A DNA stretch of 64,000 bases. Origin: Paramacrobiotus metropolitanus (taxonomy: Eukaryota; Tardigrada; Eutardigrada; Parachela; Macrobiotidae). Position 1 is the stretch's first letter. The number at the start of each line of letters is the position of its first letter. The notes beneath the pieces were generated by a model. It was not told the origin of the DNA. It saw only the letters and a list, made by a program, of their open reading frames with translations, and did no database searches. The translations under genes and the position numbers were made by a program. The stretch lies in assembly GCF_019649055.1 (NCBI RefSeq), contig NW_026570400.1:1-64000 (forward strand). The letters are read 5' to 3'. Below, piece by piece: positions 1-64,000 of this stretch.

Positions 1-298
1 ACACATATATTTTGCCGGACAATTGCCGCAATCCGTGCGCCCATGATATATACTGTCATAATATTACTAAACTAAGGTTTAGTAATATTATGATACTGTA
101 CAAGTACATTATTGCCGGTTTAATGTGGGAACTGAAACCATTGATATTATTCACATTGTTCTCGTATTCAGTGCACTACATCATTGCGTTCATTCGGCTG
201 AAATTATGTAAGTAACATTAGATATACGTTCTAGTGACTAATGCCATTATCCATATGCCAAAACAGTTTAATTTATGACAATTGTACAGCGGTAATTA

Positions 299-1692
299 TT
301 AACCGTAAGGAAACAGCCATTGAAATAATTCCGCCGCCCACAAAAAAATTTCTGCTAGCAAAATGAGTTCGGAATGCTCCTGCATCAAATGCACAGCTGC
401 ACAGCTATGCAGAGCAATGTACAGCTGCAGCTGCGTACCGGGCGGGGCCATCCCGTCCGCCCCCGAGCGACCCATCCGCATCTGCCCGGCGTTCCCGGGA
501 AAAGGCACGCCGGCCTGGAGACCAACCTGGCCGGAGTGGACGCGCAGCTGCTCCCGGCGCTGCCGGCGTTGATCCTCCATAACCGTCTTGATTTTGTAGA
601 TCTTCTCGGCCAGATGCTCGTAGTATTCTTCGCGGGAGTTGGCCTGTTCGTACATGTTCGCCTCCACTTTGTGGGCGTAGGAGACGATGTTCGTCATGCG
701 TTTCTCAAGCGCCGCCCACCGGTCCTTGTACGGGAATATGGCCTCCACACTGACAATCACCAAGAAAAAAATTTGAAATGGGTTCTTTAAATAAATTTTT
801 GTATGCGAAAAAATCTAAGGGCCGAAAACGTCGGTACTTTTCCGTTCTGCAGATGCGGCGTACTTACATATCAATTTTAACGATAAACGCATATAAACTG
901 ATATCATGTATTGTTACATATACGTATCTACAAAAGATACACACTTATGCTACAGCTTTCTTGATTTCAAATTAAGCTGACACTGACGACAAGATTTTCG
1001 TTCACCATTTTGAACAAGAACGTCGCAATTAAAACGTACAGTTTTTCGATGAGATGCTTGCGTAAAGAATCCGTACTGGCCTGTTCGTCGCGGTCTACCA
1101 CCACCTGATGCCACTTCTTGACGGCCACCTGATGGGGCACGAACTGCGGATGATTGTCCAGCGGAGAGCTGGTCGCCCGCGGTGCCGAGCGCGCCGGCAC
1201 ACCTTCCGCCGACGGCGGAAGAACCTGGCCGTGAAGTTTCACGACCTCTTGCTGGCGCGTGCGCGGCTTTTCCCATCCGGCGCGGATCACTTGGCAGAAA
1301 GGCACAAGACATTGACCGTCATTGCACTGCTTGGCGTGGTAGCAGCACAGCGTGACCAGCGGCCGGCAGAGCGGACACTGCGTTCTGGGCTTATGTGTGC
1401 AGGTCTTGATGTGGGAGACGAGGCGCTTCATCTTGCCACAACGGGGCTCACTGCAGACGGCCTCACGGCAGTACCCGACGTGCAGCAGTGGCGGGAGGCT
1501 GCGTTCAGCGGCGGGCCAGTGGGCTGCCGGCGCCGTCGCAACTCCCTGCATCCGGGTGTCCTGTTCGACCGGAATCGACGCATTCGGCACGGGCAGAGGG
1601 CCGTCCCTGGCAATATCACCCGCGGTCGGTGAAGCGTCGTCCGCAGCACCAGTCGGGCAAGTGGAAGGCGAATGGGGAACAGAAGAATTCAT
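299..1692 (-). CDS. CBP/p300-derived protein, TAZ2 zinc finger fused to KIX domain
   Basis: Two exons on the minus strand, 1692-1040 and 749-299, joined at a GTACGT donor and a TTGTCAG acceptor; the splice restores the KIX reading (EKL|VEAIFP). About 367 aa. Residues 66-140 are a TAZ zinc finger of the TAZ2 type, with all three H-C-C-C zinc sites present (LLH..C..C..C, LVSH..C..C..C, YHAKQC..C..C). Residues about 193-275 are a KIX domain (KKWHQ...IEKLVEAIFP...MTNIVSYAHKVE...REEYYEHLAEKIYKI). In CBP/p300 KIX binds activators such as CREB and TAZ2 binds p53- and E1A-type activation domains; a nuclear adaptor role is inferred. In full-length CBP, KIX follows TAZ1, so TAZ2 before KIX is a rearranged order. 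The start was chosen to match the ATGAATTC start of the next paralogue. A possible donor (GTACGC) after the KIX helix means the gene may continue past the left edge. Confidence 0.85.
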
Positions 1693-2014
1693 TTCCTGGG
1701 GGCAGAGGAACTGGTACTTCGTTGGATTCGGGCTGAGATGGAAGCGGATCCTACCCAGTACAATTAACATTAACTAGCTATCAACACATCAAGATCGTTT
1801 GAACGCATTTTGTAAAACATACTGATTTAAGTTATAACTCCATACAAAATAACACAACATAAGAATAAATATTGTAATAGTGCTTGAATAAGAAATAGTA
1901 GGTAATATAAGATAAATAATAAATAAAAAATAGTGACATAATAGTGACAAATAATAGTGACATTAACTGAACACCGTTACAAGTGCCTTTAGTGGCTCAG
2001 TGTATAGTGGTACA

Positions 2015-2034
2015 GTACGATCAGCGCTACCGCC
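2015..2034 (-). promoter_or_regulatory. shared 5' leader motif, copy 1
   Basis: On the minus strand this reads GGCGGTAGCGCTGATCGTAC, 323 bases upstream of the TAZ2-KIX start codon. Nearly the same 20-mer lies upstream of the other two CBP-like genes. It probably belongs to a non-coding first exon or core promoter, since likely acceptor sites (TGTACTGGGTAG here, TGCATGCAG and GTCTGCAG in the others) follow before each ATG. Confidence 0.55.
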
Positions 2035-2469
2035 TCTGGGGTGCAACGTCCGAAGAGGAGCTTAGCAAGAAAAACGAATTTTTTTGGCTGCTTGAGCGAC
2101 GCAACTGATTGTGAGAAGCATGCAACACAGATCTTGGGAAAAAACGCTGATCAGGTAAATATGTGTGCTCCGACATGCACCCCTCCGCCTTCTTCAGTTC
2201 TAAACTAACCCTTAAAGAAATATGGAAATGCGAAACTAACAAAAACAGCGAAAATCCAAGAACATTAACATCTTTTTAATAACTCACTCTTTTACGGTCA
2301 TAGTAACACCAAGTGTGCATTAAATGTATCAATAATTAAAACAGTTTAATAAAAAGTGAGGAAGAAATATGTTCAGATGCACAGGCACACATTGCAAGAA
2401 CGGTTGCAGCCGTTGGGCCGTTGGACTACTCTACCTGGGACTTACCGTAATGTACTGCAATATTGCTGG

Positions 2470-3400
2470 ATTAGTCTGTATCTTCAGCTTTTTCACCGTC
2501 AACGTTGATCGTTTCCCCAGCTTTTCCGGATTAACAGTGGCGTACAAATCAATAGGGATGCGAGATTCTAAAAATAAAAATTTATTACCCTCGACTAAGC
2601 ACAACTCTTGTTGTTTATCCGTTTATCATTAATATCTTGGATCCTGGCGTTGAGTTCGATTTTTCAAAATTCGAACACATGCATGCAGAACGACGATGAT
2701 AGAGATGGGAATCGTCGAATCGGACAGGACAGGCACGCTGCAATCTGCATAGTGTACCGGTATCTATAGTGCACAGCGCACATGCGTACATACTCATACA
2801 CACCTGAACGTACACACATGTGCTTTCGTACGTACGGCGCTGGTGGAAGCCCATCCATCAATCACCGTTTTATATGACAACTAGCCAGTCACAGTCCTCA
2901 ACCGTGTAACCCATTACCATCCTGGGCGGATGGAAGAGTTACTAGAGTAGCCCGCATAACGTTAAAAATGGGCAGTACCACTACCTGATCTTCATCAGAT
3001 TCTCTCCATCGGATCCAAGCGGCGCTTGGATAGTTCCATAGTTCAAGCGCTCCATAGTTCCAACTTCCAAGCGCTTCGTGTCTCGTGCACTTTAAAACTT
3101 AGCCAAATTAACCTCAAAAGATGCAGAAAAATCAAAATATTTGCGCTACAAAACAAATAAGAATTGCAGTGAAGTGAGTGAACCACTAACTACTAACTAC
3201 TGAGCTGCAGCTACGTACAGTATGTACTATGCAGCTGTTTCTGTTATCTACTCGTTAGCGTAGAATCCGCGGTCAATGTTTATGTACAATACTTTATTAT
3301 AAATAATTTCCTGTTGGACTGTGTCGAGCGACAAAATCTAGACAAACTTCGGCGATGGTCGATGGCTTCGACGATTATTTTGTTGTCAATCCCATCAGTT
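2470..3400. repeat. left copy of duplicated intergenic segment
   Basis: Several blocks here recur in the same order at about 6140-7260: the TTTTCCGGAT...AAAATAAAAA block, the GGATCCTGGCGT/GGACCCTGGCGT block, and the block around 3240-3390 (CAATGTT...GACTGTGTCGAG...GATGGTC). I see no gene here. The segment is the spacer of the tandem CBP-like duplication. The following stretch to about 4550 has no gene I can support. Confidence 0.5.
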
Positions 3401-3861
3401 GTGCGAACGCATGCGCAACGCAAAGTACAGTTTAAGTACAGATATGATTCTTATATCTATACTGCTACAGCTAGAACTGATATCTTATACTGAAGTGGGC
3501 AAGATGATTCGTCAGGAAACAGGCGAGGTACGTGCAACGGAATACCTGCGCCAGCTAGAGGTTCAGCATCGAAGTCCAACGGGGAAACGCGGCATTCATC
3601 CTGGGAACGGCACCAGCCGGCTAATCAAATGTTCTCTGTAATTCGGCCGCCTGTTTCCGCTGTTTGTTAGATTTGTAATGTGATGTTTCTTTTGTGGCTG
3701 TGAGATTATCTTTGTATTCGCTCATCAGTAAATACTGCTGTGTACTGTGCATAAGTTTCACAAGTAAACTTGAATAAAGGGCTTAATGCAAAAGTGCACA
3801 AGAGTATTGTTGTGTATACAAATCATCTGGCTATAGAATGTCATAAAACAGAAAAAAATGT

Positions 3862-3965
3862 TTAGGAGTGCGGGAAAGTGAAAGTTTCCTGCATGTATTG
3901 AACTATTGATGTACACGAATATAGATATAGTACCATGTACCGGGCCACTTCCCTTAATTCTTGTA
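3862..3965 (+). repeat. dispersed repeat with ATGTACCGGGCCA core, copy 1
   Basis: The core ATGTACCGGGCCA (3935-3947) is preceded by an AAAGTTTCCTG...GTACACGAAT stretch. Related copies lie at about 25277, 35640, 38625 and 38772 in the same orientation. No coding content is convincing; short open frames over the copies are translations of the repeat. Confidence 0.5.
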
Positions 3966-4550
3966 CAACGCAAATACTTATTTTAATCGTTCTTGAAAAC
4001 AACAATTCGATCAAATACAAACTAAAGCGCCATTCCATTATTTCCACGCTTAATATTGGAACTTAAGTATACTTAAGTCCGTAAGCAACTGTAGATTAAA
4101 GGTGCGCTATCTCCAGAAAATTTCCATAGAAAAGGCCGGAAATGGAATTACAGTGCATCTAATGTACAGCCTGCGTTACTTATTCACATATAGATCCTTA
4201 CAAATTATCTACATTATTAAATACATAAATGGGTGAAAATGAGACCATGGATAATGATCAAAAAGGTACTAAACCCTTATTGAACAGATCAAGGTGAAAG
4301 AGCATGCCGTCGATGGGAAACACGGAGGTATGCTTGATATGGATAGTTAGCTATAGTAACTTATACCACTACGAATACCGGCCATCAACTCCCGGAACTT
4401 TATTTCCCATTCCTGGATAATCTGTCTGGACGAGGCGTAATACGGGGCTACAAATGCAGGGCATATGAAAATCTAAATTATAAACAGCATTTAGAACGGC
4501 ACTACGGATGTACCTGGGCCGTGGTTATTGCCTTATCGTGAAACACGGTT

Positions 4551-5444
4551 TTATGCGCCGCCTCCACTCCCTTCGCCATCCTCCATCCTTGCCTTCTTCA
4601 CGAGGTCAGACGTCAGCTCCTGGTTCCCCATCATCATATTGCGGATGCGCAGCCGCAATTCCGGCGGAGAATTCCTCGGCGGGTCGCCGCCCAACCCCGG
4701 TCCCGCGGGCGCCGGCATCCCTGCGGGCGGCGGGTACAATTGGGCATATCGCGCCTGCTGCTGGCGCTGGATCTCCTGCTGTTTGCGCTGCAGTTTCCAT
4801 TTGGCGCGGATCTGCGGGCAGAAGGGCACCAGACATCTGCTGTCGTTGCACGACTTGGCATGGTAGCAGCACAACTGGATCAGCTGCTTGCAGATGGGGC
4901 ACTGGCCGCTGGATTTGCGTTTGCAGTTCTTGGTATGCGAGAGGACGCGCTTCATCTTCTGACAGCTGGGCAGCTGGCAGGTAAGGTCACGGCATTGGCT
5001 GCCGTGCACGAGAGACTGGATACAGCGCTGGATGGAGGCCAGACGGTCTTCCTGCGACACCGGCGGCTTAGCACGCGGCGGCTCCGGGCTCATATCCGGG
5101 CGCTTTTTCCCCTTCCCCGACTCGGAGTTCTCGGTATTCTCGGTATCCTGCAAGTCCAGCTGCTCCATTCCCTTGATGAACGCGTCCAGTTCGCTGTTCC
5201 ACAGGTCACCACTGCCAGACGGCAGGCCCACCACACCGCCCAGCATCCCGTCATCCTTTTCGACCGGATGCGATGGATTCGGATGGCCGTTCATGGAAGT
5301 GTCACGCTCGGGCGGTTGAGCGTTGCCCACACCGCCCGGGAAGCGGTCGACGGCCAGCAGAGGATTCCCATCCAGCGTCTGCGTGTCGGGAGCAGTCCCG
5401 GAAGTCTGGGATACAGCGTGTGGATGGGAGTAGAGGGAATTCAT
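4551..5444 (-). CDS. CBP/p300-derived protein, TAZ2 zinc finger plus NCBD-like helix
   Basis: Single coding exon, 297 aa, ATG at 5444. Residues 134-218 are a clear TAZ2 domain (SIQRCIQSLVHG, CQKMKRVLSHTKNC, CPICKQL, LCCYHAKSCNDSRCLVPFC) with all twelve zinc ligands. A Gln/Arg-rich stretch follows, then a Pro/Gly linker. Residues 261-286 (LRLRIRNMMMGNQELTSDL...) resemble the helix of the CBP NCBD/IBiD domain, which docks p160 co-activators and IRF3 in CBP. Residues 81-100 hold a short motif, FIKGMEQLDLQD, shared with the third paralogue. There is no bromodomain, acetyltransferase or ZZ domain, whereas CBP/p300 is over 2000 residues. A nuclear adaptor or competitor of full-length CBP is inferred. 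Neighbours on both sides are same-strand paralogues. Confidence 0.88.
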   Translation of the reverse strand: MNSLYSHPHAVSQTSGTAPDTQTLDGNPLLAVDRFPGGVGNAQPPERDTSMNGHPNPSHPVEKDDGMLGGVVGLPSGSGDLWNSELDAFIKGMEQLDLQDTENTENSESGKGKKRPDMSPEPPRAKPPVSQEDRLASIQRCIQSLVHGSQCRDLTCQLPSCQKMKRVLSHTKNCKRKSSGQCPICKQLIQLCCYHAKSCNDSRCLVPFCPQIRAKWKLQRKQQEIQRQQQARYAQLYPPPAGMPAPAGPGLGGDPPRNSPPELRLRIRNMMMGNQELTSDLVKKARMEDGEGSGGGA

Positions 5445-5588
5445 TTTCCGGGAGTAGAGAAATCAGTTTATCGTTGGACTCTCCAACTGGGATCCTGCAT
5501 GCAAGTAGAAGCAATAATTATAATTAATTTTGAAGGTAAATCACCAGTGTTCTCCTGTCGCAAGCGTCATTATTATTGGTAGTATTTG

Positions 5589-5608
5589 GTACAATTAGCG
5601 CTACCGCC
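5589..5608 (-). promoter_or_regulatory. shared 5' leader motif, copy 2
   Basis: The minus strand reads GGCGGTAGCGCTAATTGTAC, one small block different from copies 1 and 3. It lies 145 bases upstream of the TAZ2-NCBD start codon, with a likely acceptor (TTGCATGCAG) between it and the ATG. Confidence 0.55.
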
Positions 5609-6139
5609 TATGGGGTGGCGAACGTAGAGGAGATTTACTGCTTCGGTAAGATTTGTAGGAAAAGTCAAGATTTTCCATTTTCTTAGCGATGCGAGTCACG
5701 ACTGAAGAGCCAGGAGCATATCTTATCATCTTGGAAAAAAACGCTAAATAGGTGAATGAATGCTCGGTATGCTCACAACATTCAGCAAGATCTAATAAAA
5801 CGCAAAGGCACACAGGCAGCTAAAGCAGGCACCTGCCTACACTCACAGCCTCACAGTCACAGTCACCGTTAACAATACCTCAGATATTCGAAAAGAAAAG
5901 CAGTGAAAATCCGAAAAGCGCCCTAACGTTAACTAACGGTGAGCTGTATGGATAATTAACAATTAACTAGTAACCTGTACGCGGATAAATGAATCTGAAA
6001 CAGTTCATTGCCTGGTGAAACAAGCGACGCTCAAAAACGATTTACGGAATACCTGTAGGCTGTAGCCAGTGCCCGTCAATACAGATATTGCGATAAGTAG
6101 GCGCCTTTCTTGGTCACGGCAAAATCCACGTAAATAATT

Positions 6140-7260
6140 TCCCCAGCTTGATAGCAGGCTTTTCCGGATGGACAATGGAATACTCACCAGTGAGGCAAGA
6201 TCCCAAAAATAAAAACTATCCGATGTTGGGTACTAATCTGACTGGGCTTTCGCAGTTTACCAGTTTAATCATGGACCCTGGCGTAAGCCCGATACGAGTG
6301 GTGTTCGAAAATCGAAATTCGAAGCATAGGAAATTAAAGAATGCAGTACTGTAGGTAATGGAAATCGTACGTAGCGAGATGAACAGGTTGCATCATGTTT
6401 CATAGGTGGAACTGGGAAAAACTTGACGCCCTTCGATGATGTAAGTATCATGTAACCAATTGCGACAGCGTGTGCCACCCTAGGGGGCTGGCAGAGCAGC
6501 CGTAATTTGCATGACGTAACGAAGGAGGGCGTCATGAAATTTTTTCCAGTTCCACCAATTCAGTTTCATTTTTCCAATGGCAATGGAGCTCGCGCTCGTG
6601 CAATAATGTTGATGTGGTTAACAACTCTAAAGATCAAAGAACTACAAAAACATGTAGAATGCGATCGCATTCGCCAGCTTCCCGCACTTCGAACGGGTTG
6701 ATTATGTAAGTACTCGTACTTTTAAATGCTCGTGCCTCGGGATTGTGGATTAAGCCATCCGATCGAATTGCCAAAAAGCTGCAGAAAAATCTGCATGATT
6801 TTCGATAACAACAATTAAAAATGTCGGTCGACCGAAGTATAACTAGGAAAGTGCACCGCTGATGGCTTGCATAAAAGACCGAAGCTGGAAACCAAATTTA
6901 ATAAACTGTTTTACAAACACATTTTTATATTTAAAAAATGTTTTTTGGTGTGTTCTTCCATATTTTATTTAAAATTGTTAATGCGTGACCGACATGACCG
7001 ACGTGACCGACAAAATTCCTGTTTTCTTTAACATAGAGGACCTTCGCTTCGGTAGATTAAGTTGTTACCCGCTAGTCGCTACGTATTTCTGCTTTCTGGC
7101 ATGGAATCTACTGTCAATGTTATTTTACATACTATGATGTTGGGCCGTGTCGCAACAAACACTGCAGCTCCATTACGCGTTCGAGTTCAGCGATGCGATG
7201 GTCAAGGGTTGAAGGGACTCAAAACGCCTTGACGATGATCCTCTCGTCATTCGCAACAAA
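6140..7260. repeat. right copy of duplicated intergenic segment
   Basis: This matches the spacer at about 2470-3400 in the same order, with many small indels. It includes the TTTTCCGGAT, GGACCCTGGCGT and GGGCCGTGTCGC blocks. I see no gene in 5610-7820. Confidence 0.5.
6658..6845 (+). repeat. dispersed ~190-bp repeat, plus-strand copy
   Basis: It runs from AATGCGATCGCATTC to GTCGGTCGACCGAAGTATAA. A closely similar copy lies in inverse orientation at 28760-28945. Shared blocks include AGCTTCCCGCACTTCGAACG and TCTGCATGATTTTCGATA. No open frame persists in both copies. Confidence 0.65.
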
Positions 7261-7823
7261 TACTAGTAGTTTAATGCAGTGCAATGCAAAGTGTTTGTAC
7301 CAAAGGTCATCCTAATTTCTAGTGTACATGTAAAAAATGTAAGTAAGTACATTGCACTATCGATAAAATTTTTATGCCGGTATATGTATATATGCCGGTT
7401 ATAAAAAATTCGTGACAGTTACATGTGTCGGCACTCGGCATCGCAACTGTATTAATTAACATTATCAATGCATAATGAGGTTATAAATAATAAGTTTTGC
7501 GATTACATAAATTTTACAGAAACATATACTTCACGTAAACCTGCAGCCTACTATTTTTTAATACCAATGATATCAACATGCCACCCATATACGATCGCTC
7601 GTTTGCAGCAGTTCGATACAAATTAGCTCGTGAAAATATCATAAGAATATACTGTAGCCTGCTGATAGCGCAACTACAGTATTAGTCTATAGATATCTAT
7701 ATTAGCATTACGGATACAATATGCAACGCCGGCGTGTACAACGTATACAATATGCAGCCAATGTAGAACATGATACAAATGTGTGTTAGATAGTATTATT
7801 GGCACATGGGCAGTATACATGGG

Positions 7824-8324
7824 CTACAATGGTGCCGGCCCTCCCCTCCGGGCGCGGTCCTCCGTCCGGGCCATCTTGAGGAAGCCGGTGATGAGCTCGG
7901 GATTGCTCTGCATGAGACTGCGCACCCGCTGCTGCTGGTCCGGACTGGGCGGGCTCTGCAGCGCCTCCACCAGCTGCTGGTACGGCACCAGCTTCGTCGA
8001 CGGCAGAGCAGGCCTCCGGAGCATCGCTTCGAAATCTGCCAGCGCCTGTCCGGGCGCTTGCGGCTGAACCGGCCCGTAGCCTTGCCCTTGGACATTCTGC
8101 TGCGCACTGCTGGCGCCGCCCGGGACCTGGCCGCCGTGCCCCAGGCTGGTCGGATGCGGACCAGCATGGCCACCCTCTCCGGCATCCTGCAAGTCCAGCT
8201 GCTCCATCCTCTTGATACAGGCGTCCTGCGCCCTGTTCCATTGGTCAGCATTGCCGGACGGCACCTCCGCCGCTCCCGGAATCGGGGTGCCTCTGGGGGC
8301 TTCTTCTTTCATCGGGGATGACAT
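7824..8324 (-). CDS. CBP/p300-derived small protein, NCBD-like domain only
   Basis: Single exon, 166 aa, ATG at 8324. Residues 116-153 (QLVEALQSPPSPDQQQRV, then SLMQSNPELITGFLKMAR) match the CBP NCBD/IBiD pattern of a helix, an SPSSP-like turn, QQQ, then a second helix with SNPQLMAAFIKQR. Residues 29-47 (WNRAQDACIKRMEQLDLQD) align with residues 82-100 of the TAZ2-NCBD paralogue, which supports common origin. There is no TAZ, KIX or catalytic domain. The NCBD of CBP is a molten-globule domain that folds on binding p160 ACTR-type partners, so a small partner-binding protein is inferred. The rest is Gly/Pro/Gln-rich and probably disordered. Confidence 0.75.
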   Translation of the reverse strand: MSSPMKEEAPRGTPIPGAAEVPSGNADQWNRAQDACIKRMEQLDLQDAGEGGHAGPHPTSLGHGGQVPGGASSAQQNVQGQGYGPVQPQAPGQALADFEAMLRRPALPSTKLVPYQQLVEALQSPPSPDQQQRVRSLMQSNPELITGFLKMARTEDRARRGGPAPL

Positions 8325-8454
8325 GTTCGGCTCCAGCGCTGCCTTGTTTGCGGAAAATTAATCTTTTAGTAGCAAGGAATCTGACCGATGTTGGAAGTCC
8401 CCGTCGCGATCCTGCAGACGGACAAAAGACAATTTATATTCGCAGTAACAACTG

Positions 8455-8474
8455 GTACGATCAGCGCTACCGCC
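8455..8474 (-). promoter_or_regulatory. shared 5' leader motif, copy 3
   Basis: The minus strand reads GGCGGTAGCGCTGATCGTAC, identical to copy 1, 131 bases upstream of the NCBD-only start codon. A GTCTGCAG acceptor lies between. Confidence 0.55.
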
Positions 8475-9227
8475 TAGAGGAGTGGTAAGTGAAGGGCAGT
8501 TTGGTAAGAAATAGTACTATGGCGAAGAGCATCACACAGTTCACACTGTCGTAAAGGGTCGAAAAGAAACGGAAAAAACTGTGATCCAGTGATTATCTCA
8601 ATGAATGTCACTGCTATAAGCTGCCAGCATTACAGAATTTACAGTACAATGTTGCGTGGCTTTTGTCGGTGCCAGTGCAATAATGGTGGGCGGTTACGCT
8701 ATTATCAGGCCGAAATTCCTTGGTTAAGCAGTGACGGCACCATGTACCAAACAAAACTCTGCAGCAATGAGAACACAATCTCATAAAATCTTTGAACAGA
8801 GCCTGAGCGACTTTCCGGTGCAATATATTCAACAAAAAAATATATAATGCCTCGTATTATCACACTAAATTCCAGAAATACACCCTTAGATTCCAGAAAT
8901 TCCCGAAATATAGACTCACCCTTATAAGCTTTCACGATTAATTAATCGATTCCGTCGTACTTCGATTAGCAACAACTACCCCAATAATAAGGAATAAAAA
9001 GGCAAACGCGGACACCCTACTCAAAAATTAAAAGTTTATTATAAATTAGTACGTAGAAGTACGAGTATTGCAGTTATAAAAGTATGCAACCCCGTTGTTG
9101 AGTATAATCCAGAATTAAATACGCACCCGATGCTTCTATAAAGCAAGACATTTATGTAAAACTAAAGCCAAAGGTCAAACTTAATTATGACCACAACAGA
9201 ACATTTCTCATTTTCGTTATAAACATA

Positions 9228-9306
9228 TAAATTCCATGCCAACAAGAAAATCCTTATAATCCCCGAACAGTATACGTACGCTACACAAAATATTTAATGC
9301 CGGCTG
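9228..9306 (+). promoter_or_regulatory. Ly6-like cluster upstream boxes, unit A
   Basis: Box 1 is AAATTCCATGCCAACAAG (from 9228) and box 2 is AATGCCGGCTG (from 9296), which starts 110 bases before the unit A start codon. Both boxes recur before units B and C. The stretch 8480-9220 has no gene I can support. Confidence 0.5.
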
Positions 9307-9405
9307 TAATTGCATTTGTGTGTATACTTGTGGTAATAATCACTGCGCGCACTGTTTAGTTTGGTGTCCCACCAATCCCTCGGTCTTCCTATTCCTGTCG
9401 GGAGG

Positions 9406-11893
9406 ATGCCGGCCACTGTCATATCTTTCATCCTGCTACCTTTGGCGGTACTCCCATTCAACACAGCCCAGTCCAGTAAGTAGGACCTGCACATGACCTC
9501 TGCAATAGCGCCCACAACGGTAGATATCTTCGGACTGTATAGTCACTGTACCATAATTTAATGTATTTAAATGCTTCTCGCTTTTAATCGGTATCAGCCA
9601 GTACACATTTCAACATCGCGGCGCGGGTTTTTAACTAATTAAGTGTTAATTTAATGATTTTAGTTTGGCTGTAATTAAGGGTAATCCAACGGCGATAATG
9701 TGCGTTATATTTTAACGCAGGCCGGTTGGATGTTTTTGATGCTTAAATTTTAACCTGGGAGTAGTGTGTCCGCACGTATGGGAGTAGTGTGTATCTGCAC
9801 GTGAGGTAGTACTTACTAGAAAACTAATCGAATATTAGAAATGTTAATTTTGAAATTAAAAACAATTCGGTAATTAAGCATATACTACATGCAACATAAT
9901 TAACGATAAGCATATACAGTAGTACATGCTTAATTAGTATAAGCATATAGTACATGCTTAATTAGCAGCCAGCGTACAATTTTTTTTAAAACACGAATAA
10001 AAAAATGTCTAACTTATATTTATCAACAGAGCGACACAATTGTTTTTGGATAACTGCGGGGAGTTGCTGCATGTCATTCAAATTTTTGGAAATTAAATCA
10101 ACCGCCTAGTCGCGCGATGATCATAATAACTGTTATAACATATTGCGGTGTGACCTATATGTTATTTTAGAGCTTAACGTCGTTGCAGCTGTTATGAAAG
10201 TAAATAAATTGCAGACGCGGGCAACCCTGTAAATGCCGGGGCCTTCGACCCCAAGAACGAAACAACATGGCCCTTCTGCGCATCCTGCTACAACGAGCAC
10301 GATACCGACTTCGCGTCCCATACCAACGAGAACTGCCTGTACGTGACGCTGGATGGATCGACGGTTGGGAAGTGTCGCAGCAAATACTGTGAAGCCAATC
10401 TCCGGCGTTGGGCAAAGCGCTGGCGAGATGTCCCGGTTGTCGTCAATCACCTCGGTTGAGTATAACTGTACTTGCCGAACTAGTATAGTGTGGAGTGGGC
10501 AGTACCTTTACAAAGGGCCACCTTTTTTGGGTTGTTTATCAGTGCATATTAATGGCATTTCATGCGGAATAAGATGATATATAACGCGGCGCGCGTATAT
10601 TACATATGTTAAACTGCAAGTTCTTAATTATTAATTAACGTTATTGAATAAAAGTTCAGTTATTATTATGTTTTGCAGCTGTTACTTGATTATATACAAG
10701 TCAGCTAAATTAGTTAGGTTGTAATTAGTAAAGTTATACGAGTAATAAAGGTCAGTCAATTATTTTTTTTTATATTTATATTTTATTTTTTATTACATAA
10801 TTATTCAATAAAAGTCGAGAAAAGATGTAGTTATAATTTATTTTTCTACAATAAAATTAAATATAGCTTTGGTCAAAAGTTGTGAACACCTTATGGTTAT
10901 AGTTCTTTCTTCTCTAATAGTATGTAATAAAAATTATTGAATCACTACACACCTTTGCATCTTCTATTGCTCCATGATTGAACGAAGTTAAATAATTCTA
11001 CTTCGTTGATGTTGTTCGACAGTCAACGCGATAAACCGAGGATGTGCCGATAAAACGGCCTTTAACGAAGAACAGCTGGACTTGCTGTGGACGCTGCGGC
11101 CTACGCCCTCCTCGTCGTGGGTCTGTGTGCAGATGCAGGACCATGCGGCGCCCAACGTCAACAATTACTACAACGTCCAGTGCGTCTGCCGGGGCAAGAT
11201 GTGCAACGCCGAGATGACGCAGTGGCAACTGCTGGCGCTGCCACGAGTATCGCGCGAAACCTTAGCCCGCGCCACCACCACCACCACCACTACCGTCGCT
11301 ACCACCACGACCCGTCGGCCGGTGACCACCTCCACGAGGTCGCCCTGGTACACCACCGAGGTCAGTTCGGCCACCTTACCAGGGGGCATTTTTTGGTTTG
11401 CAACTAATTAAAGAGACGTGCAGTCTTTAGTTATGTACAGAGTGTATACGAACCCGGTGAATAGTAATATTTGCGTAGAGGTACAACGAAATTTAATAAG
11501 ATAGTCTCGATACCACGACCCGCAAACCCCCTCACTGTTTAATTAAGCGTTACATACATTTGGCAAGCCTGGTGCTACGTTGAATAAATATTATTAATAA
11601 TCACAAACATAATTATTGTATAATCGAAAAATCTATCGATCGAATTTTTCTGTAATAGCAGTCTATTGCAGAATTAGATTGATCGTTGTGAGAATTGTAG
11701 TGTAGGGGTGATTTTCTAAGCGCCAATTCATCGCGCTTTTTATAAGCTACCTGCTACGTCACCTATACGAGTACCTTAATTACGCGAGAAATTATTCCCA
11801 GTACTCATAATAACTACGGCAATCGGTCATATTGAAAAATTGCGGTGTTTGTTGCTGCAGGACGATTCCGATCCGAATGTTTGGATGTTTTAG
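9406..11893 (+). CDS. secreted ten-cysteine Ly6/uPAR-like protein, unit A
   Basis: Four exons: 9406-9475, 10215-10454, 11023-11360 and 11861-11893, with GTAAGT, GTTGAG and GTCAGT donors and CAG acceptors. The spliced frame is open for 226 aa. Exon 1 is a signal peptide (MPATVISFILLPLAVLPFNT). Exon 2 has C-x-x-C, then three more cysteines ending KCRSKYCEANLRRW. Exon 3 adds five, ending VQCVCRGKMCNAEM, the C-x-C-x4-C-N signature of three-finger domains. A Thr-rich stalk (ATTTTTTT...RRPVTTSTRSPWYTTE) and the tail DDSDPNVWMF follow. The tail stops at TAG where unit D reads CAG and adds ten residues. I see no GPI-type hydrophobic C-terminus, so secretion is likely. Partner unknown. An activin-receptor-like ectodomain is an alternative reading of the cysteine pattern. 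Confidence 0.7.
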
Positions 11894-12295
11894 AAGGAGG
11901 ATGTCGACGAGCTGTCGAAGCGATGTTAACACGATCTGTCTGCATTATGTGTATTTTGCATAATTATGCGGAGTTGCTGCATACATCGCTTAATTTTTTA
12001 GTAAATTAAATCAACCGTCTCGTGCGTGATTAGGTATAATTATAAATTACGTATGATAATATGACTTTTTATCACGAAGAATTCATCGAAATACAAAGTC
12101 AAGTGAAACGTTTGCTGACTGCCACCCATACGGATAATTAACAGTTTGGTCATTAATATATAATGCCCTCGGAAGCACCTCCAGCTTTACGAAAGACTTG
12201 CTTTTGTAGAGTGGGTCCATCACATTGATGTTACTAGTATGTATTGCTAAAGTCAAATTCAGGGCAACTAAATTACCATTCCGACATCTGCCTAA

Positions 12296-12422
12296 AAATC
12301 CATGCCAACAGCAGAAACCCAAACTAACATCCCCTTTGTTATCATGTGCCGCATTTTTGGTATAATACCAATACAGTAGATTAAAATAAAATAATTAATA
12401 TAATGCCAACAAATGCCGGCTG
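12296..12422 (+). promoter_or_regulatory. Ly6-like cluster upstream boxes, unit B
   Basis: Box 1 is AAATCCATGCCAACAGCA (from about 12296) and box 2 is AAATGCCGGCTG (from about 12412), 108 bases before the relic start of unit B. They match units A and C although the gene is broken. Confidence 0.5.
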
Positions 12423-12519
12423 CTAATGTATATAACGTTTAACTGCGTATAATTATAACGTAGGAACTAGGAATCACTGGTGTACGATGCAGTTCAGTGT
12501 CCTGTTGATCCGTCGGCCT

Positions 12520-15086
12520 TTGCTTCCCTGTCGTAATTTTGATTCTTCCACTGTTGACGCTACTCGCATTCAACGCAGCCAAAACCGGTAACTGAAAAAA
12601 ACCGGTAACCTTGCAAGTGACCTTTATAAAGATATTGTAATTACATTGCAAACGGTGACTACAATATAAAATTAAATGTTACTATGACTTGAAAGGATCG
12701 ATCAAAGCGATTAAATACGAGATATTAGAAATATACATAACTGGAATAGAAAATAATTATTAGAAATTGAAATGCTTAATTCACTAATCACATCTAAGCA
12801 GAGCATACTGGATGGTGAGTTGCGCTCATCTTACTATTTTTTTAAAATTCATATATAAATAACAATTTTATTTTACGAGTTTACGAGTTTCTAGATATTG
12901 TATCTAGATATGCGGCTGAACACCAGCTAAACTTCAATGCAAAGAAAAGCGCTCATGTACGATTCACCAGAAAGCGTATAAAAGTGCCAGATAGTCTATA
13001 CACGTTAAACAGTGAACACATCCCCGTATCCGACAGTGCGAAGTATCTAGGTATCTACCTGGACCGACATCTAAACTGGAAACGTAACAGCGAAAATCTA
13101 GCTACCCGCATGAAAAAACGTATCCGTTACCTAAACGCACTGTTTCCATATCAAAACAGTGCGGCTCGAACGAAGTTGTACGATTCCCTTGTCAAACCGA
13201 TAGCCGATTATGGCAGTTCCGTAGCTTTCTGTCAACATAAGCTAGTGATTGATCAGTTAGAAGACTGCCAGTACCGATTCTTAAAAAGTATCAGATTCGG
13301 ACCTTGCAAGTTTGAGTATGCCGAAACGTTAAAAAAAGCGGGTTACAAGTCCCTGTTATTTTGTCGTATCCGAAAATCTCTGCTCCTGACGTACAAGATG
13401 GTTTTCCGTCTTTTACCTTATGGAGAGAAATTTTTCAAACTTCGGGAAAAACCTGGTACTGCCGCCGTTTGTATTGCAGGCAGAACACGTCAGATACCGT
13501 CCCTTGATGAACATCCCTACGCAGTGGAACCCGTGGACACCTGCGCCTCGGACGGACGGAAGTTCATCAGCGAGCGGAGCTTTGCCTTTCTAATGGCGCA
13601 CTTGTGGAATGAGATCAGACTGCCCCAGGAATCACACAACCGCATCAACAGTTTTGATTCTTGCCTGGATGCGGTTAAGTTGGCGGATTTAAAATGGACT
13701 AAGCGTTTCCTTCAACTTCATGTTGATCATTACTGTTTACTGTGAAACTGCATGTTGTCTAGATTTGTGATGTTTTATATGTAAGGCTTTCGCTAATGCG
13801 CTAGCCTTTTCTCCCATGTTAGTCTATGACCTCGTGCAGGACATCCCTGATTGTTGTAGACATTAAGCTCATTAAACAAACAAACAAACAAACATCGTCG
13901 ATTGCTATCATTATCGTGGTTATTATCATTGTTATCATTACTTACGGGAATCAAAAGGGATTAACGTTACAGTCTAAATTAATAAAAGTCTTAAATACAT
14001 TTTAGAATATGAAAGTCTAAATAAATTTCAGCGGCGGGAAAATACCAGGTAATATTTCCGGATCCCGGGGCCGTATTTGATCCCAAGAACGCAACGACAT
14101 GGTCCGTTTGCGCATACTGCCACCGCGATAACGATACCGACTTCGCCACCATTGTCGATGAAAACTGTATTTATTCGAGTGTTATTGGGCTGTGCCGCAG
14201 TAAATACTGTCAAGTCCATCTCCGAAGATGGCAGAGGCCTCGCGGTTACCCCGTTGCCGTCCATCGCACCGGTTGAGTACACGCAGTTCCGTGTAAAGTG
14301 TGCATTGTGCACTACAAAAAGGTCCCTTTTTTGGATACGAACATACCAGAAAAATTCTTGCCGATTTAAATTGCACATATCCTCTTTTACTTTTTTAATG
14401 TACATAATACATTTAGAAAAAAGCAATTAACTTCACAAAGCAGTAATAGTTAAGTTAAATTATTCTATCAGCGCAGTTTGCACTAATTAAATTTTCTGTA
14501 ACTAATAATAAATTTACTGAATTTTTGCAAAAGCTATTTTTGACAATATTTATCACCCAATGAAGAAATTATTAATAAAGTATGTCTATATTAAAAGTAT
14601 GTTTATAATAAAAGAAAAGCCGAGTAATTAAGTTACATGATTCGGTATTATTTCTCCATCAATTTTTACAAAAGCTATTTTTTTCTACAACTCGATCACT
14701 GACCAAATGAAAATAAACTGCTTTTCGCTGATCGACAGTTGACTGGATAAGCCGAGGTTGTGGCGACAGAAACGCCTTCACCGAAGAGGAACTGGATGGA
14801 CTGTTGGCACTGCGGGCCACGCCCACCGCGTCCTGGGTCTGTGCGGAGGTCCAGGACTATGCGGCGCCCAATGTCAACGAGTACTATATTATCTCCCGGG
14901 AGCCGACTTCAGTGTCCAGTGCATCTGCCGGGGCGGCAGGACGTGCAATGCCGGCATGACACAAGGGGAACTACGGTACTGACGCTGCGGCGGCTACCAT
15001 ACGGCACACGTTTCACCCGCGCCACCACTACGATCCCAACGCCGCTGACCCACGCCACGGGGGCGCCGGCATGGTACACCACGGAG
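12520..15086 (+). pseudogene. Ly6/uPAR-like unit B, broken copy
   Basis: Relic exons lie at 12520-12587 (signal peptide), 14032-14271 and 14739-15086. The start codon is TTG where A and C have ATG, and a missing base next to it shifts the signal-peptide frame. Exon 2 is exactly 240 bases, as in A, and fully open (TWSVCAYCHRDNDTDF...GLCRSKYCQVHLRRW). Exon 3 begins in frame (WISRGCGDRNAFTEEELDGL) but shifts frame before VQCICRGGRTCNAGM and again before the Thr-rich stalk and WYTTE end. I find no tail exon before unit C. A LINE fragment sits in intron 1. A non-coding or conversion-donor role remains possible. Confidence 0.75.
12890..13892 (+). mobile_element. 5'-truncated LINE (non-LTR retrotransposon), reverse transcriptase C-terminal part
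   Basis: The open frame runs from about 12890 to 13745. It shows the post-catalytic RT region of jockey/CR1-type LINEs: AAEHQLNFNAKKSAHVRFTR, then SAKYLGIYLDRHLNWKRN, then a C-terminal helical region (LYDSLVKPIADYGSSV). The catalytic YADD part is absent, as expected for 5' truncation. A short CAAA repeat near 13871-13892 looks like the 3' tail. The frame is undisturbed for over 250 codons, which suggests fairly recent insertion into intron 1 of Ly6 unit B. Confidence 0.85.
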
Positions 15087-15572
15087 GTTAGTTCGTCATT
15101 TAATCGTGTGCCAACTTAACTGTATTATTATTAAAACTGCATATATGTACCATAAAAAACACCGTACAATAATTATTGTACAGTAGTTACTGTACAATAT
15201 AAATGCGTATTGGCGCTTGCTGATAAAAATATTAAGCTCTTTATCGCCGGCGTGCGTAGCTATTTATTATGCAAAAAATAAATTTTTGTTGTTGTGCTCT
15301 GCGTTATCTTGATTACGCAGTTTAGATACCAACCCATTAACTCATACATCTTTTTCTTAATCCTGCGTAGGCTTTCTCGGAATGACATGTCACATCAATA
15401 CGAGTATGGTAAGTACACGCATAAATTCTGTCTTGTATATTACTATTGTATATTATTCATTTGTATTTGGACTCTGATGGCATTCATGATTTAAGCCAGT
15501 GTCTTTGTAGATCGTTTGTACTTCTGTATAGTACCCGTGTTTTAAAGGTCACCTTACAGAAATTACGGTCTG

Positions 15573-15694
15573 AAATCCATGCCAACAGCAAAATACTTAC
15601 TAATGGTCACTTTGTCATCAGTTTCGGTACAATAAACTAATGCGAGTAGCATTACAGTGTAATAACATTAATAAACTACTACACATGCCGGCTG
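15573..15694 (+). promoter_or_regulatory. Ly6-like cluster upstream boxes, unit C
   Basis: Box 1 is AAATCCATGCCAACAGCA (from 15573) and box 2 is CATGCCGGCTG (from 15684), 111 bases before the unit C start. The box 2 to start spacing is 108-111 in all three units. Confidence 0.5.
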
Positions 15695-15794
15695 CAGTTG
15701 TTCACGCTTCACAAGTTCTAACGGTATTACTCATTGTTCGCACATTGGATCTCGATCGGTGTCCATCGGCTTGCAAGTCCCTGTAATCGGGAGG

Positions 15795-18474
15795 ATGCCG
15801 GCCACTGTCCTACTTTTCATCCTGCCACTTTTGCCGCTACTTCCATACAGTGCAGCCCAAGCAGCCTGTAAGTAAAACCTCCAAGTGACCTTTACATGGA
15901 CGTACCCTAACATCCGGTTAAAGATCCGTAAAATTATTTGCGGAATAAATTGACATTAGTCGATAATTTATTTAACAACAAATGGCTGCACGCTTGCACT
16001 ATCCGAGCTCTCGATTCACGTTATGTAGATCCAGTCAACAATACATAGTTTTCTTTGTTAAATAAGTCGGTTTAATTTTCTTGATGGCGTTGATGGCGCG
16101 GAAGCGTATGATGTAATTTGTTACAGGGTACGCACAACCTGTACAGGTGACGGTCGGTACGGGTGAGTTCGACCTGAAGAACGCGTCAACATGGATGTGG
16201 TGTCACCATTGTGCCGACGAACTGGATGAAGTAACCGGTGCCCAAACCAAACCCTTCTGTACAGAGAACGAGTGGGATTTCGATACGGCCATGAAACAGT
16301 GCCCCAGCAAGTACTGCCAAGTCAGTATGCGGCGTTTCTCCAAACGAGTCAGCGACTATCCCACCGTCATCAACCATAGGGGTACGTATATTCCTCGTAC
16401 AAAGGTCATCGTTCTACTAGTTGCGATGATCAGTGTAATACGAGCGCGTCAGCTAAAGCATCGAATTTTTATGACGTATACCGTACAAGATAATATACCC
16501 GACAGCCATATATTTACTATAAGTATATAAGCAATTTACTATACTTCTACTACAAGCCTGGTGAGTGCTTTCTTGCGCAAACGTATACGTACAGCGAGAA
16601 GTACAGATCTATGGGTTACGCAAGGATCCATACCACAGCCCGCCACGCCATACTCCCTGTGCGTTACGAGCTTTACGCATGGCTGATGCACGTCAAATAT
16701 TGACAAACTTCATAGAAACATAATAAAACCGAAGAATTTATGAATCAAATTTATTTATCATGATAATTCGTGGTAAAATTAAATGTATCTTTGTAGTAAT
16801 TGTACATAGTGCAGTGACTGCTATCTACTGCTAAGCTGTAAATTTGCTCAAGAAATTTATCATCGGACTAAGGGCATGTACTCTGTATATACCCAGTATG
16901 GGTAACATAAAAATAATTCATAAAATTATACCAACAGTTCAGTAGTTACTCTGCAGTTAATTCTTAAAATTGCTAATTTCTTTAGCATCAAAATTATAAT
17001 GCAGCTGTAGGCTTATTTGCGGAATAATTAAATTAATGTAGAATAATTATTGTATACTGATATTTATCTGGAAAGGTCAAGCATATCATTCACGTTATGT
17101 AGATCCAGTCAACAATACATAGTTTTCTTTGTTAAATAAGTCGGTTTAATTTTCTTGATGGCGTTGATGGCGCGGAAGCGTATGATGTAATTTGTTACAG
17201 GGTACGCACAACCTGTACAGGTGACGGTCGGTACGGGTGAGTTCGACCTGAAGAACGCGTCAACATGGATGTGGTGTCACCATTGTGCCGACGAACTGGA
17301 TGAAGTAACCGGTGCCCAAACCAAACCCTTCTGTACAGAGAACGAGTGGGATTTCGATACGGCCATGAAACAGTGCCCCAGCAAGTACTGCCAAGTCAGT
17401 ATGCGGCGTTTCTCCAAACGAGTCAGCGACTATCCCACCGTCATCAACCATAGGGGTACGTATATTCCTCGTACAAAGGTCATCGTTCTACTAGTTGCGA
17501 TGATCAGTGTAATACGAGCGCGTCAGCTAAAGCATCGAATTTTTATGACGTATACCGTACAAGATAATATACCCGACAGCCATATATTTACTATAAGTAT
17601 ATAAGCAATTTACTATACTTCTACTACAAGCCTGGTGAGTGCTTTCTTGCGCAAACGTATACGTACAGCGAGAAGTACAGATCTATGGGTTACGCAAGGA
17701 TCCATACCACAGCCCGCCACGCCATACTCCCTGTGCGTTACGAGCTTTACGCATGGCTGATGCACGTCAAATATTGACAAACTTCATAGAAACATAATAA
17801 AACCGAAGAATTTATGAATCAAATTTATTTATCATGATAATTCGTGGTAAAATTAAATGTATCTTTGTAGTAATTGTACATAGTGCAGTGACTGCTATCT
17901 ACTGCTAAGCTGTAAATTTGCTCAAGAAATTTATCATCGGACTAAGGGCATGTACTCTGTATATACCCAGTATGGGTAACATAAAAATAATTCATAAAAT
18001 TATACCAACAGTTCAGTAGTTACTCTGCAGTTAATTCTTAAAATTGCTAATTTCTTTAGCATCAAAATTATAATGCAGCTGTAGGCTTATTTGTATACAT
18101 TAATTTTAATGTAGAATAATTTTGTATACTGCATAGTTTATCTGGGAAAGGTCAATCATATACACCACAATTGTACAGCGTTTCGCACGATCCGCTCCTG
18201 CCCACAGAACCGTTCCACGATGTATGGCCTAACCGAGGAGGAGCGTGACGCCTTGTGGGACCGCCGAACGGGTGTAGCCCCGTGGGTGTGCCGGAACGAC
18301 CAGGACTGGGGTGAACCTAATCCCAATGAGTACGCCGATTTTTTCTGCATCTGCAAGGGACAGCACTGCAACTGGTGGGGCAGCAAGGTGCGCGATCTGG
18401 TCATACTGCCACGGATAAAAACGAGTGTTCAGTTGATCACCACAAACAGACGGCCGTTTATCCGTAACTCGTAA
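15795..18474 (+). CDS. secreted Ly6/uPAR-like protein, unit C, with duplicated second exon
   Basis: Exon 1 (15795-15867) is a signal peptide, MPATVLLFILPLLPLLPYSA. Exon 2 is present twice with identical sequence, 16127-16381 and 17201-17455 (STWMWCHHCADELDEV...PFCTENEW...QCPSKYCQVSMRRF). Exon 3 (18179-18474) gives SCPQNRSTMYGLTEEE...PWVCRNDQDW...FFCICKGQHCNWW and ends at TAA after RPFIRNS, without the Thr stalk or acidic tail of units A and D. The last codons overlap a GTAAGT donor-like site. Exon 2 is symmetric (phase 1-1), so including one or both copies keeps the frame: one gives a single ten-cysteine domain, both give an extended cysteine module. Which form is made cannot be read from DNA. 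Confidence 0.65.
16014..17019 (+). repeat. exact ~1,006-bp tandem repeat, copy 1
   Basis: It matches 17088-18093 at an offset of 1,074 bases, with no difference that I found by eye. It covers exon 2 of Ly6 unit C and its flanking introns. The ~70-base linkers after each copy (17020-17087 and after 18093) are clearly related but diverged. Confidence 0.85.
17088..18093 (+). repeat. exact ~1,006-bp tandem repeat, copy 2
   Basis: Second copy of the block at 16014-17019, including the duplicated cysteine-rich exon at 17201-17455. Confidence 0.85.
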
Positions 18475-18876
18475 GTACCGCCGCCTTTACCGGCGTCCGC
18501 GTTTGCTAATTGGCAGACATGCATGTAGCGCTGGAAAAAACACTCACGCCATCCAAGCGATGGAGAAGCTGCGGTTCATACTAATCACTAAACTGCATAA
18601 GATTCAATTTTAATTTTCTCAGTGTTTTTAAATTCCGATTTCGATTTTAACCACATTTTTGCATTTTATTTATTTTATTTAACTCGGACATCGTGAGTCT
18701 GGGTGCGAGTAACAGTAAATTTTGAGTATTGCAGCCATGGAGGTAAATCCATAAAATTAATTTTGTCCTGCTTAAACGCTACAACTTCATGTGTTCTGGG
18801 ACAATGAAACGCATTAGCGCGTTATTAGGAAACCATTTAACCAGGGTTATGCAGTTACTCACGTAATACATTGTAG

Positions 18877-20402
18877 CCCTTCCGGAAACGGTACCGGATC
18901 CCTTCGACGTCAACAACGCGTCCACGTGGTCCATGTGCCCGACTTGTTGGTACGAGCACGATGAAGACCGGAACGTCATCGGCCTGAACTACGACTGCAT
19001 GTACAGCCAGATGCCGAACAAAACCCTTGGCAGCAGTATACCGGTTGCCTGTGCCAGCAAATACTGCGAGGTCAGCATGGGACAATTTCAGCGGTGGACA
19101 GACAACTACCCCAATCCCGACTACAAGCGCACCTGTGAGTGACGAGCTAGATTGCCGCAAGTAACGGTCAACGCACCCTCCATTCTTCTTTGTACTGTAG
19201 TGCTGCCAGGAAGGTCATGGCCTATAAAAGGTCAACTAGGCCCTAACTGTTATATTGTGACCAGTTAAAGATCACGATATAATGAAAGATTATCGGGCTT
19301 TATTGATGCTTATAGTGTGACCACTTAAAGGTCACCGATGGTTTCCATCTCCCGGTTGGACGGGCCATCATCAGAGTGTGGAGGTGCTTATGACAAGGCC
19401 CGATGACCTTTCGGTCGACAATAATGCCCCGATGACCTTTTGTTGTACTGGGAGCAATATGGCATCGGTGACCTTTTAGGTGGTTACACGATATATAAGC
19501 ACAAAATATTATGCACAAAATATTATTATAGCGTTATGTAGCATTTTTTCAATTCTCACACCATAAGGACCGCGGTGACTCTGTGATTCAGGAACGTGTA
19601 CGTACTAGTTGGTGTGCAACGTTGTGTTCAATAGATTTCACCACAAATCGCTACTGCCCGGTCAAGAACCCGAGCTACAACATCATGACGGAGGCGCAGC
19701 GTGACGCCATGTGGGCACTGCGGGAGAAGCCGTCCACTCCCTGGGTGTGCAAATAGGTGTATATTAGCCCGTGGGTCGAAGGGCACGGTTCATGGTTCTG
19801 TATCTGCCGCGGAGCAACGTGCAGTTCACCCAACGGCGTCGCCGATCTGCGCTACCTGCCACGCCTGCCTATCGACGTCACACTCGTTACCAGCGCCTCC
19901 ACCGTCAGGGTCACCACTACCACCACCACCACCCTACGGCCGGTGACCCCCACCACGGCATCGGCATGGTACACGACTGAGGTTAGCTTGCGGTCCGGTC
20001 ATGCGTTAAGTTTCTATAGTTGGAAAGGTGCATTTTTGTGCGAAAATCAGATATAGCTTGAAAATTAACTTATAAATTTCCCTTGTGTAAATATTCAGAA
20101 ATACCATTTTCGAGGAGAGGTATAAATTCGAAGAGAAGTGGGTTCGGCGGGAATGGCTGGTGGTGTCGTAACTGCACATATCTATATATGTATTCGTATA
20201 AACAGTAATGAACAAAGTTCAGAAGCGTGGGACTGTCGAAAAGATGAAAAATTTTGTGACGCAATATTCATTAAAACTACATTAAAACTACCATATTAAA
20301 GCATCTAAACATAATGTTATGCGGTATTTGTTGCTACAGGACGATTCCGATCCAAATATCTGGATGTTTCAGAAAGAAGAGGATGCCGTCGAGGGCTTGT
20401 AG
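18877..20402 (+). pseudogene. Ly6/uPAR-like unit D, in-frame stop and no signal exon
   Basis: Exon 2 (18877-19134) gives NASTWSMCPTCWYEHDED...ACASKYCEVSMGQF with a GTGAGT donor. Exon 3 (19635-19981) gives NRYCPVKNPS...TPWVCK, then TAG at 19754-19756, then on in the same frame with SWFCICRGATCSS, a Thr stalk and SAWYTTE. Exon 4 (20340-20402) gives DDSDPNIWMFQKEEDAVEGL and a stop. Only the stop and the absence of a signal-peptide exon upstream mark it as broken. It may supply exons to transcripts starting at unit C: exon 2 has the same phase 1-1 and could replace C's exon 2. Its tail exon shows the fuller family ending. Confidence 0.65.
19311..19497. repeat. inverted-repeat element rich in AGGTCA half-sites
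   Basis: The arms are TTATAGTGTGACCAC...AAGGTCACCGATGG (19311-19343) and its diverged reverse complement (19458-19497). AGGTCA or TGACCT occurs about six times between 19200 and 19500. It lies in the intron between exons 2 and 3 of Ly6 unit D. Confidence 0.5.
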
Positions 20403-20935
20403 CGATGATATCAACGAAATATCTGCCTGTTTATGTACCTACAAATTCTCGTATTATACTAACCGGCTTATTGTGGTTGTACAAACAAGGATATAATTAT
20501 AATTATGCAATATAATTGCTATATGGTATATTGAATACCATACGGTACAAAGTGAAATGCAAGACATATTAACAAAAAATCGCACTATCTGTTTTTGCCC
20601 GCGTAAATAACTTTACCGATATCGTATTTGTGTACATGTAGACCTCGTAGTGTATTTGTTTTATGAGCCTCGTAACTAATTAAAGAAAGTGATGTGCTTG
20701 CTGCATTCGCTGTCGGCAGTAATCTGCGCATTTACGAGTATATTTGACTGTTCCGCAAAGTACCATTTTTTCTTCGGGAAAATTGCTACTACTTGTTATT
20801 TCTCTGCAATGTGCAGGGTTGGTATTTATAGTTATGACGTATTTTTCTGTTGCTGATTGTAGCGCAAATGCATTCATGATATTTCACAAGGGATGCTAAA
20901 ATAGGATTTTTATTTTCTTTAATTGCTATTTCTAG

Positions 20936-21346
20936 TTATCCCGAGGAATAAATGCGCCAGCACCAGTCGTACAGATGTTTAGCCAGAAACTGACCACTGT
21001 CCGATGGTATACTGTCATAAATAGTTGAAATCGAGAAAACGAACTCGTAGGCAGTAAAATACTGTAGTCCACATCCCTTATTCCCCCTGTTAATTAAATC
21101 TCTTGCAGCAGATAACAATTTCAATATTTCTGCCTTGTACTGCAGTTTTGTCATGTACAATACGTCACTGCCAAATATCAACACATTTGTATAGCCCCGG
21201 CCGGAACAGCATAACACTATTATTAACTGACCGTGAATGCCACTGTTAATCTGATCATCAGGAAAACATATCCGCGGGGCTGGACCAATAAAGCGGCATG
21301 ATGAGATATGGCGGTAAACTTTTTGTGGATTTACCCATAACTTCAT
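20936..21346 (-). CDS. uncertain 136-aa open frame
   Basis: An ATG-initiated frame of 136 aa (MKLWVNPQKVYRHIS...) in a stretch without other genes. It has a hydrophobic patch (QLIIVLCCSG) and a Lys/Leu-rich segment (KLQYKAEILKLLSAARDLIN). I recognise no family and see no clear splice sites. It could be a chance frame or a relic. The rest of 20400-22160 holds nothing I can support. Confidence 0.22.
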   Translation of the reverse strand: MKLWVNPQKVYRHISSCRFIGPAPRICFPDDQINSGIHGQLIIVLCCSGRGYTNVLIFGSDVLYMTKLQYKAEILKLLSAARDLINRGNKGCGLQYFTAYEFVFSISTIYDSIPSDSGQFLAKHLYDWCWRIYSSG

Positions 21347-22163
21347 CCGCCTCTGTTGCGGTCCAATTATGTCGCTTGCGTGACGTCTCCTTTAATAAAC
21401 ACTCGTATTGCTGCAGAAAGAGCGCGCATTTATAGAGTGCGTTACAAGAAATTATTTTAAAGTATAATCTAGCATTAATACATACATATATTTTGCACGC
21501 TTTTGCACTCAAGAAATAGTATAATAATTACTGTCATGTAATCAATCCATTGATGAACTCATTTAAAGAAATATGAACTCATCTAGATCTCTTTCTAAAA
21601 ATACGAACATTTTTATTTACAGTGTAAGTTTGTGATGTTTTTTTTTTAATTAGAAGTCCGTGCACAGGAAAGAATATATGTGGAAAAAGGAGAACCTCAC
21701 GATGACGAAAACTAGGGTCGATATCACCGGTGACTTTATTAGAGTTTTGCCGGCACTCGAACATTTTTATTTGACTACGTTTGTCATATTCCAATCTGGT
21801 GGTTCATAGTTTTTCCAAACAAATTTAATAAGCATACCTACATCGATCTTTCTCTAACCATGGTAAGCAATTAGCATGGCGTGCTCATCGTCGAAAGAAA
21901 AAAAAACCTCTCCTACTCGTAGACGCCTAAAAAATCTTATGGCACAGCGGAAGAATTAATTCGCATTGATCCCAAGCTCAATCGATTAAATTCTTCCTGC
22001 CTGGGATTTGTTTCCAAAAGTGGTGGCGTGACGGCGGATTACACAGACTACATAATTTTTGTTAGCTGGATGATCACAAATTTACAATACGAATATTTTA
22101 CACCAGATATAATGCCGCTGCAGTGAATTCCAGTGTCAGTGTCCTCTGTTTCTGTTCGCTAAA

Positions 22164-24988
22164 ATGACATCACCTCTTGCTACATCTGAGACCGAGGGTC
22201 AGCGAAAACTCCAGGAATTAATAGCCACTGGAGTTGAACAGGGAATAGAGCGTCATTTATTGGGAAACTTCACCCCCGCGATAGGCCCACCTCAACTTCC
22301 GCCAATTAACAATGGATCGCCGATCGATTCTGCTGCCAAAAGCTTCTGGGATAATTTCCGATTCCTGTTAACAGAGCCATGGATACGCGACTTTGGAATG
22401 CCAATATTAGCCATGCTCTTGGTGGCTGAATTGACCGGCCAATTAGGCTTACGTCGGAGACTGTTATCTTTATGGCGTCGATGCGGGGCATATATGGGTT
22501 TGCGTGGGACGGATGAGGAGGCTGAAACTACAATGGATATTATTTTTGAATACGCAGCATTGTGCCAAAATCTGGCCTATATGCTGTACATGACGTTCCA
22601 GCTGTACGAGAATGAACACACCAACGAAGCAGGCATGCCCAATGGTGAGTGCAAGTGGAAACAAAAATAATATCTATAATAAAAGTAAAATACCGGTATC
22701 ATTAAAAAAATCAAAATTTCGAGACATTGTGTGCTTTGGCAAACTAACACCGGACAGGTTTCGGCTATTTTTACCGGACACCGGATAGCTGTTTTTATAC
22801 AAAAAATATTAATGTATGCGTATTTAACTTACTAAAGTCAGCTACCAGAAGGAGCGTGAATCTCCGGCTGCAACTGCTGATTCTTAATCAATAATTCAAT
22901 CAAAAAAGAATAATTTTTCGGAAATTTTCGTGACCATAGGTCAAGCAGGGCGAAAATTGATAGAGATGGGCATCCTGCCATTTGGCAGGTAATACGGCGG
23001 AATTTGTAGAAAATGATGGGCAGTTAGCACTGAGGACCACGACCACTTGGAAGAAATGGTTTGACATGACTCACATTTGTCAGATATTGTGATGGTCATC
23101 GAGATGACCAGTGGTCAAGAATTGATAATATTGGAAAACGTACATTTCTGAGCGGCCATAGGCTAATAAAGTTGCGAAATCCACCTTGTTTATCATCGCG
23201 GAAAATTATTTCGACAAGGGAAAATAACTTTTTAATTTTGTAGACGACGAGCTGATTTCCACATACAAAGGCATGCTGAGCGCCAAAATATCGGTTTTGG
23301 CGGAGAATGGACGTCGAGATGTGGCTAAAGGCCATCAAAGGCATGAAGTAACGAAGAGGGAGCTAAAGGATATACGCCTGGCTGCTGAAAAATCCGATGG
23401 ACTACAACAAATGCTTGAAGGAGCATACGCATTTTTCCGGTTTGCAAGATTCGTTCGGCTTGGTAAGCCAAATTTAGTTTTGTTAATACGTTGATCAACA
23501 TGATACCGATTAATAATTCCTACCTCTGTACTTTTACTTTTATGAACGTTTGTGCAGTTTTTCGTATGTTTAACGGTGTAATAGAAAACAAGAGAAAAAT
23601 AGAAAATAATTCTTATAACAATTGGGCATACCTTTACCTTTATACCTTTGGGTTACCTTTACGCACAATCTAAAACAATTTGTGTGCGATCAGATGTAGA
23701 TAGGTTCTTCTGATTACCAGTCTGTACTGTACGTTTCGTCTTATACCAAAATCACTTGTTTGATGTTTCTGTAAAATCCGTGCAGGTACGTACTTACTCT
23801 TAAGCGCCCGGTTTACATACATGTACATACTGCAGGCACCCCCCTTTTTCAGTGATTTATCCATGTAATTGTTCGATAATTGTTTCCAATCCGCCTGCGC
23901 TTTATTTTAATTACAAAACTGTAATTGAAATATTTTGGAAAAATAAGACATAATTATATCGCACCCTATCCGACGTGATTCGATTAATTATCGATCGGTT
24001 ATGTTTATCAGCTATCGTCTTTTACTGCTATCACTGTTTTGCAAATATTTGGGCGGTTTTGGGCGAATGTTTTGGAAATCAAAAGTGATTTACAGATTTA
24101 CAAAACAGAAAATGTTGTACCGTTGACCAGTGGACGTTGACCTTCCCGTCTCCAGAAAGAAATATACCATAAACTGAACGCAAGAGCGAAAACGTACGCT
24201 AACTGAAGCGCGGACTTGTCCATTGTCAACAGCGTGATGACTCGGTTCTAGTTCTATTAACTTGTATAACTTCGCTTCTGATAAAGAAAATATTTTATCG
24301 TAGCTCCCATTATATATGTTTGTGGTCTATTGTATAGTATGTATTACAACCGACAAACAGGATATATTGTAAATTTGTACCTTATTAAATAAGTTAAATT
24401 GTGCTCGAAATTTTGTGAGCGATAGCTAGGCGGAGCATTTGATCAAAACAGTTTCATGAAGTACGAGTAAAGACGGAACCAGCATCCAGTTCACATTTTG
24501 GAAACTGACAAAGGTGTGCATAAGAGAAACATAAAAAACATGCTTTTAATCTGTTCTGTTTCGAAAACAAAATGTTTTCTGTAAAGAGAATAGCAGAAAA
24601 GCGTGAACCCAGTGTAACTTGTGAGTTGTGACCGTCGGTACAGTAAATAATGCACAATAATTATATCGTGCAATGTATCGTATGAGGAAAAGTAGTACAG
24701 TATTGTAAAGATTGCACTACGAGTAGTATTTTGTGTGGTATTATACATGTACGGTAGAGTATTACTTACTGCAAGGTGGTGCTGGTCGACTGGCTGAATG
24801 TTTTGTCGTTTCTGCCGCTTTATCCTGCATGATTATTATTTGTCAGTACAATTATATTAGCCTGAGCTTTTGTTTTTGCAGACAACACGGGCACACTTGA
24901 GCATCGCCGCGTCATCGATCGCATCCGATCGGACAGCTATACGAGACGGGAGGCTGCAAGACAGGCACTGCCGCCGGGCATCTCATGA
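22164..24988 (+). CDS. unrecognised three-exon protein, 268 aa
   Basis: Exons are 22164-22644, 23244-23462 and 24882-24988. Donors are GTGAGT and GTAAGC, acceptors TTTTGTAG and TTTTTGCAG. All junctions are phase 1 and the joined frame is open to TGA. The N-terminal half has one strongly hydrophobic segment (FGMPILAMLLVAELTG, about residues 78-93) followed by basic GLRRRLLSLWRR, then an aromatic helix (AALCQNLAYMLYMTFQLYEN). Exon 2 is highly charged and likely helical (RRDVAKGHQRHEVTKRELKD). Exon 3 is Arg-rich. I do not recognise the family. A membrane-associated helical protein is an inference. The clean gene model with three consistent junctions is strong evidence that it is real. Confidence 0.75.
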
Positions 24989-25276
24989 TGGCTTGACATT
25001 TTAAAATTTTTTAAAATTCATTTTAAAATGCGAAAAACATTCTAGAAGTCTGGATCCGTACCAAAACAATCTTCATGGTTATGTGCATTTACGTGCAAAC
25101 TTTGAAAGGGATCGGTCCATAATGAGACTTTTGGTACACCTGAATGCATTTAAAGTTTTTGGAATTTTGTTACCCTCATAACTCCGCAACCGGATGTTGC
25201 GCGCGCAATTGGATTTCACAAATATGTATACAATTCTTTTGGCTACAAAATACCATAAAGCAGTGCAAAAAAGTGC

Positions 25277-25360
25277 TTGGGAGTGCGCGACAGCAAAAGT
25301 TCCCGTCAATGTACATGAATTTAGTGCTATGTACCGGGCCAAATCCCTTAAAAAAATGTG
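25277..25360 (+). repeat. dispersed repeat with ATGTACCGGGCCA core, copy 2
   Basis: The core lies at 25329-25341, preceded by GCGACAGCAAAAGTTCCCGT and ATGTACATGAATTTAGTGCT and followed by AAATCCCTTAA. It explains most of a 173-aa minus-strand frame in 25079-25600. Confidence 0.55.
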
Positions 25361-26431
25361 TCCAATGTACGTATAATAATAAAAATTGACTGTTACTAAT
25401 CGAAGAGGCGCATTATGCACCGAGTAGTTTCTCCGGAAATCATTCGGGCTACCAGACCAACTCGGGTCACCGATGTATTCCGAGACAACAGTACGGAAAC
25501 GCATTTTTAAAGAAAAGGAGTAAGGCGTGGAAGGGAACTCACATGTCAGAAGAATGGAAAGCCAGTCAGAAACACATGAGATCGGTCTGGGCATCCACAT
25601 ACAGAGTACTGAAGAACCAAATCTCGAATCAAGAGATATTTCCCAAAAAATAAGGACGTAGGGATATATGAATCTATTGATAATGTGCTAAACTTACTAA
25701 TTCCTGCACCTTTCTCCACTGACCACCAGTTGTCCACACGTCATCACAAAATAGATGAACTCATCATATAGTTGTCTTCAAATTAACGAACTGTTCCTTT
25801 TAGTTTTAATCATATTGTTTTCTTCCGTCTAATGTGGTTGCTTTATGGTAAAAAAATTTACCAAGCTCGATGCGGTCAAAATTACGTTATATACAGTTTG
25901 CAGCTTTACACGGAAGTCTTGTCATGCGACCTGTACTGGGATAATTATTACAAAGAAAAGGTCAGGTGTGAACCGGTCACTGTTTATGTGGCACTGCTAT
26001 CGCCTGTTTTACGTGATTCGAAAAAATTATATTAATGAGCGCGTGGAACTCCACCACAAGTTTTCCCAAACCGGCTTTATATGATCATTATAAATTGTTA
26101 GTGCTCTAAAAGTTATCGCAAAACTACTCACAAAAAGTTTGAAAAACAAAACATACCATATCCTATTCGTATAATTAACACGTATAGCTCATTATCAGAG
26201 CAAATCGCTAACCTACCGAAAAAGAACTTATCAGGAGAAAAAAGGCGATGAAGGTATTGCGCAGTTGACCAGAGCTATACTACACGAGTTTACCGCAAAA
26301 AAGCAGAGCTTCTCAGTTCTCACCAGTAGGAAAAAATATTGAATATCAAAAGCTCGACACTGTCGTAGTTGTACTGCCATATCCACAGAAAAATGGAATA
26401 CGGGTACGTGTAGCACAAAAGATGGATGCAT

Positions 26432-28238
26432 TTAAAGATTCTGGCTTCTCCCAGCTTTTACAATCAACCGAATGGACTGCATTATCCATTCGTGACTGAC
26501 GCCATCCGGCCGGAACCAACATTCGATAGTTCCACTCTCGGTCGCCGTCAAAAAGTTGAAGAGCATGACGGCAACAAACTCCGTTTGGACATCAGTGCTA
26601 TTGCTGCGGTAAAGCTGTTCCGTTAAAGGCGCAATATACGGCCTCTTGCGTGCATAATATGTCCCGTAGGGTTCTTCGGAGGGAGCCCATCGGGTTTCGC
26701 CATTCAGACGCCACATTACTGAATTGCGGATATTCTTCACCGTACTCTGCGGCAGAGGAAGCCGAACATGACACGTGACGTTGAAAAATTCGCCTTCGTT
26801 CACGGATACCTCCTTCATGTTCCGCGAAAAGATTTCGTTAGCGCGAGTGACCTTTACATGAACAGTAAACCGTTTGAGCGGAACAACCCTCTTAAAGCCC
26901 AAATCCGCCGATTCTTCTACGCAGACGACTTCGCCGCCTGATTGCAACGATACATTTAGAATACCTGCACAAAATAAAAAATCTTTACAATGATGTCCAT
27001 AATTTATTGAATTATTTATGGTATACGAGACTCGTACTTACAGATATCCATAATAAAATATATTGTAGTAAATACCTGTATCACACTGAGTACCAATGCG
27101 AGACATGGTACTTGATGTGATGCCGCAGTTGTTTTGTCGAACGAGATCGGTAAGAAACTACTCGTATTTTTTAGAACAGGCGAAAGCCGTTCCTCCTGTT
27201 TTTTTTTTGTTTCAACGTTAAAATTTGGAAAGTTTTCGAGGCAATACTACAAGTGTATTGTGTACTGACCTGCCTCATGCTAATTGGGACAAATCCTTCA
27301 TTTGATTGTGTTTGCAGAGCGAAGCTCACTTTGTAAATTTTGCGTAATAAAGATTTTGTACAGATAAATACCTAAGATCGCCACTCGGCCCCAGTGGGTG
27401 GCGTTATAAAACTGATTATTGGTTCCGTCATCGACGAGACGTTGGCCTTTATGGAATATGGGTATACCCTGATGGGTCCAGGAGATGTCCTTTGCACCGC
27501 CTATGGACGCTTCGCAAGTTAAAATTAGATTTGCGCCAGTTCTTGGTCGATAAATGTGCTCTTCCGTTGCAGAACTTTTGCTGGTAGCTCTCTTATCATG
27601 TTCAGGGAATTTCAGACTGATTCTATCATCTTCCCGGGTATCCCCCGACCGCTGGATGATGTCGTCCACTAAAAAATATTTCATTTTGTATTTGCGTAAT
27701 TCACTTTGAAATTCTGTGGTTTGTAGAAGCACAATCTGCAAAACTTTTAGTCCCGAACACGAACAGACCTTTTTATAAGGTCGAACACATTTATTGTAGC
27801 TGAATTTATTATTACGTATATGCAGTTTTCTTATTTAAATAAATGTCCGGATTGATAACTATATTTTAGTTTTAAAAAATAAAATTATTAACGATAAGTT
27901 AATTTTTAATACATTTGAAGCTTCATACATTCACGATAGGTCAACAACACTACTGTACACACTGCTGTATTAACGATAAGCGTTTAAAATAAGACTAATG
28001 TGCAAGGGTAATTTAATTTTTTTAGCTACGCCTTACGGTTAAGATCTGCATCGCTGAAGGTTGTGGTTGGAGATGTGACTGCAGCGACAGTCGTAATTTT
28101 GCGCATTAAACTGCATGCCTCGCTCCGGTGTCTTGCTGCCCACACACAGGAAAATAATATACAGCAACAGCACAACGAGAAAAAAGAATTGTTCCGCGCA
28201 TTTCTGCTGCAATTATTATCCGAGAAAAGGGCCAACAT
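26432..28238 (-). CDS. secreted protein with two Ig-like domains
   Basis: Three exons: 28238-28037, 27668-27372 and 26964-26432, joined at GTAAGG and GTATTT donors. The sum is 1,032 bases and the frame is open, about 343 aa. Exon 1 carries a Cys-rich hydrophobic core (FFSLCCCCILFSCVW), a likely signal peptide with a long N-region. Ig1 spans exons 2-3: LILTCEASIGGAKDISWTHQG, then RVAILGILNVSLQSGGEVVC, the usual C...W...L...C pattern. Ig2 lies within exon 3: FFNVTCHVRLPLP...VMWRLNG...ESGTIECWF. The frame ends QSIRLIVKAG...TAA with no transmembrane segment. A GTAAAA donor near the end leaves open further exons toward 25 kb. A ligand or adhesion role is generic to the fold; the partner is unknown. 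Confidence 0.72.
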
Positions 28239-28569
28239 CGAAAGACTGCATGAATCAGCCGTTTAGCCCCGTTAGGGGATTCAGAAGTCGAATGCATGGT
28301 TTTGTTAACCTTTGCTATCTCTGAGGTAATAATATTTACTGCAATAGCACCATTTGTGCAATCGCTTGTAATTAAGGCACATGTACTGTACTTATTTAAT
28401 TTTAATTACATTTACTTTGTAATGTAATGTAAACTTTTAAGCAATTACGAATTAGGTAATCATAATTTCAGAGCCTCCTGGGTGTGCGCACACTAGCCTG
28501 CCGACAGAAAGTAAACGTACTGTAAGTACTTACGTTTATTTAGCCAGTATAAGTTGTGTAACTGACATT

Positions 28570-28707
28570 TAGGCAGCGTAGCAACAAATCGGCTACGACT
28601 AAGGAACGCCACACGCATCACCTGCGTTGCCACCGTCCCGTGGACATCATCGAATCCCTGCCGCCGGCTATCATCCCTACGGAGCCGTCATGGTACATGA
28701 CTGGCGG
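28570..28707 (+). pseudogene. relic of Ly6-like exon 3 end
   Basis: One frame reads VDIIESLPPAIIPTEPSWYM followed by a GTAATT donor-like site. It aligns with the stalk end of units A and D (PTTASAWYTTE|GT). The cysteine part upstream is not recognisable. With the piece at 31578 it suggests a decayed fifth unit of the cluster. Confidence 0.4.
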
Positions 28708-28759
28708 TAATTTGCAGTCTCATCATGTCACAGAAAGCAGAAATACGTAGCGGATAACA

Positions 28760-28945
28760 ACTTATACTTCGGTCGACCGAAATTTTCAGTTGTTTTTGAT
28801 ATCGAAAATCATGCAGATTTTTCTGCAGCTTTTTGACAATTCGATCGGATAGCTTAATCCACAATCTCGAGGCACGAGCATTTAAAAGTATGAGTACATA
28901 ATCAAACCCGTTCGAAGTGCGGGAAGCTGACAATGCGATCGCATT
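28760..28945 (-). repeat. dispersed ~190-bp repeat, minus-strand copy
   Basis: Inverse copy of 6658-6845, about 90 percent similar by eye, ending at CAATGCGATCGCATT. Confidence 0.65.
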
Positions 28946-29222
28946 CTGCTTGTTCTTGTAAGTGCGCTGCGAATTGAGAATAGTGTCTCCAGATACAATT
29001 ATCGGACTACAAAGGAAAAGGACGGTTGCGCGAAAACATCATAGTCGTTTACCATTTTTATTGTGTTTTCTGTTTCCGAGTTTGGGGTTCGTAGTTATGA
29101 TAAAGTGCAGATACTTCCTTGAGAATGATTGCAGACAATCAACAGCGCGCAACCGTGTCGCAGGCTGCAGCTACCAGAAGCTGCCTTACGGCGTACGATT
29201 CGGTCACCTCGCAGTTTTGTGT

Positions 29223-29346
29223 CTACTGGCCGGACATGAATATTTCGTTGATCCCGTATATAGTGCCAATTTGCTGATTTGGGCGGTGTCCACTTGTTTT
29301 AGATCAGCGTCACCCAACCATGATCGCGGTGTGCCGTCTGAGTGAA
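29223..29346 (-). pseudogene. relic of last exon of the F-box-like family
   Basis: The minus strand reads FHSDGTPRSWLGDADLKQVD, then TAQISKLALYT. It aligns with the last exon of the intact gene at 47670-48988 (FHSEGEPRSWMNVDLAQVDTTQLSKMALYG). After CTATATAC a two-base shift breaks the frame, yet the following GGGATCAACGAAATATTCAT matches the intact gene in the other frame up to its TAG. Confidence 0.65.
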
Positions 29347-30496
29347 AACACAAAGTTGCCACTTTTGGGAAACACAGAAAACTGTTAAACACTCTTGGCT
29401 GAAATCTACAAATGATCGCATTTACGGGGGAATGGCCGTACATACAGTACATACAGACAGTTTTCATGGTGTTCGCTGGCAAGTGGTCCGTAATGCTAGC
29501 CACCGCAAGTTTCGTGTGGCTGCACAATTTTATCGCGCTGCGCCGGGAGGCAACCAGTTCCCTCGTTTTCTGGCCTGCAGCTGGTACTCGGCGTACGCAT
29601 TTGAGTTAATTCTCCATAATTTTTCGAAACTAGGATCGTTTAATAGGAGCTTTCGGTTTTGTAGGAGGCGACCTTCCAGTTTATACATACAGATAACACC
29701 GTTTAGGTCCGTAGCGTATGGGTTATAATTAAACGATCGTTGATATGCAAAACCGATCGATAATTTGAATTATTGGAGGCAGCTCGAGTACAAGCTGTTC
29801 CTTATTTTTAAAGCTAGTGTTATAATAAAGAGCGATTAGACTGGAAACAATTATCAAAACAACTGCATTGATAAATCATTACTGAAAAGGACAGCTACAG
29901 TAGTAGTATACAGCGGGGGGTGATGAAGTAATCAGGGACCGGCTTGGCCAGATATCCGTCCTGGTTGGCGTTTACAGGAGCATTTCACGGACGTAAATTC
30001 GGTATTGCATAGTAACATTATCATAGCCATTATTCCATAAAATACACAACTAGACTTTCTTATAGACTTTCTTACTACCACAGTGTACCACTCAAGGAAC
30101 GGATTCCAAAAACCGGTACCACAAATTGCGCCTTCATTTATGCACCGCAGATCATCGGAAAACTCTTCAACCAGGTGCATACACTTTGTAGTCGCGCTTT
30201 GATATTATGCCCCCTTTGTCGCGTCCAACAATTTCCGATGTCCTTCTCCGGCCGTCAAAGAACTCTTTACTCTTACCATGGTTTTGTAGGCTGTTTTAAA
30301 TTGCAGCCTATAAAGCCATGCTAAGCGAAAAACCAATATAAGGAAGTTTTCTTCTGTCACCCGCGATGGTGTAGATTGTATCATGCCAAGTGTGCCGATG
30401 GTCAACAAATGTTTTCGTATCAAAAGCAAAACCAGCTGTTGGTTTAATTATTTCTGATTTAACTACGTACGTGTACATTGTTGACCATACCATAAA

Positions 30497-30521
30497 CATA
30501 CCATACCATACCATACCATAA
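30497..30521 (+). repeat. CCATA microsatellite
   Basis: About five perfect or near-perfect units of ACCAT/CCATA. The region 29350-31570 otherwise holds no gene I can support; short minus-strand frames near 29932-30514 lack recognisable features. Confidence 0.7.
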
Positions 30522-31577
30522 ATCGTCCATATCTAGCCTTTGTGACCATAGCCGACAGGAGCCCAGCCAGGCGACGCACTGCCACGTATCCGAAAATAAA
30601 ATCCATTGCCCTTTGGAATTTCTTATCGCTTTCCAGCGAAAACCACTTTGGCCGCCATCACTGACAACACAGATTTCGCGACCCTACGGAATATTCCGGA
30701 GTCTTAGAGCTAAACCTGCGAAACATAACAACTGACCGGGCAGGTTTAGCCACATTAAAGAGTGCAGGAAGATAATGGCAAGTACATAATATGCCTTTAC
30801 TGGCAATATTGTTTGTTAGCCAAACTGTTACGTATCCAGGGTTCGAGAATGAATAAAAATTCACATGATTCGGAGATTCTTTGCTGACTGGCGAAAGACG
30901 AATGAGGTGGGCATTCAGGGTGAAACATCCCTAGTGTTGCACTATTCCCAGCCTGATTAATTAGGCTGGGACCATGCAGTACAGGGGCAGTTTCAGTGAA
31001 CACTAGTGGCAATAAGCGACCGGGAGCTTAAGACGGCCAGCGGTGTCAGCTGTAATTAGAAACATGGTTGACTATGGCATTGTACAAGTACCACCAGAAA
31101 CAGCCACCACTTTGGCTTGCAATGCAGTTGCTTTATATCTCACGTGAAATACTATGGAAATACGAGCAACAATTCAGCTAATAAAAGAACCATATCAGCG
31201 GTCACGACACATGTACAGAGTCTGTACACATAATTCAATAATGCACTATATTGACGATAAATTCGAGACAGGTACTCTGTAGAATCTAAGCCGGTAGCCG
31301 TTCCGTCGATCTTAGCCCTGGATCAATGTAGCGGATCAATCCTTCCGCTGTGCCATATTCAAGATTTTTTAGACGTCTACGAGTAGGAGAGATTTTTCTG
31401 TCAACGATGTGTCTAGCGACGGATCAATGTCTTTGTGGTATGTTTTGTTGGAAAAAGTTTATGGATTATCGGAATGGAAGAACAACAAGAGCAATAGTGC
31501 AAGTGCTTATTATTAACGAAACAGTCACGACAAACGTTGCAAATGTGCGGTATAATTCGCTGTTATACAGTACATGT

Positions 31578-31640
31578 AGTACCTTTCGGATCCATATTTG
31601 TGGATGCCTCAGAAAGCGGAAGATGTCGGAAATTGTTTGA
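31578..31640 (+). pseudogene. relic of Ly6-like tail exon
   Basis: After a CATGTAG acceptor-like site, one frame reads SDPYLWMPQKAEDVGNCL, matching the unit D tail SDPNIWMFQKEEDAVEGL. The conserved first Asp codons are altered and the expected stop is shifted. Confidence 0.5.
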
Positions 31641-32434
31641 AGGTCGTTACGAGATATCTATTGCTTATCCAGTTACGATTTCCCATAATAATTTTTAGTA
31701 TATAGATATACCCGTCTGTGTCACTATTCGGGTCTTAAATATTCTTTACTGCAGCATGCTCCTGTACGTACATATGATGGAACAAAGCGTACCTTTTCCG
31801 CGCCGACAATGTTTTCTTCCTATAGAGCCAGCCAACGTACGACAAGTATCCGACATGGCCGGAAGTATCATGCTGACGGTGGCTCCGTATACATTCATGC
31901 TCCGGAGAAAACATCAAATCGCATTTGTAGCGGTTTCACTGTGATCCGCTAATCAGGCGTCTCGCATCGTTTTATTCGACCCTTGGATTTTTTTTCGGTC
32001 GCCTAGCGGCTTTTTTTACTAGCGTTGCTCTTTAATACTGCTAAGCATACAGATATGTACATGTATTTGCTAGTAGTGCTATAATTATATTAGTTTTGTA
32101 TGTGCTCCATAGTACAGTATTGCCGGCTAATCAATAGTGTACTGCAAAAACTAAAAACCTTACATAATGGCGACGAAAGGCAAGCATGCACATGCGGAAA
32201 TTAAACGGAATTGAAATTAATTGGCCGAGATTTTTTTCTGGTTATTACACTGTGATATTCCGCTGCATTGCAAATACTGCATTTTTTATATGCCCTTGAT
32301 CCAATACGAATCTTTTTCAGAACTTTGATACAACTGACGAAATGAATGTGTTACATTTACAAAAACAACACACTCGTTCGTACTGACTATGTATTGCCGC
32401 ACCTGAGATGAAACTGTCGTGTGGTGTACATAAT

Positions 32435-32893
32435 TCACGGTATGACAACATAATACACCCTCAAAGACCCATAAAAATGTGAGCAGTCTGGATAATTGGT
32501 CAACGTAAAGTTGTGGCGATAGCAGCTGATCGGAGCAAGGCCTCTGAACGCACCGCCCCGTTGGAACCCGATGCCCGGCGGTGGACATGCTGTACTGTAC
32601 AGAGCGGCAGGCGACAACTGGACGGTCAGATCCATTCCAGCTGTCAACAGGAAGTCCATTCGCACACCATACGGGCACATTTGAACATATCCAAACAGCA
32701 TACATACCCGGCCGTTTTCGTGCATTCCCTGCTGCGCTTGGCCACACCGACCCACACGCACATGTACGCAGCTGGCACCGCACTTTTCGGACTCTAAACA
32801 ACTTTCTTTATCAAAACAAACTGCAGATTCGTCTTTCTCGCGACTTTTTACATCTGGCAAGCTAGCCCAAAGGCCGATGAACAGAACGGCCAT
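32435..32893 (-). CDS. putative secreted ten-cysteine protein
   Basis: Open frame from 32914, but the second Met at 32893 gives a textbook signal peptide (MAVLFIGLWASLPDVKS), so I place the start there; about 152 aa. The mature part has ten cysteines: CFDKESC, KCGASC, GRC, VC, MC, TAC, SC, DC, a count typical of disulfide-rich secreted proteins. There is one N-glycosylation site (HNFTL). No introns are needed. I do not recognise the family; the spacing does not match the Ly6-like cluster. A chance frame cannot be excluded, because the opposite strand also holds two overlapping frames of 94 codons. Confidence 0.45.
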   Translation of the reverse strand: MAVLFIGLWASLPDVKSREKDESAVCFDKESCLESEKCGASCVHVRVGRCGQAQQGMHENGRVCMLFGYVQMCPYGVRMDFLLTAGMDLTVQLSPAALYSTACPPPGIGFQRGGAFRGLAPISCYRHNFTLTNYPDCSHFYGSLRVYYVVIP

Positions 32894-33219
32894 CCGGTAA
32901 TTACGTACATACATTGCACAGTGCCGCTACTATGCGATTCTTGGGAAAAACTACCAGTGCCGTCCTCTAGCCTATCCAGTTATGTATGTCCTGGTGGGGT
33001 CGGAACAAGCACCGCACATAACCCTCATCGGCCAGTGTGACTGCCAGCAAGTGTAATCTAACGTGTTTCAACCGTCCAGGACTGTTGGATTACCTGGAGT
33101 AATTCGATTCGGCGATCCTGCACTGTATTAACAGACATCGCAGGTGCGCGACGCATATATAAGAAGTCAATTCTAAGAAATTTTTAAGCTGATAGCTTTT
33201 TTAAGCTGCTTCAGTCTTC

Positions 33220-33990
33220 AGGTCAGTGATCTTCTCCAAACAGAAACTGTACATATACTTCGCTCCAACGTGTTTCGAAAATCAAAGTGCCAGTCCTCAT
33301 TGTATCCGGCATTTTCTGTCTGATTGCCGTACATGATTCGGCCCTGGATGATCGGCCGGGGTCCGATGTACAGTATGACGGTCCGCCGTGGTCGAACTCG
33401 ACCCTTACCCTCTCGTGCTGCGAACCGTGATCTCGGCCGCGCAGTAAACCGTAATAATTTTCCGTCAGAAACTCTGCCCGTTGGCATAGTTTACCTCCTA
33501 GTCCTGGATCACAGACCATTGGAGACTTCAAAAACTGATTTATACCATGTTCTACCTTGCGTTTTCTCTTCTTTGTTGGTGCCACCAAGCCAAACCCAGA
33601 AGGGGTAACGCAGCATAAATCATAGCATAAAATGATTTACCAGTACTACGATGTTTTATGGTGCGTTATCTCTTCTGGGTTTGGTGCCACTAAGCCCGTG
33701 AGAGGAGACCAAACCAGAAAGCAGTAGTACCATCAAATCTCTCACGTAGTACAACTTGACCGCGTCAACAAAGCTCTTGCTGTGCTATCTGCTTAACACC
33801 GCTTTGGTTAATCGGCTTAATGTGCCAGCGTCCTAAGTGTGCCAGAGAGAAGCCGCAATATACATCCAGCCGACGGAATCGTGCAGACAGATATTCCCTT
33901 ACTGCCCGTAAACCACGCAGTATCGGAGCAATTCTGAGCGATTCCAAGGCGGCGCGGTTCACGGGCAGTCAAGGATAGTATGCCGACCAC
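33220..33990. repeat. diverged segmental repeat, copy 1
   Basis: Blocks at 33296-33395 and 33822-33893 recur in the same order at 36330-36440 and 36663-36745 (for example ATACATCCAGCCG...AGACAGATATTCCCTT against AGACAGATTCCCTT). Open minus-strand frames in both copies share RPRRTVI and NQTENAG/DQTQNAG, so a decayed small gene or a transposon is possible. The region 34070-36250 holds nothing else I can support except repeat copy 3. Confidence 0.4.
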
Positions 33991-34007
33991 AATAATTGGA
34001 TAGTACA

Positions 34008-34069
34008 CAATAATTAGACTTAGCCAGTGTGATGAAGCGCTTCATTCCGCTGGATAAGTCTAATTATTG
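34008..34069. repeat. 62-bp near-perfect palindrome
   Basis: The arms CAATAATTAGACTTA and TAAGTCTAATTATTG are perfect; the inner part pairs through GATGAAGCGCTTCATT, with 27 of 31 positions matching overall. It would form a long hairpin with almost no loop. Probably a tiny MITE. Confidence 0.75.
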
Positions 34070-35639
34070 AGTAAAAATTGATCGTACTTCGTACGGTACA
34101 CCATCAATTACTTAAACCAGACTAGCTGGACTGTACTGATCAGTGCCGCTATAAGCAGAACGCGTATGCAGCCGAAGCTAAGTCGAGGATCTACGCAACC
34201 CGACAAGGAATCATGAAGGCAGGAATCACAAAACCCAAGAGTTTGTGAAAGCTGTGCCGCAGCTTTGCCGCAAAATCCGGTCTCTTCTGGTTCTGGTCAT
34301 GATAGCCATGTCTCGTTTAGATGGCGATAAAGGAAAACACAGCAACGAATCCTGTACGCGTATGGAAGTATCGCTTTAAAAACGACAAATGTAAAGTATA
34401 CAGTGCTGGTTTGAAGGAAGTAATAATCATTCCATGATCAGCTCTGTTCGACGTCGCATTGACCACGCAAGTGGAGATTTTCTTGAAGACTAAAATCCAA
34501 TTCGTCTAAGCAACGATTCTCTACTGGTAACGACTTCATATAGTGAACCCTAACTTTCCAAATTTTCAAAAAGAAAAGTAAAATTTTCAGTTGTCAAGTG
34601 GTCCAAACTACTAAGCACTGCAAATGCGAAGACGGACACTTGAAAGAATATTTAGAAAAACACTCATGCCGTCAAACATGCTGACCATAATAATTACGAA
34701 CCACTTCCCGTCTGCTATAGGCTGTCAGCACGTGCTCTGTACTTTACGATGTCCTTTGTGTCGTTTGTCGTGTCGGCAGATTACCCACATACATCCGTAC
34801 AACAGTACGTGCGTACCTATAGAATTTTGACCTTTTACTATCGGAATTAGGCTCCCCCAATGGTCACTCAAAAGCTTGTTATCTTGGATGATATAGGATT
34901 AACACTGGTTGGCTGATTACCACGGGCTTGGTGCTTGTTTTGCAGTAACACGCTTTGGGACGACAGCATCCAGGCGCCGGTGATCAAAAGCACATCAATA
35001 TGATTTAATGTAAACCCTCCTGAAAACAAAAAAACATATTTTACGCTGCATTATTACTGATTGACTGTAAGAATTTCGACAAAGCGTATTCGTTTTCGTT
35101 CTGACAAAACTGCAGTCCGTACGAGTACAGTATGCAAATTCCCAGCGTTTACTTTTAGTAGTTGTAAGCCAATATTTCATCCGTGCTCACTGCTCATCTT
35201 GTATATATAGTAACGATCGTAACTATGTAACGCCGTTTTGGTCAATTATCGCTTTTTTGTAACTATTCTTTCGCTGCTGCTTAGGCTTATACAGACTCGA
35301 ATAGAGTGGGAGCTTTTCATTTTCGACACGGCATGAGTTGTACAACTGTAATCAAAGGTATGTATTTTGTATTTTGTGCGTACATTTACAAGATAACACT
35401 CATTCGTACCGCTTCATCGTGCCGGCCGTGGAATAAAAATGTAGTGTCAACGGTTTGTGCTGCACATGATTCACGGAATGACAACACAGTCACACACTTA
35501 AAGACCCATAAAAAAGTGAGCGGGTCGGGCACAAAGGACCTGTACGGCGGCTACCAGGGACCGAGGAGGAGGCGGCCGTGGTTGGTCGAGATAAAGTGGT
35601 TGTACAAATGTATGAGAACGCTTTCCGAAAGAATGTTAT

Positions 35640-35725
35640 GAAACAAGCGAAAGTTCTTGTACTTAATGTACGTGTACACGAATTAATTGGCACCATGTAT
35701 TCGGGCCACTTCTCTTAACGACTGT
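35640..35725 (+). repeat. dispersed repeat with ATGTACCGGGCCA core, copy 3
   Basis: Core variant ATGTATTCGGGCCA at 35693-35706, preceded by CGAAAGTTCTTGTAC and GTACACGAATTAATTGG. Confidence 0.45.
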
Positions 35726-36279
35726 CGAGTGGGAGAGTACGCAGGGCCGTTCAGAAACTGAGAGTAACAAAACTATTTTGGCCGTGACCACTGTCCAGCG
35801 AAAAATTGTACAAACGTGCTGACTTCCTCTTTCACTAACGCTCTGTGAAGACCGAGATTACTCGGGTAAAGATTGACGGATGAAAATGTTAATGTGGATT
35901 TAATGGTGCTCGTTACCTAAAAATGCTTAATTGCAAAATACAAATGTGTAACAGCCGAGTATTATACAGTGCTACGCCTACAGTATACAAATATAAGTAC
36001 TTCGTGGTAAGTCATCCTGTAAGAGTCAGTAATAAGGTGTTGTACTGTTTCACATCATATGATATAGTTGCAGAAGCTGGTGTCAGCTTTCTCATTACTT
36101 TTGAGTGAAGTGGATGTCGGAGCGACGACTGTACTGAGTCAGTACTTAGTAGACGCTTCGGGACGCCACTCTAAACGTTTTTACTGGAACATCCAGCGGC
36201 CCTGCACTATATAAAATTTCAATATTATGATCGTCGGAGCGCATATTTAAAAAGTAAGTTTTTAAGCCATTATAAGTAC

Positions 36280-36830
36280 TTCATGTCTTCAGCTCGGTGG
36301 ACCAGGACTGCCACCTTCATTTTCAAACACACCTGAGCCGGCATTTTCCGACACCCGGTATTGCACCCGGCATTTTGTGTTTGATCGTCGTACATTGTTC
36401 GGCCCCCATTGATGACGGTCCGCCGTGGTCGAGAGGAACTTGGTTTGATCATTCGCACGAAGTACACGGTGTACTAGCTACATAAGAGATGGCCAAACCA
36501 CGTTTCTCGCCCCGATCAAGCCAAGTTGATACACCATAACCGCGTCAACAGTGTTGACTCAACACAGCTCTGGCTGTTATCTGATTTGGGTGATCGGCTG
36601 CCTTCGTCGTATGATATCAGTGCATATGCATAGGAAGGTGGTAGTCGATCACCCCAATCAGTGCTGGCATGCCAGCGCCCTTGGTGCGCCAGACATCTTT
36701 AAAGCCGCAGTAATACATCCAGCCGGCAGAATCTGCAGACAGATTCCCTTTATAATGTAGAAATGGAATTTATGATTTATAAGGGGAATCTGTCTGCACG
36801 ATTCCGCGATTCGCCGACCCCTGTTCAGCC
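36280..36830. repeat. diverged segmental repeat, copy 2, with terminal hairpin
   Basis: Second copy of the 33.2-34.0 kb segment. At 36724-36806 it contains a hairpin: arms GCAGACAGATTCCCTTTATAA (36734-36754) and its reverse complement (36777-36797), one mismatch. Nothing else is supported in 36830-37430. Confidence 0.45.
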
Positions 36831-37431
36831 CGCTTCCTGCTTCCTCATGCTCACCGCGCACATCAGATCGCCGAGAGTGCCATCTTCTCAGCAGCCGGGG
36901 ATCCAGTTCCCCCAGTGGATTCCGGAAGCGGTAACATGAAGAGATCTATGTTCTTTGTAAGGGCTGCATGTGCAAAGGGCTAAGTTTGCACTTTTTGTCG
37001 CACTGCGAAGATGTCAGTTATTTCCTCTGCACAAGACTGTTCTTAATCGAAACATGGGTATTAGTAGTGACTTTAGTGTGCGCTGATAAGTGATAAAAAT
37101 GAATGTCCGTTCTGTGTGTCTTTTCTTATCTGTTTTAATTAATTCATGGTGCACCGTATTGATGATACATGGCGTAGACTCAGGAAACACCGCAAGAGTG
37201 ATTCATGAAACATCTACCACAGTTTGATGCAATAAATTCACTTGTATGGCTTGCAAAATTCAAAAGACCCACTTTATAAAAATCTGTGTTGCCATCGTTG
37301 GACGGTGAATTCTTAGTACCCATTTTTGAAAAATAAAACACATTACCGGTAATACCAAAATTCTTTGTAATGGCCAACTCACAGTTGTATACTTTTATCT
37401 GTAGGTCATTAATTTTCATTTGTACCTAGCA

Positions 37432-37613
37432 CAAGCTCGCCCGGAAACAAGAACTAAAGTGTAAACGGGGAAAGTTGTACCAGCCGGTACAACTACGTAG
37501 TGCGAACATGTGCGCCTGTTCGCACTACGCACATGGCAAATGTGGCTGAGACGCGCATGTGTGCCTGCGTCTGTTCCTGTACACACTTTCTCTCTTGTTT
37601 CCGGACGGGCTTG
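37432..37613. mobile_element. 182-bp MITE with 21-bp terminal inverted repeats
   Basis: The ends are CAAGCTCGCCCGGAAACAAG and, reversed, CAAGCCCGTCCGGAAACAAG. The interior holds smaller palindromes (CCAGCCGG, ACTACGTAGT, GTGCGAACATG...CTGTTCGCAC). There is no coding capacity. TACCTA occurs just outside both ends but not flush, so a target duplication is uncertain. Confidence 0.7.
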
Positions 37614-38292
37614 TAGTACCTACTGAGTACTGTCTACTGTCGTACACAGAACTACGATACACAGAACTACGTGCACAGAACTACGATTAAAGTGGAGATC
37701 TCCTCAAGTTGGCGTGATAAAGTTATTGTTTTTCTTCGGAGTATTTTTGTAAATGTCAGATGCGCGATCATTATTTGGCAGCTCCGAATACAGATACGTA
37801 ATTCTAGGAGTACAAACTAGTTCTCACGCCGTGTCAAAACCTCCCGCCTTACGAGTAGTCTGTACAGTATAAGCAGAAACGACACAATATACCGCATAAA
37901 AGCGCTGACCAACTAAACGGCTCCGGCTGCTGCTGCAATTCGAGGTTCGCTTCCTTGATATTTCCTTGATATCGTTGTATTGTACATATTGTTGTAAGTA
38001 TCTGTATTGTACATACTGTTGCTGCTGTTGTCGCAGAAAAAGCGCGCTTTTACAGAGTACATGGCAGTAGTGGGCTAGGAGTTACCTAATACTCATAACG
38101 GTCCTCATACTCATAATCCTACCCATATCTCATGATCGGTAAATGATGATGATCGTAAATCACACTCATAATGAATGTCATAATCATACTTCGCAAGTTC
38201 GCTCCTACCGATCTTCAGATTTTTGCTTATAATCATAACTCCCGTACCACTATTAATACCAGTGCTTAGTGTTGCTCAGGGCGACTTTCGCT

Positions 38293-38466
38293 GATTCACT
38301 TGGATACACACGCTGTGATGCTGGATTCACCGTGGTGTGCACCTACAGACTCTGTAGATTCACCGGAATTCACTGGGATTCACTAGCAAAACATATGGTA
38401 AAAGCTAACGATTATTCTGCAACCAGGATTCACTTGGATACAAACGCTGTGATGCTGGATTCACCG
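38293..38466 (+). repeat. two tandem copies of a GATTCACTTGGATAC repeat
   Basis: A 40-base unit (GATTCACTTGGATACAMACG followed by CTGTGATGCTGGATTCACCG) occurs at 38293-38332 and 38427-38466. Shorter GGATTCACCGGG pieces lie between and after. There is no gene in 37620-38290. Confidence 0.65.
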
Positions 38467-38624
38467 CGGGGCATCTTGATTAACCGGGATTCACCGGGAT
38501 GTGCTTGCTCTTTCATGTGAATGAGGTCTTTCAATATGTGCTTAACTGCATCTCTCTTTTGGACTATCGTTATGTTTCACGAATGTATCGGTTATGTTGC
38601 AAGTTACATGAATGTAGCGAACGT

Positions 38625-38890
38625 TCCCGTGGATGTACACAAAATTTGGTGCTATGTACCGGGCCAAATTGTAGCAGTAGGTACACATATAGGGGGCCAA
38701 ACTAAACGTGTTCCACGGTTTCCGGCTACTGCTGCCGTCACCCGGCTGGAGTTTTACGTTGTGGCTGAACATGGCGCTTATGTACCGCGCCAGATTTAAC
38801 CATATGTATTGCCGTAACGTCACACTCCAGGCGGGTGACGGCAGCAATACAGGGAAACCGTGGAACACGCTTAGTTTTGCCCCTTATATA
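38625..38890. mobile_element. imperfect palindromic element containing two ATGTACCGGGCCA cores
   Basis: The left arm 38694-38762 (CCAAACTAAACGTGTTCCAC...TGCTGCCGTCACCCG) pairs with 38816-38885 read backwards. Cores of the dispersed repeat lie at 38653-38665 and 38780-38792. It looks like a foldback arrangement of the same repeat family seen at 3.9, 25.3 and 35.7 kb. Confidence 0.6.
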
Positions 38891-39683
38891 CGGTACATGC
38901 AATTACTTAGAATAAATCCATCATTGAATTGATCTGACTTCTCTAAAAAAAGGTGAGCAATGTTGTTTGCACAGGGGCTTGCGACTGTCCGAATTCTACG
39001 GTCAAATACGTGCTCAGAAAATGATATATCATTTTCTCTACCGTTCTCTTTACTGTACAGATATTATCTGTATCTGTAAAGTAATCGGCAAATTTAATTG
39101 AAGAACCACACGAAGACGTATAACTGAATGTCCATATCACCGGTAATTTTGTTAGAGTTTCGTTGAAACTTTCTTATTTTTATTCAACAGTGCTTGTTAT
39201 ATATACCATTCCGATGCTCCATATATGGAAATATGGAAATTGTATAAATTTGTTACAAAAATGTTTAATAAGCACAAATCGATCTTTCTCTAAACAATTA
39301 ACATAAGCTAGCCATAGCGTACACATCATGAAAAGAAAACCCTCCTGCTTGCAGATTTGTAAAAAATCTCTAATGTCGTCATCGTGACGTTTAGACTTTA
39401 GACGTCGCTGGCAACGTACGGATTTTCTATCACATATGGATTCTGCCGGACGACCACACTGAACAGCGATCTCGATGCCTTAAAGTATACTGTACGTACT
39501 GCACTCGTTATCTAGCAAACAAAAACTGGCACGTATATATCCTGGATCTATTAGCGCAGTTCTGGTGGAGTGTAGTGGTTCACAAGAGAAGGGCTGCTTA
39601 CTTATAAAAAGCTTTACAATGCAGTACGACAAAATTCGTCAGTGCAGAAAGTGTTAACTGTCCATCTCGTACGGTTCGCCCAA

Positions 39684-40655
39684 ATCCATTAAGGCCATGG
39701 CTAGTTCGGCTTTATTCATAACAGGCCATTTTGCAGAAGTAAGGCGCTTTACAGATTGAAGACTGCTCTATCCGATGGTAAAAACATTGAAGTGATAAAA
39801 ATCCAGGGTTATGAAATATAAATTTTTTAAGTTAGCTGCCTTAACTGAGTAACGATGCTAGCAGTGACTGGCCCGGCTCACCATTACGAACGCATATGCA
39901 AGTTAGCGCACCTGCGATGAAATCAATGGAGAGCACAGAATCGGGCTACGCATCTTTTGTTCTACTGCCAGCCATAACACAGCACTGGTCAGCGGAATCA
40001 AAGCAAACACCGAAAGACAATAGATTTTGATCACACTCAAGTGTGGTAAGAAGCGGGCAATGGCTGTCTGGATAGTCACTATGGTTTGATATGTGTGGTG
40101 GGCTGAAACAGTCAACATGCCCATGAGTGATATAAACTTGCATGAACTTTCGAAGGCTACCGTTCAAATTGCACCAGATAAAGTTTGAAAACTAACTCCT
40201 AATTCAGGCGATCTAACATAATTTTTAAACTTGATGCATTGGGTGTGGAAATGCCTTAGAAGTATAATTAGAGCGATTTTGAAAAAAATGTTATAACTCA
40301 AGTTATTTACGAAAATCGAAACCCTAAATGTGTTTTTTAAGTTTGTGAAGTTTACAAAATTTTTTCAAAAAAGCTCTAACAAGGTGCAGGAGGACTACGT
40401 TTACGATTTTCTGGGTGGTCTATCTAAAATTCTGTGTGGTTGCCTGAAGACTAGTTAATTTTTTAGCGTGATTTATTCAGTTCACATTTTAAACTGTGTG
40501 TTTAAAGCCAATCTTTCCGGTTTTAAGTTGTGAATTTTTCTCAATTTAAACTGGATATAACAAAGTATCAAAAAAAAGAAAATACGATTTCAAGAAACTT
40601 AAAAAACCGACCTTCTTCATCTGAATAAAGCCAAACTAGCCATGGCCTTAAAGTG
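39684..40655. mobile_element. possible element with ~40-bp inverted ends
   Basis: CATTAAGGCCATGGCTAGTT...GGCTTTATTCAT at 39684-39723 has its inverse at 40617-40655. About 890 bases lie between, with no recognised protein. The two may be ends of a non-autonomous element or two unrelated insertions in opposite orientation. Confidence 0.35.
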
Positions 40656-40789
40656 TAACACGGTGGGTGTAGCAACATCAGCTAGAGCAGCGTTATTGGA
40701 CGGTTGCAGGAGCTTCCGTAATATAATGCAGTTGCCATTAAGATTCAAAGAAAGCACCAAAAAAACAGTGCTCACCATAATCCTGCTCT

Positions 40790-40915
40790 TCCGGTGAAGA
40801 ATTTTTGCTCTGATCTTTTTTAGGAAAAATTTCATGATCGATCAGTGTGGTTCTATCATCTTCACGGGTGTCCATCGACTGTTCGATAATGCCTACAGTA
40901 TGCTTTCGACATCGA
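40790..40915 (-). pseudogene. relic of the Ig-gene second exon
   Basis: The minus strand contains DTREDDRT... and TCTTCACCGGAAGAGC blocks matching the 5' part of exon 2 of the Ig gene (27540-27668), including GATGATAGAA and the GCTCTTCC block. The Ig cysteine/tryptophan part is missing. Confidence 0.5.
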
Positions 40916-40959
40916 GAAAAAAAATAAAAACATGAAGGTCATCTTTCGCGCTATGTAAT

Positions 40960-41290
40960 ACAAGGAAACACAATACTTGTACCTGTAGTAATAAGCGTTA
41001 GTCATTATCACATGAACAGGTAGAAAGGAAGTCAGTATTTTTTTATTACGGTTGCGAAAAGTTGATTTTACGGTTTACCTATGTAAAAAAGGGAGGGAGA
41101 CGATCGCGCTGGTGTCGATGCGTACTGTATAACCAAAAAACACTTACTATGTAAAGTAGTTATCAAATTACTGAAAATTTTCGAAAAATAAACCGTGGGG
41201 AAAGGAAAGCACCGACTTTTACGCACGTATGGCCTATTGGCTATTGATATCGTTGGTAACTGCTAACTACGTATATCGCAACCGTGAAAT
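40960..41290 (+). repeat. ~330-bp dispersed repeat, plus copy
   Basis: Matches 49870-50190 in inverse orientation: the AGGGAGGGAGACGATCGCGC block, the AAAGTTGATTTTACG/CGAAAAGTTGG block, and GTGGGGAAAGGAAAGCACCG. The pair flanks the F-box-like and retrotransposon region about 9 kb apart. Confidence 0.6.
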
Positions 41291-41379
41291 AAGAGCAGGA
41301 AAGCGAAAGCCGTTTCAAACAAATTAGGAGAATTCAAGTTTAGTTTATTTTGCGAATTAGTTTTAATTTTAAGAGAATT

Positions 41380-41470
41380 CTAGGAGAATTCTACTACGAG
41401 AGGAATAAATGAACATTCTAGGAGTATGAGAGGAATGTAAAATGTTCATTCATTCCTCTCGTTCTCCTAG
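41380..41470. repeat. hairpin of the CTAGGAGAA...CCTCTCG type
   Basis: The left arm 41380-41417 (CTAGGAGAATTC...GAGAGGAATAAATGAACATT) pairs with the right arm 41440-41470 (AATGTTCATTCATTCCTCTC, then GTTCTCCTAG). A further GAATTCTAGGAGAATTC palindrome overlaps its left end. No gene is supported in 41470-43440. Confidence 0.6.
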
Positions 41471-43443
41471 AGCAATGTCTGAACGAAACATGACCACCGT
41501 ATGTGTGCTTGAACACGTATAAAAAATAATATACGAGTAATTATTAAAGCTTATTATTACAAAGTAGCCTCCCGCCTTCGGCGGTCGGCACGTTTGCAGT
41601 ACTGGACGTTTGAAGGCTTAGAAAATCGGATTTTTTTGAACAGTTACGTTTATACAGTACGTTGGCTTATGTTGTTATTTTGCTTTTCAGTACATTGGCT
41701 TTTGTTTCACAGCCTTCGGACAAATACTTCGGCAAATAGTTTACACACAATCGTCCAGTCCCCGAGGTTAAAAACATACTTAATTTTCCCTGCAGAGCAT
41801 TCAGCGCTCGGTCTCACACATATAGATACACTTTATACATACTGTACTCGCGTACTCCTGCGCATGTGCTGACTTGTAATATTATACAGTCGCCATGCGC
41901 TTCCTGTCTGCACTGAAGTTGGATGTCATCAGTCTATTTGTAGTCGGTATCAAAGCGCTGCACTGATCAACCGAACGCAAGGGTCAAAAAGGCTGTTCGC
42001 TTTCCTGTAGCATATACATATGCTGCGTACCATTTGCGTACCACTTGTTTATAGTGCGGAGCGTATTATTTTAATTTTCCTGTCAGCCGCTCCAGAATTG
42101 ATTACGTTAGCTAGCTAGAAAATCACAGCCCCCAATGTTTTTAGGAAGTCCAAACGGGACAGCTGTTTCCCGATCTAAAAATAATTAGTCATTTCGGCAA
42201 TCTCAGCCTTCTCACGTGCATAATATTATAAGAAAATCATTGATTTTCCTGTGAGGCCAAGTACAGATACTGAGGTACGTGAGATTGTAACAAATAATAA
42301 TTATTGCACGCAGTACAGCGTACATAGTAATATTATTTATCGCGCTACTATAATAGCGTTACTTAGTCTTAGAAATTAAATTAAGAGATTCTCAGGTGTC
42401 GATATTATTACAGTAACTGTAGCTCTGTAAGTAATCGATTTCTTAGAGAATTAAGAGCTGACTATTGTGAACTGGTGTGAGCAACGTGCCATTCTGAAGT
42501 TATAATATGGAAGTCGCAGTTTTCAAAAGTTTATCATTTATGAGGCTGCCAGTGCCAAGTTCCAGCGGTGAAAACACAAACGAAAAATTTTTATGAACAA
42601 TGAGTGGCTTAAAACTTTATTGCGCAGGGCATGTGTAATAATTATCCCCTGAGCCTATCTACTAGATTGTTAAATGGTAAATTTGAATTGCAAGCTTTGA
42701 ATTACCAGTGTAACTATCTGTATTTTCCTTTTCTTGCCAGTGCTTTTAAATCGCGCGGACTAGATCGATGGCAGATAGGTCTTAATTAAAACTTTAAAAG
42801 AAAGCGGGAATGACGATGTAGCCTAATCTACTAGCACTGGCACAGATAATACTTAAAAACTTAAATAATACAATGTTAACACAAATAAATATAAAAAAGT
42901 CTTTTTTTTGTTCTGTGTGAACATCAAGTTTTACTTGTCTTTCAATTATCGTTTGTTTGCAAATACCGCTAATACCCCCAGATCTCCGATTTATCATAAC
43001 AAACAAGTTATGCGCGCTAATCTGACGATAACGTACGATTTTCCCATAAGGGACTGAACGTACGTATAGGTAGAAACTTCAAGTACAGTATTCTGTACTT
43101 ATGTTGGGTCAAACTTTATTTTATTTTATTTCAAAAACTCGAACTTCATTTACAGCGTACAGGACAGATAAAAAATAGTTAATCACAACAACAAAATCTC
43201 ATGTACGCTGCCAGTGCCGTTCCATCTGTTTTTCCGAGTACGGAAGCGGCGTTGATTAGTAAGGAACAGTTTAAAACAAACAGGCCGTCGTCCGCAACCG
43301 GTACCTCAGCCACTTTAACAATAGCCATTGTTATCTCGACTTATTAACTACCAACAAGTGCAGTGTGCGTGAAATTTAAATATGATTGGTAATTTGGTAG
43401 TCATCATGTTGCTTGGCGGGCTTTCTGTAGGTTTGAGCAGGCA

Positions 43444-44330
43444 ATGGACGCCGAGGCCGCACCGATGCCTCCTTTCCGGCCATTCCGCCGGCTGCTATCT
43501 GGCGCCAATCAGATGAGCTACCAAAACACAGTTGCAGTTTGTGACAAAAGTGATGTTTTGCTGGGATTTATTCAAGACATCAACGGCGACCAAGTGTTCG
43601 TTGATTTCGACTCGAACAAGGTCAAACCCGGGTGGGTTGATGCAGCGCTGGTTTACCCGATGCCATGGTACAATCACGTCGACAATCACCAGCGCGACAA
43701 ATCTGTTTACGCGGCACTCCGCGACGAAGACGACGGTCCATTCCGGTTCAAGTCGGTTTTTATAATATTTGCTGTTGCGGCATGTAACCAGTGCTGTATG
43801 TATTACGTCGAGACAACTGTCCACAGCGGTGGTTCAACCAGCGCTCGAATCGAACTGATCGATCGCCGCCAGATTCTCGGCTTGGAATGGTTCACTGAGC
43901 CGGCGTTGTGGTACCGCAACAGCGGACTGGGTTATGCGAAATATTGCATTTCCATTGGTACAGCCAATCAAAAGTGCTTGACCAACCGGCCGACAAATCG
44001 CGCGTGATTAAGCATTTTCGCGAAGCTTTTGAGGGCGATCCGGCGCTTTCAGACCTCACAGATTGCTGTCGGTTTCACCTGCGCATCGAAGCGGGCGGCT
44101 GCATGTTTGTGGTCATCGGCGTCGGAACGAGCGCGGATGTGCAGCAGAGGACAATGTCAAAGCTGTGTACGGTAGTGGAGAGGCACCTAGCGACCCGAGC
44201 CGACTTACTCCCGATTTGTTTTGATAATGACTCCACCAGCGAAACGGATATCAACACGTCAGGTAGGCGGAAACTGCGCGAGGTGACACCGAGACAGCTA
44301 CTTTGTAACCACCATAAAATGAACAAATAA
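43444..44330 (+). pseudogene. F-box-like lineage family, N-terminal part with one-base frameshift
   Basis: The frame from 43444 reads MPPFRPFRRLLSGANQMSYQ...VAVCDKSDVLLGFIQDINGD and RDEDDGPFRFKS up to AKYCISIGTANQK at about 43972. There the frame changes by one base, and the next frame continues VLDQPADKSRVIKHFREAFE...CCRFHLRIEAGGCMFVVIGV up to TAA at 44328-44330. The two halves read as one protein apart from the missing base at CAAAAG|TGC. From memory this resembles the N-terminal half of a large tardigrade protein family whose C-terminal half looks like the intact gene at 47670. No domain of known function is evident. It could instead be a sequencing error; if so the protein ends after HHKMNK. 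Confidence 0.6.
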
Positions 44331-44656
44331 TAGGCCGAATTCGGCCCAGTATTTGTTCCTTTTATGGTCGATACTCGCTATGATTTATCATAAAAATCTT
44401 ACAAGTTAGTTATCCCGATCTTAGTGAGCGATGTAGTGTGTTATTCCTTTTAAAGAAATCACTGTAGGCTACCCACTAGTCCATCTCCGCTTACTACAGA
44501 CACCCCGTTTCGCGTGCCTATTTTACCGCCCTGTTTTATAGGGCCCATGCTTACACAGTACAGATATACGTAGATAGTAACAAGTGTATTAACATCGTTC
44601 AAGCAAAAATCAAATAATACAAACACAGACAAAAAAAGAAATGCAGTTTTCACATG

Positions 44657-45590
44657 CTATAACAAGAAAATTTCCTCTAACTTCTCCTGATCCGGTATTG
44701 TGCCCATAACGCACATAGCGTTTCCTCTTTGAATCTGTATGGAGATCCGCTGCCGGAAAAATTCTTTCGCGCGTGGTTGCCCGGTAGTGGTCGCGATGAG
44801 CTGTCCGGTTTTATCGACCAGCATCTTAGCTCCGTCGCCCAAAGGTCCGTATGTTTCAAAGGCAGCGGCAACAAAATTGTACCTTGGCTGAAGCCACGCA
44901 TGTTTTGCGAGCTTTTTTGCTTCGGCTAGTTCCGCTGCGGCACCGACATTGACGGCTGTACGGTCGAGATATGAAGTTGCCAGAGTGTCCACACAGGTTA
45001 CGTCTATTGCGAGTGGTTTACCACGTTCCCAGGGGACAAGCGTAACTACATCCGGTCTTTTGTTACCTACTAAGGCCAATCCTTTCGGCTCCACTCTGGC
45101 AGGGAAACCACCCGTCGTTAACGCGCGAGCGAACTCCTTGCTGATGCCATCATGTCTGGGTAGTCGTCCGGCTGATCGTTTGCACCGCAGTCCATGTCTC
45201 CCGAACTCGTCTACCCATTCGCCGCATTTACATTCATGGGGAGTTACAATAGAGCACCTAAACGTAGAGCGACGCTGGTCTGAAAATCGATATTTTCCAG
45301 CAGATTACCTAGGCAAGCAGCCGGCAATGCGTGAATCCAATAACCCGATTCTGGTGTTGACACCGTCAAGTGTGCGACTTCTGGCAGAGACACGGAGTGC
45401 TGAAAGGTCAGAAAGTGCACGCAAGGACGCAGGAGTGTCCCAGGCTTTTTGGATGCCGTGGAGGGGTTCAGCTGGCACATCATTCAAGCCGGTAAGCAAC
45501 TTCCAAGCCAAAGTTGCGGAAGTTGTGTCGGTCGGTGGTAGAAAAGGGCATAATTTGGAGATAAGCGGGCGCACAGAGGAAGCCGATGCC
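44657..45590 (-). mobile_element. non-LTR retrotransposon 3' fragment A (endonuclease-like C-terminus)
   Basis: Minus-strand pieces read PLHGIQKAWDTPA, then SGYWIHALPAACLG...VALRLGALL, then PHECKCGEWVDEFGRHGLRC and a 145-aa frame with KRPDVVTLVPW...LAIDVTCVDTLATSYLD...EAKKLAKH...FFRQRISIQIQRGNAM. This is the common retrotransposon tail with a zinc-knuckle-like C-x-C...H..C and a PD...DVT pair, as in restriction-like endonucleases of some non-LTR elements. Frame changes near 45245 and 45300 show decay. The reverse transcriptase itself is absent. Confidence 0.75.
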
Positions 45591-45660
45591 AAGTAGGCTT
45601 ATATTTATATTATAAGTACTGTATTTACACTGTACTGTAGGCCCATGCTTATATTATAAG

Positions 45661-45793
45661 TACTGTATTTACACGATAGGATCAGAACTGGATCGCCCGC
45701 ACCATGTCGGTTCCTTTGACATCAATGGAGCCGACACCTAGTGCGGGCGGTCCAGGGGATTTCTCTGTCCCTTAATATCGTGTAAATACAGTA
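45661..45793. mobile_element. 133-bp MITE with perfect 18-bp terminal inverted repeats
   Basis: The ends are TACTGTATTTACACGATA and its exact inverse. A second inner palindrome pairs GATCGCCCGCACCATGTCGG with CCGACACCTAGTGCGGGCGG. Part of the left end (AGTACTGTATTTACAC) is also repeated directly at about 45616. The stretch 45800-47660 has no supported gene. Confidence 0.8.
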
Positions 45794-47486
45794 TCGGTGT
45801 AAATTGTAAACATTTCCAGTTTTCCACTTGTTCGACCTAACAATGTTCGTAATAAATTTTAGCGATCCGAATCGAGCCATCGTCTTTAACGTCAGAAGTT
45901 TTGTTTTCTTATCTACCTCACTGGATCGTCAGTGAAATCTGTTCTTACCTGGATCTGCATTCCCAAATGAGGTTCAAGTGGTACGTTCTCAGTTTAGGAA
46001 ATTTGATAACACTCTCAATATTTGCAGTTTTGACCAAATCCAAGTTAAAACAGTCTCTAGAAAAAGTGTTCAGAAGTTAATTAAACTTTCGTCAACTGTC
46101 TTTGTTTTACTTCTGTACGTATGCTCCATATTCAAAAAATTCTCATTTTTTGTACAAAGTTACTATAGTCTGTACTATCGTAGTATGTTCAGAAAAATAT
46201 TTTCGTCTGCTGTATTCAGTAGGGCGTGGCCAAATAAAAATTTAAAGTTAACATGTTTTCACATACGAGTGCAGTGGAGTGCCAGTTCTGTCGGTAATTT
46301 TCTTCTAATTTTACGGGCATTGCATTATTTGCAGTAACTGTTGATTTCTGGCTTCCTGCAGCTGTCGAGTATCGACGTTACCCACGCCCGCATGCCGTGC
46401 CTCTGCTTCCGAAGTGACACATTTTCAAAAATTCGTTATCGACTTGTTTGAAAACACAACCGTATAAAATTGTCTGTTTTTACAACTTTGCACTATGTAA
46501 CTTTAACCTTTAACCTACGTATTGAACAACTTTAACCTACGTATATACAGACTGTAGTAATTCACAAGAAATTTTCGAAAATGTGCGCTCTGGCAGCCCA
46601 CCGCACGCTGGCGTCGGTTATGCCGATGCTCAACAGCTGCTTCAGTGACGTACCGTGACTACCGTCCACGCTTTAAGCTGCAATGCCCAACATCGCTTCT
46701 TGGAATCTTGGGTCACTTAGAGCTGACCATGCACAGCCAGGCTCAGCATGACAAAATTTCGTTATTAACAAAATCATTGCTGCAAAAACAAAATAAAAAT
46801 ACCGATAAAACCTGTACCCCGTGTCTACAACTAGTTCCATGTAGGTGCTGGTATGTGATAACATGTAAACTTTAAATTTTGTTTGGCCTCGCCCCATTTG
46901 GTCAGAGCAGATGAAAATATTTTTTGAACATACTACGATAGTACGTACAGACTATAGTAGCGCTTTCCTGCCGGTATCTGCACTGACTGACATATGATTT
47001 TTGAATGACAATATATGTGCCGAAATACCCTTATGCCGAAATGCTTGTATACCGAAATACCGTTTTATATGTCGAAATCGCATTCCGCGCTGGTGGGCTA
47101 AAGAAAACGCCAAAACGGCAGGGGCCACGCTCTGGTCTGTTAGTAAACCGAATCAGACTCGACCGATCGTTTTTTCTAAATTTACTTGGGGAGCTACTCG
47201 GAACACACATATCGACACCACATCACACAGATACCAGATTTGCTCGATTTTGATTTATATAAAATCGGCTTGGAAGATTTATAAGTGCCACCAAGTGTAG
47301 TGGCAGAATGGCAAACGGACAGGATGGCTACGCTTCCTTTCAGAAAACTAACAGGCATGGGAATTAACGAGAATCGTGACTTGTAACCTTTCTGTGTGCG
47401 CATGAATTAGATCAACCAATCCAGCTCGCGTAACTTTGTCGTAGAAAATTTTGACAAGTCCCGTTTTTCTCTTGATAATCATTATA

Positions 47487-47586
47487 TGTATGAAGTCATA
47501 TTTTAATGAATGTATGTATGAAGTAATGAATGAATGTATGTATGTATGAAGTAGTTAATGAATGTATGTATGAAGTCCTATTTTAA
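47487..47586 (+). repeat. GTAT/GAAT microsatellite
   Basis: Mixed repeats of GAATGTATGTATGAAGT lie shortly upstream of the F-box-like gene. Confidence 0.7.
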
Positions 47587-47669
47587 CTTTCCTCCACATT
47601 TTCAGTTACGCTTTCAATCGATATTATGATTTATGACGAAATAGTATTACTGTAGTCTCTAACCGCCAC

Positions 47670-48988
47670 ATGGACTTGCACCACGAGTTTGTGTACGGTG
47701 TCACCGTGAAAGTGTTACAAGGTGCTCACCGTTCTATTTACGTGTGCGATGCCCGACAGGGAAAGACAGTGGCCGGATCTGACAGTGGTGCAAATTTTTC
47801 TGGCGGCGACAGTATGTTTGCATTCCGATATGGTTTTGAACAGAGTGTGACCTTTGATGGTTTGAACAGAGTATGCGCATTATGGCAGCTGCTGTTGAGC
47901 AGTCCTGGCACAACGGAGCACATCCGCCTATGTTTGGACAGCATGACTAAAGAAACTACGTCCGACAACTACAACTGCTTCGCAGTGGCAGCGCTGCTGA
48001 CTCGCACCATCAACCCAGCGACCAAAAGCTTGACGATAATAACAAGATCTCTCGGCGATCGGGCGCTGTTCCTGGTTTTCTTACTGGAGGCCATGAAAGC
48101 CGTGAAGGTTCGCTTGCCCTTGGTCGTATTGAAGGACTTTATCATGGACAGCCGTGGAACGTGCATCAGCATCACTAACGAAAAATTTGACTTGACACAT
48201 CATGTCACAAAAGCTACAGTCCTGTTTGATTACTGCTGTGATCGCATCGTATGGCATAACTGGAAAGTCAGTAATCTTTTTGGCCCCCCAATGTATGAAA
48301 TCTTTGCTAAAAAAGGATTTATGGATTTGCTTCCTCTGCCACCTCGGGAAAAGAATTTAATGCTGCCTCTCGGAAGGGACGACACGCTGACCATTGATAA
48401 GCTGGAAATTACCGTGCCACGGCTGGTTCTTGGCTGCCACGAAGGCAAAGGTTACATGGTCAGCCGCATCATGTGGGCCGTCAATGCGCGTTTTCCGCCG
48501 GTTACGGACGAAATGCAGGCAAAGGTCAACGCCATTTATGCGCGTTGGCTGCGCGACCTGTTGGAGCCAAATGAATGGGACACCATTCGCAGCTACCTTT
48601 CACTGTAAGTCGCCTCAGCCAGAAACCTGACGGTACAGGTGCCGCGAAGAACTGTGGCAACTGTCTATCATATTGTTGCGGCGAAGTAGACGATAAATGT
48701 ACTGTACTTCCTTGTGCTGTATCTAATCAAAACAAATTGTACAAAGATTTCTACATTCGTACTTGATGTGAATATTATTTTGAAATGTCAGTAATAAATT
48801 ATATCATAATAATAATTATTACGTACTAACGTAAATAACATTGGTATGTGCATTGCAGGTTCAGCGGTTTTCACTCAGAGGGCGAACCCCGCTCCTGGAT
48901 GAACGTTGATCTGGCACAAGTGGACACGACCCAGCTCAGCAAAATGGCACTATATGGGATCAACGAAATATTCATGTCTGACCAGTAG
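47670..48988 (+). CDS. F-box-like lineage family protein, intact
   Basis: Two exons, 47670-48604 and 48859-48988, with a GTAAGT donor and TTGCAG acceptor; the joined frame is 354 aa. Residues about 65-85 (VTFDGLNRVCALWQLLLSSP) resemble the second half of an F-box (the RVCxxWxxL core). After that come LRR-like hydrophobic stretches (LTIITRSLGDRALFLVFLLE, RLPLVVLKDFI, LEITVPRLVLGC). The last exon gives LFSGFHSEGEPRSWMNVDLA and ends MSDQ. A substrate adaptor for ubiquitin ligation would be the usual F-box role but is only inferred, because the first half of the motif is weak. A frameshifted relative lies upstream at 43444 and a last-exon relic at 29223. The two could once have been one gene split by the retrotransposon insertion at 44.6-45.6 kb. 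Confidence 0.65.
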
Positions 48989-49869
48989 TCAAAACATGCC
49001 TTGACGCACAATATGGAAATATAAATAAAAAGCTGAGTTGACCGGATTCGTTCGGTTTGGTTTGGTTTAGAAGCCCTGCGATGGGAAAACACTTGGGTGG
49101 ATCGTTGCCGTTGTTGGCGACGCCGTCGTCGTCGAGTAATGACGACTGTCGTATGCGGCAGTATTATCATGGCAAAACAAAACCATGGCCATAGTACCGG
49201 CTTTTCAACATCGGGAAACATTGGCAAATGTGTAATACCGCTCGCTTAACTATCTATTGAACTATTTTGAACATAGCGAACTATTCTATTGAACTATTCC
49301 GTAGCTCTCACACAACCATTAATTTGAAGTTACGGATAATGTTGAAGGTTGGTTTTTCGTAATAATTGTGCTTTCTGTGAGCACTTGAGTGACCGCAAAA
49401 GAATTGCACTGGAAACGGAACGCCGCTCACATTGCAATAAGTCTGCATATCTTGTGTTAATTACTACGTAGTTTTTAAAGCAGGCAAACGCTCCAGATTT
49501 CGACATAGGACGTAAATAATTGATTTTTATTGGTGTGATGTCGACATTAAATTTTGCCGGTACATCCGGATTCGGTATATTCGCTCGATACGTTTGGTAT
49601 ACTTTGGTATGTTCGCTCGATACTTTTGGTACGATCGCAACGGTGTGTGGCTGCAAATCCTGCAATGCTAGCGGAATATTGCGACCTTCACTGCCCTACC
49701 ATTACGAAACGGTACATTAAATGTTTCGGTGAACAGCAGAATAAATTTTTTTCAACAATCAAAATTTTAAAGCTAAAAAAAACTTATGACATGATTAATG
49801 CCCTCGTAAAAACGTTTTTGAAAGTATGTAAGAGTGTATTTTAGTGTTAATGGCACTTAAGTATTTTCC

Positions 49870-50190
49870 TACTCCTGTTTCACGGTTGCGATATAGTTGA
49901 CATTTGACAACGATACTAAAAGGCGATTATGTGCGTAAGTGTCGGTGCTTTCCTTTTCCCCACGGATTTTTTCTTTTGAAAATGTTTTGGAAGTCCGATA
50001 ACTACTAAGTTGTGTGGGTTTTGGTTTTATGCATCGACTCCAGCGCGACCGTTTCCCTCCCTTTTTCCACATAGGTAACACCAACTTTTCGCAACCACAG
50101 CGCCAACTCTCTATACCTGTTCATGTGTTAATATAGCTAACGCTTGTTGTTTTGCCTTTGTGTTCCTGCCTATTTTGTATAGCTTTGAGT
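49870..50190 (-). repeat. ~330-bp dispersed repeat, minus copy
   Basis: Inverse copy of 40960-41290. No gene is supported in 48990-50280. Short direct repeats (TTCGCTCGATACKTTTGGTA) lie at about 49577-49632. Confidence 0.6.
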
Positions 50191-50284
50191 TGACCTTCAT
50201 GTTTTCCTGTTACTATTTTCAGTATTTTGCGAGTGGACTTTATTTCTCAATATGTACAAAGCGAGCTTCACTCAACAAATCAGA

Positions 50285-50671
50285 TCAAAGAAGATGAAGA
50301 ATTTGTCCCATAGCATTACCACGCATAATCTCCAAACTTAAACGCTGAAACAAAAAACAAGTAGAGCGACTCTCCCCCGTCCTTAAAAACAACTTTTTAC
50401 CAATCTCCTTTAACGTAACAATGCCGGTCTCACACCAAGTGCCAAAAGTCTCGCATGCGAAGGGAACAAAATAACAGCGATCAGTAAGTGACTTGTATTT
50501 TCTTATCTTCTCCCGGCATGCAAGTTCAGCGGCGGCGCCAGCACACTTTGAGGTCGCGTCGATGTATGAATCAGCCATCGTGTCTCTGCAAGTAACGTCC
50601 CAAACTAAAGGCTGTCCACGATACCATTTCCAGCGCGTGGCTCCATCCGGACGCTTTCCGTTTTCGCGCAA
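50285..50671 (-). mobile_element. non-LTR retrotransposon 3' fragment B
   Basis: 128-aa frame KRPDGATRWKWYRGQPLVWD, VTCRDTMADSYIDATSKCAG, FVPFACETFGTW...TCFLFQRLSLEIMRGNAM. Same C-terminal endonuclease-like module as fragment A but from a different subfamily. The PD and DVT motifs are intact. Its downstream flank (TTTATTTCTCAATATGTACA, from about 50240) recurs at about 52561, probably marking the 3' end of the element. Confidence 0.75.
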
Positions 50672-51018
50672 AAAGCCAACAGGCGATATTTTTTTTTGCG
50701 ATATTGTTGTTACACTCTGTTTCCTTCTCTATTGTTATTACACTCTGAAGCCTAGAGGGGGCAACCGCTCCGTTGCAAGGGCAATAAACTGCACTTTGAT
50801 AGAACTTTTACAGACTTCGTACCCGGTACTACCGTATACGGTACACGGTGATACGGCCAGTTTGGTTATTGTTACAAGCTCAACCTCGGCCTCCGGCCTC
50901 GGTTGAGAATTTTTAGTACTGATGAAAGAAATGTGATAGTTTTATAAAGATAAAAAAAAGATTTTATAAGATTTAGGAAACGAAATTTAACTGATCGGAA
51001 AGCGGTTTGTTTTGGATT

Positions 51019-51052
51019 ATACACGTTCCGTTAATTATAACGGAACGTGTAT
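51019..51052. repeat. perfect 15-bp stem hairpin
   Basis: ATACACGTTCCGTTA, loop ATTA, then the exact inverse. In intergenic DNA; function unknown. Confidence 0.8.
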
Positions 51053-51139
51053 ACATATACTTCTGTTTATGGAAGTGCTATCGCTAAAACCGTCGTCTAC
51101 AAAGAAGGTTGAGCCAAATAACATATTAGCAAAAAATTT

Positions 51140-51255
51140 CTGTACTTCTGTCTGACCGGCGAAAATTCCTGTACTTCTATCTGGCCGGAGAAAATCCCTG
51201 TACTTCTATCTGACCGGCGAAAATCCCTTACCTTCTGACTCACCGGCAAGAACAC
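51140..51255 (+). repeat. 29-bp tandem repeat, four units
   Basis: The unit starts CTGTACTTCTATCTGACCGG. The first three units differ at a few positions and the fourth is more diverged. No gene is supported in 50680-52090. Confidence 0.8.
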
Positions 51256-52097
51256 TATCGGAAATCATATATTCCAGTCGAGAATTTGCGGATTACAGGG
51301 ACGTTTATTGTGCTCATCAAATTCCCTTCTTTTTAATAATACTTACTTATGTTAGTTTTTGTATGTACCTTGCCCGTTAAGGTACAGTTATCCTTTTCTT
51401 TTTTTCGCCAATGAAATCAGAAATTCGTTTCGAAACCGTATCGTAACGCGGAGAAGAAAAAAACTGAAAAACGAACCCTTTGAGACAAACTACATGATTG
51501 TTTTAAGCATTGTACAAAATTTTGCTTCGCAGTTGTATCAGAAGTTCCCTGTTAAACTACGCCTTTCCGCATTTTTTACATTTCCAAAATGTTTTACAAT
51601 TTAGCCGCGCGGTATTATGCGCATACTGGTACATATGGCACATAAAGTATTGTACTACTTGTGTGTTATTAGTCAGCGGTTTTGGTTCGATAACTTCCGC
51701 ATCTCCGCCAATCCTATGTTAATTTCTAATGATCAGCCAATCAGCGAAATTCGTTTTGTTCCTCTTTCGTAATTCGGACAAAGAAAAGATCGAAAAACAA
51801 AAGGCGTTGAGACAAACTACATGATTTTAAACGTTTATTAAGCTATCGTGCGAAAATTACCGTCGAACGCTGTAGGAGGAGATGTTGGATAAAAAAAACG
51901 GCGAAGTAGCTTTGTATATATAATACCGTGCACGAAAACATTATAGCCGTAAAGGCGTAGGCTGAAACCGTATGTAGCCGTATTGAAATCCACCATCAGT
52001 ACGGTCCGCCACCTCTACTTCGAATTATGACACAATCGGATACACCGTGCTATGTTCACGTACTGACAAGTAGTAACGAATCATAATTATATCGAAG

Positions 52098-52367
52098 TAC
52101 CGTATTTTTCGAATTAGAAGCCCTGGGTTTCTAAATTTTCGAAGGTGCTTGAGGAGAGGCTTATACAGCAGAGGAGGCTTATATTGTGGAGGAGGCTTTT
52201 AAATTTTCAAAGCCTTTAAACTAGCGTAATTGCTATACATCGTATATAGAGAGAGGCTTCCAATACGGAGGAGGCTACTAAATTTTCGAACTAAGGTGGG
52301 GGGGGAGGCTTATACGATAGAGGAGGCTTCAATTTTGGAGGAGGCTTTAAATTCGAAAAATACGGTA
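52098..52367. mobile_element. 270-bp MITE, TACCGTATTTTTCGAATT ends, GGAGGCTT internal repeats
   Basis: Perfect 18-bp terminal inverted repeats. Inside, (GA)GGAGGCTT recurs about nine times with short AT-rich spacers (TTATATTGT, TTTAAATTT, CCAATAC). The TACCGTATTTTTCG terminus is a motif I associate with widespread animal MITEs. Confidence 0.8.
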
Positions 52368-53029
52368 TACTTGACTAGATAACACCCGGTGTTTTGCAGG
52401 TAAAGGCGTACAGAAGTCGGGATGTACGTACCGATCCGATGTGTACAGTACTCCTCCTCCACGCGTCCACATATGACTGTACATATGCTTGTACAGGATT
52501 CAAATCAGTGGAAAGCTTGTTAAAAAAATCAGTTGAAAACATTACTATAATCCTTCAAGTAGTTTATTTCTCAATATGTACAAGGCGAGCTTCGCTCAAG
52601 CTCGCCTTGTACATACTTCGGCTTCGCTTACTATAATTATTATTATAGTAGTCGGTTAAAGTGAGAACATGTAGGAAGTAAGAGTTTTTAAGAGTTTGCA
52701 GCAAACTCGCACACAATGAGTTCTTCTATAATAACCTAAATATTTCCGAATGTCCTCTTTCAGTTTATTCTGTTTTTATTTCCCGTAATAACGTTTGAAC
52801 TGCCCCAGTAAAAGGTACTGACTGACCTGAGTCCCACGTAAAATACCAATCACAAATTCGCAAAATCCACAAGAATCTACCACCACAAAATTAAAACCAA
52901 ACACCATTAAAAATTCCATTTAGAAGCGCATAAAATCAGTAAAATCAAATAGAAACTCCAATTAAAAGACAAGTAAAAGCACAATGAACAAGGTAACACT
53001 ACGAACACCATACTGGAAGCCGTCGAAAC

Positions 53030-53130
53030 GAAAGGTCAGTGTGATAAACTGGCAAAAGCATCTCTGCATAATCTGCGTCACCGACTAGAGACCATCACGG
53101 CTGTCCGTTGCATTGCGCCTGTCCTGCTAG
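53030..53130 (+). pseudogene. ribosome-recycling-factor-like fragment 1
   Basis: Plus strand GQCDKLAKASLHNLRHRLET resembles the AKDSLRKVR helix of mitochondrial ribosome recycling factors. A related block at 55254-55416 reads EKAKMSLRNLRHRLEQLPNV and continues EAIQQHLQANNP. In fragment 1 CGACTAGAG is followed directly by ACCATC, whereas at 55 kb about 350 bases separate them. Short and uncertain; it overlaps the antisense side of the JIP-like locus. Confidence 0.25.
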
Positions 53131-53640
53131 CTGCCGCCTTAAGGGGTGAGGGAAGGGGATGTCCGGCGTTCCCCTTCAGGGTCGGCGCGGAGGAGGTGGG
53201 CGGGGTCGGCGTCTGCTACACGATCAGGTGCGAGCGGATACTGCGGGGTTCCACGATGCCGCCGGGAGAATCTTCCAGTCCGCTCTCCGCACTGTCATCT
53301 GCACACCATTTTAACACTGTATCAGCAAAGCTATTTACCTGGGTCCAAGTATTTCATTCGCTAAAGCATCAATGGAAATTTTTGTCGTTAAAGTTTTCCC
53401 CAAAGGCACATATACAAACCAGCCCACTGACCTAAATTTAAGCAACTGACTCCATTTCTCGAAAATTTTCTTATTCATACACCAACTGAACTATTATGAC
53501 GGGAATAACAATCAATTAAATTGCAATAATATTGGTAACAGTTTTTTTTTTAATTTTTAAAAATTCATTTTAATACGATCCGTTGTATTTGTACACATCA
53601 GGAAAAATAAAGTAAATATCATTACTAATTTTTATCACGA

Positions 53641-53663
53641 GTCGGTAACAAGTTGTTACCGAC
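53641..53663. repeat. 23-bp perfect palindrome
   Basis: GTCGGTAACAA-G-TTGTTACCGAC, immediately beside the longer palindrome at 53668. Confidence 0.85.
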
Positions 53664-53667
53664 GTAT

Positions 53668-53728
53668 ACGTATAGATTGAACAGAATATGGTTGTTACTA
53701 ACAACCATATTCTGTTCAATCTATACGT
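53668..53728. repeat. 61-bp perfect palindrome
   Basis: The left arm begins ACGTATAGATTGAACAG and ends GGTTGTTA; the right arm is its exact inverse with a single central base. It lies in an intron of the JIP-like locus. Perfect identity suggests a very recent inversion-duplication or strong selection. Confidence 0.85.
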
Positions 53729-55253
53729 CTGCCTGTTCCATCCCCTTATATACAACCCACTCCACTACGTTCACAACAACCGTTCGTTCTGACTGATAGC
53801 AGGATGCTGCTAATGTTTGCCAATTATTTCTCACTGAATCAATTTATTATTGTAATTTCTAGGGTAAATTTACCGTAGCAGAAGTCCACGTAGCCTTCAC
53901 CCCCGGACACCAGCAGGCTGGCGTCTCCTGGCTGGGCCTGGTGTCGTTGCTGGCCGGTGCGGCCCCGCCGGGTGTGTAGTGTGTACGTTCCTGCATTCAG
54001 CCATCATTTATCAATATCATTAATGCGTGCATTACGAATTGCTGTCCAATGAGATCAGCGCAATACAACGCACCTGGTATGGAGATGAAGAACTTGCCCT
54101 CCTCCCGGTGTCCGTGATAGGACACCGTGCGCCAGTGTATCATCGCACCCGGGCAGATATTTCGCCACGCCCGCCGCCTCCTTGTCCGGGTTGCTGGCAT
54201 CTAAATTATTAATAATAACAGTGATACAGAAATCTGTAAAAAAGCTATAAAAAATAAGACATTAACGGAAAAAAATAAAATAATAATGGAATAAAAAAAT
54301 GGAATAATAATGGAGTTTTACCTGGCGTAAAGCTGAGGGGAATGGAGAGGACGACGCCGGTATACTGATCCACAGGCGCCGACACGAGGCCGACATGGCC
54401 GTGATGCGCACCAGCGAGATGCCCAAGCGACTCTTACCTAACATAGAATAATTCACACTTTCATCATACTGCACTGACGCTATACGACGGCAATGTATTA
54501 CAATAAATTCATGGAAAACGGCAAATAAAATCAGCTCGTACCGGCGACCAGCGCGCAGAGCGGCTCAACGGCCAGATCCTGGAGGTGCTGCATGGTGCGG
54601 GCGTGGAAGAGACGCAGAGTGTTGTCCAGTCGCAGCGAGTTCCACCGCCCTGCCCCACCACCACCATCTGCCGGATGGCGCTGTCCACCCGCGAATGCGC
54701 CTCGAAACTGCTCTACAAGGATCCAACACCGCGCCGTATTACTCAGAATTCACAACCAAACAATGAAAGCCAGTGAATTCCCAACATATTTTTTACTGTG
54801 ATTTAATCGAATGTTCATGTTCACTACAAACTTCATTTAAGTGCAGCAGCGCCCACGTATCAAGTTGGCCACATACGCATAATATTTCTACTACAAAAAG
54901 TTCAAGCTTATCGCCGTAAAATCTTCATCGAGAGATACTCATTTCAAAGGCAATGCACGTTTCACTGCGCGCTTTCACGGATATCGGTTACTTACAGCCA
55001 CTACTCTACGACGACTAACATCCACTTCACACACCATGTACATAGCGAACGAAAGGCTGCCACTTTTTCGACCATTCAACGCGCCACTTTTCTTATCCAC
55101 ATGTACCTACCAGGATCTTCATGGAGAGGGGCGACGACATGGATCTTGTTCCGGCAGCCGACCCACACACAGTCCCGCTGCTCGTTGCCAGCCACCCCGG
55201 GGCTACGGCGAATGCCGGCGATGTAGTCGGGGTAGGGCGGCGGGACGATCGAC

Positions 55254-55416
55254 GATGGCGGCGGGGCGGGAAAAGGCAAAAATGTCCTTGCGTAATCTGC
55301 GCCATCGACTAGAACAGCTACCGAACGTCAATTTCAATGTCAGCTCCGACACCCTGCAATGGGAACGCAACGTCGCCGAAGCCATTCAGCAACACCTTCA
55401 AGCTAATAACCCGTAA
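55254..55416 (+). pseudogene. ribosome-recycling-factor-like fragment 2
   Basis: Open frame MAAGREKAKMSLRNLRHRLE followed by QLPNVNFNVSSDTLQWERNV and AEAIQQHLQANNP stop. The pattern resembles the helix-hairpin end of ribosome recycling factor (AKDSLRKVR...SEDTIR...QISQMADDTV), but no upstream exon is evident. It is antisense to, and partly upstream of, the JIP-like WD40 exon. Confidence 0.3.
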
Positions 55417-56576
55417 ATCCAACCTTTTGCTTTCTTTCAGCCATCTCTTTACTGTTAACACAACATGCTAATAATGACTTTTATAATCCAATGACTTAAC
55501 TTTGAACAGCGAAATTTCTACCATTTTCTGATTTCTTTTTCTTTTTATGCCAACCTATTAACATATATTCTTATTCTCCAGCCTTACTATTCTTGTGAGC
55601 AAACACTACCAATAATCTGTGTGACTAATTTGTCGCCTAGAACAAAATTAAAGTTAAGTTAAAGTTAGAGACCATCAGGCTGTCCACTGCATTGCGCCTG
55701 TCCTGGCAGCTGCAGCCATCAGGACGTGCGTTGACCTGTCTGTTTTCCTCCTTCACAGTCTGGGGGAGGGGGTTGTGGGCGTCTGCCGCGGCGATGAGAT
55801 GCGAGGGGATACTGCGGGGCTCCACGTTGCCGCCCTGTGCAACTTCCAGTTCGCTCTTCGCACTCGGAATTAATTATGCACCCTGATCGGCGGCGCTCTT
55901 CGACTTGACTTCCATAATGCGGACAATGGCCTCCAGACTGTCGCTCTTCCCCTGCAGCTGCCGCTTCTCCTCGTCCAACGAGTCTTCCACCTCCACCACT
56001 TTCTGCATACGATTCATTAACATCAGTATTACTGTATTAAAAATACCGTATGTGGTAGCCGTAACACATTAAACTGTCCAAAAACGGTATCACGTTTAAA
56101 AAAGCCAAACCAAGAACAGAAATTTGCGCAAAATTATTCATACATAGCCGCGCAATGCCGACCGGAAACTTTGAGATTTAGCAGACACATATGTAAAAGG
56201 GAAACCAGAAAACGGATTAACAGGGAAACCAGAAACAATAAAAACTAACCTGAAAAATTATCTCCATATTGCGAGAAATAACGAATTAAAAACAAGAACG
56301 TAAATAATAAAAACAATTTTCTTATGTTAGAAACCAGTAAAATTGTAAACGAAATACGGGAAACCAGCCAACCCAGATTTTCCGAGTAATCATTTCAAGA
56401 AAAAACAACAGAAAATTCGGCAAAATACGGAAAATGATTTTCCTGTTTTAAATGGAGAACATTCATGCAAGTGATAGCAATTATTTTTAGAACAAAATCT
56501 ACAAGGTAACAATGATTGCAAGCGCCGGTACAGAGTACACTTGATAGCAACAACTCAGACATTAAAAAAACATTAG

Positions 56577-57235
56577 GTGACCACTCCGTACACACCCTTT
56601 CACACCCTTTTACTCCGTACACAACCTTTTGCACAACCTTTGATTCCGTGCACAACCTTTCCGGGCACTACCTTCCATTCCGTGCACAACCTTCGACACT
56701 ACCATTCACTCGGTACACTACCAATCCACGATCAGTAAGAGTCTTATTAAACGTTTACTGCAATAAGTCCTTTTAAGCTTTTTGATAACTGTTACAGTAT
56801 GTATGTACTTATGGTAATCTGGAGTTTTTTCTCTAAAACTTTTGCACTATGTCAAGCTCGGAAAGCGAAGATTCCACTATGTCTTAATTCCTCTATGTCA
56901 AGCTTTAAGGACTGTCCAAACCCTGCGAAGAAAAACCGGCACCAGGGCGCCTAGAATTATTTTCTCACGGGAATTCGATTTTGTAACTGTCGATGATGCT
57001 TTGAAATATGCAGCAAATAACTGCTGCTAACGCAAAAGCGGTGGTTCCAGAAACAACTTTGCTGTGAAAAAATTAAAAAAAAATAAAAGGTTGTGTACGG
57101 AGTAAAAGGTAGTGCTCAAAAAGGTTGTGCACGGAATGAAAGGTAGCGCAAAAAGGTTGTGCACGGAATGAAAGGTAGCGCAAAAGGTTGTGTACGGAGT
57201 AAAAGGGTGTAAAAGGGTGTGTACGGAGTGGTCAC
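56577..57235. mobile_element. foldback-like element 1, sub-repeated inverted arms
   Basis: The left arm 56577-56720 has repeated units of ACTCCGTACACAACCTTTT / TTCCGTGCACAACCTT. The right arm 57086-57235 carries the inverse units (AAAAGGTTGTGTACGGAGT, GGTAGCGC). The outer ends are GGTGACCACTCCGTACACAC and its inverse. The core (56840-57030) has a 62-codon frame with no recognised domain. Arms of short tandem repeats are typical of foldback transposons. It lies in intron 1 of the JIP-like locus. Confidence 0.75.
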
Positions 57236-57246
57236 CACAACATTAT

Positions 57247-58111
57247 GGCTGCGTGCACGGGTAAACACGGGTGTTAGCTATTTGCACGGGTGAACTTTTT
57301 GGGTCCGCACGGGTGTTGGCTGTGGGCACGGAGTTTGGGAACGGGTGTTGGCTGGGAGCACGGGATTCCTGCACGAGCGCTGGCTGCATGCACGGGTAAT
57401 TTATTTAATTTTAAATTGTTTAAATAAAATTTTTTTACTAATAATTCAACGTATTCTATTCTTCAACGTATTCTATTATTCAACAAATTAAGTTTTGCTA
57501 TTGTGATAGCGTGTTTCTTTCTTTATTACCATAACTGTGCGATGATTATTAATAAAAGAATGCTTCTATTCTTTTATTTCGATTTTTTTAAATAATTACT
57601 ATAGAAATCTGTCACAAAATCCATACTTTTTACCAAAAACACTGGTAAATACTAAGTAGTACCCGGTTCCATTCGAAACCACAGTAGTTTCGTAGACCGT
57701 ACAATAAAACGGCCTCCATAAGTTTACTGAAACATGCCGTTTTAAAGGCGACGGCGTGCTGTACTCCGACGATGTCCTAAGCGCATCAAAAACTTGCTTG
57801 CCGCAAAACCGGGTACTGCAAATTTTGTCGTATATCATAACTACTGTGTTACCAGCCATTAGTGCTTGCTAATACAGTGCTGTGTATTACTGTACTTGAA
57901 ACAACTTGAAAGTCACAGTAAGAAGACTCGAATATCAAATCAGCCAACACTCAAACGTAAAAAAAATGTGAGAAACCGTGCACGCAGCCAACATCCCTGT
58001 AGACACCCGTGCACACAGTCAACACCAGTGTCCAAACTCCGTGCACGCAGCCAACACCCGTGCAGACACCCGTGCACGCAGCCAACACCCGTGTTTTCCC
58101 GTGCACGCAGC
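57247..58111. mobile_element. foldback-like element 2, sub-repeated inverted arms
   Basis: The left arm 57247-57397 repeats CACGGGTGTTGGCTG-type units; the right arm 57975-58111 carries the inverse (GTGCACGCAGCCAACACCCG). The outer ends GGCTGCGTGCACGGG and CCCGTGCACGCAGC match. The core holds an 86-codon minus-strand frame at 57599-57859 with no recognised domain. It begins about 12 bases after foldback-like element 1. Confidence 0.75.
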
Positions 58112-59972
58112 ATCGACCTTAAAAAGATCGACAAGTAAGGAGCAACGGACCTGTTGGAAGTGTTTGCGCTGGGCCTTCTCGCGGTCGTACTGCGTGATGA
58201 GCTGCTCGTTGTCCTCGCGCAGCACCTCCACCTCGGCGCGCCGCTCCTCGTTCTCCACGCAGCTGGCGTCCAGCAGTTCCAGCGCGTTGACGATCAGCGG
58301 CATCAGCCCGTCCGCCACCTTCTCGTCGTACTTGCCCATCAGCTTCTCGAACTCCGCGTAGATGGCCTGCGCCAGATTCTGCACCTTCTCCGCCATCCTC
58401 AACACTCCTCTTCACTTACACACCTACCAATTACACAATTTCCCCAAAAAAATAGTTTTAATTATCCAATAAGCAAGGAATGTTCCAGTAAAAATATACA
58501 ATAAGTACTTATAAAACTGCGCGAAAAATATTACTAAAAAATTAAAACCAATAAACGAACCGTAGATTTTGACAGCCACGATTTTATGCCGTTTTCGTTT
58601 TAAACGTTGATCGACGCTCCACATCAAAATTAAATAAAACTGAAAAAATCCAGAAAAATCGCGTGAAAATTCAAAATTTTACTGGGAACTTAAAGGAAGT
58701 CGTGAAGGGAAAGAAACGATAAGACTAATAAGCGCCACTGCAAAGGCAAAATGGGATATAAATCAAAATAAGCAAAGTTAAGTCCAACTAGCAACCGCAC
58801 AATTTTTCGGCCAAGATAGTTGTAAATCATTTCAATAATTACCAAAAATTACCTTTTCAAATCTCCACCGATTGAATCAAATACAAATCAACGAGACACG
58901 CCAAAACTCTGCTCCACAAAATGAAAAATTCCGCTCGCGCGTTCCATAAAGATTCGTGTCATGACTGTCATCCACACAAATTAAATATTCTCAACATGCT
59001 ACAATACTGCCATACGCGGGTCAAAAACAAGGAAACAGTAGTCCAGAAATCGTTTCCTGCAACGAGTGTTGTGCGACTGATGAATGTGACGCGGAATGGT
59101 CGATTAAAGTCTCTGCTCATACACAACACACGCGCGTTCTGCGGTCGGATCTCCACGCATCCACGTGACTTTGTTGTGGTTCAGGCTGTTTTCTTCACGC
59201 GGCTCATTTAACGAGTTATACAGCCCGCAGGTTGTTTTTGTATTAATTGATCAGATCTTACGATAAAGGTGCAAGTACGTATAACTCAACCACATCCACT
59301 GGCTAAATTAAAGCTAATTATTTAAAATTTAAAAAATTCACAAGCAATAATCTCTGTGAAAGATTAAAATCACCGATTATGCGGGCAGTATAACATATGG
59401 ATCTCTGAAACAGTGAAACAGATAAAACAGGATAAAACTTTCATGGTAAAAACGGATCAAATCATTGCGCCCGAAATTAATTGAAATCACGACCAATCTT
59501 CCTAATCAGCAGGATAGAAAATGGGAGCAGAATCAGGATTTTTCACCGCGTCAGTAAACTTCGTAGTGCGATTTCTCATCGCCGAAGTTGGGAGCGGAAA
59601 TGAGTCAAGCGGAAATGAGTCAAATGGCATTACCAAAATTATCTTTAACGCTTGTCGTTTCCCTGTACTTACATTATCGTTCGGCCGTATCCGAGTACAG
59701 GGAATTCTCCATGATCACCGGTATTAGCAGCGTAGAGAGCCGAACTGCATATTAGTGCATAATTATCAGCTTCGACTCACCCCGCCACTGACTCAGTGAC
59801 ATTGCAAAACCCGTTTTTTGATTTTCATTCCCCAGTTTTTCACTGGACATTTTTCTGGTTGTTCCAGGTCTCCTGAATCCTGATTGCTCCATTCTATTGT
59901 TACGGTGTTATCAAGCAAAATCTATCCTGCTTAATTTAAGGTTGTAGTAACGAACTGGAGATCGCATTGACT

Positions 59973-60219
59973 ATTGCCACCGTTGCATTCTGCCAACTTT
60001 TCCGGGTTCCTGGCTGAGTCCGTCGCAAAAACGATACTGCGTCGTCACACAAGATGATTTTAGCATTTTTTAATTTTGCTGCTAAACAACGATTGTGTTG
60101 CACTGCGTTGAGTTTGGCTGGAGTCTGGAAAACCCCACTAGCTGTCCTTCTTCGAACTCGTTTTTGCGACGGACTCAGCCAGGAACCCGGAGCAGTTATC
60201 AGATTGCAACGGTGGCAAT
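59973..60219. repeat. 62-bp inverted repeat with ~120-bp loop
   Basis: The arm at 59973-60034 (ATTGCCACCGTTGCA...GGGTTCCTGGCTGAGTCCGT...ACGA) pairs with 60157-60219, only a few mismatches. The right arm lies inside the open exon at 60142-60351, so the left arm looks like an inverted copy of that exon's start. Confidence 0.75.
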
Positions 60220-60351
60220 AGTTCCGATCTGCACTTAGTTTCCCCGGTGGATTCCAGCGGTAATCCTTCCCCGTTACTTGAGGAAATCGATCGCACCATC
60301 GATCTGCTGCAGAATAAGAAACGCAAACTGGAAGCCAGGATTTCTTTCTGA
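60142..60351 (+). CDS. possible terminal exon with coiled-coil end
   Basis: After a CCCCACTAG acceptor-like site there is an open frame of 69 codons to TGA: LSFFELVFATDSARNPEQLS...SPLLEEIDRTIDLLQNKKRK, ending LEARISF. The last 25 residues are strongly heptad-like and basic. It has no start codon, so it would be the last exon of a plus-strand gene whose earlier exons I could not find in 58.5-60.1 kb. It could be a relic. Confidence 0.35.
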   Translation: MSFFELVFATDSARNPEQLSDCNGGNSSDLHLVSPVDSSGNPSPLLEEIDRTIDLLQNKKRKLEARISF

Positions 60352-60376
60352 AAAAGTGAGTGTTCGATGCTTCAGC

Positions 60377-60482
60377 GGTTCAGCCGTAGTCAAAGCTGAA
60401 CAGACAGAGCGATAGAGCACAGAGAGAGTTATAAATTATTATAAAAGTAGTTCTGTCTGTTCAGCTTGACTACGGTTAAGCC
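60377..60482. repeat. 106-bp hairpin element
   Basis: The arms GGTTCAGCCGTAGTCAAAGC...GAACAGACAGA (60377-60410) and the inverse (60449-60482) are separated by a 38-base purine- and AT-rich loop. It lies between the possible terminal exon and the next gene. Confidence 0.75.
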
Positions 60483-60570
60483 CTATAAAACGTACACGCA
60501 CATTGGAATATTAGGAATATTCATGAAACTTCCTACATCTGTCTTCTTTCGATTTTAAAAATAATTGCAG

Positions 60571-62366
60571 ATGTCGCATACAACGAACCCATCTAATCCC
60601 ATGAAACCGCAAGGAACGGCGCGCACCAGCGAAAATATTAGCAGTGGTAAGATATCAGCAGTTGCCAGTGGTATACAAACCGATATATGCTCTCATTTTT
60701 TTCTTACAATTTGTCCAACTTATTTCCGTTCCATAATTTTTGGATCAGACCTATTCTTCCATCCCCGTTTCAGCGTCCCATTTTTTAAAAATAATATTAA
60801 AGCTATTAACAAAAAAACTTGTTTATCACCGGGTTACGGAAAATCTCGTTGGCAATCAGCTGTTCACGCTTGTAAATTTTAATGTTTAATCATTCTAATT
60901 GATCTACCGTATCTACTACCGCGTAACCATGTGTATATATTGACTGTTTCAGTTGTTTGCATTTTTTGTTTGTTTGCATTTTTCAGATTACCATGAGATG
61001 ATCATTAAACTTGGTAAGCCTGCACATTCTGGCACGTGTTCGGTTTCTTTTTGACACAAAAAGTTTTTGTGTAAAGGTTTAAGGAACAGTTTGGTATTAA
61101 TTTTGTAGATCCCGTTTCGGCATCCCTCTACAAAAGCGTCTGGGAAAAAGGAGTTGCCAAAGAGATGTTGAACAGTTTCGGTGTAAGTAAATATTAGAAA
61201 AAAATTAAAGATTTTGAGTTTTAGTAAAATGTTTTGAGAAAATGGCTGTAGCTAGAGGATGTCCCGGAGACAAAAATTCAAATTTTTCTTCTATTGAATT
61301 GAAAAATTCATGTTATTTATCTGAGTAGATATGCTGAATTTATCGTACAGTTTCTGGTACATGTAGAGAGATTGTTCCTCGTTTTTTGCTGCTAAGAACA
61401 GCGACTCACTAGTGACCGTATTCGGGTGCGAAGCCAAAAGACACTGCTGTTTTAAATGGGACAGTTGTCAGCGAGGATGTGTTAATTTTATCAACCGCAG
61501 ATTTTCGTGTTTTCACCAGTCAGTCTAATTGTCTTTGTTTACGGTACGACGAGTGGTTCGCGAGAAACAAACCGAGTTCGGCCACCCGAAAGTTTTTAAT
61601 TGTGATTTCTAGATTGGTGCTAAGTTCGAAAATTGTGAACTGGTGTCTGCTGCTAAACACCGCCTTATGGACGAAGAGGAGGGTAGTGTCCTCCTGACCA
61701 TTAACTTGTGGGGAAATCAATCGGCGATGAACACGTTGATTTGGTAAGCACAAGCGGTAAATACGCTGGCTTTCAGTACTTACTTAATGTGGCGCATGGG
61801 AAATATTATCGTAGTGCAGTGGTTTCAGTAATACTGTAATATGCAGTAATGCAGTTTACGATTAACAGACTACCGTATTCATTGCTTTTTTAGTTTAAGT
61901 GTAAATGGCATTGCTTGTACAAGTTTGAAATAAAAAATTCAGTAGTGTAAGTGCTTAGTGCCTCTTTTGGTGATGATCCTTATAAATAAAGTTGCGTAAG
62001 GCGCTGCAGTTTGTGCATTGACTCAGAGTCTCAGACGCATTGTGCACCTCGTTTTTTTACAGGACTTGCAACGAACTCTTAGAGAAAAAGGGAATTAAGA
62101 TTCAGTCGATCGAACACTGCCCGGACGCCGACCCGCGATCGACCGGCTCTACGCCTGCTAGCAGCCGCAAAGCCGAGGAGCGTGGGCCCGGCATGGTCTC
62201 CGGAAGTGGCTTCCCACTGCAACAGCCGTCAGGCCAGCCGAGTGGTATTGGTCCCGACCCGTTGGCCGCGATGGGAATGCTGGTGGCTCGGATCGGGTCC
62301 ACGCCGGCCCAACCGACCGCTGCTGCGCCCGGGCCCGTGGAGGACGACGAGGAAGACCCTGCCTGA
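60571..62366 (+). CDS. unrecognised five-exon protein, 203 aa
   Basis: Exons are 60571-60646, 60987-61013, 61109-61182, 61613-61743 and 62063-62366. Donors are GTAAGA, GTAAGC, GTAAGT and GTAAGC, acceptors TTTCAG, TTTTGTAG, TTTCTAG and TTTACAG; the sum is 612 bases with one open frame. The ATG follows directly after an AATTGCAG acceptor, implying a 5' UTR intron. The central region, SLYKSVWEKGVAKEMLNSFG...LVSAAKHRLMDEEEGSVLLT...ICELLEKKG-like (TCNELLEKKGIKIQSIEHC), looks like a small folded alpha/beta domain. The C-terminal 80 residues are Pro/Gly/Ser-rich and end in acidic EDDEEDPA. I do not recognise the family. One exon encodes only nine residues. Confidence 0.75.
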
Positions 62367-63899
62367 CCGCTCCATCCGGACAAGGCCTGTCGATGACGCC
62401 CCCAAAGACTGCGCAGTATTTTCGTATATGTTTTTTCTACTTTCGTAATCATGATCTTCAAGCGAAGTGGGTTCTTGTAACTTGTTGACTAATAATTCGG
62501 GTCAATGCGGCCGCTCAATCGGAATGTTTTGAATGTTTCTCGCTGTGGAACGAGGAAACTGATCGAAAGCAAACTGTTCCCAATAAAATTTTAACCGTAG
62601 CATGCGAAGAAATCGCGTTTTGCCGGCTCAACCGCCAGCTACGATACTTTTCATGAAAATTATACACAAACTCACATTTGAAGTTGTTTTCCTTTCACAA
62701 GTTCCTTTACTTGGCCTCAAGATACATTAGGATAGTAGGATTTTTAATTTTTTCCAAATATCCTGCGGAATAAATGCGCCAACACCGGCGGCACGCAGCC
62801 AACCAGAGCAAAAAACAATTAAAATCCTCACCGGCGAAAAAGTGGCCAGAAAAAAAGACAATAAAAGCGCTGTATTATTATACTGTATTATTATATGCCA
62901 ACATTACAAACACCAAAAAAACAGAAAAAGACACGGACACCGGTTTCACATTAAACCACGCTTTAGCGGCAGCAACGACGCCATCGACAACTGAGGTCAC
63001 GATAATACTTGTTTCAGCGGCGGCCGAACACACCCAGTATTCAGCCGACCGGTGCAGAACGATTTTCCCAATGTAACAAAAAACATGGACTCCATCCTGC
63101 CTCACACCGGAGTAATGCACTTCCCGCACACAGCTCCAACGCCGTCCACGCAGGAAAAAACACAAGAGGAGAGCGCGCTTCTCCCGAAAATTATTATTTG
63201 TACAAAAACAATTAGTCCGTCTCGGCAATTAGCGTTCGCGGGGGAAAAACGGGAAGAGTGGGTACGTGTGGTGGTACGTCGACAACACTCCGGATAAAAA
63301 CACAACCACACGGCAAACTGCGGCGGCGGCTCAAAGAACACTGATAACCATCGAATTTAAGGCCCATTAGAAAAACTTTGGTAAAATGATTTCCTCAGCA
63401 GTATGAAAACGCGGAGAGGCTGGCATGTGTCCTGCAAAAATTAAAGCAAAAAATTGTACGGCGTAAAATAAAACATAAACGCTAAAATAAAAAAATTTAT
63501 AGTATTAAAAATAAAACAATCACATTCATATATTCGCATCTTTTCTTCCCGAATAACTTGACAAAATACTTCGGAATAAAAAGACTGATTAAAAATGCTT
63601 TTAATTGTACTGCATAATCATACAATATTTATTACAATACAAAGCTGTTTAATTTAATTTGGCTCGAAGTTTAATTTTTCCAACAATCGATATGGTCGTC
63701 AACGAAATATTATAAAGGTTTATTGTAATGTTTGTTGTTCGATGAATTCGACAATAATCAAAATATTCGCAGGAATAAACCGCGCTGTGAATTACCAGTT
63801 AATACGATTCAGAAATTCTGTTACAAATTCAGAAATGTAATAAAATTGACAGGATCGAGAAATAACTGTCGACGCCCATAAGAAACTGCCTAATTTACC

Positions 63900-64000
63900 T
63901 CAGTGTGCACTGTTCTTCCCCAGATCCATCTTGGCCGACGCGGCCAGCTTCTCGCGCATGACCATGTTGTCGCGGGTGAGTTTATCGAGCTGTTCGCGCA
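63900..64000 (-). CDS. C-terminal end of a coiled-coil protein, partial
   Basis: At the right edge the minus strand reads REQLDKLTRDNMVMREKLAA, then SAKMDLGKNSAH and TGA (63902-63900). The heptad pattern suggests a coiled coil. The frame runs off the window and no acceptor is seen, so the family cannot be named. It is transcribed toward the gene at 60.6-62.4 kb. No gene is supported in 62370-63890. Confidence 0.6.
   Translation of the reverse strand, partial: REQLDKLTRDNMVMREKLAASAKMDLGKNSAH

Follow-up and report, generated by a model that had tools for sequence, protein, structure and literature searches.

Short CBP-Derived Genes with Docking Domains and No Acetyltransferase Domain in a Tardigrade Genome

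CBP is generally regarded as limiting and as contested by many activators. The window analyzed here, a stretch of 64,000 nucleotides of the tardigrade Paramacrobiotus metropolitanus that opens its contig (C180) from position 1, holds three minus-strand genes between positions 299 and 8475 that look like pieces of CBP/p300 (KAT3). Are these genes fragments of one misread CBP, decaying duplicates, or genes in their own right, and if the last, what might their products do? TAZ or KIX domains without an acetyltransferase (HAT) domain occur in plant BTB-TAZ proteins and in Mediator Med15 KIX proteins, but these families are ancient, have other partner domains, and did not come from pieces of a CBP of the same genome.

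Results

Domain content of the three genes. Genes 1, 2, and 3 encode TAZ2 plus KIX (367 aa), TAZ2 plus a partial NCBD (297 aa), and an NCBD (166 aa), respectively (Table 1). The original prediction had proposed this layout from the letters alone, and it was confirmed by Pfam and PDB matches, with the NCBD remnant of gene 2 resting on shuffles. Against Pfam cutoffs of 27 bits (KIX), 25 bits (zf-TAZ), and 26.6 bits (Creb_binding/NCBD), gene 1 gave KIX at 67.7 bits (E 1.1e-18, frame 299-814) and zf-TAZ at 42.3 bits (E 1.1e-10, frame 967-1773), gene 2 gave zf-TAZ at 48 bits (E 1.8e-12, frame 4551-5462), and gene 3 gave NCBD at 30.9 bits (E 4.6e-7, frame 7824-8357). The profile search thus recovered TAZ, KIX, and the gene 3 NCBD; the predicted NCBD of gene 2 went undetected by Pfam. 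The other Pfam families listed for window frames, Med15_N, KIX_2, and PAH among them, all fell under their own cutoffs. The PDB matches assigned both window TAZ domains to TAZ2, not TAZ1, and also returned KIX for gene 1 and NCBD for gene 3. Among the window genes, KIX was present in gene 1 only, TAZ2 was not found in gene 3, and a search of gene 1 for an NCBD found none.

The modules are well preserved, as had been predicted for the zinc ligands and KIX helices of the window genes. With ligand positions assigned by what we take to be the TAZ2 pattern, all 12 are present in each of the four TAZ2 copies (two in the window and two outside it), although the rest of TAZ2 in gene 1 and in the outside copies L002p and L003 is only 41-46% identical to CBP. 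The KIX helices of gene 1 are intact and divided between two exons by a GT-AG intron placed as in the KIX of the genome's own CBP; ligand-face residues, by lists and numbering that we presume to be correct, are mostly retained. These modules, the zinc ligands, and the intron position are the likeness to CBP/p300. Unlike CBP/p300, the window genes lack the HAT, and gene 1 has a changed module order. A Pfam scan of six window frames found no KAT11 acetyltransferase domain and no match to bromodomain, PHD/RING, or ZZ at E up to 1, in line with the prediction that genes 2 and 3 would have neither acetyltransferase nor bromodomain; both retain a helix of the HAT end, and gene 1 has lost it.

Each gene has its own ATG, its own stop, and its own 21-bp upstream element, of which there are three copies, one per window gene, and no further match at ≤2 mismatches. 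The upstream flank of gene 2, used as a DNA query, matched only itself. AlphaFold2 modeled gene 2 alone with a mean pLDDT of 48.1.

Table 1. Positions of the three genes and their parts in the window
Feature	Position	Strand	Description
Gene 1 exon 1	1040..1692	-	ATG (MNSSVPHSP...); leader, TAZ2, linker, KIX helix 1; exon/intron border AAACT/GTACGT
Gene 1 TAZ2	1294..1500	-	12/12 zinc ligands
Gene 1 exon 2	299..749	-	KIX helices 2-3 and new C-terminal tail; stop at 299
Gene 1 21-bp upstream element	2015..2035	-	AGGCGGTAGCGCTGATCGTAC
Gene 2, single exon, 297 aa	4551..5444	-	Leader, HAT-end fragment, TAZ2, NCBD helix 2-3 remnant
Gene 2 HAT-end fragment	5136..5231	-	VGLPSGSGDLWNSELDAFIKGMEQLDLQDTEN
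Gene 2 TAZ2	4818..5033	-	12/12 zinc ligands; 84% aa identity to TAZ2 of the genome's CBP
Gene 2 NCBD helices 2-3 remnant	4581..4664	-	Helix 1 missing; shuffle test 0/2000; below Pfam detection
Gene 2 21-bp upstream element	5589..5609	-	Near-identical to elements of genes 1 and 3
Gene 2 3' flank, 48 bp	4407..4454	-	81% identical to CBP second TAZ1 exon region
Gene 3, single exon, 166 aa	7824..8324	-	HAT-end fragment and complete NCBD
Gene 3 HAT-end fragment region	8151..8276	-	Helix from HAT end
Gene 3 NCBD match	7872..8102	-	Overlapping 132 bp (7853-7984) 94.7% identical to CBP NCBD exon
Gene 3 21-bp upstream element	8455..8475	-	Near-identical to elements of genes 1 and 2

A full-length CBP and a wider family of short copies. 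A genome search for the full-length gene, suggested at the outset, found it on contig C104, and the only CBP HAT domain that the search recovered is at 721-723 kb (2 pieces from 2 candidates). Further short copies, which together with genes 1-3 we call minis, occur on C104 (733-735 kb), C180 (160-164 kb), and C76 (7.5-9 kb), and C57 has a separate locus near 53-54 kb with TAZ1 alone. One mini is ∼4 kb from the first recognized CBP frame on C104; the window copies are near the end of C180, and the other mini loci are likewise near contig ends. Two relatives (C104 and C180:160 kb) carry TAZ2, KIX, and NCBD remnants, with KIX placed within the NCBD in both, clearly in one and weakly in the other. 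The C76 copy is broken by an in-frame TAG and a frameshift and lacks TAZ2, and NCBD helix 3 is glycine-broken in L002p and L003.

The minis carry CBP modules and derive from this genome's CBP, the single HAT gene found. In a search with leader plus HAT end, all six scored candidates matched, namely five minis and the HAT end of CBP itself; gene 1, without a HAT end, was absent. The linkers preceding KIX match the genome's own CBP. Gene 2 and L003 have scraps of CBP from around TAZ1 in their 3' flanks, and the 48-bp stretch beside gene 2 is a leftover of a duplicated CBP. Frames of 166-520 aa remain open in five copies, with KIX splice sites wherever KIX is present. The window genes are members of a wider family of partial CBP duplicates, and the array is not the whole of it.

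Selection on the modules. We computed omega among the paralogous minis of this one genome, with the in-frame leader as control. Omega was 0.43 for TAZ2 (p 0.0025), 0.42 for KIX (p 0.0011), 0.31 for the NCBD remnants (p 0.022), and 0.20 for the HAT end (p 5e-5; 32 codons), the lowest of the parts tested; the TAZ2-KIX linker gave 0.56 (p 0.03). The leader gave 0.71-0.96 depending on the copies used and was never distinguishable from 1 (0.96, p 0.85; open copies only, 0.75, p 0.17), and because it falls to 0.71-0.83 without the broken copy, the contrast between modules and leader is then smaller. Single-branch tests were significant for TAZ2 of gene 2 (0.14, p 0.0004) and KIX of gene 1 (0.38, p 0.031) and not significant for TAZ2 of gene 1 (0.46, p 0.24), L003 (0.37, p 0.11), or L002p (0.30, p 0.07), for KIX of L003 (0.49, p 0.22), or for the HAT end of gene 3 (0.53, p 0.51), which has too few sites. 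The modules are under constraint at the level of paralogues, and the prediction of selection holds to that extent; it did not carry over to the TAZ2 branch of gene 1 or to gene 3.

It is rather unlikely, although far from negligible, that the minis are decaying partial duplicates, that is, nascent pseudogenes that resemble CBP through recency and gene conversion and have no consequential product. The broken C76 copy speaks for decay in that its KIX nevertheless looks constrained (omega 0.18, p 8e-5; 9/9 pKID-face residues), and constraint alone is, therefore, no proof of present function. The best KIX tree pairs this copy with CBP by 2.6 lnL, and gene conversion from CBP could mimic constraint. 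Modules have been lost piecemeal, CBP scraps persist in the two 3' flanks, and in gene 3 the NCBD (dS 0.14 to CBP; 94.7% DNA identity over 132 bp) is much the nearer to CBP when compared with the HAT end (dS 0.47 from about 18 synonymous sites), a pattern that conversion predicts. The gene 3 NCBD was likely converted, judging from few sites, and the evidence for this gene is weak. Decay was also the earlier view of Caenorhabditis elegans cbp-2 and cbp-3, formerly called pseudogenes according to PMC10320766. However, five frames have stayed open with their KIX splice sites, and module omega lies below leader omega. In simulations with 0.2 neutral substitutions per site, the chance of meeting no stop was 0.0015 for gene 1, 0.0065 for gene 2, and 0.065 for gene 3, making neutral survival of the frames unlikely, gene 3 excepted. 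Gene conversion was considered for TAZ2 of gene 2 as well and is unneeded there; gene 2 may predate the KIX insertion.

The low omega of the HAT end bears on another reading, which we consider improbable, in which the minis are adaptors and not competitors. The conserved HAT-end fragment (GDLWNSALDAFIKGMQQLDLQD in L003) resembles an amphipathic acidic activation motif, presumably akin to the DLW motif of p53. It could recruit CBP, or it could fold back onto its own protein's TAZ2 or KIX. It holds residues that are common to the minis and absent from CBP; against this role, it is missing from gene 1 and spans 32 codons only. A single long CBP transcript or an assembly artefact, to which the position of the array at a contig start and of other mini loci near contig ends might point, is very improbable and was rejected, as the prediction of separate short genes had anticipated, on the TAZ2-to-KIX order of gene 1 (the reverse of CBP), the separate ATG, stop, and upstream element of each gene, and the HAT-bearing CBP on another contig, and the dS between minis, 0.38-0.83 for TAZ2 and KIX, is higher than alleles would show.

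Discussion

We see about an even chance that genes 1-3 and their relatives are docking-only competitors of CBP that evolved independently by partial duplication of the genome's own CBP. The ancestral mini-gene would have arisen when the HAT end, TAZ2, and NCBD came together downstream of a new leader. A KIX segment of genomic DNA, with its intron, would have entered the NCBD in one branch, and different modules would later have been lost from different copies, in what is probably this order. Presumably transcribed and translated, the products would contact the same activation domains as CBP (ligands of TAZ2, KIX, and NCBD) without delivering acetyltransferase. Their main effect would be competition with CBP, whose effective dose they would set at chosen activators; the ligand range may differ from copy to copy. 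A more elaborate version is doubtful: CBP would have been taken apart, with TAZ1, KIX, TAZ2, and NCBD each in a HAT-free product and recombined, and the HAT helix might serve as an activation-like motif for self-gating or for bridging activators to the single full CBP, giving an adjustable group of competitors for a single acetyltransferase.

The array had been thought to be undescribed; in kind, it has a precedent. PMC10320766 describes two partial duplicates of cbp-1 in C. elegans that have no HAT and lie with cbp-1 inside 160 kb: cbp-2, which has the first zinc finger and KIX, and cbp-3, which has the first zinc finger alone. RNAi against either one had effects on several reporter promoters. 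We read this first zinc finger as TAZ1. Like the window genes, cbp-2 and cbp-3, as that text presents them, are clustered, HAT-less partial duplicates of their own genome's CBP with docking domains kept. They retain the first zinc finger with or without KIX, whereas the window genes retain TAZ2, KIX, and NCBD and lack TAZ1 (found alone on C57), and relatives of the window genes have KIX inserted in the NCBD, unlike cbp-2 and cbp-3. An exact SL1 22-mer has no match in this genome, which makes a rhabditid nematode source unlikely, and the trehalose synthase loci were informative as to tardigrade origin. As the two sets belong to different phyla, they most likely arose independently. A CBP tree has been rooted with tardigrade CBP (PMC12897451). 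In PMC11075575, the CBP/P300 subfamily has 12 genes in Pristionchus pacificus and 7 in C. elegans, and nematode copies may, therefore, outnumber cbp-2 and cbp-3. The titles and abstract openings among the literature matches listed describe no HAT-less CBP paralogues beyond C. elegans.

Natural genes made of docking modules only would be built-in competitors of CBP. A second phylum beside C. elegans cbp-2 and cbp-3 would suggest a repeatable step in which the enzyme is shed and the docking domains are kept, and the differing module sets of the window genes (TAZ2 plus KIX, TAZ2 plus partial NCBD, and NCBD) would allow domain-specific competition to be tested within a single animal.

Domain Content of the Window Genes

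The window (42.6% GC) covers the first 64 kb of contig C180. The structures of its three CBP-derived genes are sequence-based predicted models. In the domain profile search, the Pfam scores of TAZ2, KIX, and the NCBD of gene 3 exceeded the cut-off, and their PDB matches were the corresponding CBP/p300 domains, with the best matches classing both window TAZ domains as TAZ2. The NCBD remnant of gene 2 was identified solely by shuffling (0/2000 shuffles). The original prediction of three minus-strand genes with TAZ2 and KIX, TAZ2 and an NCBD-like region, and an NCBD-like region alone is thus borne out. It had also claimed that the twelve TAZ2 zinc ligands are retained, and all 12 are present in each of the four TAZ2-bearing "minis" (the family of such short copies), both window copies included. 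On the KIX faces, for which we assume standard residue lists with human numbering, gene 1 keeps 8/9 pKID/Myb and 6/8 MLL residues, the mini L002p 7/9 and 6/8, the mini L003 6/9 and 8/8, and the broken mini on contig C76 9/9 and 5/8.

Positions of the mini-genes, their relatives, and other features
Feature	Location	Strand	Description
Gene 1	window, exon 1 1692-1040, exon 2 749-299; ATG 1692	minus	367 aa; order TAZ2, KIX
Gene 2	window, 5444-4551	minus	one exon, 297 aa; HAT-end fragment, TAZ2, NCBD helices 2-3
Gene 3	window, 8324-7824	minus	one exon, 166 aa; HAT-end fragment, complete NCBD
L002p	C104:735,202-733,297		520 aa; HAT end, TAZ2, KIX, NCBD remnants
L003	C180:160,537-164,139		489 aa; HAT end, TAZ2, KIX, NCBD remnants
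TAZ1-only locus	C57, ~53.4-54.0 kb (L004:4185-4460 and next exon)	minus	both TAZ1 exons, splice-like ends
Direct repeats	L003:1-1196 and 4213-5418		two of 1.2 kb, 98% identical
Cysteine-rich frames	window, 11010-11408, 16117-16527, 17191-17601, 18115-18471		short
RH1 frame	window, 58022-58411	minus	RH1 domain, E 3.6e-16
Retroelement-like frames	window, 12846-13742, 44660-45304, 50288-50728		resemble non-LTR pieces (our impression)

Each window gene has a 21-bp element 130-322 bp 5′ of its ATG. The copies vary at two positions only, and a pattern built from these three sites found no fourth genomic site at ≤2 mismatches; it might act in the promoter or serve as a 5′ splice donor.

Elsewhere in the window, the short cysteine-rich frames give us the impression of secreted Ly-6/three-finger proteins; the translations at 16117 and 17191 are identical, and scans of frames 11010 and 16117 gave no Pfam match. 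The first two retroelement-like frames had no Pfam match at 0.01, and the RH1 frame is presumably part of a JIP3/4-like scaffold gene. TPS matches occur on three contigs of this genome; three TPS-TPP genes are reported in Paramacrobiotus sp. TYO (PMC8277472), and a 2024 P. metropolitanus paper describes work with the TYO strain (PMC11191345), so we treat the two names as one animal.

Full-Length CBP and Other Family Members

We searched the 169.80-Mb genome (533 contigs) and obtained matches for 7 of 8 scored zf-TAZ candidates, 5 of 6 for KIX, and 2 of 4 for NCBD. Both HAT (acetyltransferase) candidates matched and are pieces of one gene, one of them probably reading through a TAA into an intron. 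By domain content, one full-length CBP lies on the minus strand of C104, with TAZ1, KIX, a putative bromodomain (read by eye in frame), HAT, ZZ end, TAZ2, and NCBD on partly joined exons; L002p is ∼4 kb from its first recognized frame. A query with the leader (the N-terminal part of mini frames) and HAT end of L003 matched six of six candidates, comprising five minis and CBP's own HAT end; gene 1, which has lost the HAT end, was absent from these six. The C76 copy has lost TAZ2, and its exon 1 is interrupted by a frameshift as well as a TAG in frame.

At the TAZ1-only locus, the alignment shows the CBP TAZ1 cysteines and ligand histidines, with a stop soon after TAZ1, and omega (dN/dS) was 0.17 in a two-sequence comparison with CBP. 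A search for its start or first exon found neither; a reverse-transcriptase-like frame lies upstream. CBP and mini loci sit near contig ends (C104:718-735 kb of 753 kb; C180:0.3-8.5 and 160-164 kb of 184 kb; C76:7.5-9 kb of 680 kb), and it looks as if the assembly split one physical cluster.

Origin of the Minis

The mini linkers ahead of KIX match those of the resident CBP, and the KIX intron, with GT-AG ends, has an identical position in CBP and all four KIX-bearing copies. In L003, the TAZ2-KIX interval matches NCBD helix 1 and the post-KIX part matches helices 2-3 (0/2000 shuffles each); the same matches are weaker in L002p (25/2000 and 11/2000). A genomic KIX segment therefore seems to have been inserted into NCBD. 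Segments of 5′ and 3′ flanking sequence recur among the minis. In gene 2 (48 bp, 81% identity) and L003 (125 bp, 78%; 93 bp, 73%), the 3′ flank also contains CBP scraps, which derive from the second TAZ1 exon and the sequence immediately downstream of it, the residue expected of CBP tandem duplication. The second 1.2-kb repeat of L003 sits inside its KIX intron, lengthening it to 2.1 kb.

Selection on Modules and Leader

Fitting codon models to paralogues only, with CBP excluded, we obtained the following omegas (p values come from chi-square tests under a codon model of our own, without correction for multiple testing): TAZ2, 0.43 (p 0.0025; L002p, L003, gene 1) or 0.34 with gene 2 (p 1e-6); KIX, 0.42 (p 0.0011; L002p, L003, gene 1) or 0.31 with the broken C76 copy (p 3e-8); NCBD remnants, 0.31 (p 0.022; gene 2, L002p, L003); TAZ2-KIX linker, 0.56 (p 0.03); and post-KIX tail, 0.58 (p 0.20). 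The HAT-end fragment gave 0.20 (p 5e-5; L002p, L003, genes 2 and 3). The leader gave 0.96 (p 0.85; L002p, L003, C76, gene 2) and 0.88 (p 0.61; L002p, L003, C76); with open copies only, it gave 0.75 (p 0.17; L002p, L003, genes 1 and 2), 0.83 (p 0.50; L002p, L003, gene 1), and 0.71 (p 0.16; L002p, L003, gene 2). Compared side by side, the modules thus have lower estimates than the leader, whose neutrality is unproven.

Single branches were significant for gene 2 (TAZ2, 0.14, p 0.0004; HAT end, 0.13, p 0.023), L002p (HAT end, 0.07, p 0.001; KIX, 0.30, p 0.037), and gene 1 KIX (0.38, p 0.031), but TAZ2 in gene 1, L003, and L002p, KIX in L003, and the HAT end in gene 3 and L003 fell short of significance. 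The earlier claim that the modules appear to be under selection accordingly holds for the paralogue omegas, all below 1 for TAZ2, KIX, HAT end, and NCBD remnants, whereas single branches are mixed, as with gene 1 TAZ2. The NCBD of gene 3 differs from that of CBP by three changes over 23 codons, too few for an omega test.

That the minis are decaying duplicates we consider unlikely. Simulated neutral drift at 0.2 substitutions/site (4000 runs) left stop-free fractions of 0.0015, 0.0065, and 0.065 for genes 1, 2, and 3. The broken C76 copy likewise has a KIX branch that looks constrained, at 0.18 (p 8e-5), and in the highest-scoring KIX tree it groups with CBP, by 2.6 lnL; this copy thus reflects recent decay, conversion, or a local assembly error.

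Known Counterparts and Proposed Function

The original prediction knew of no such array, a claim overtaken by C. elegans: according to PMC10320766, cbp-2, with the first zinc finger and KIX, and cbp-3, with the first zinc finger, form a cluster of partial cbp-1 duplicates without HAT. They were once termed pseudogenes, and RNAi against them affected several promoters. They are alike in kind to the window genes, but the tardigrade minis are a separate lineage with other domains and more copies, and relatives of the window genes have a domain-within-domain insertion. HAT-less CBP duplicates were already known; new here are the different domains, lineage, domain insertion in relatives, and copy number.

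A role of the minis as adaptors acting via the HAT-end fragment is rather improbable. The reading that we favour, at an even chance, is that mini products would bind CBP ligands and so compete with full-length CBP; their expression, binding, and competition we infer.
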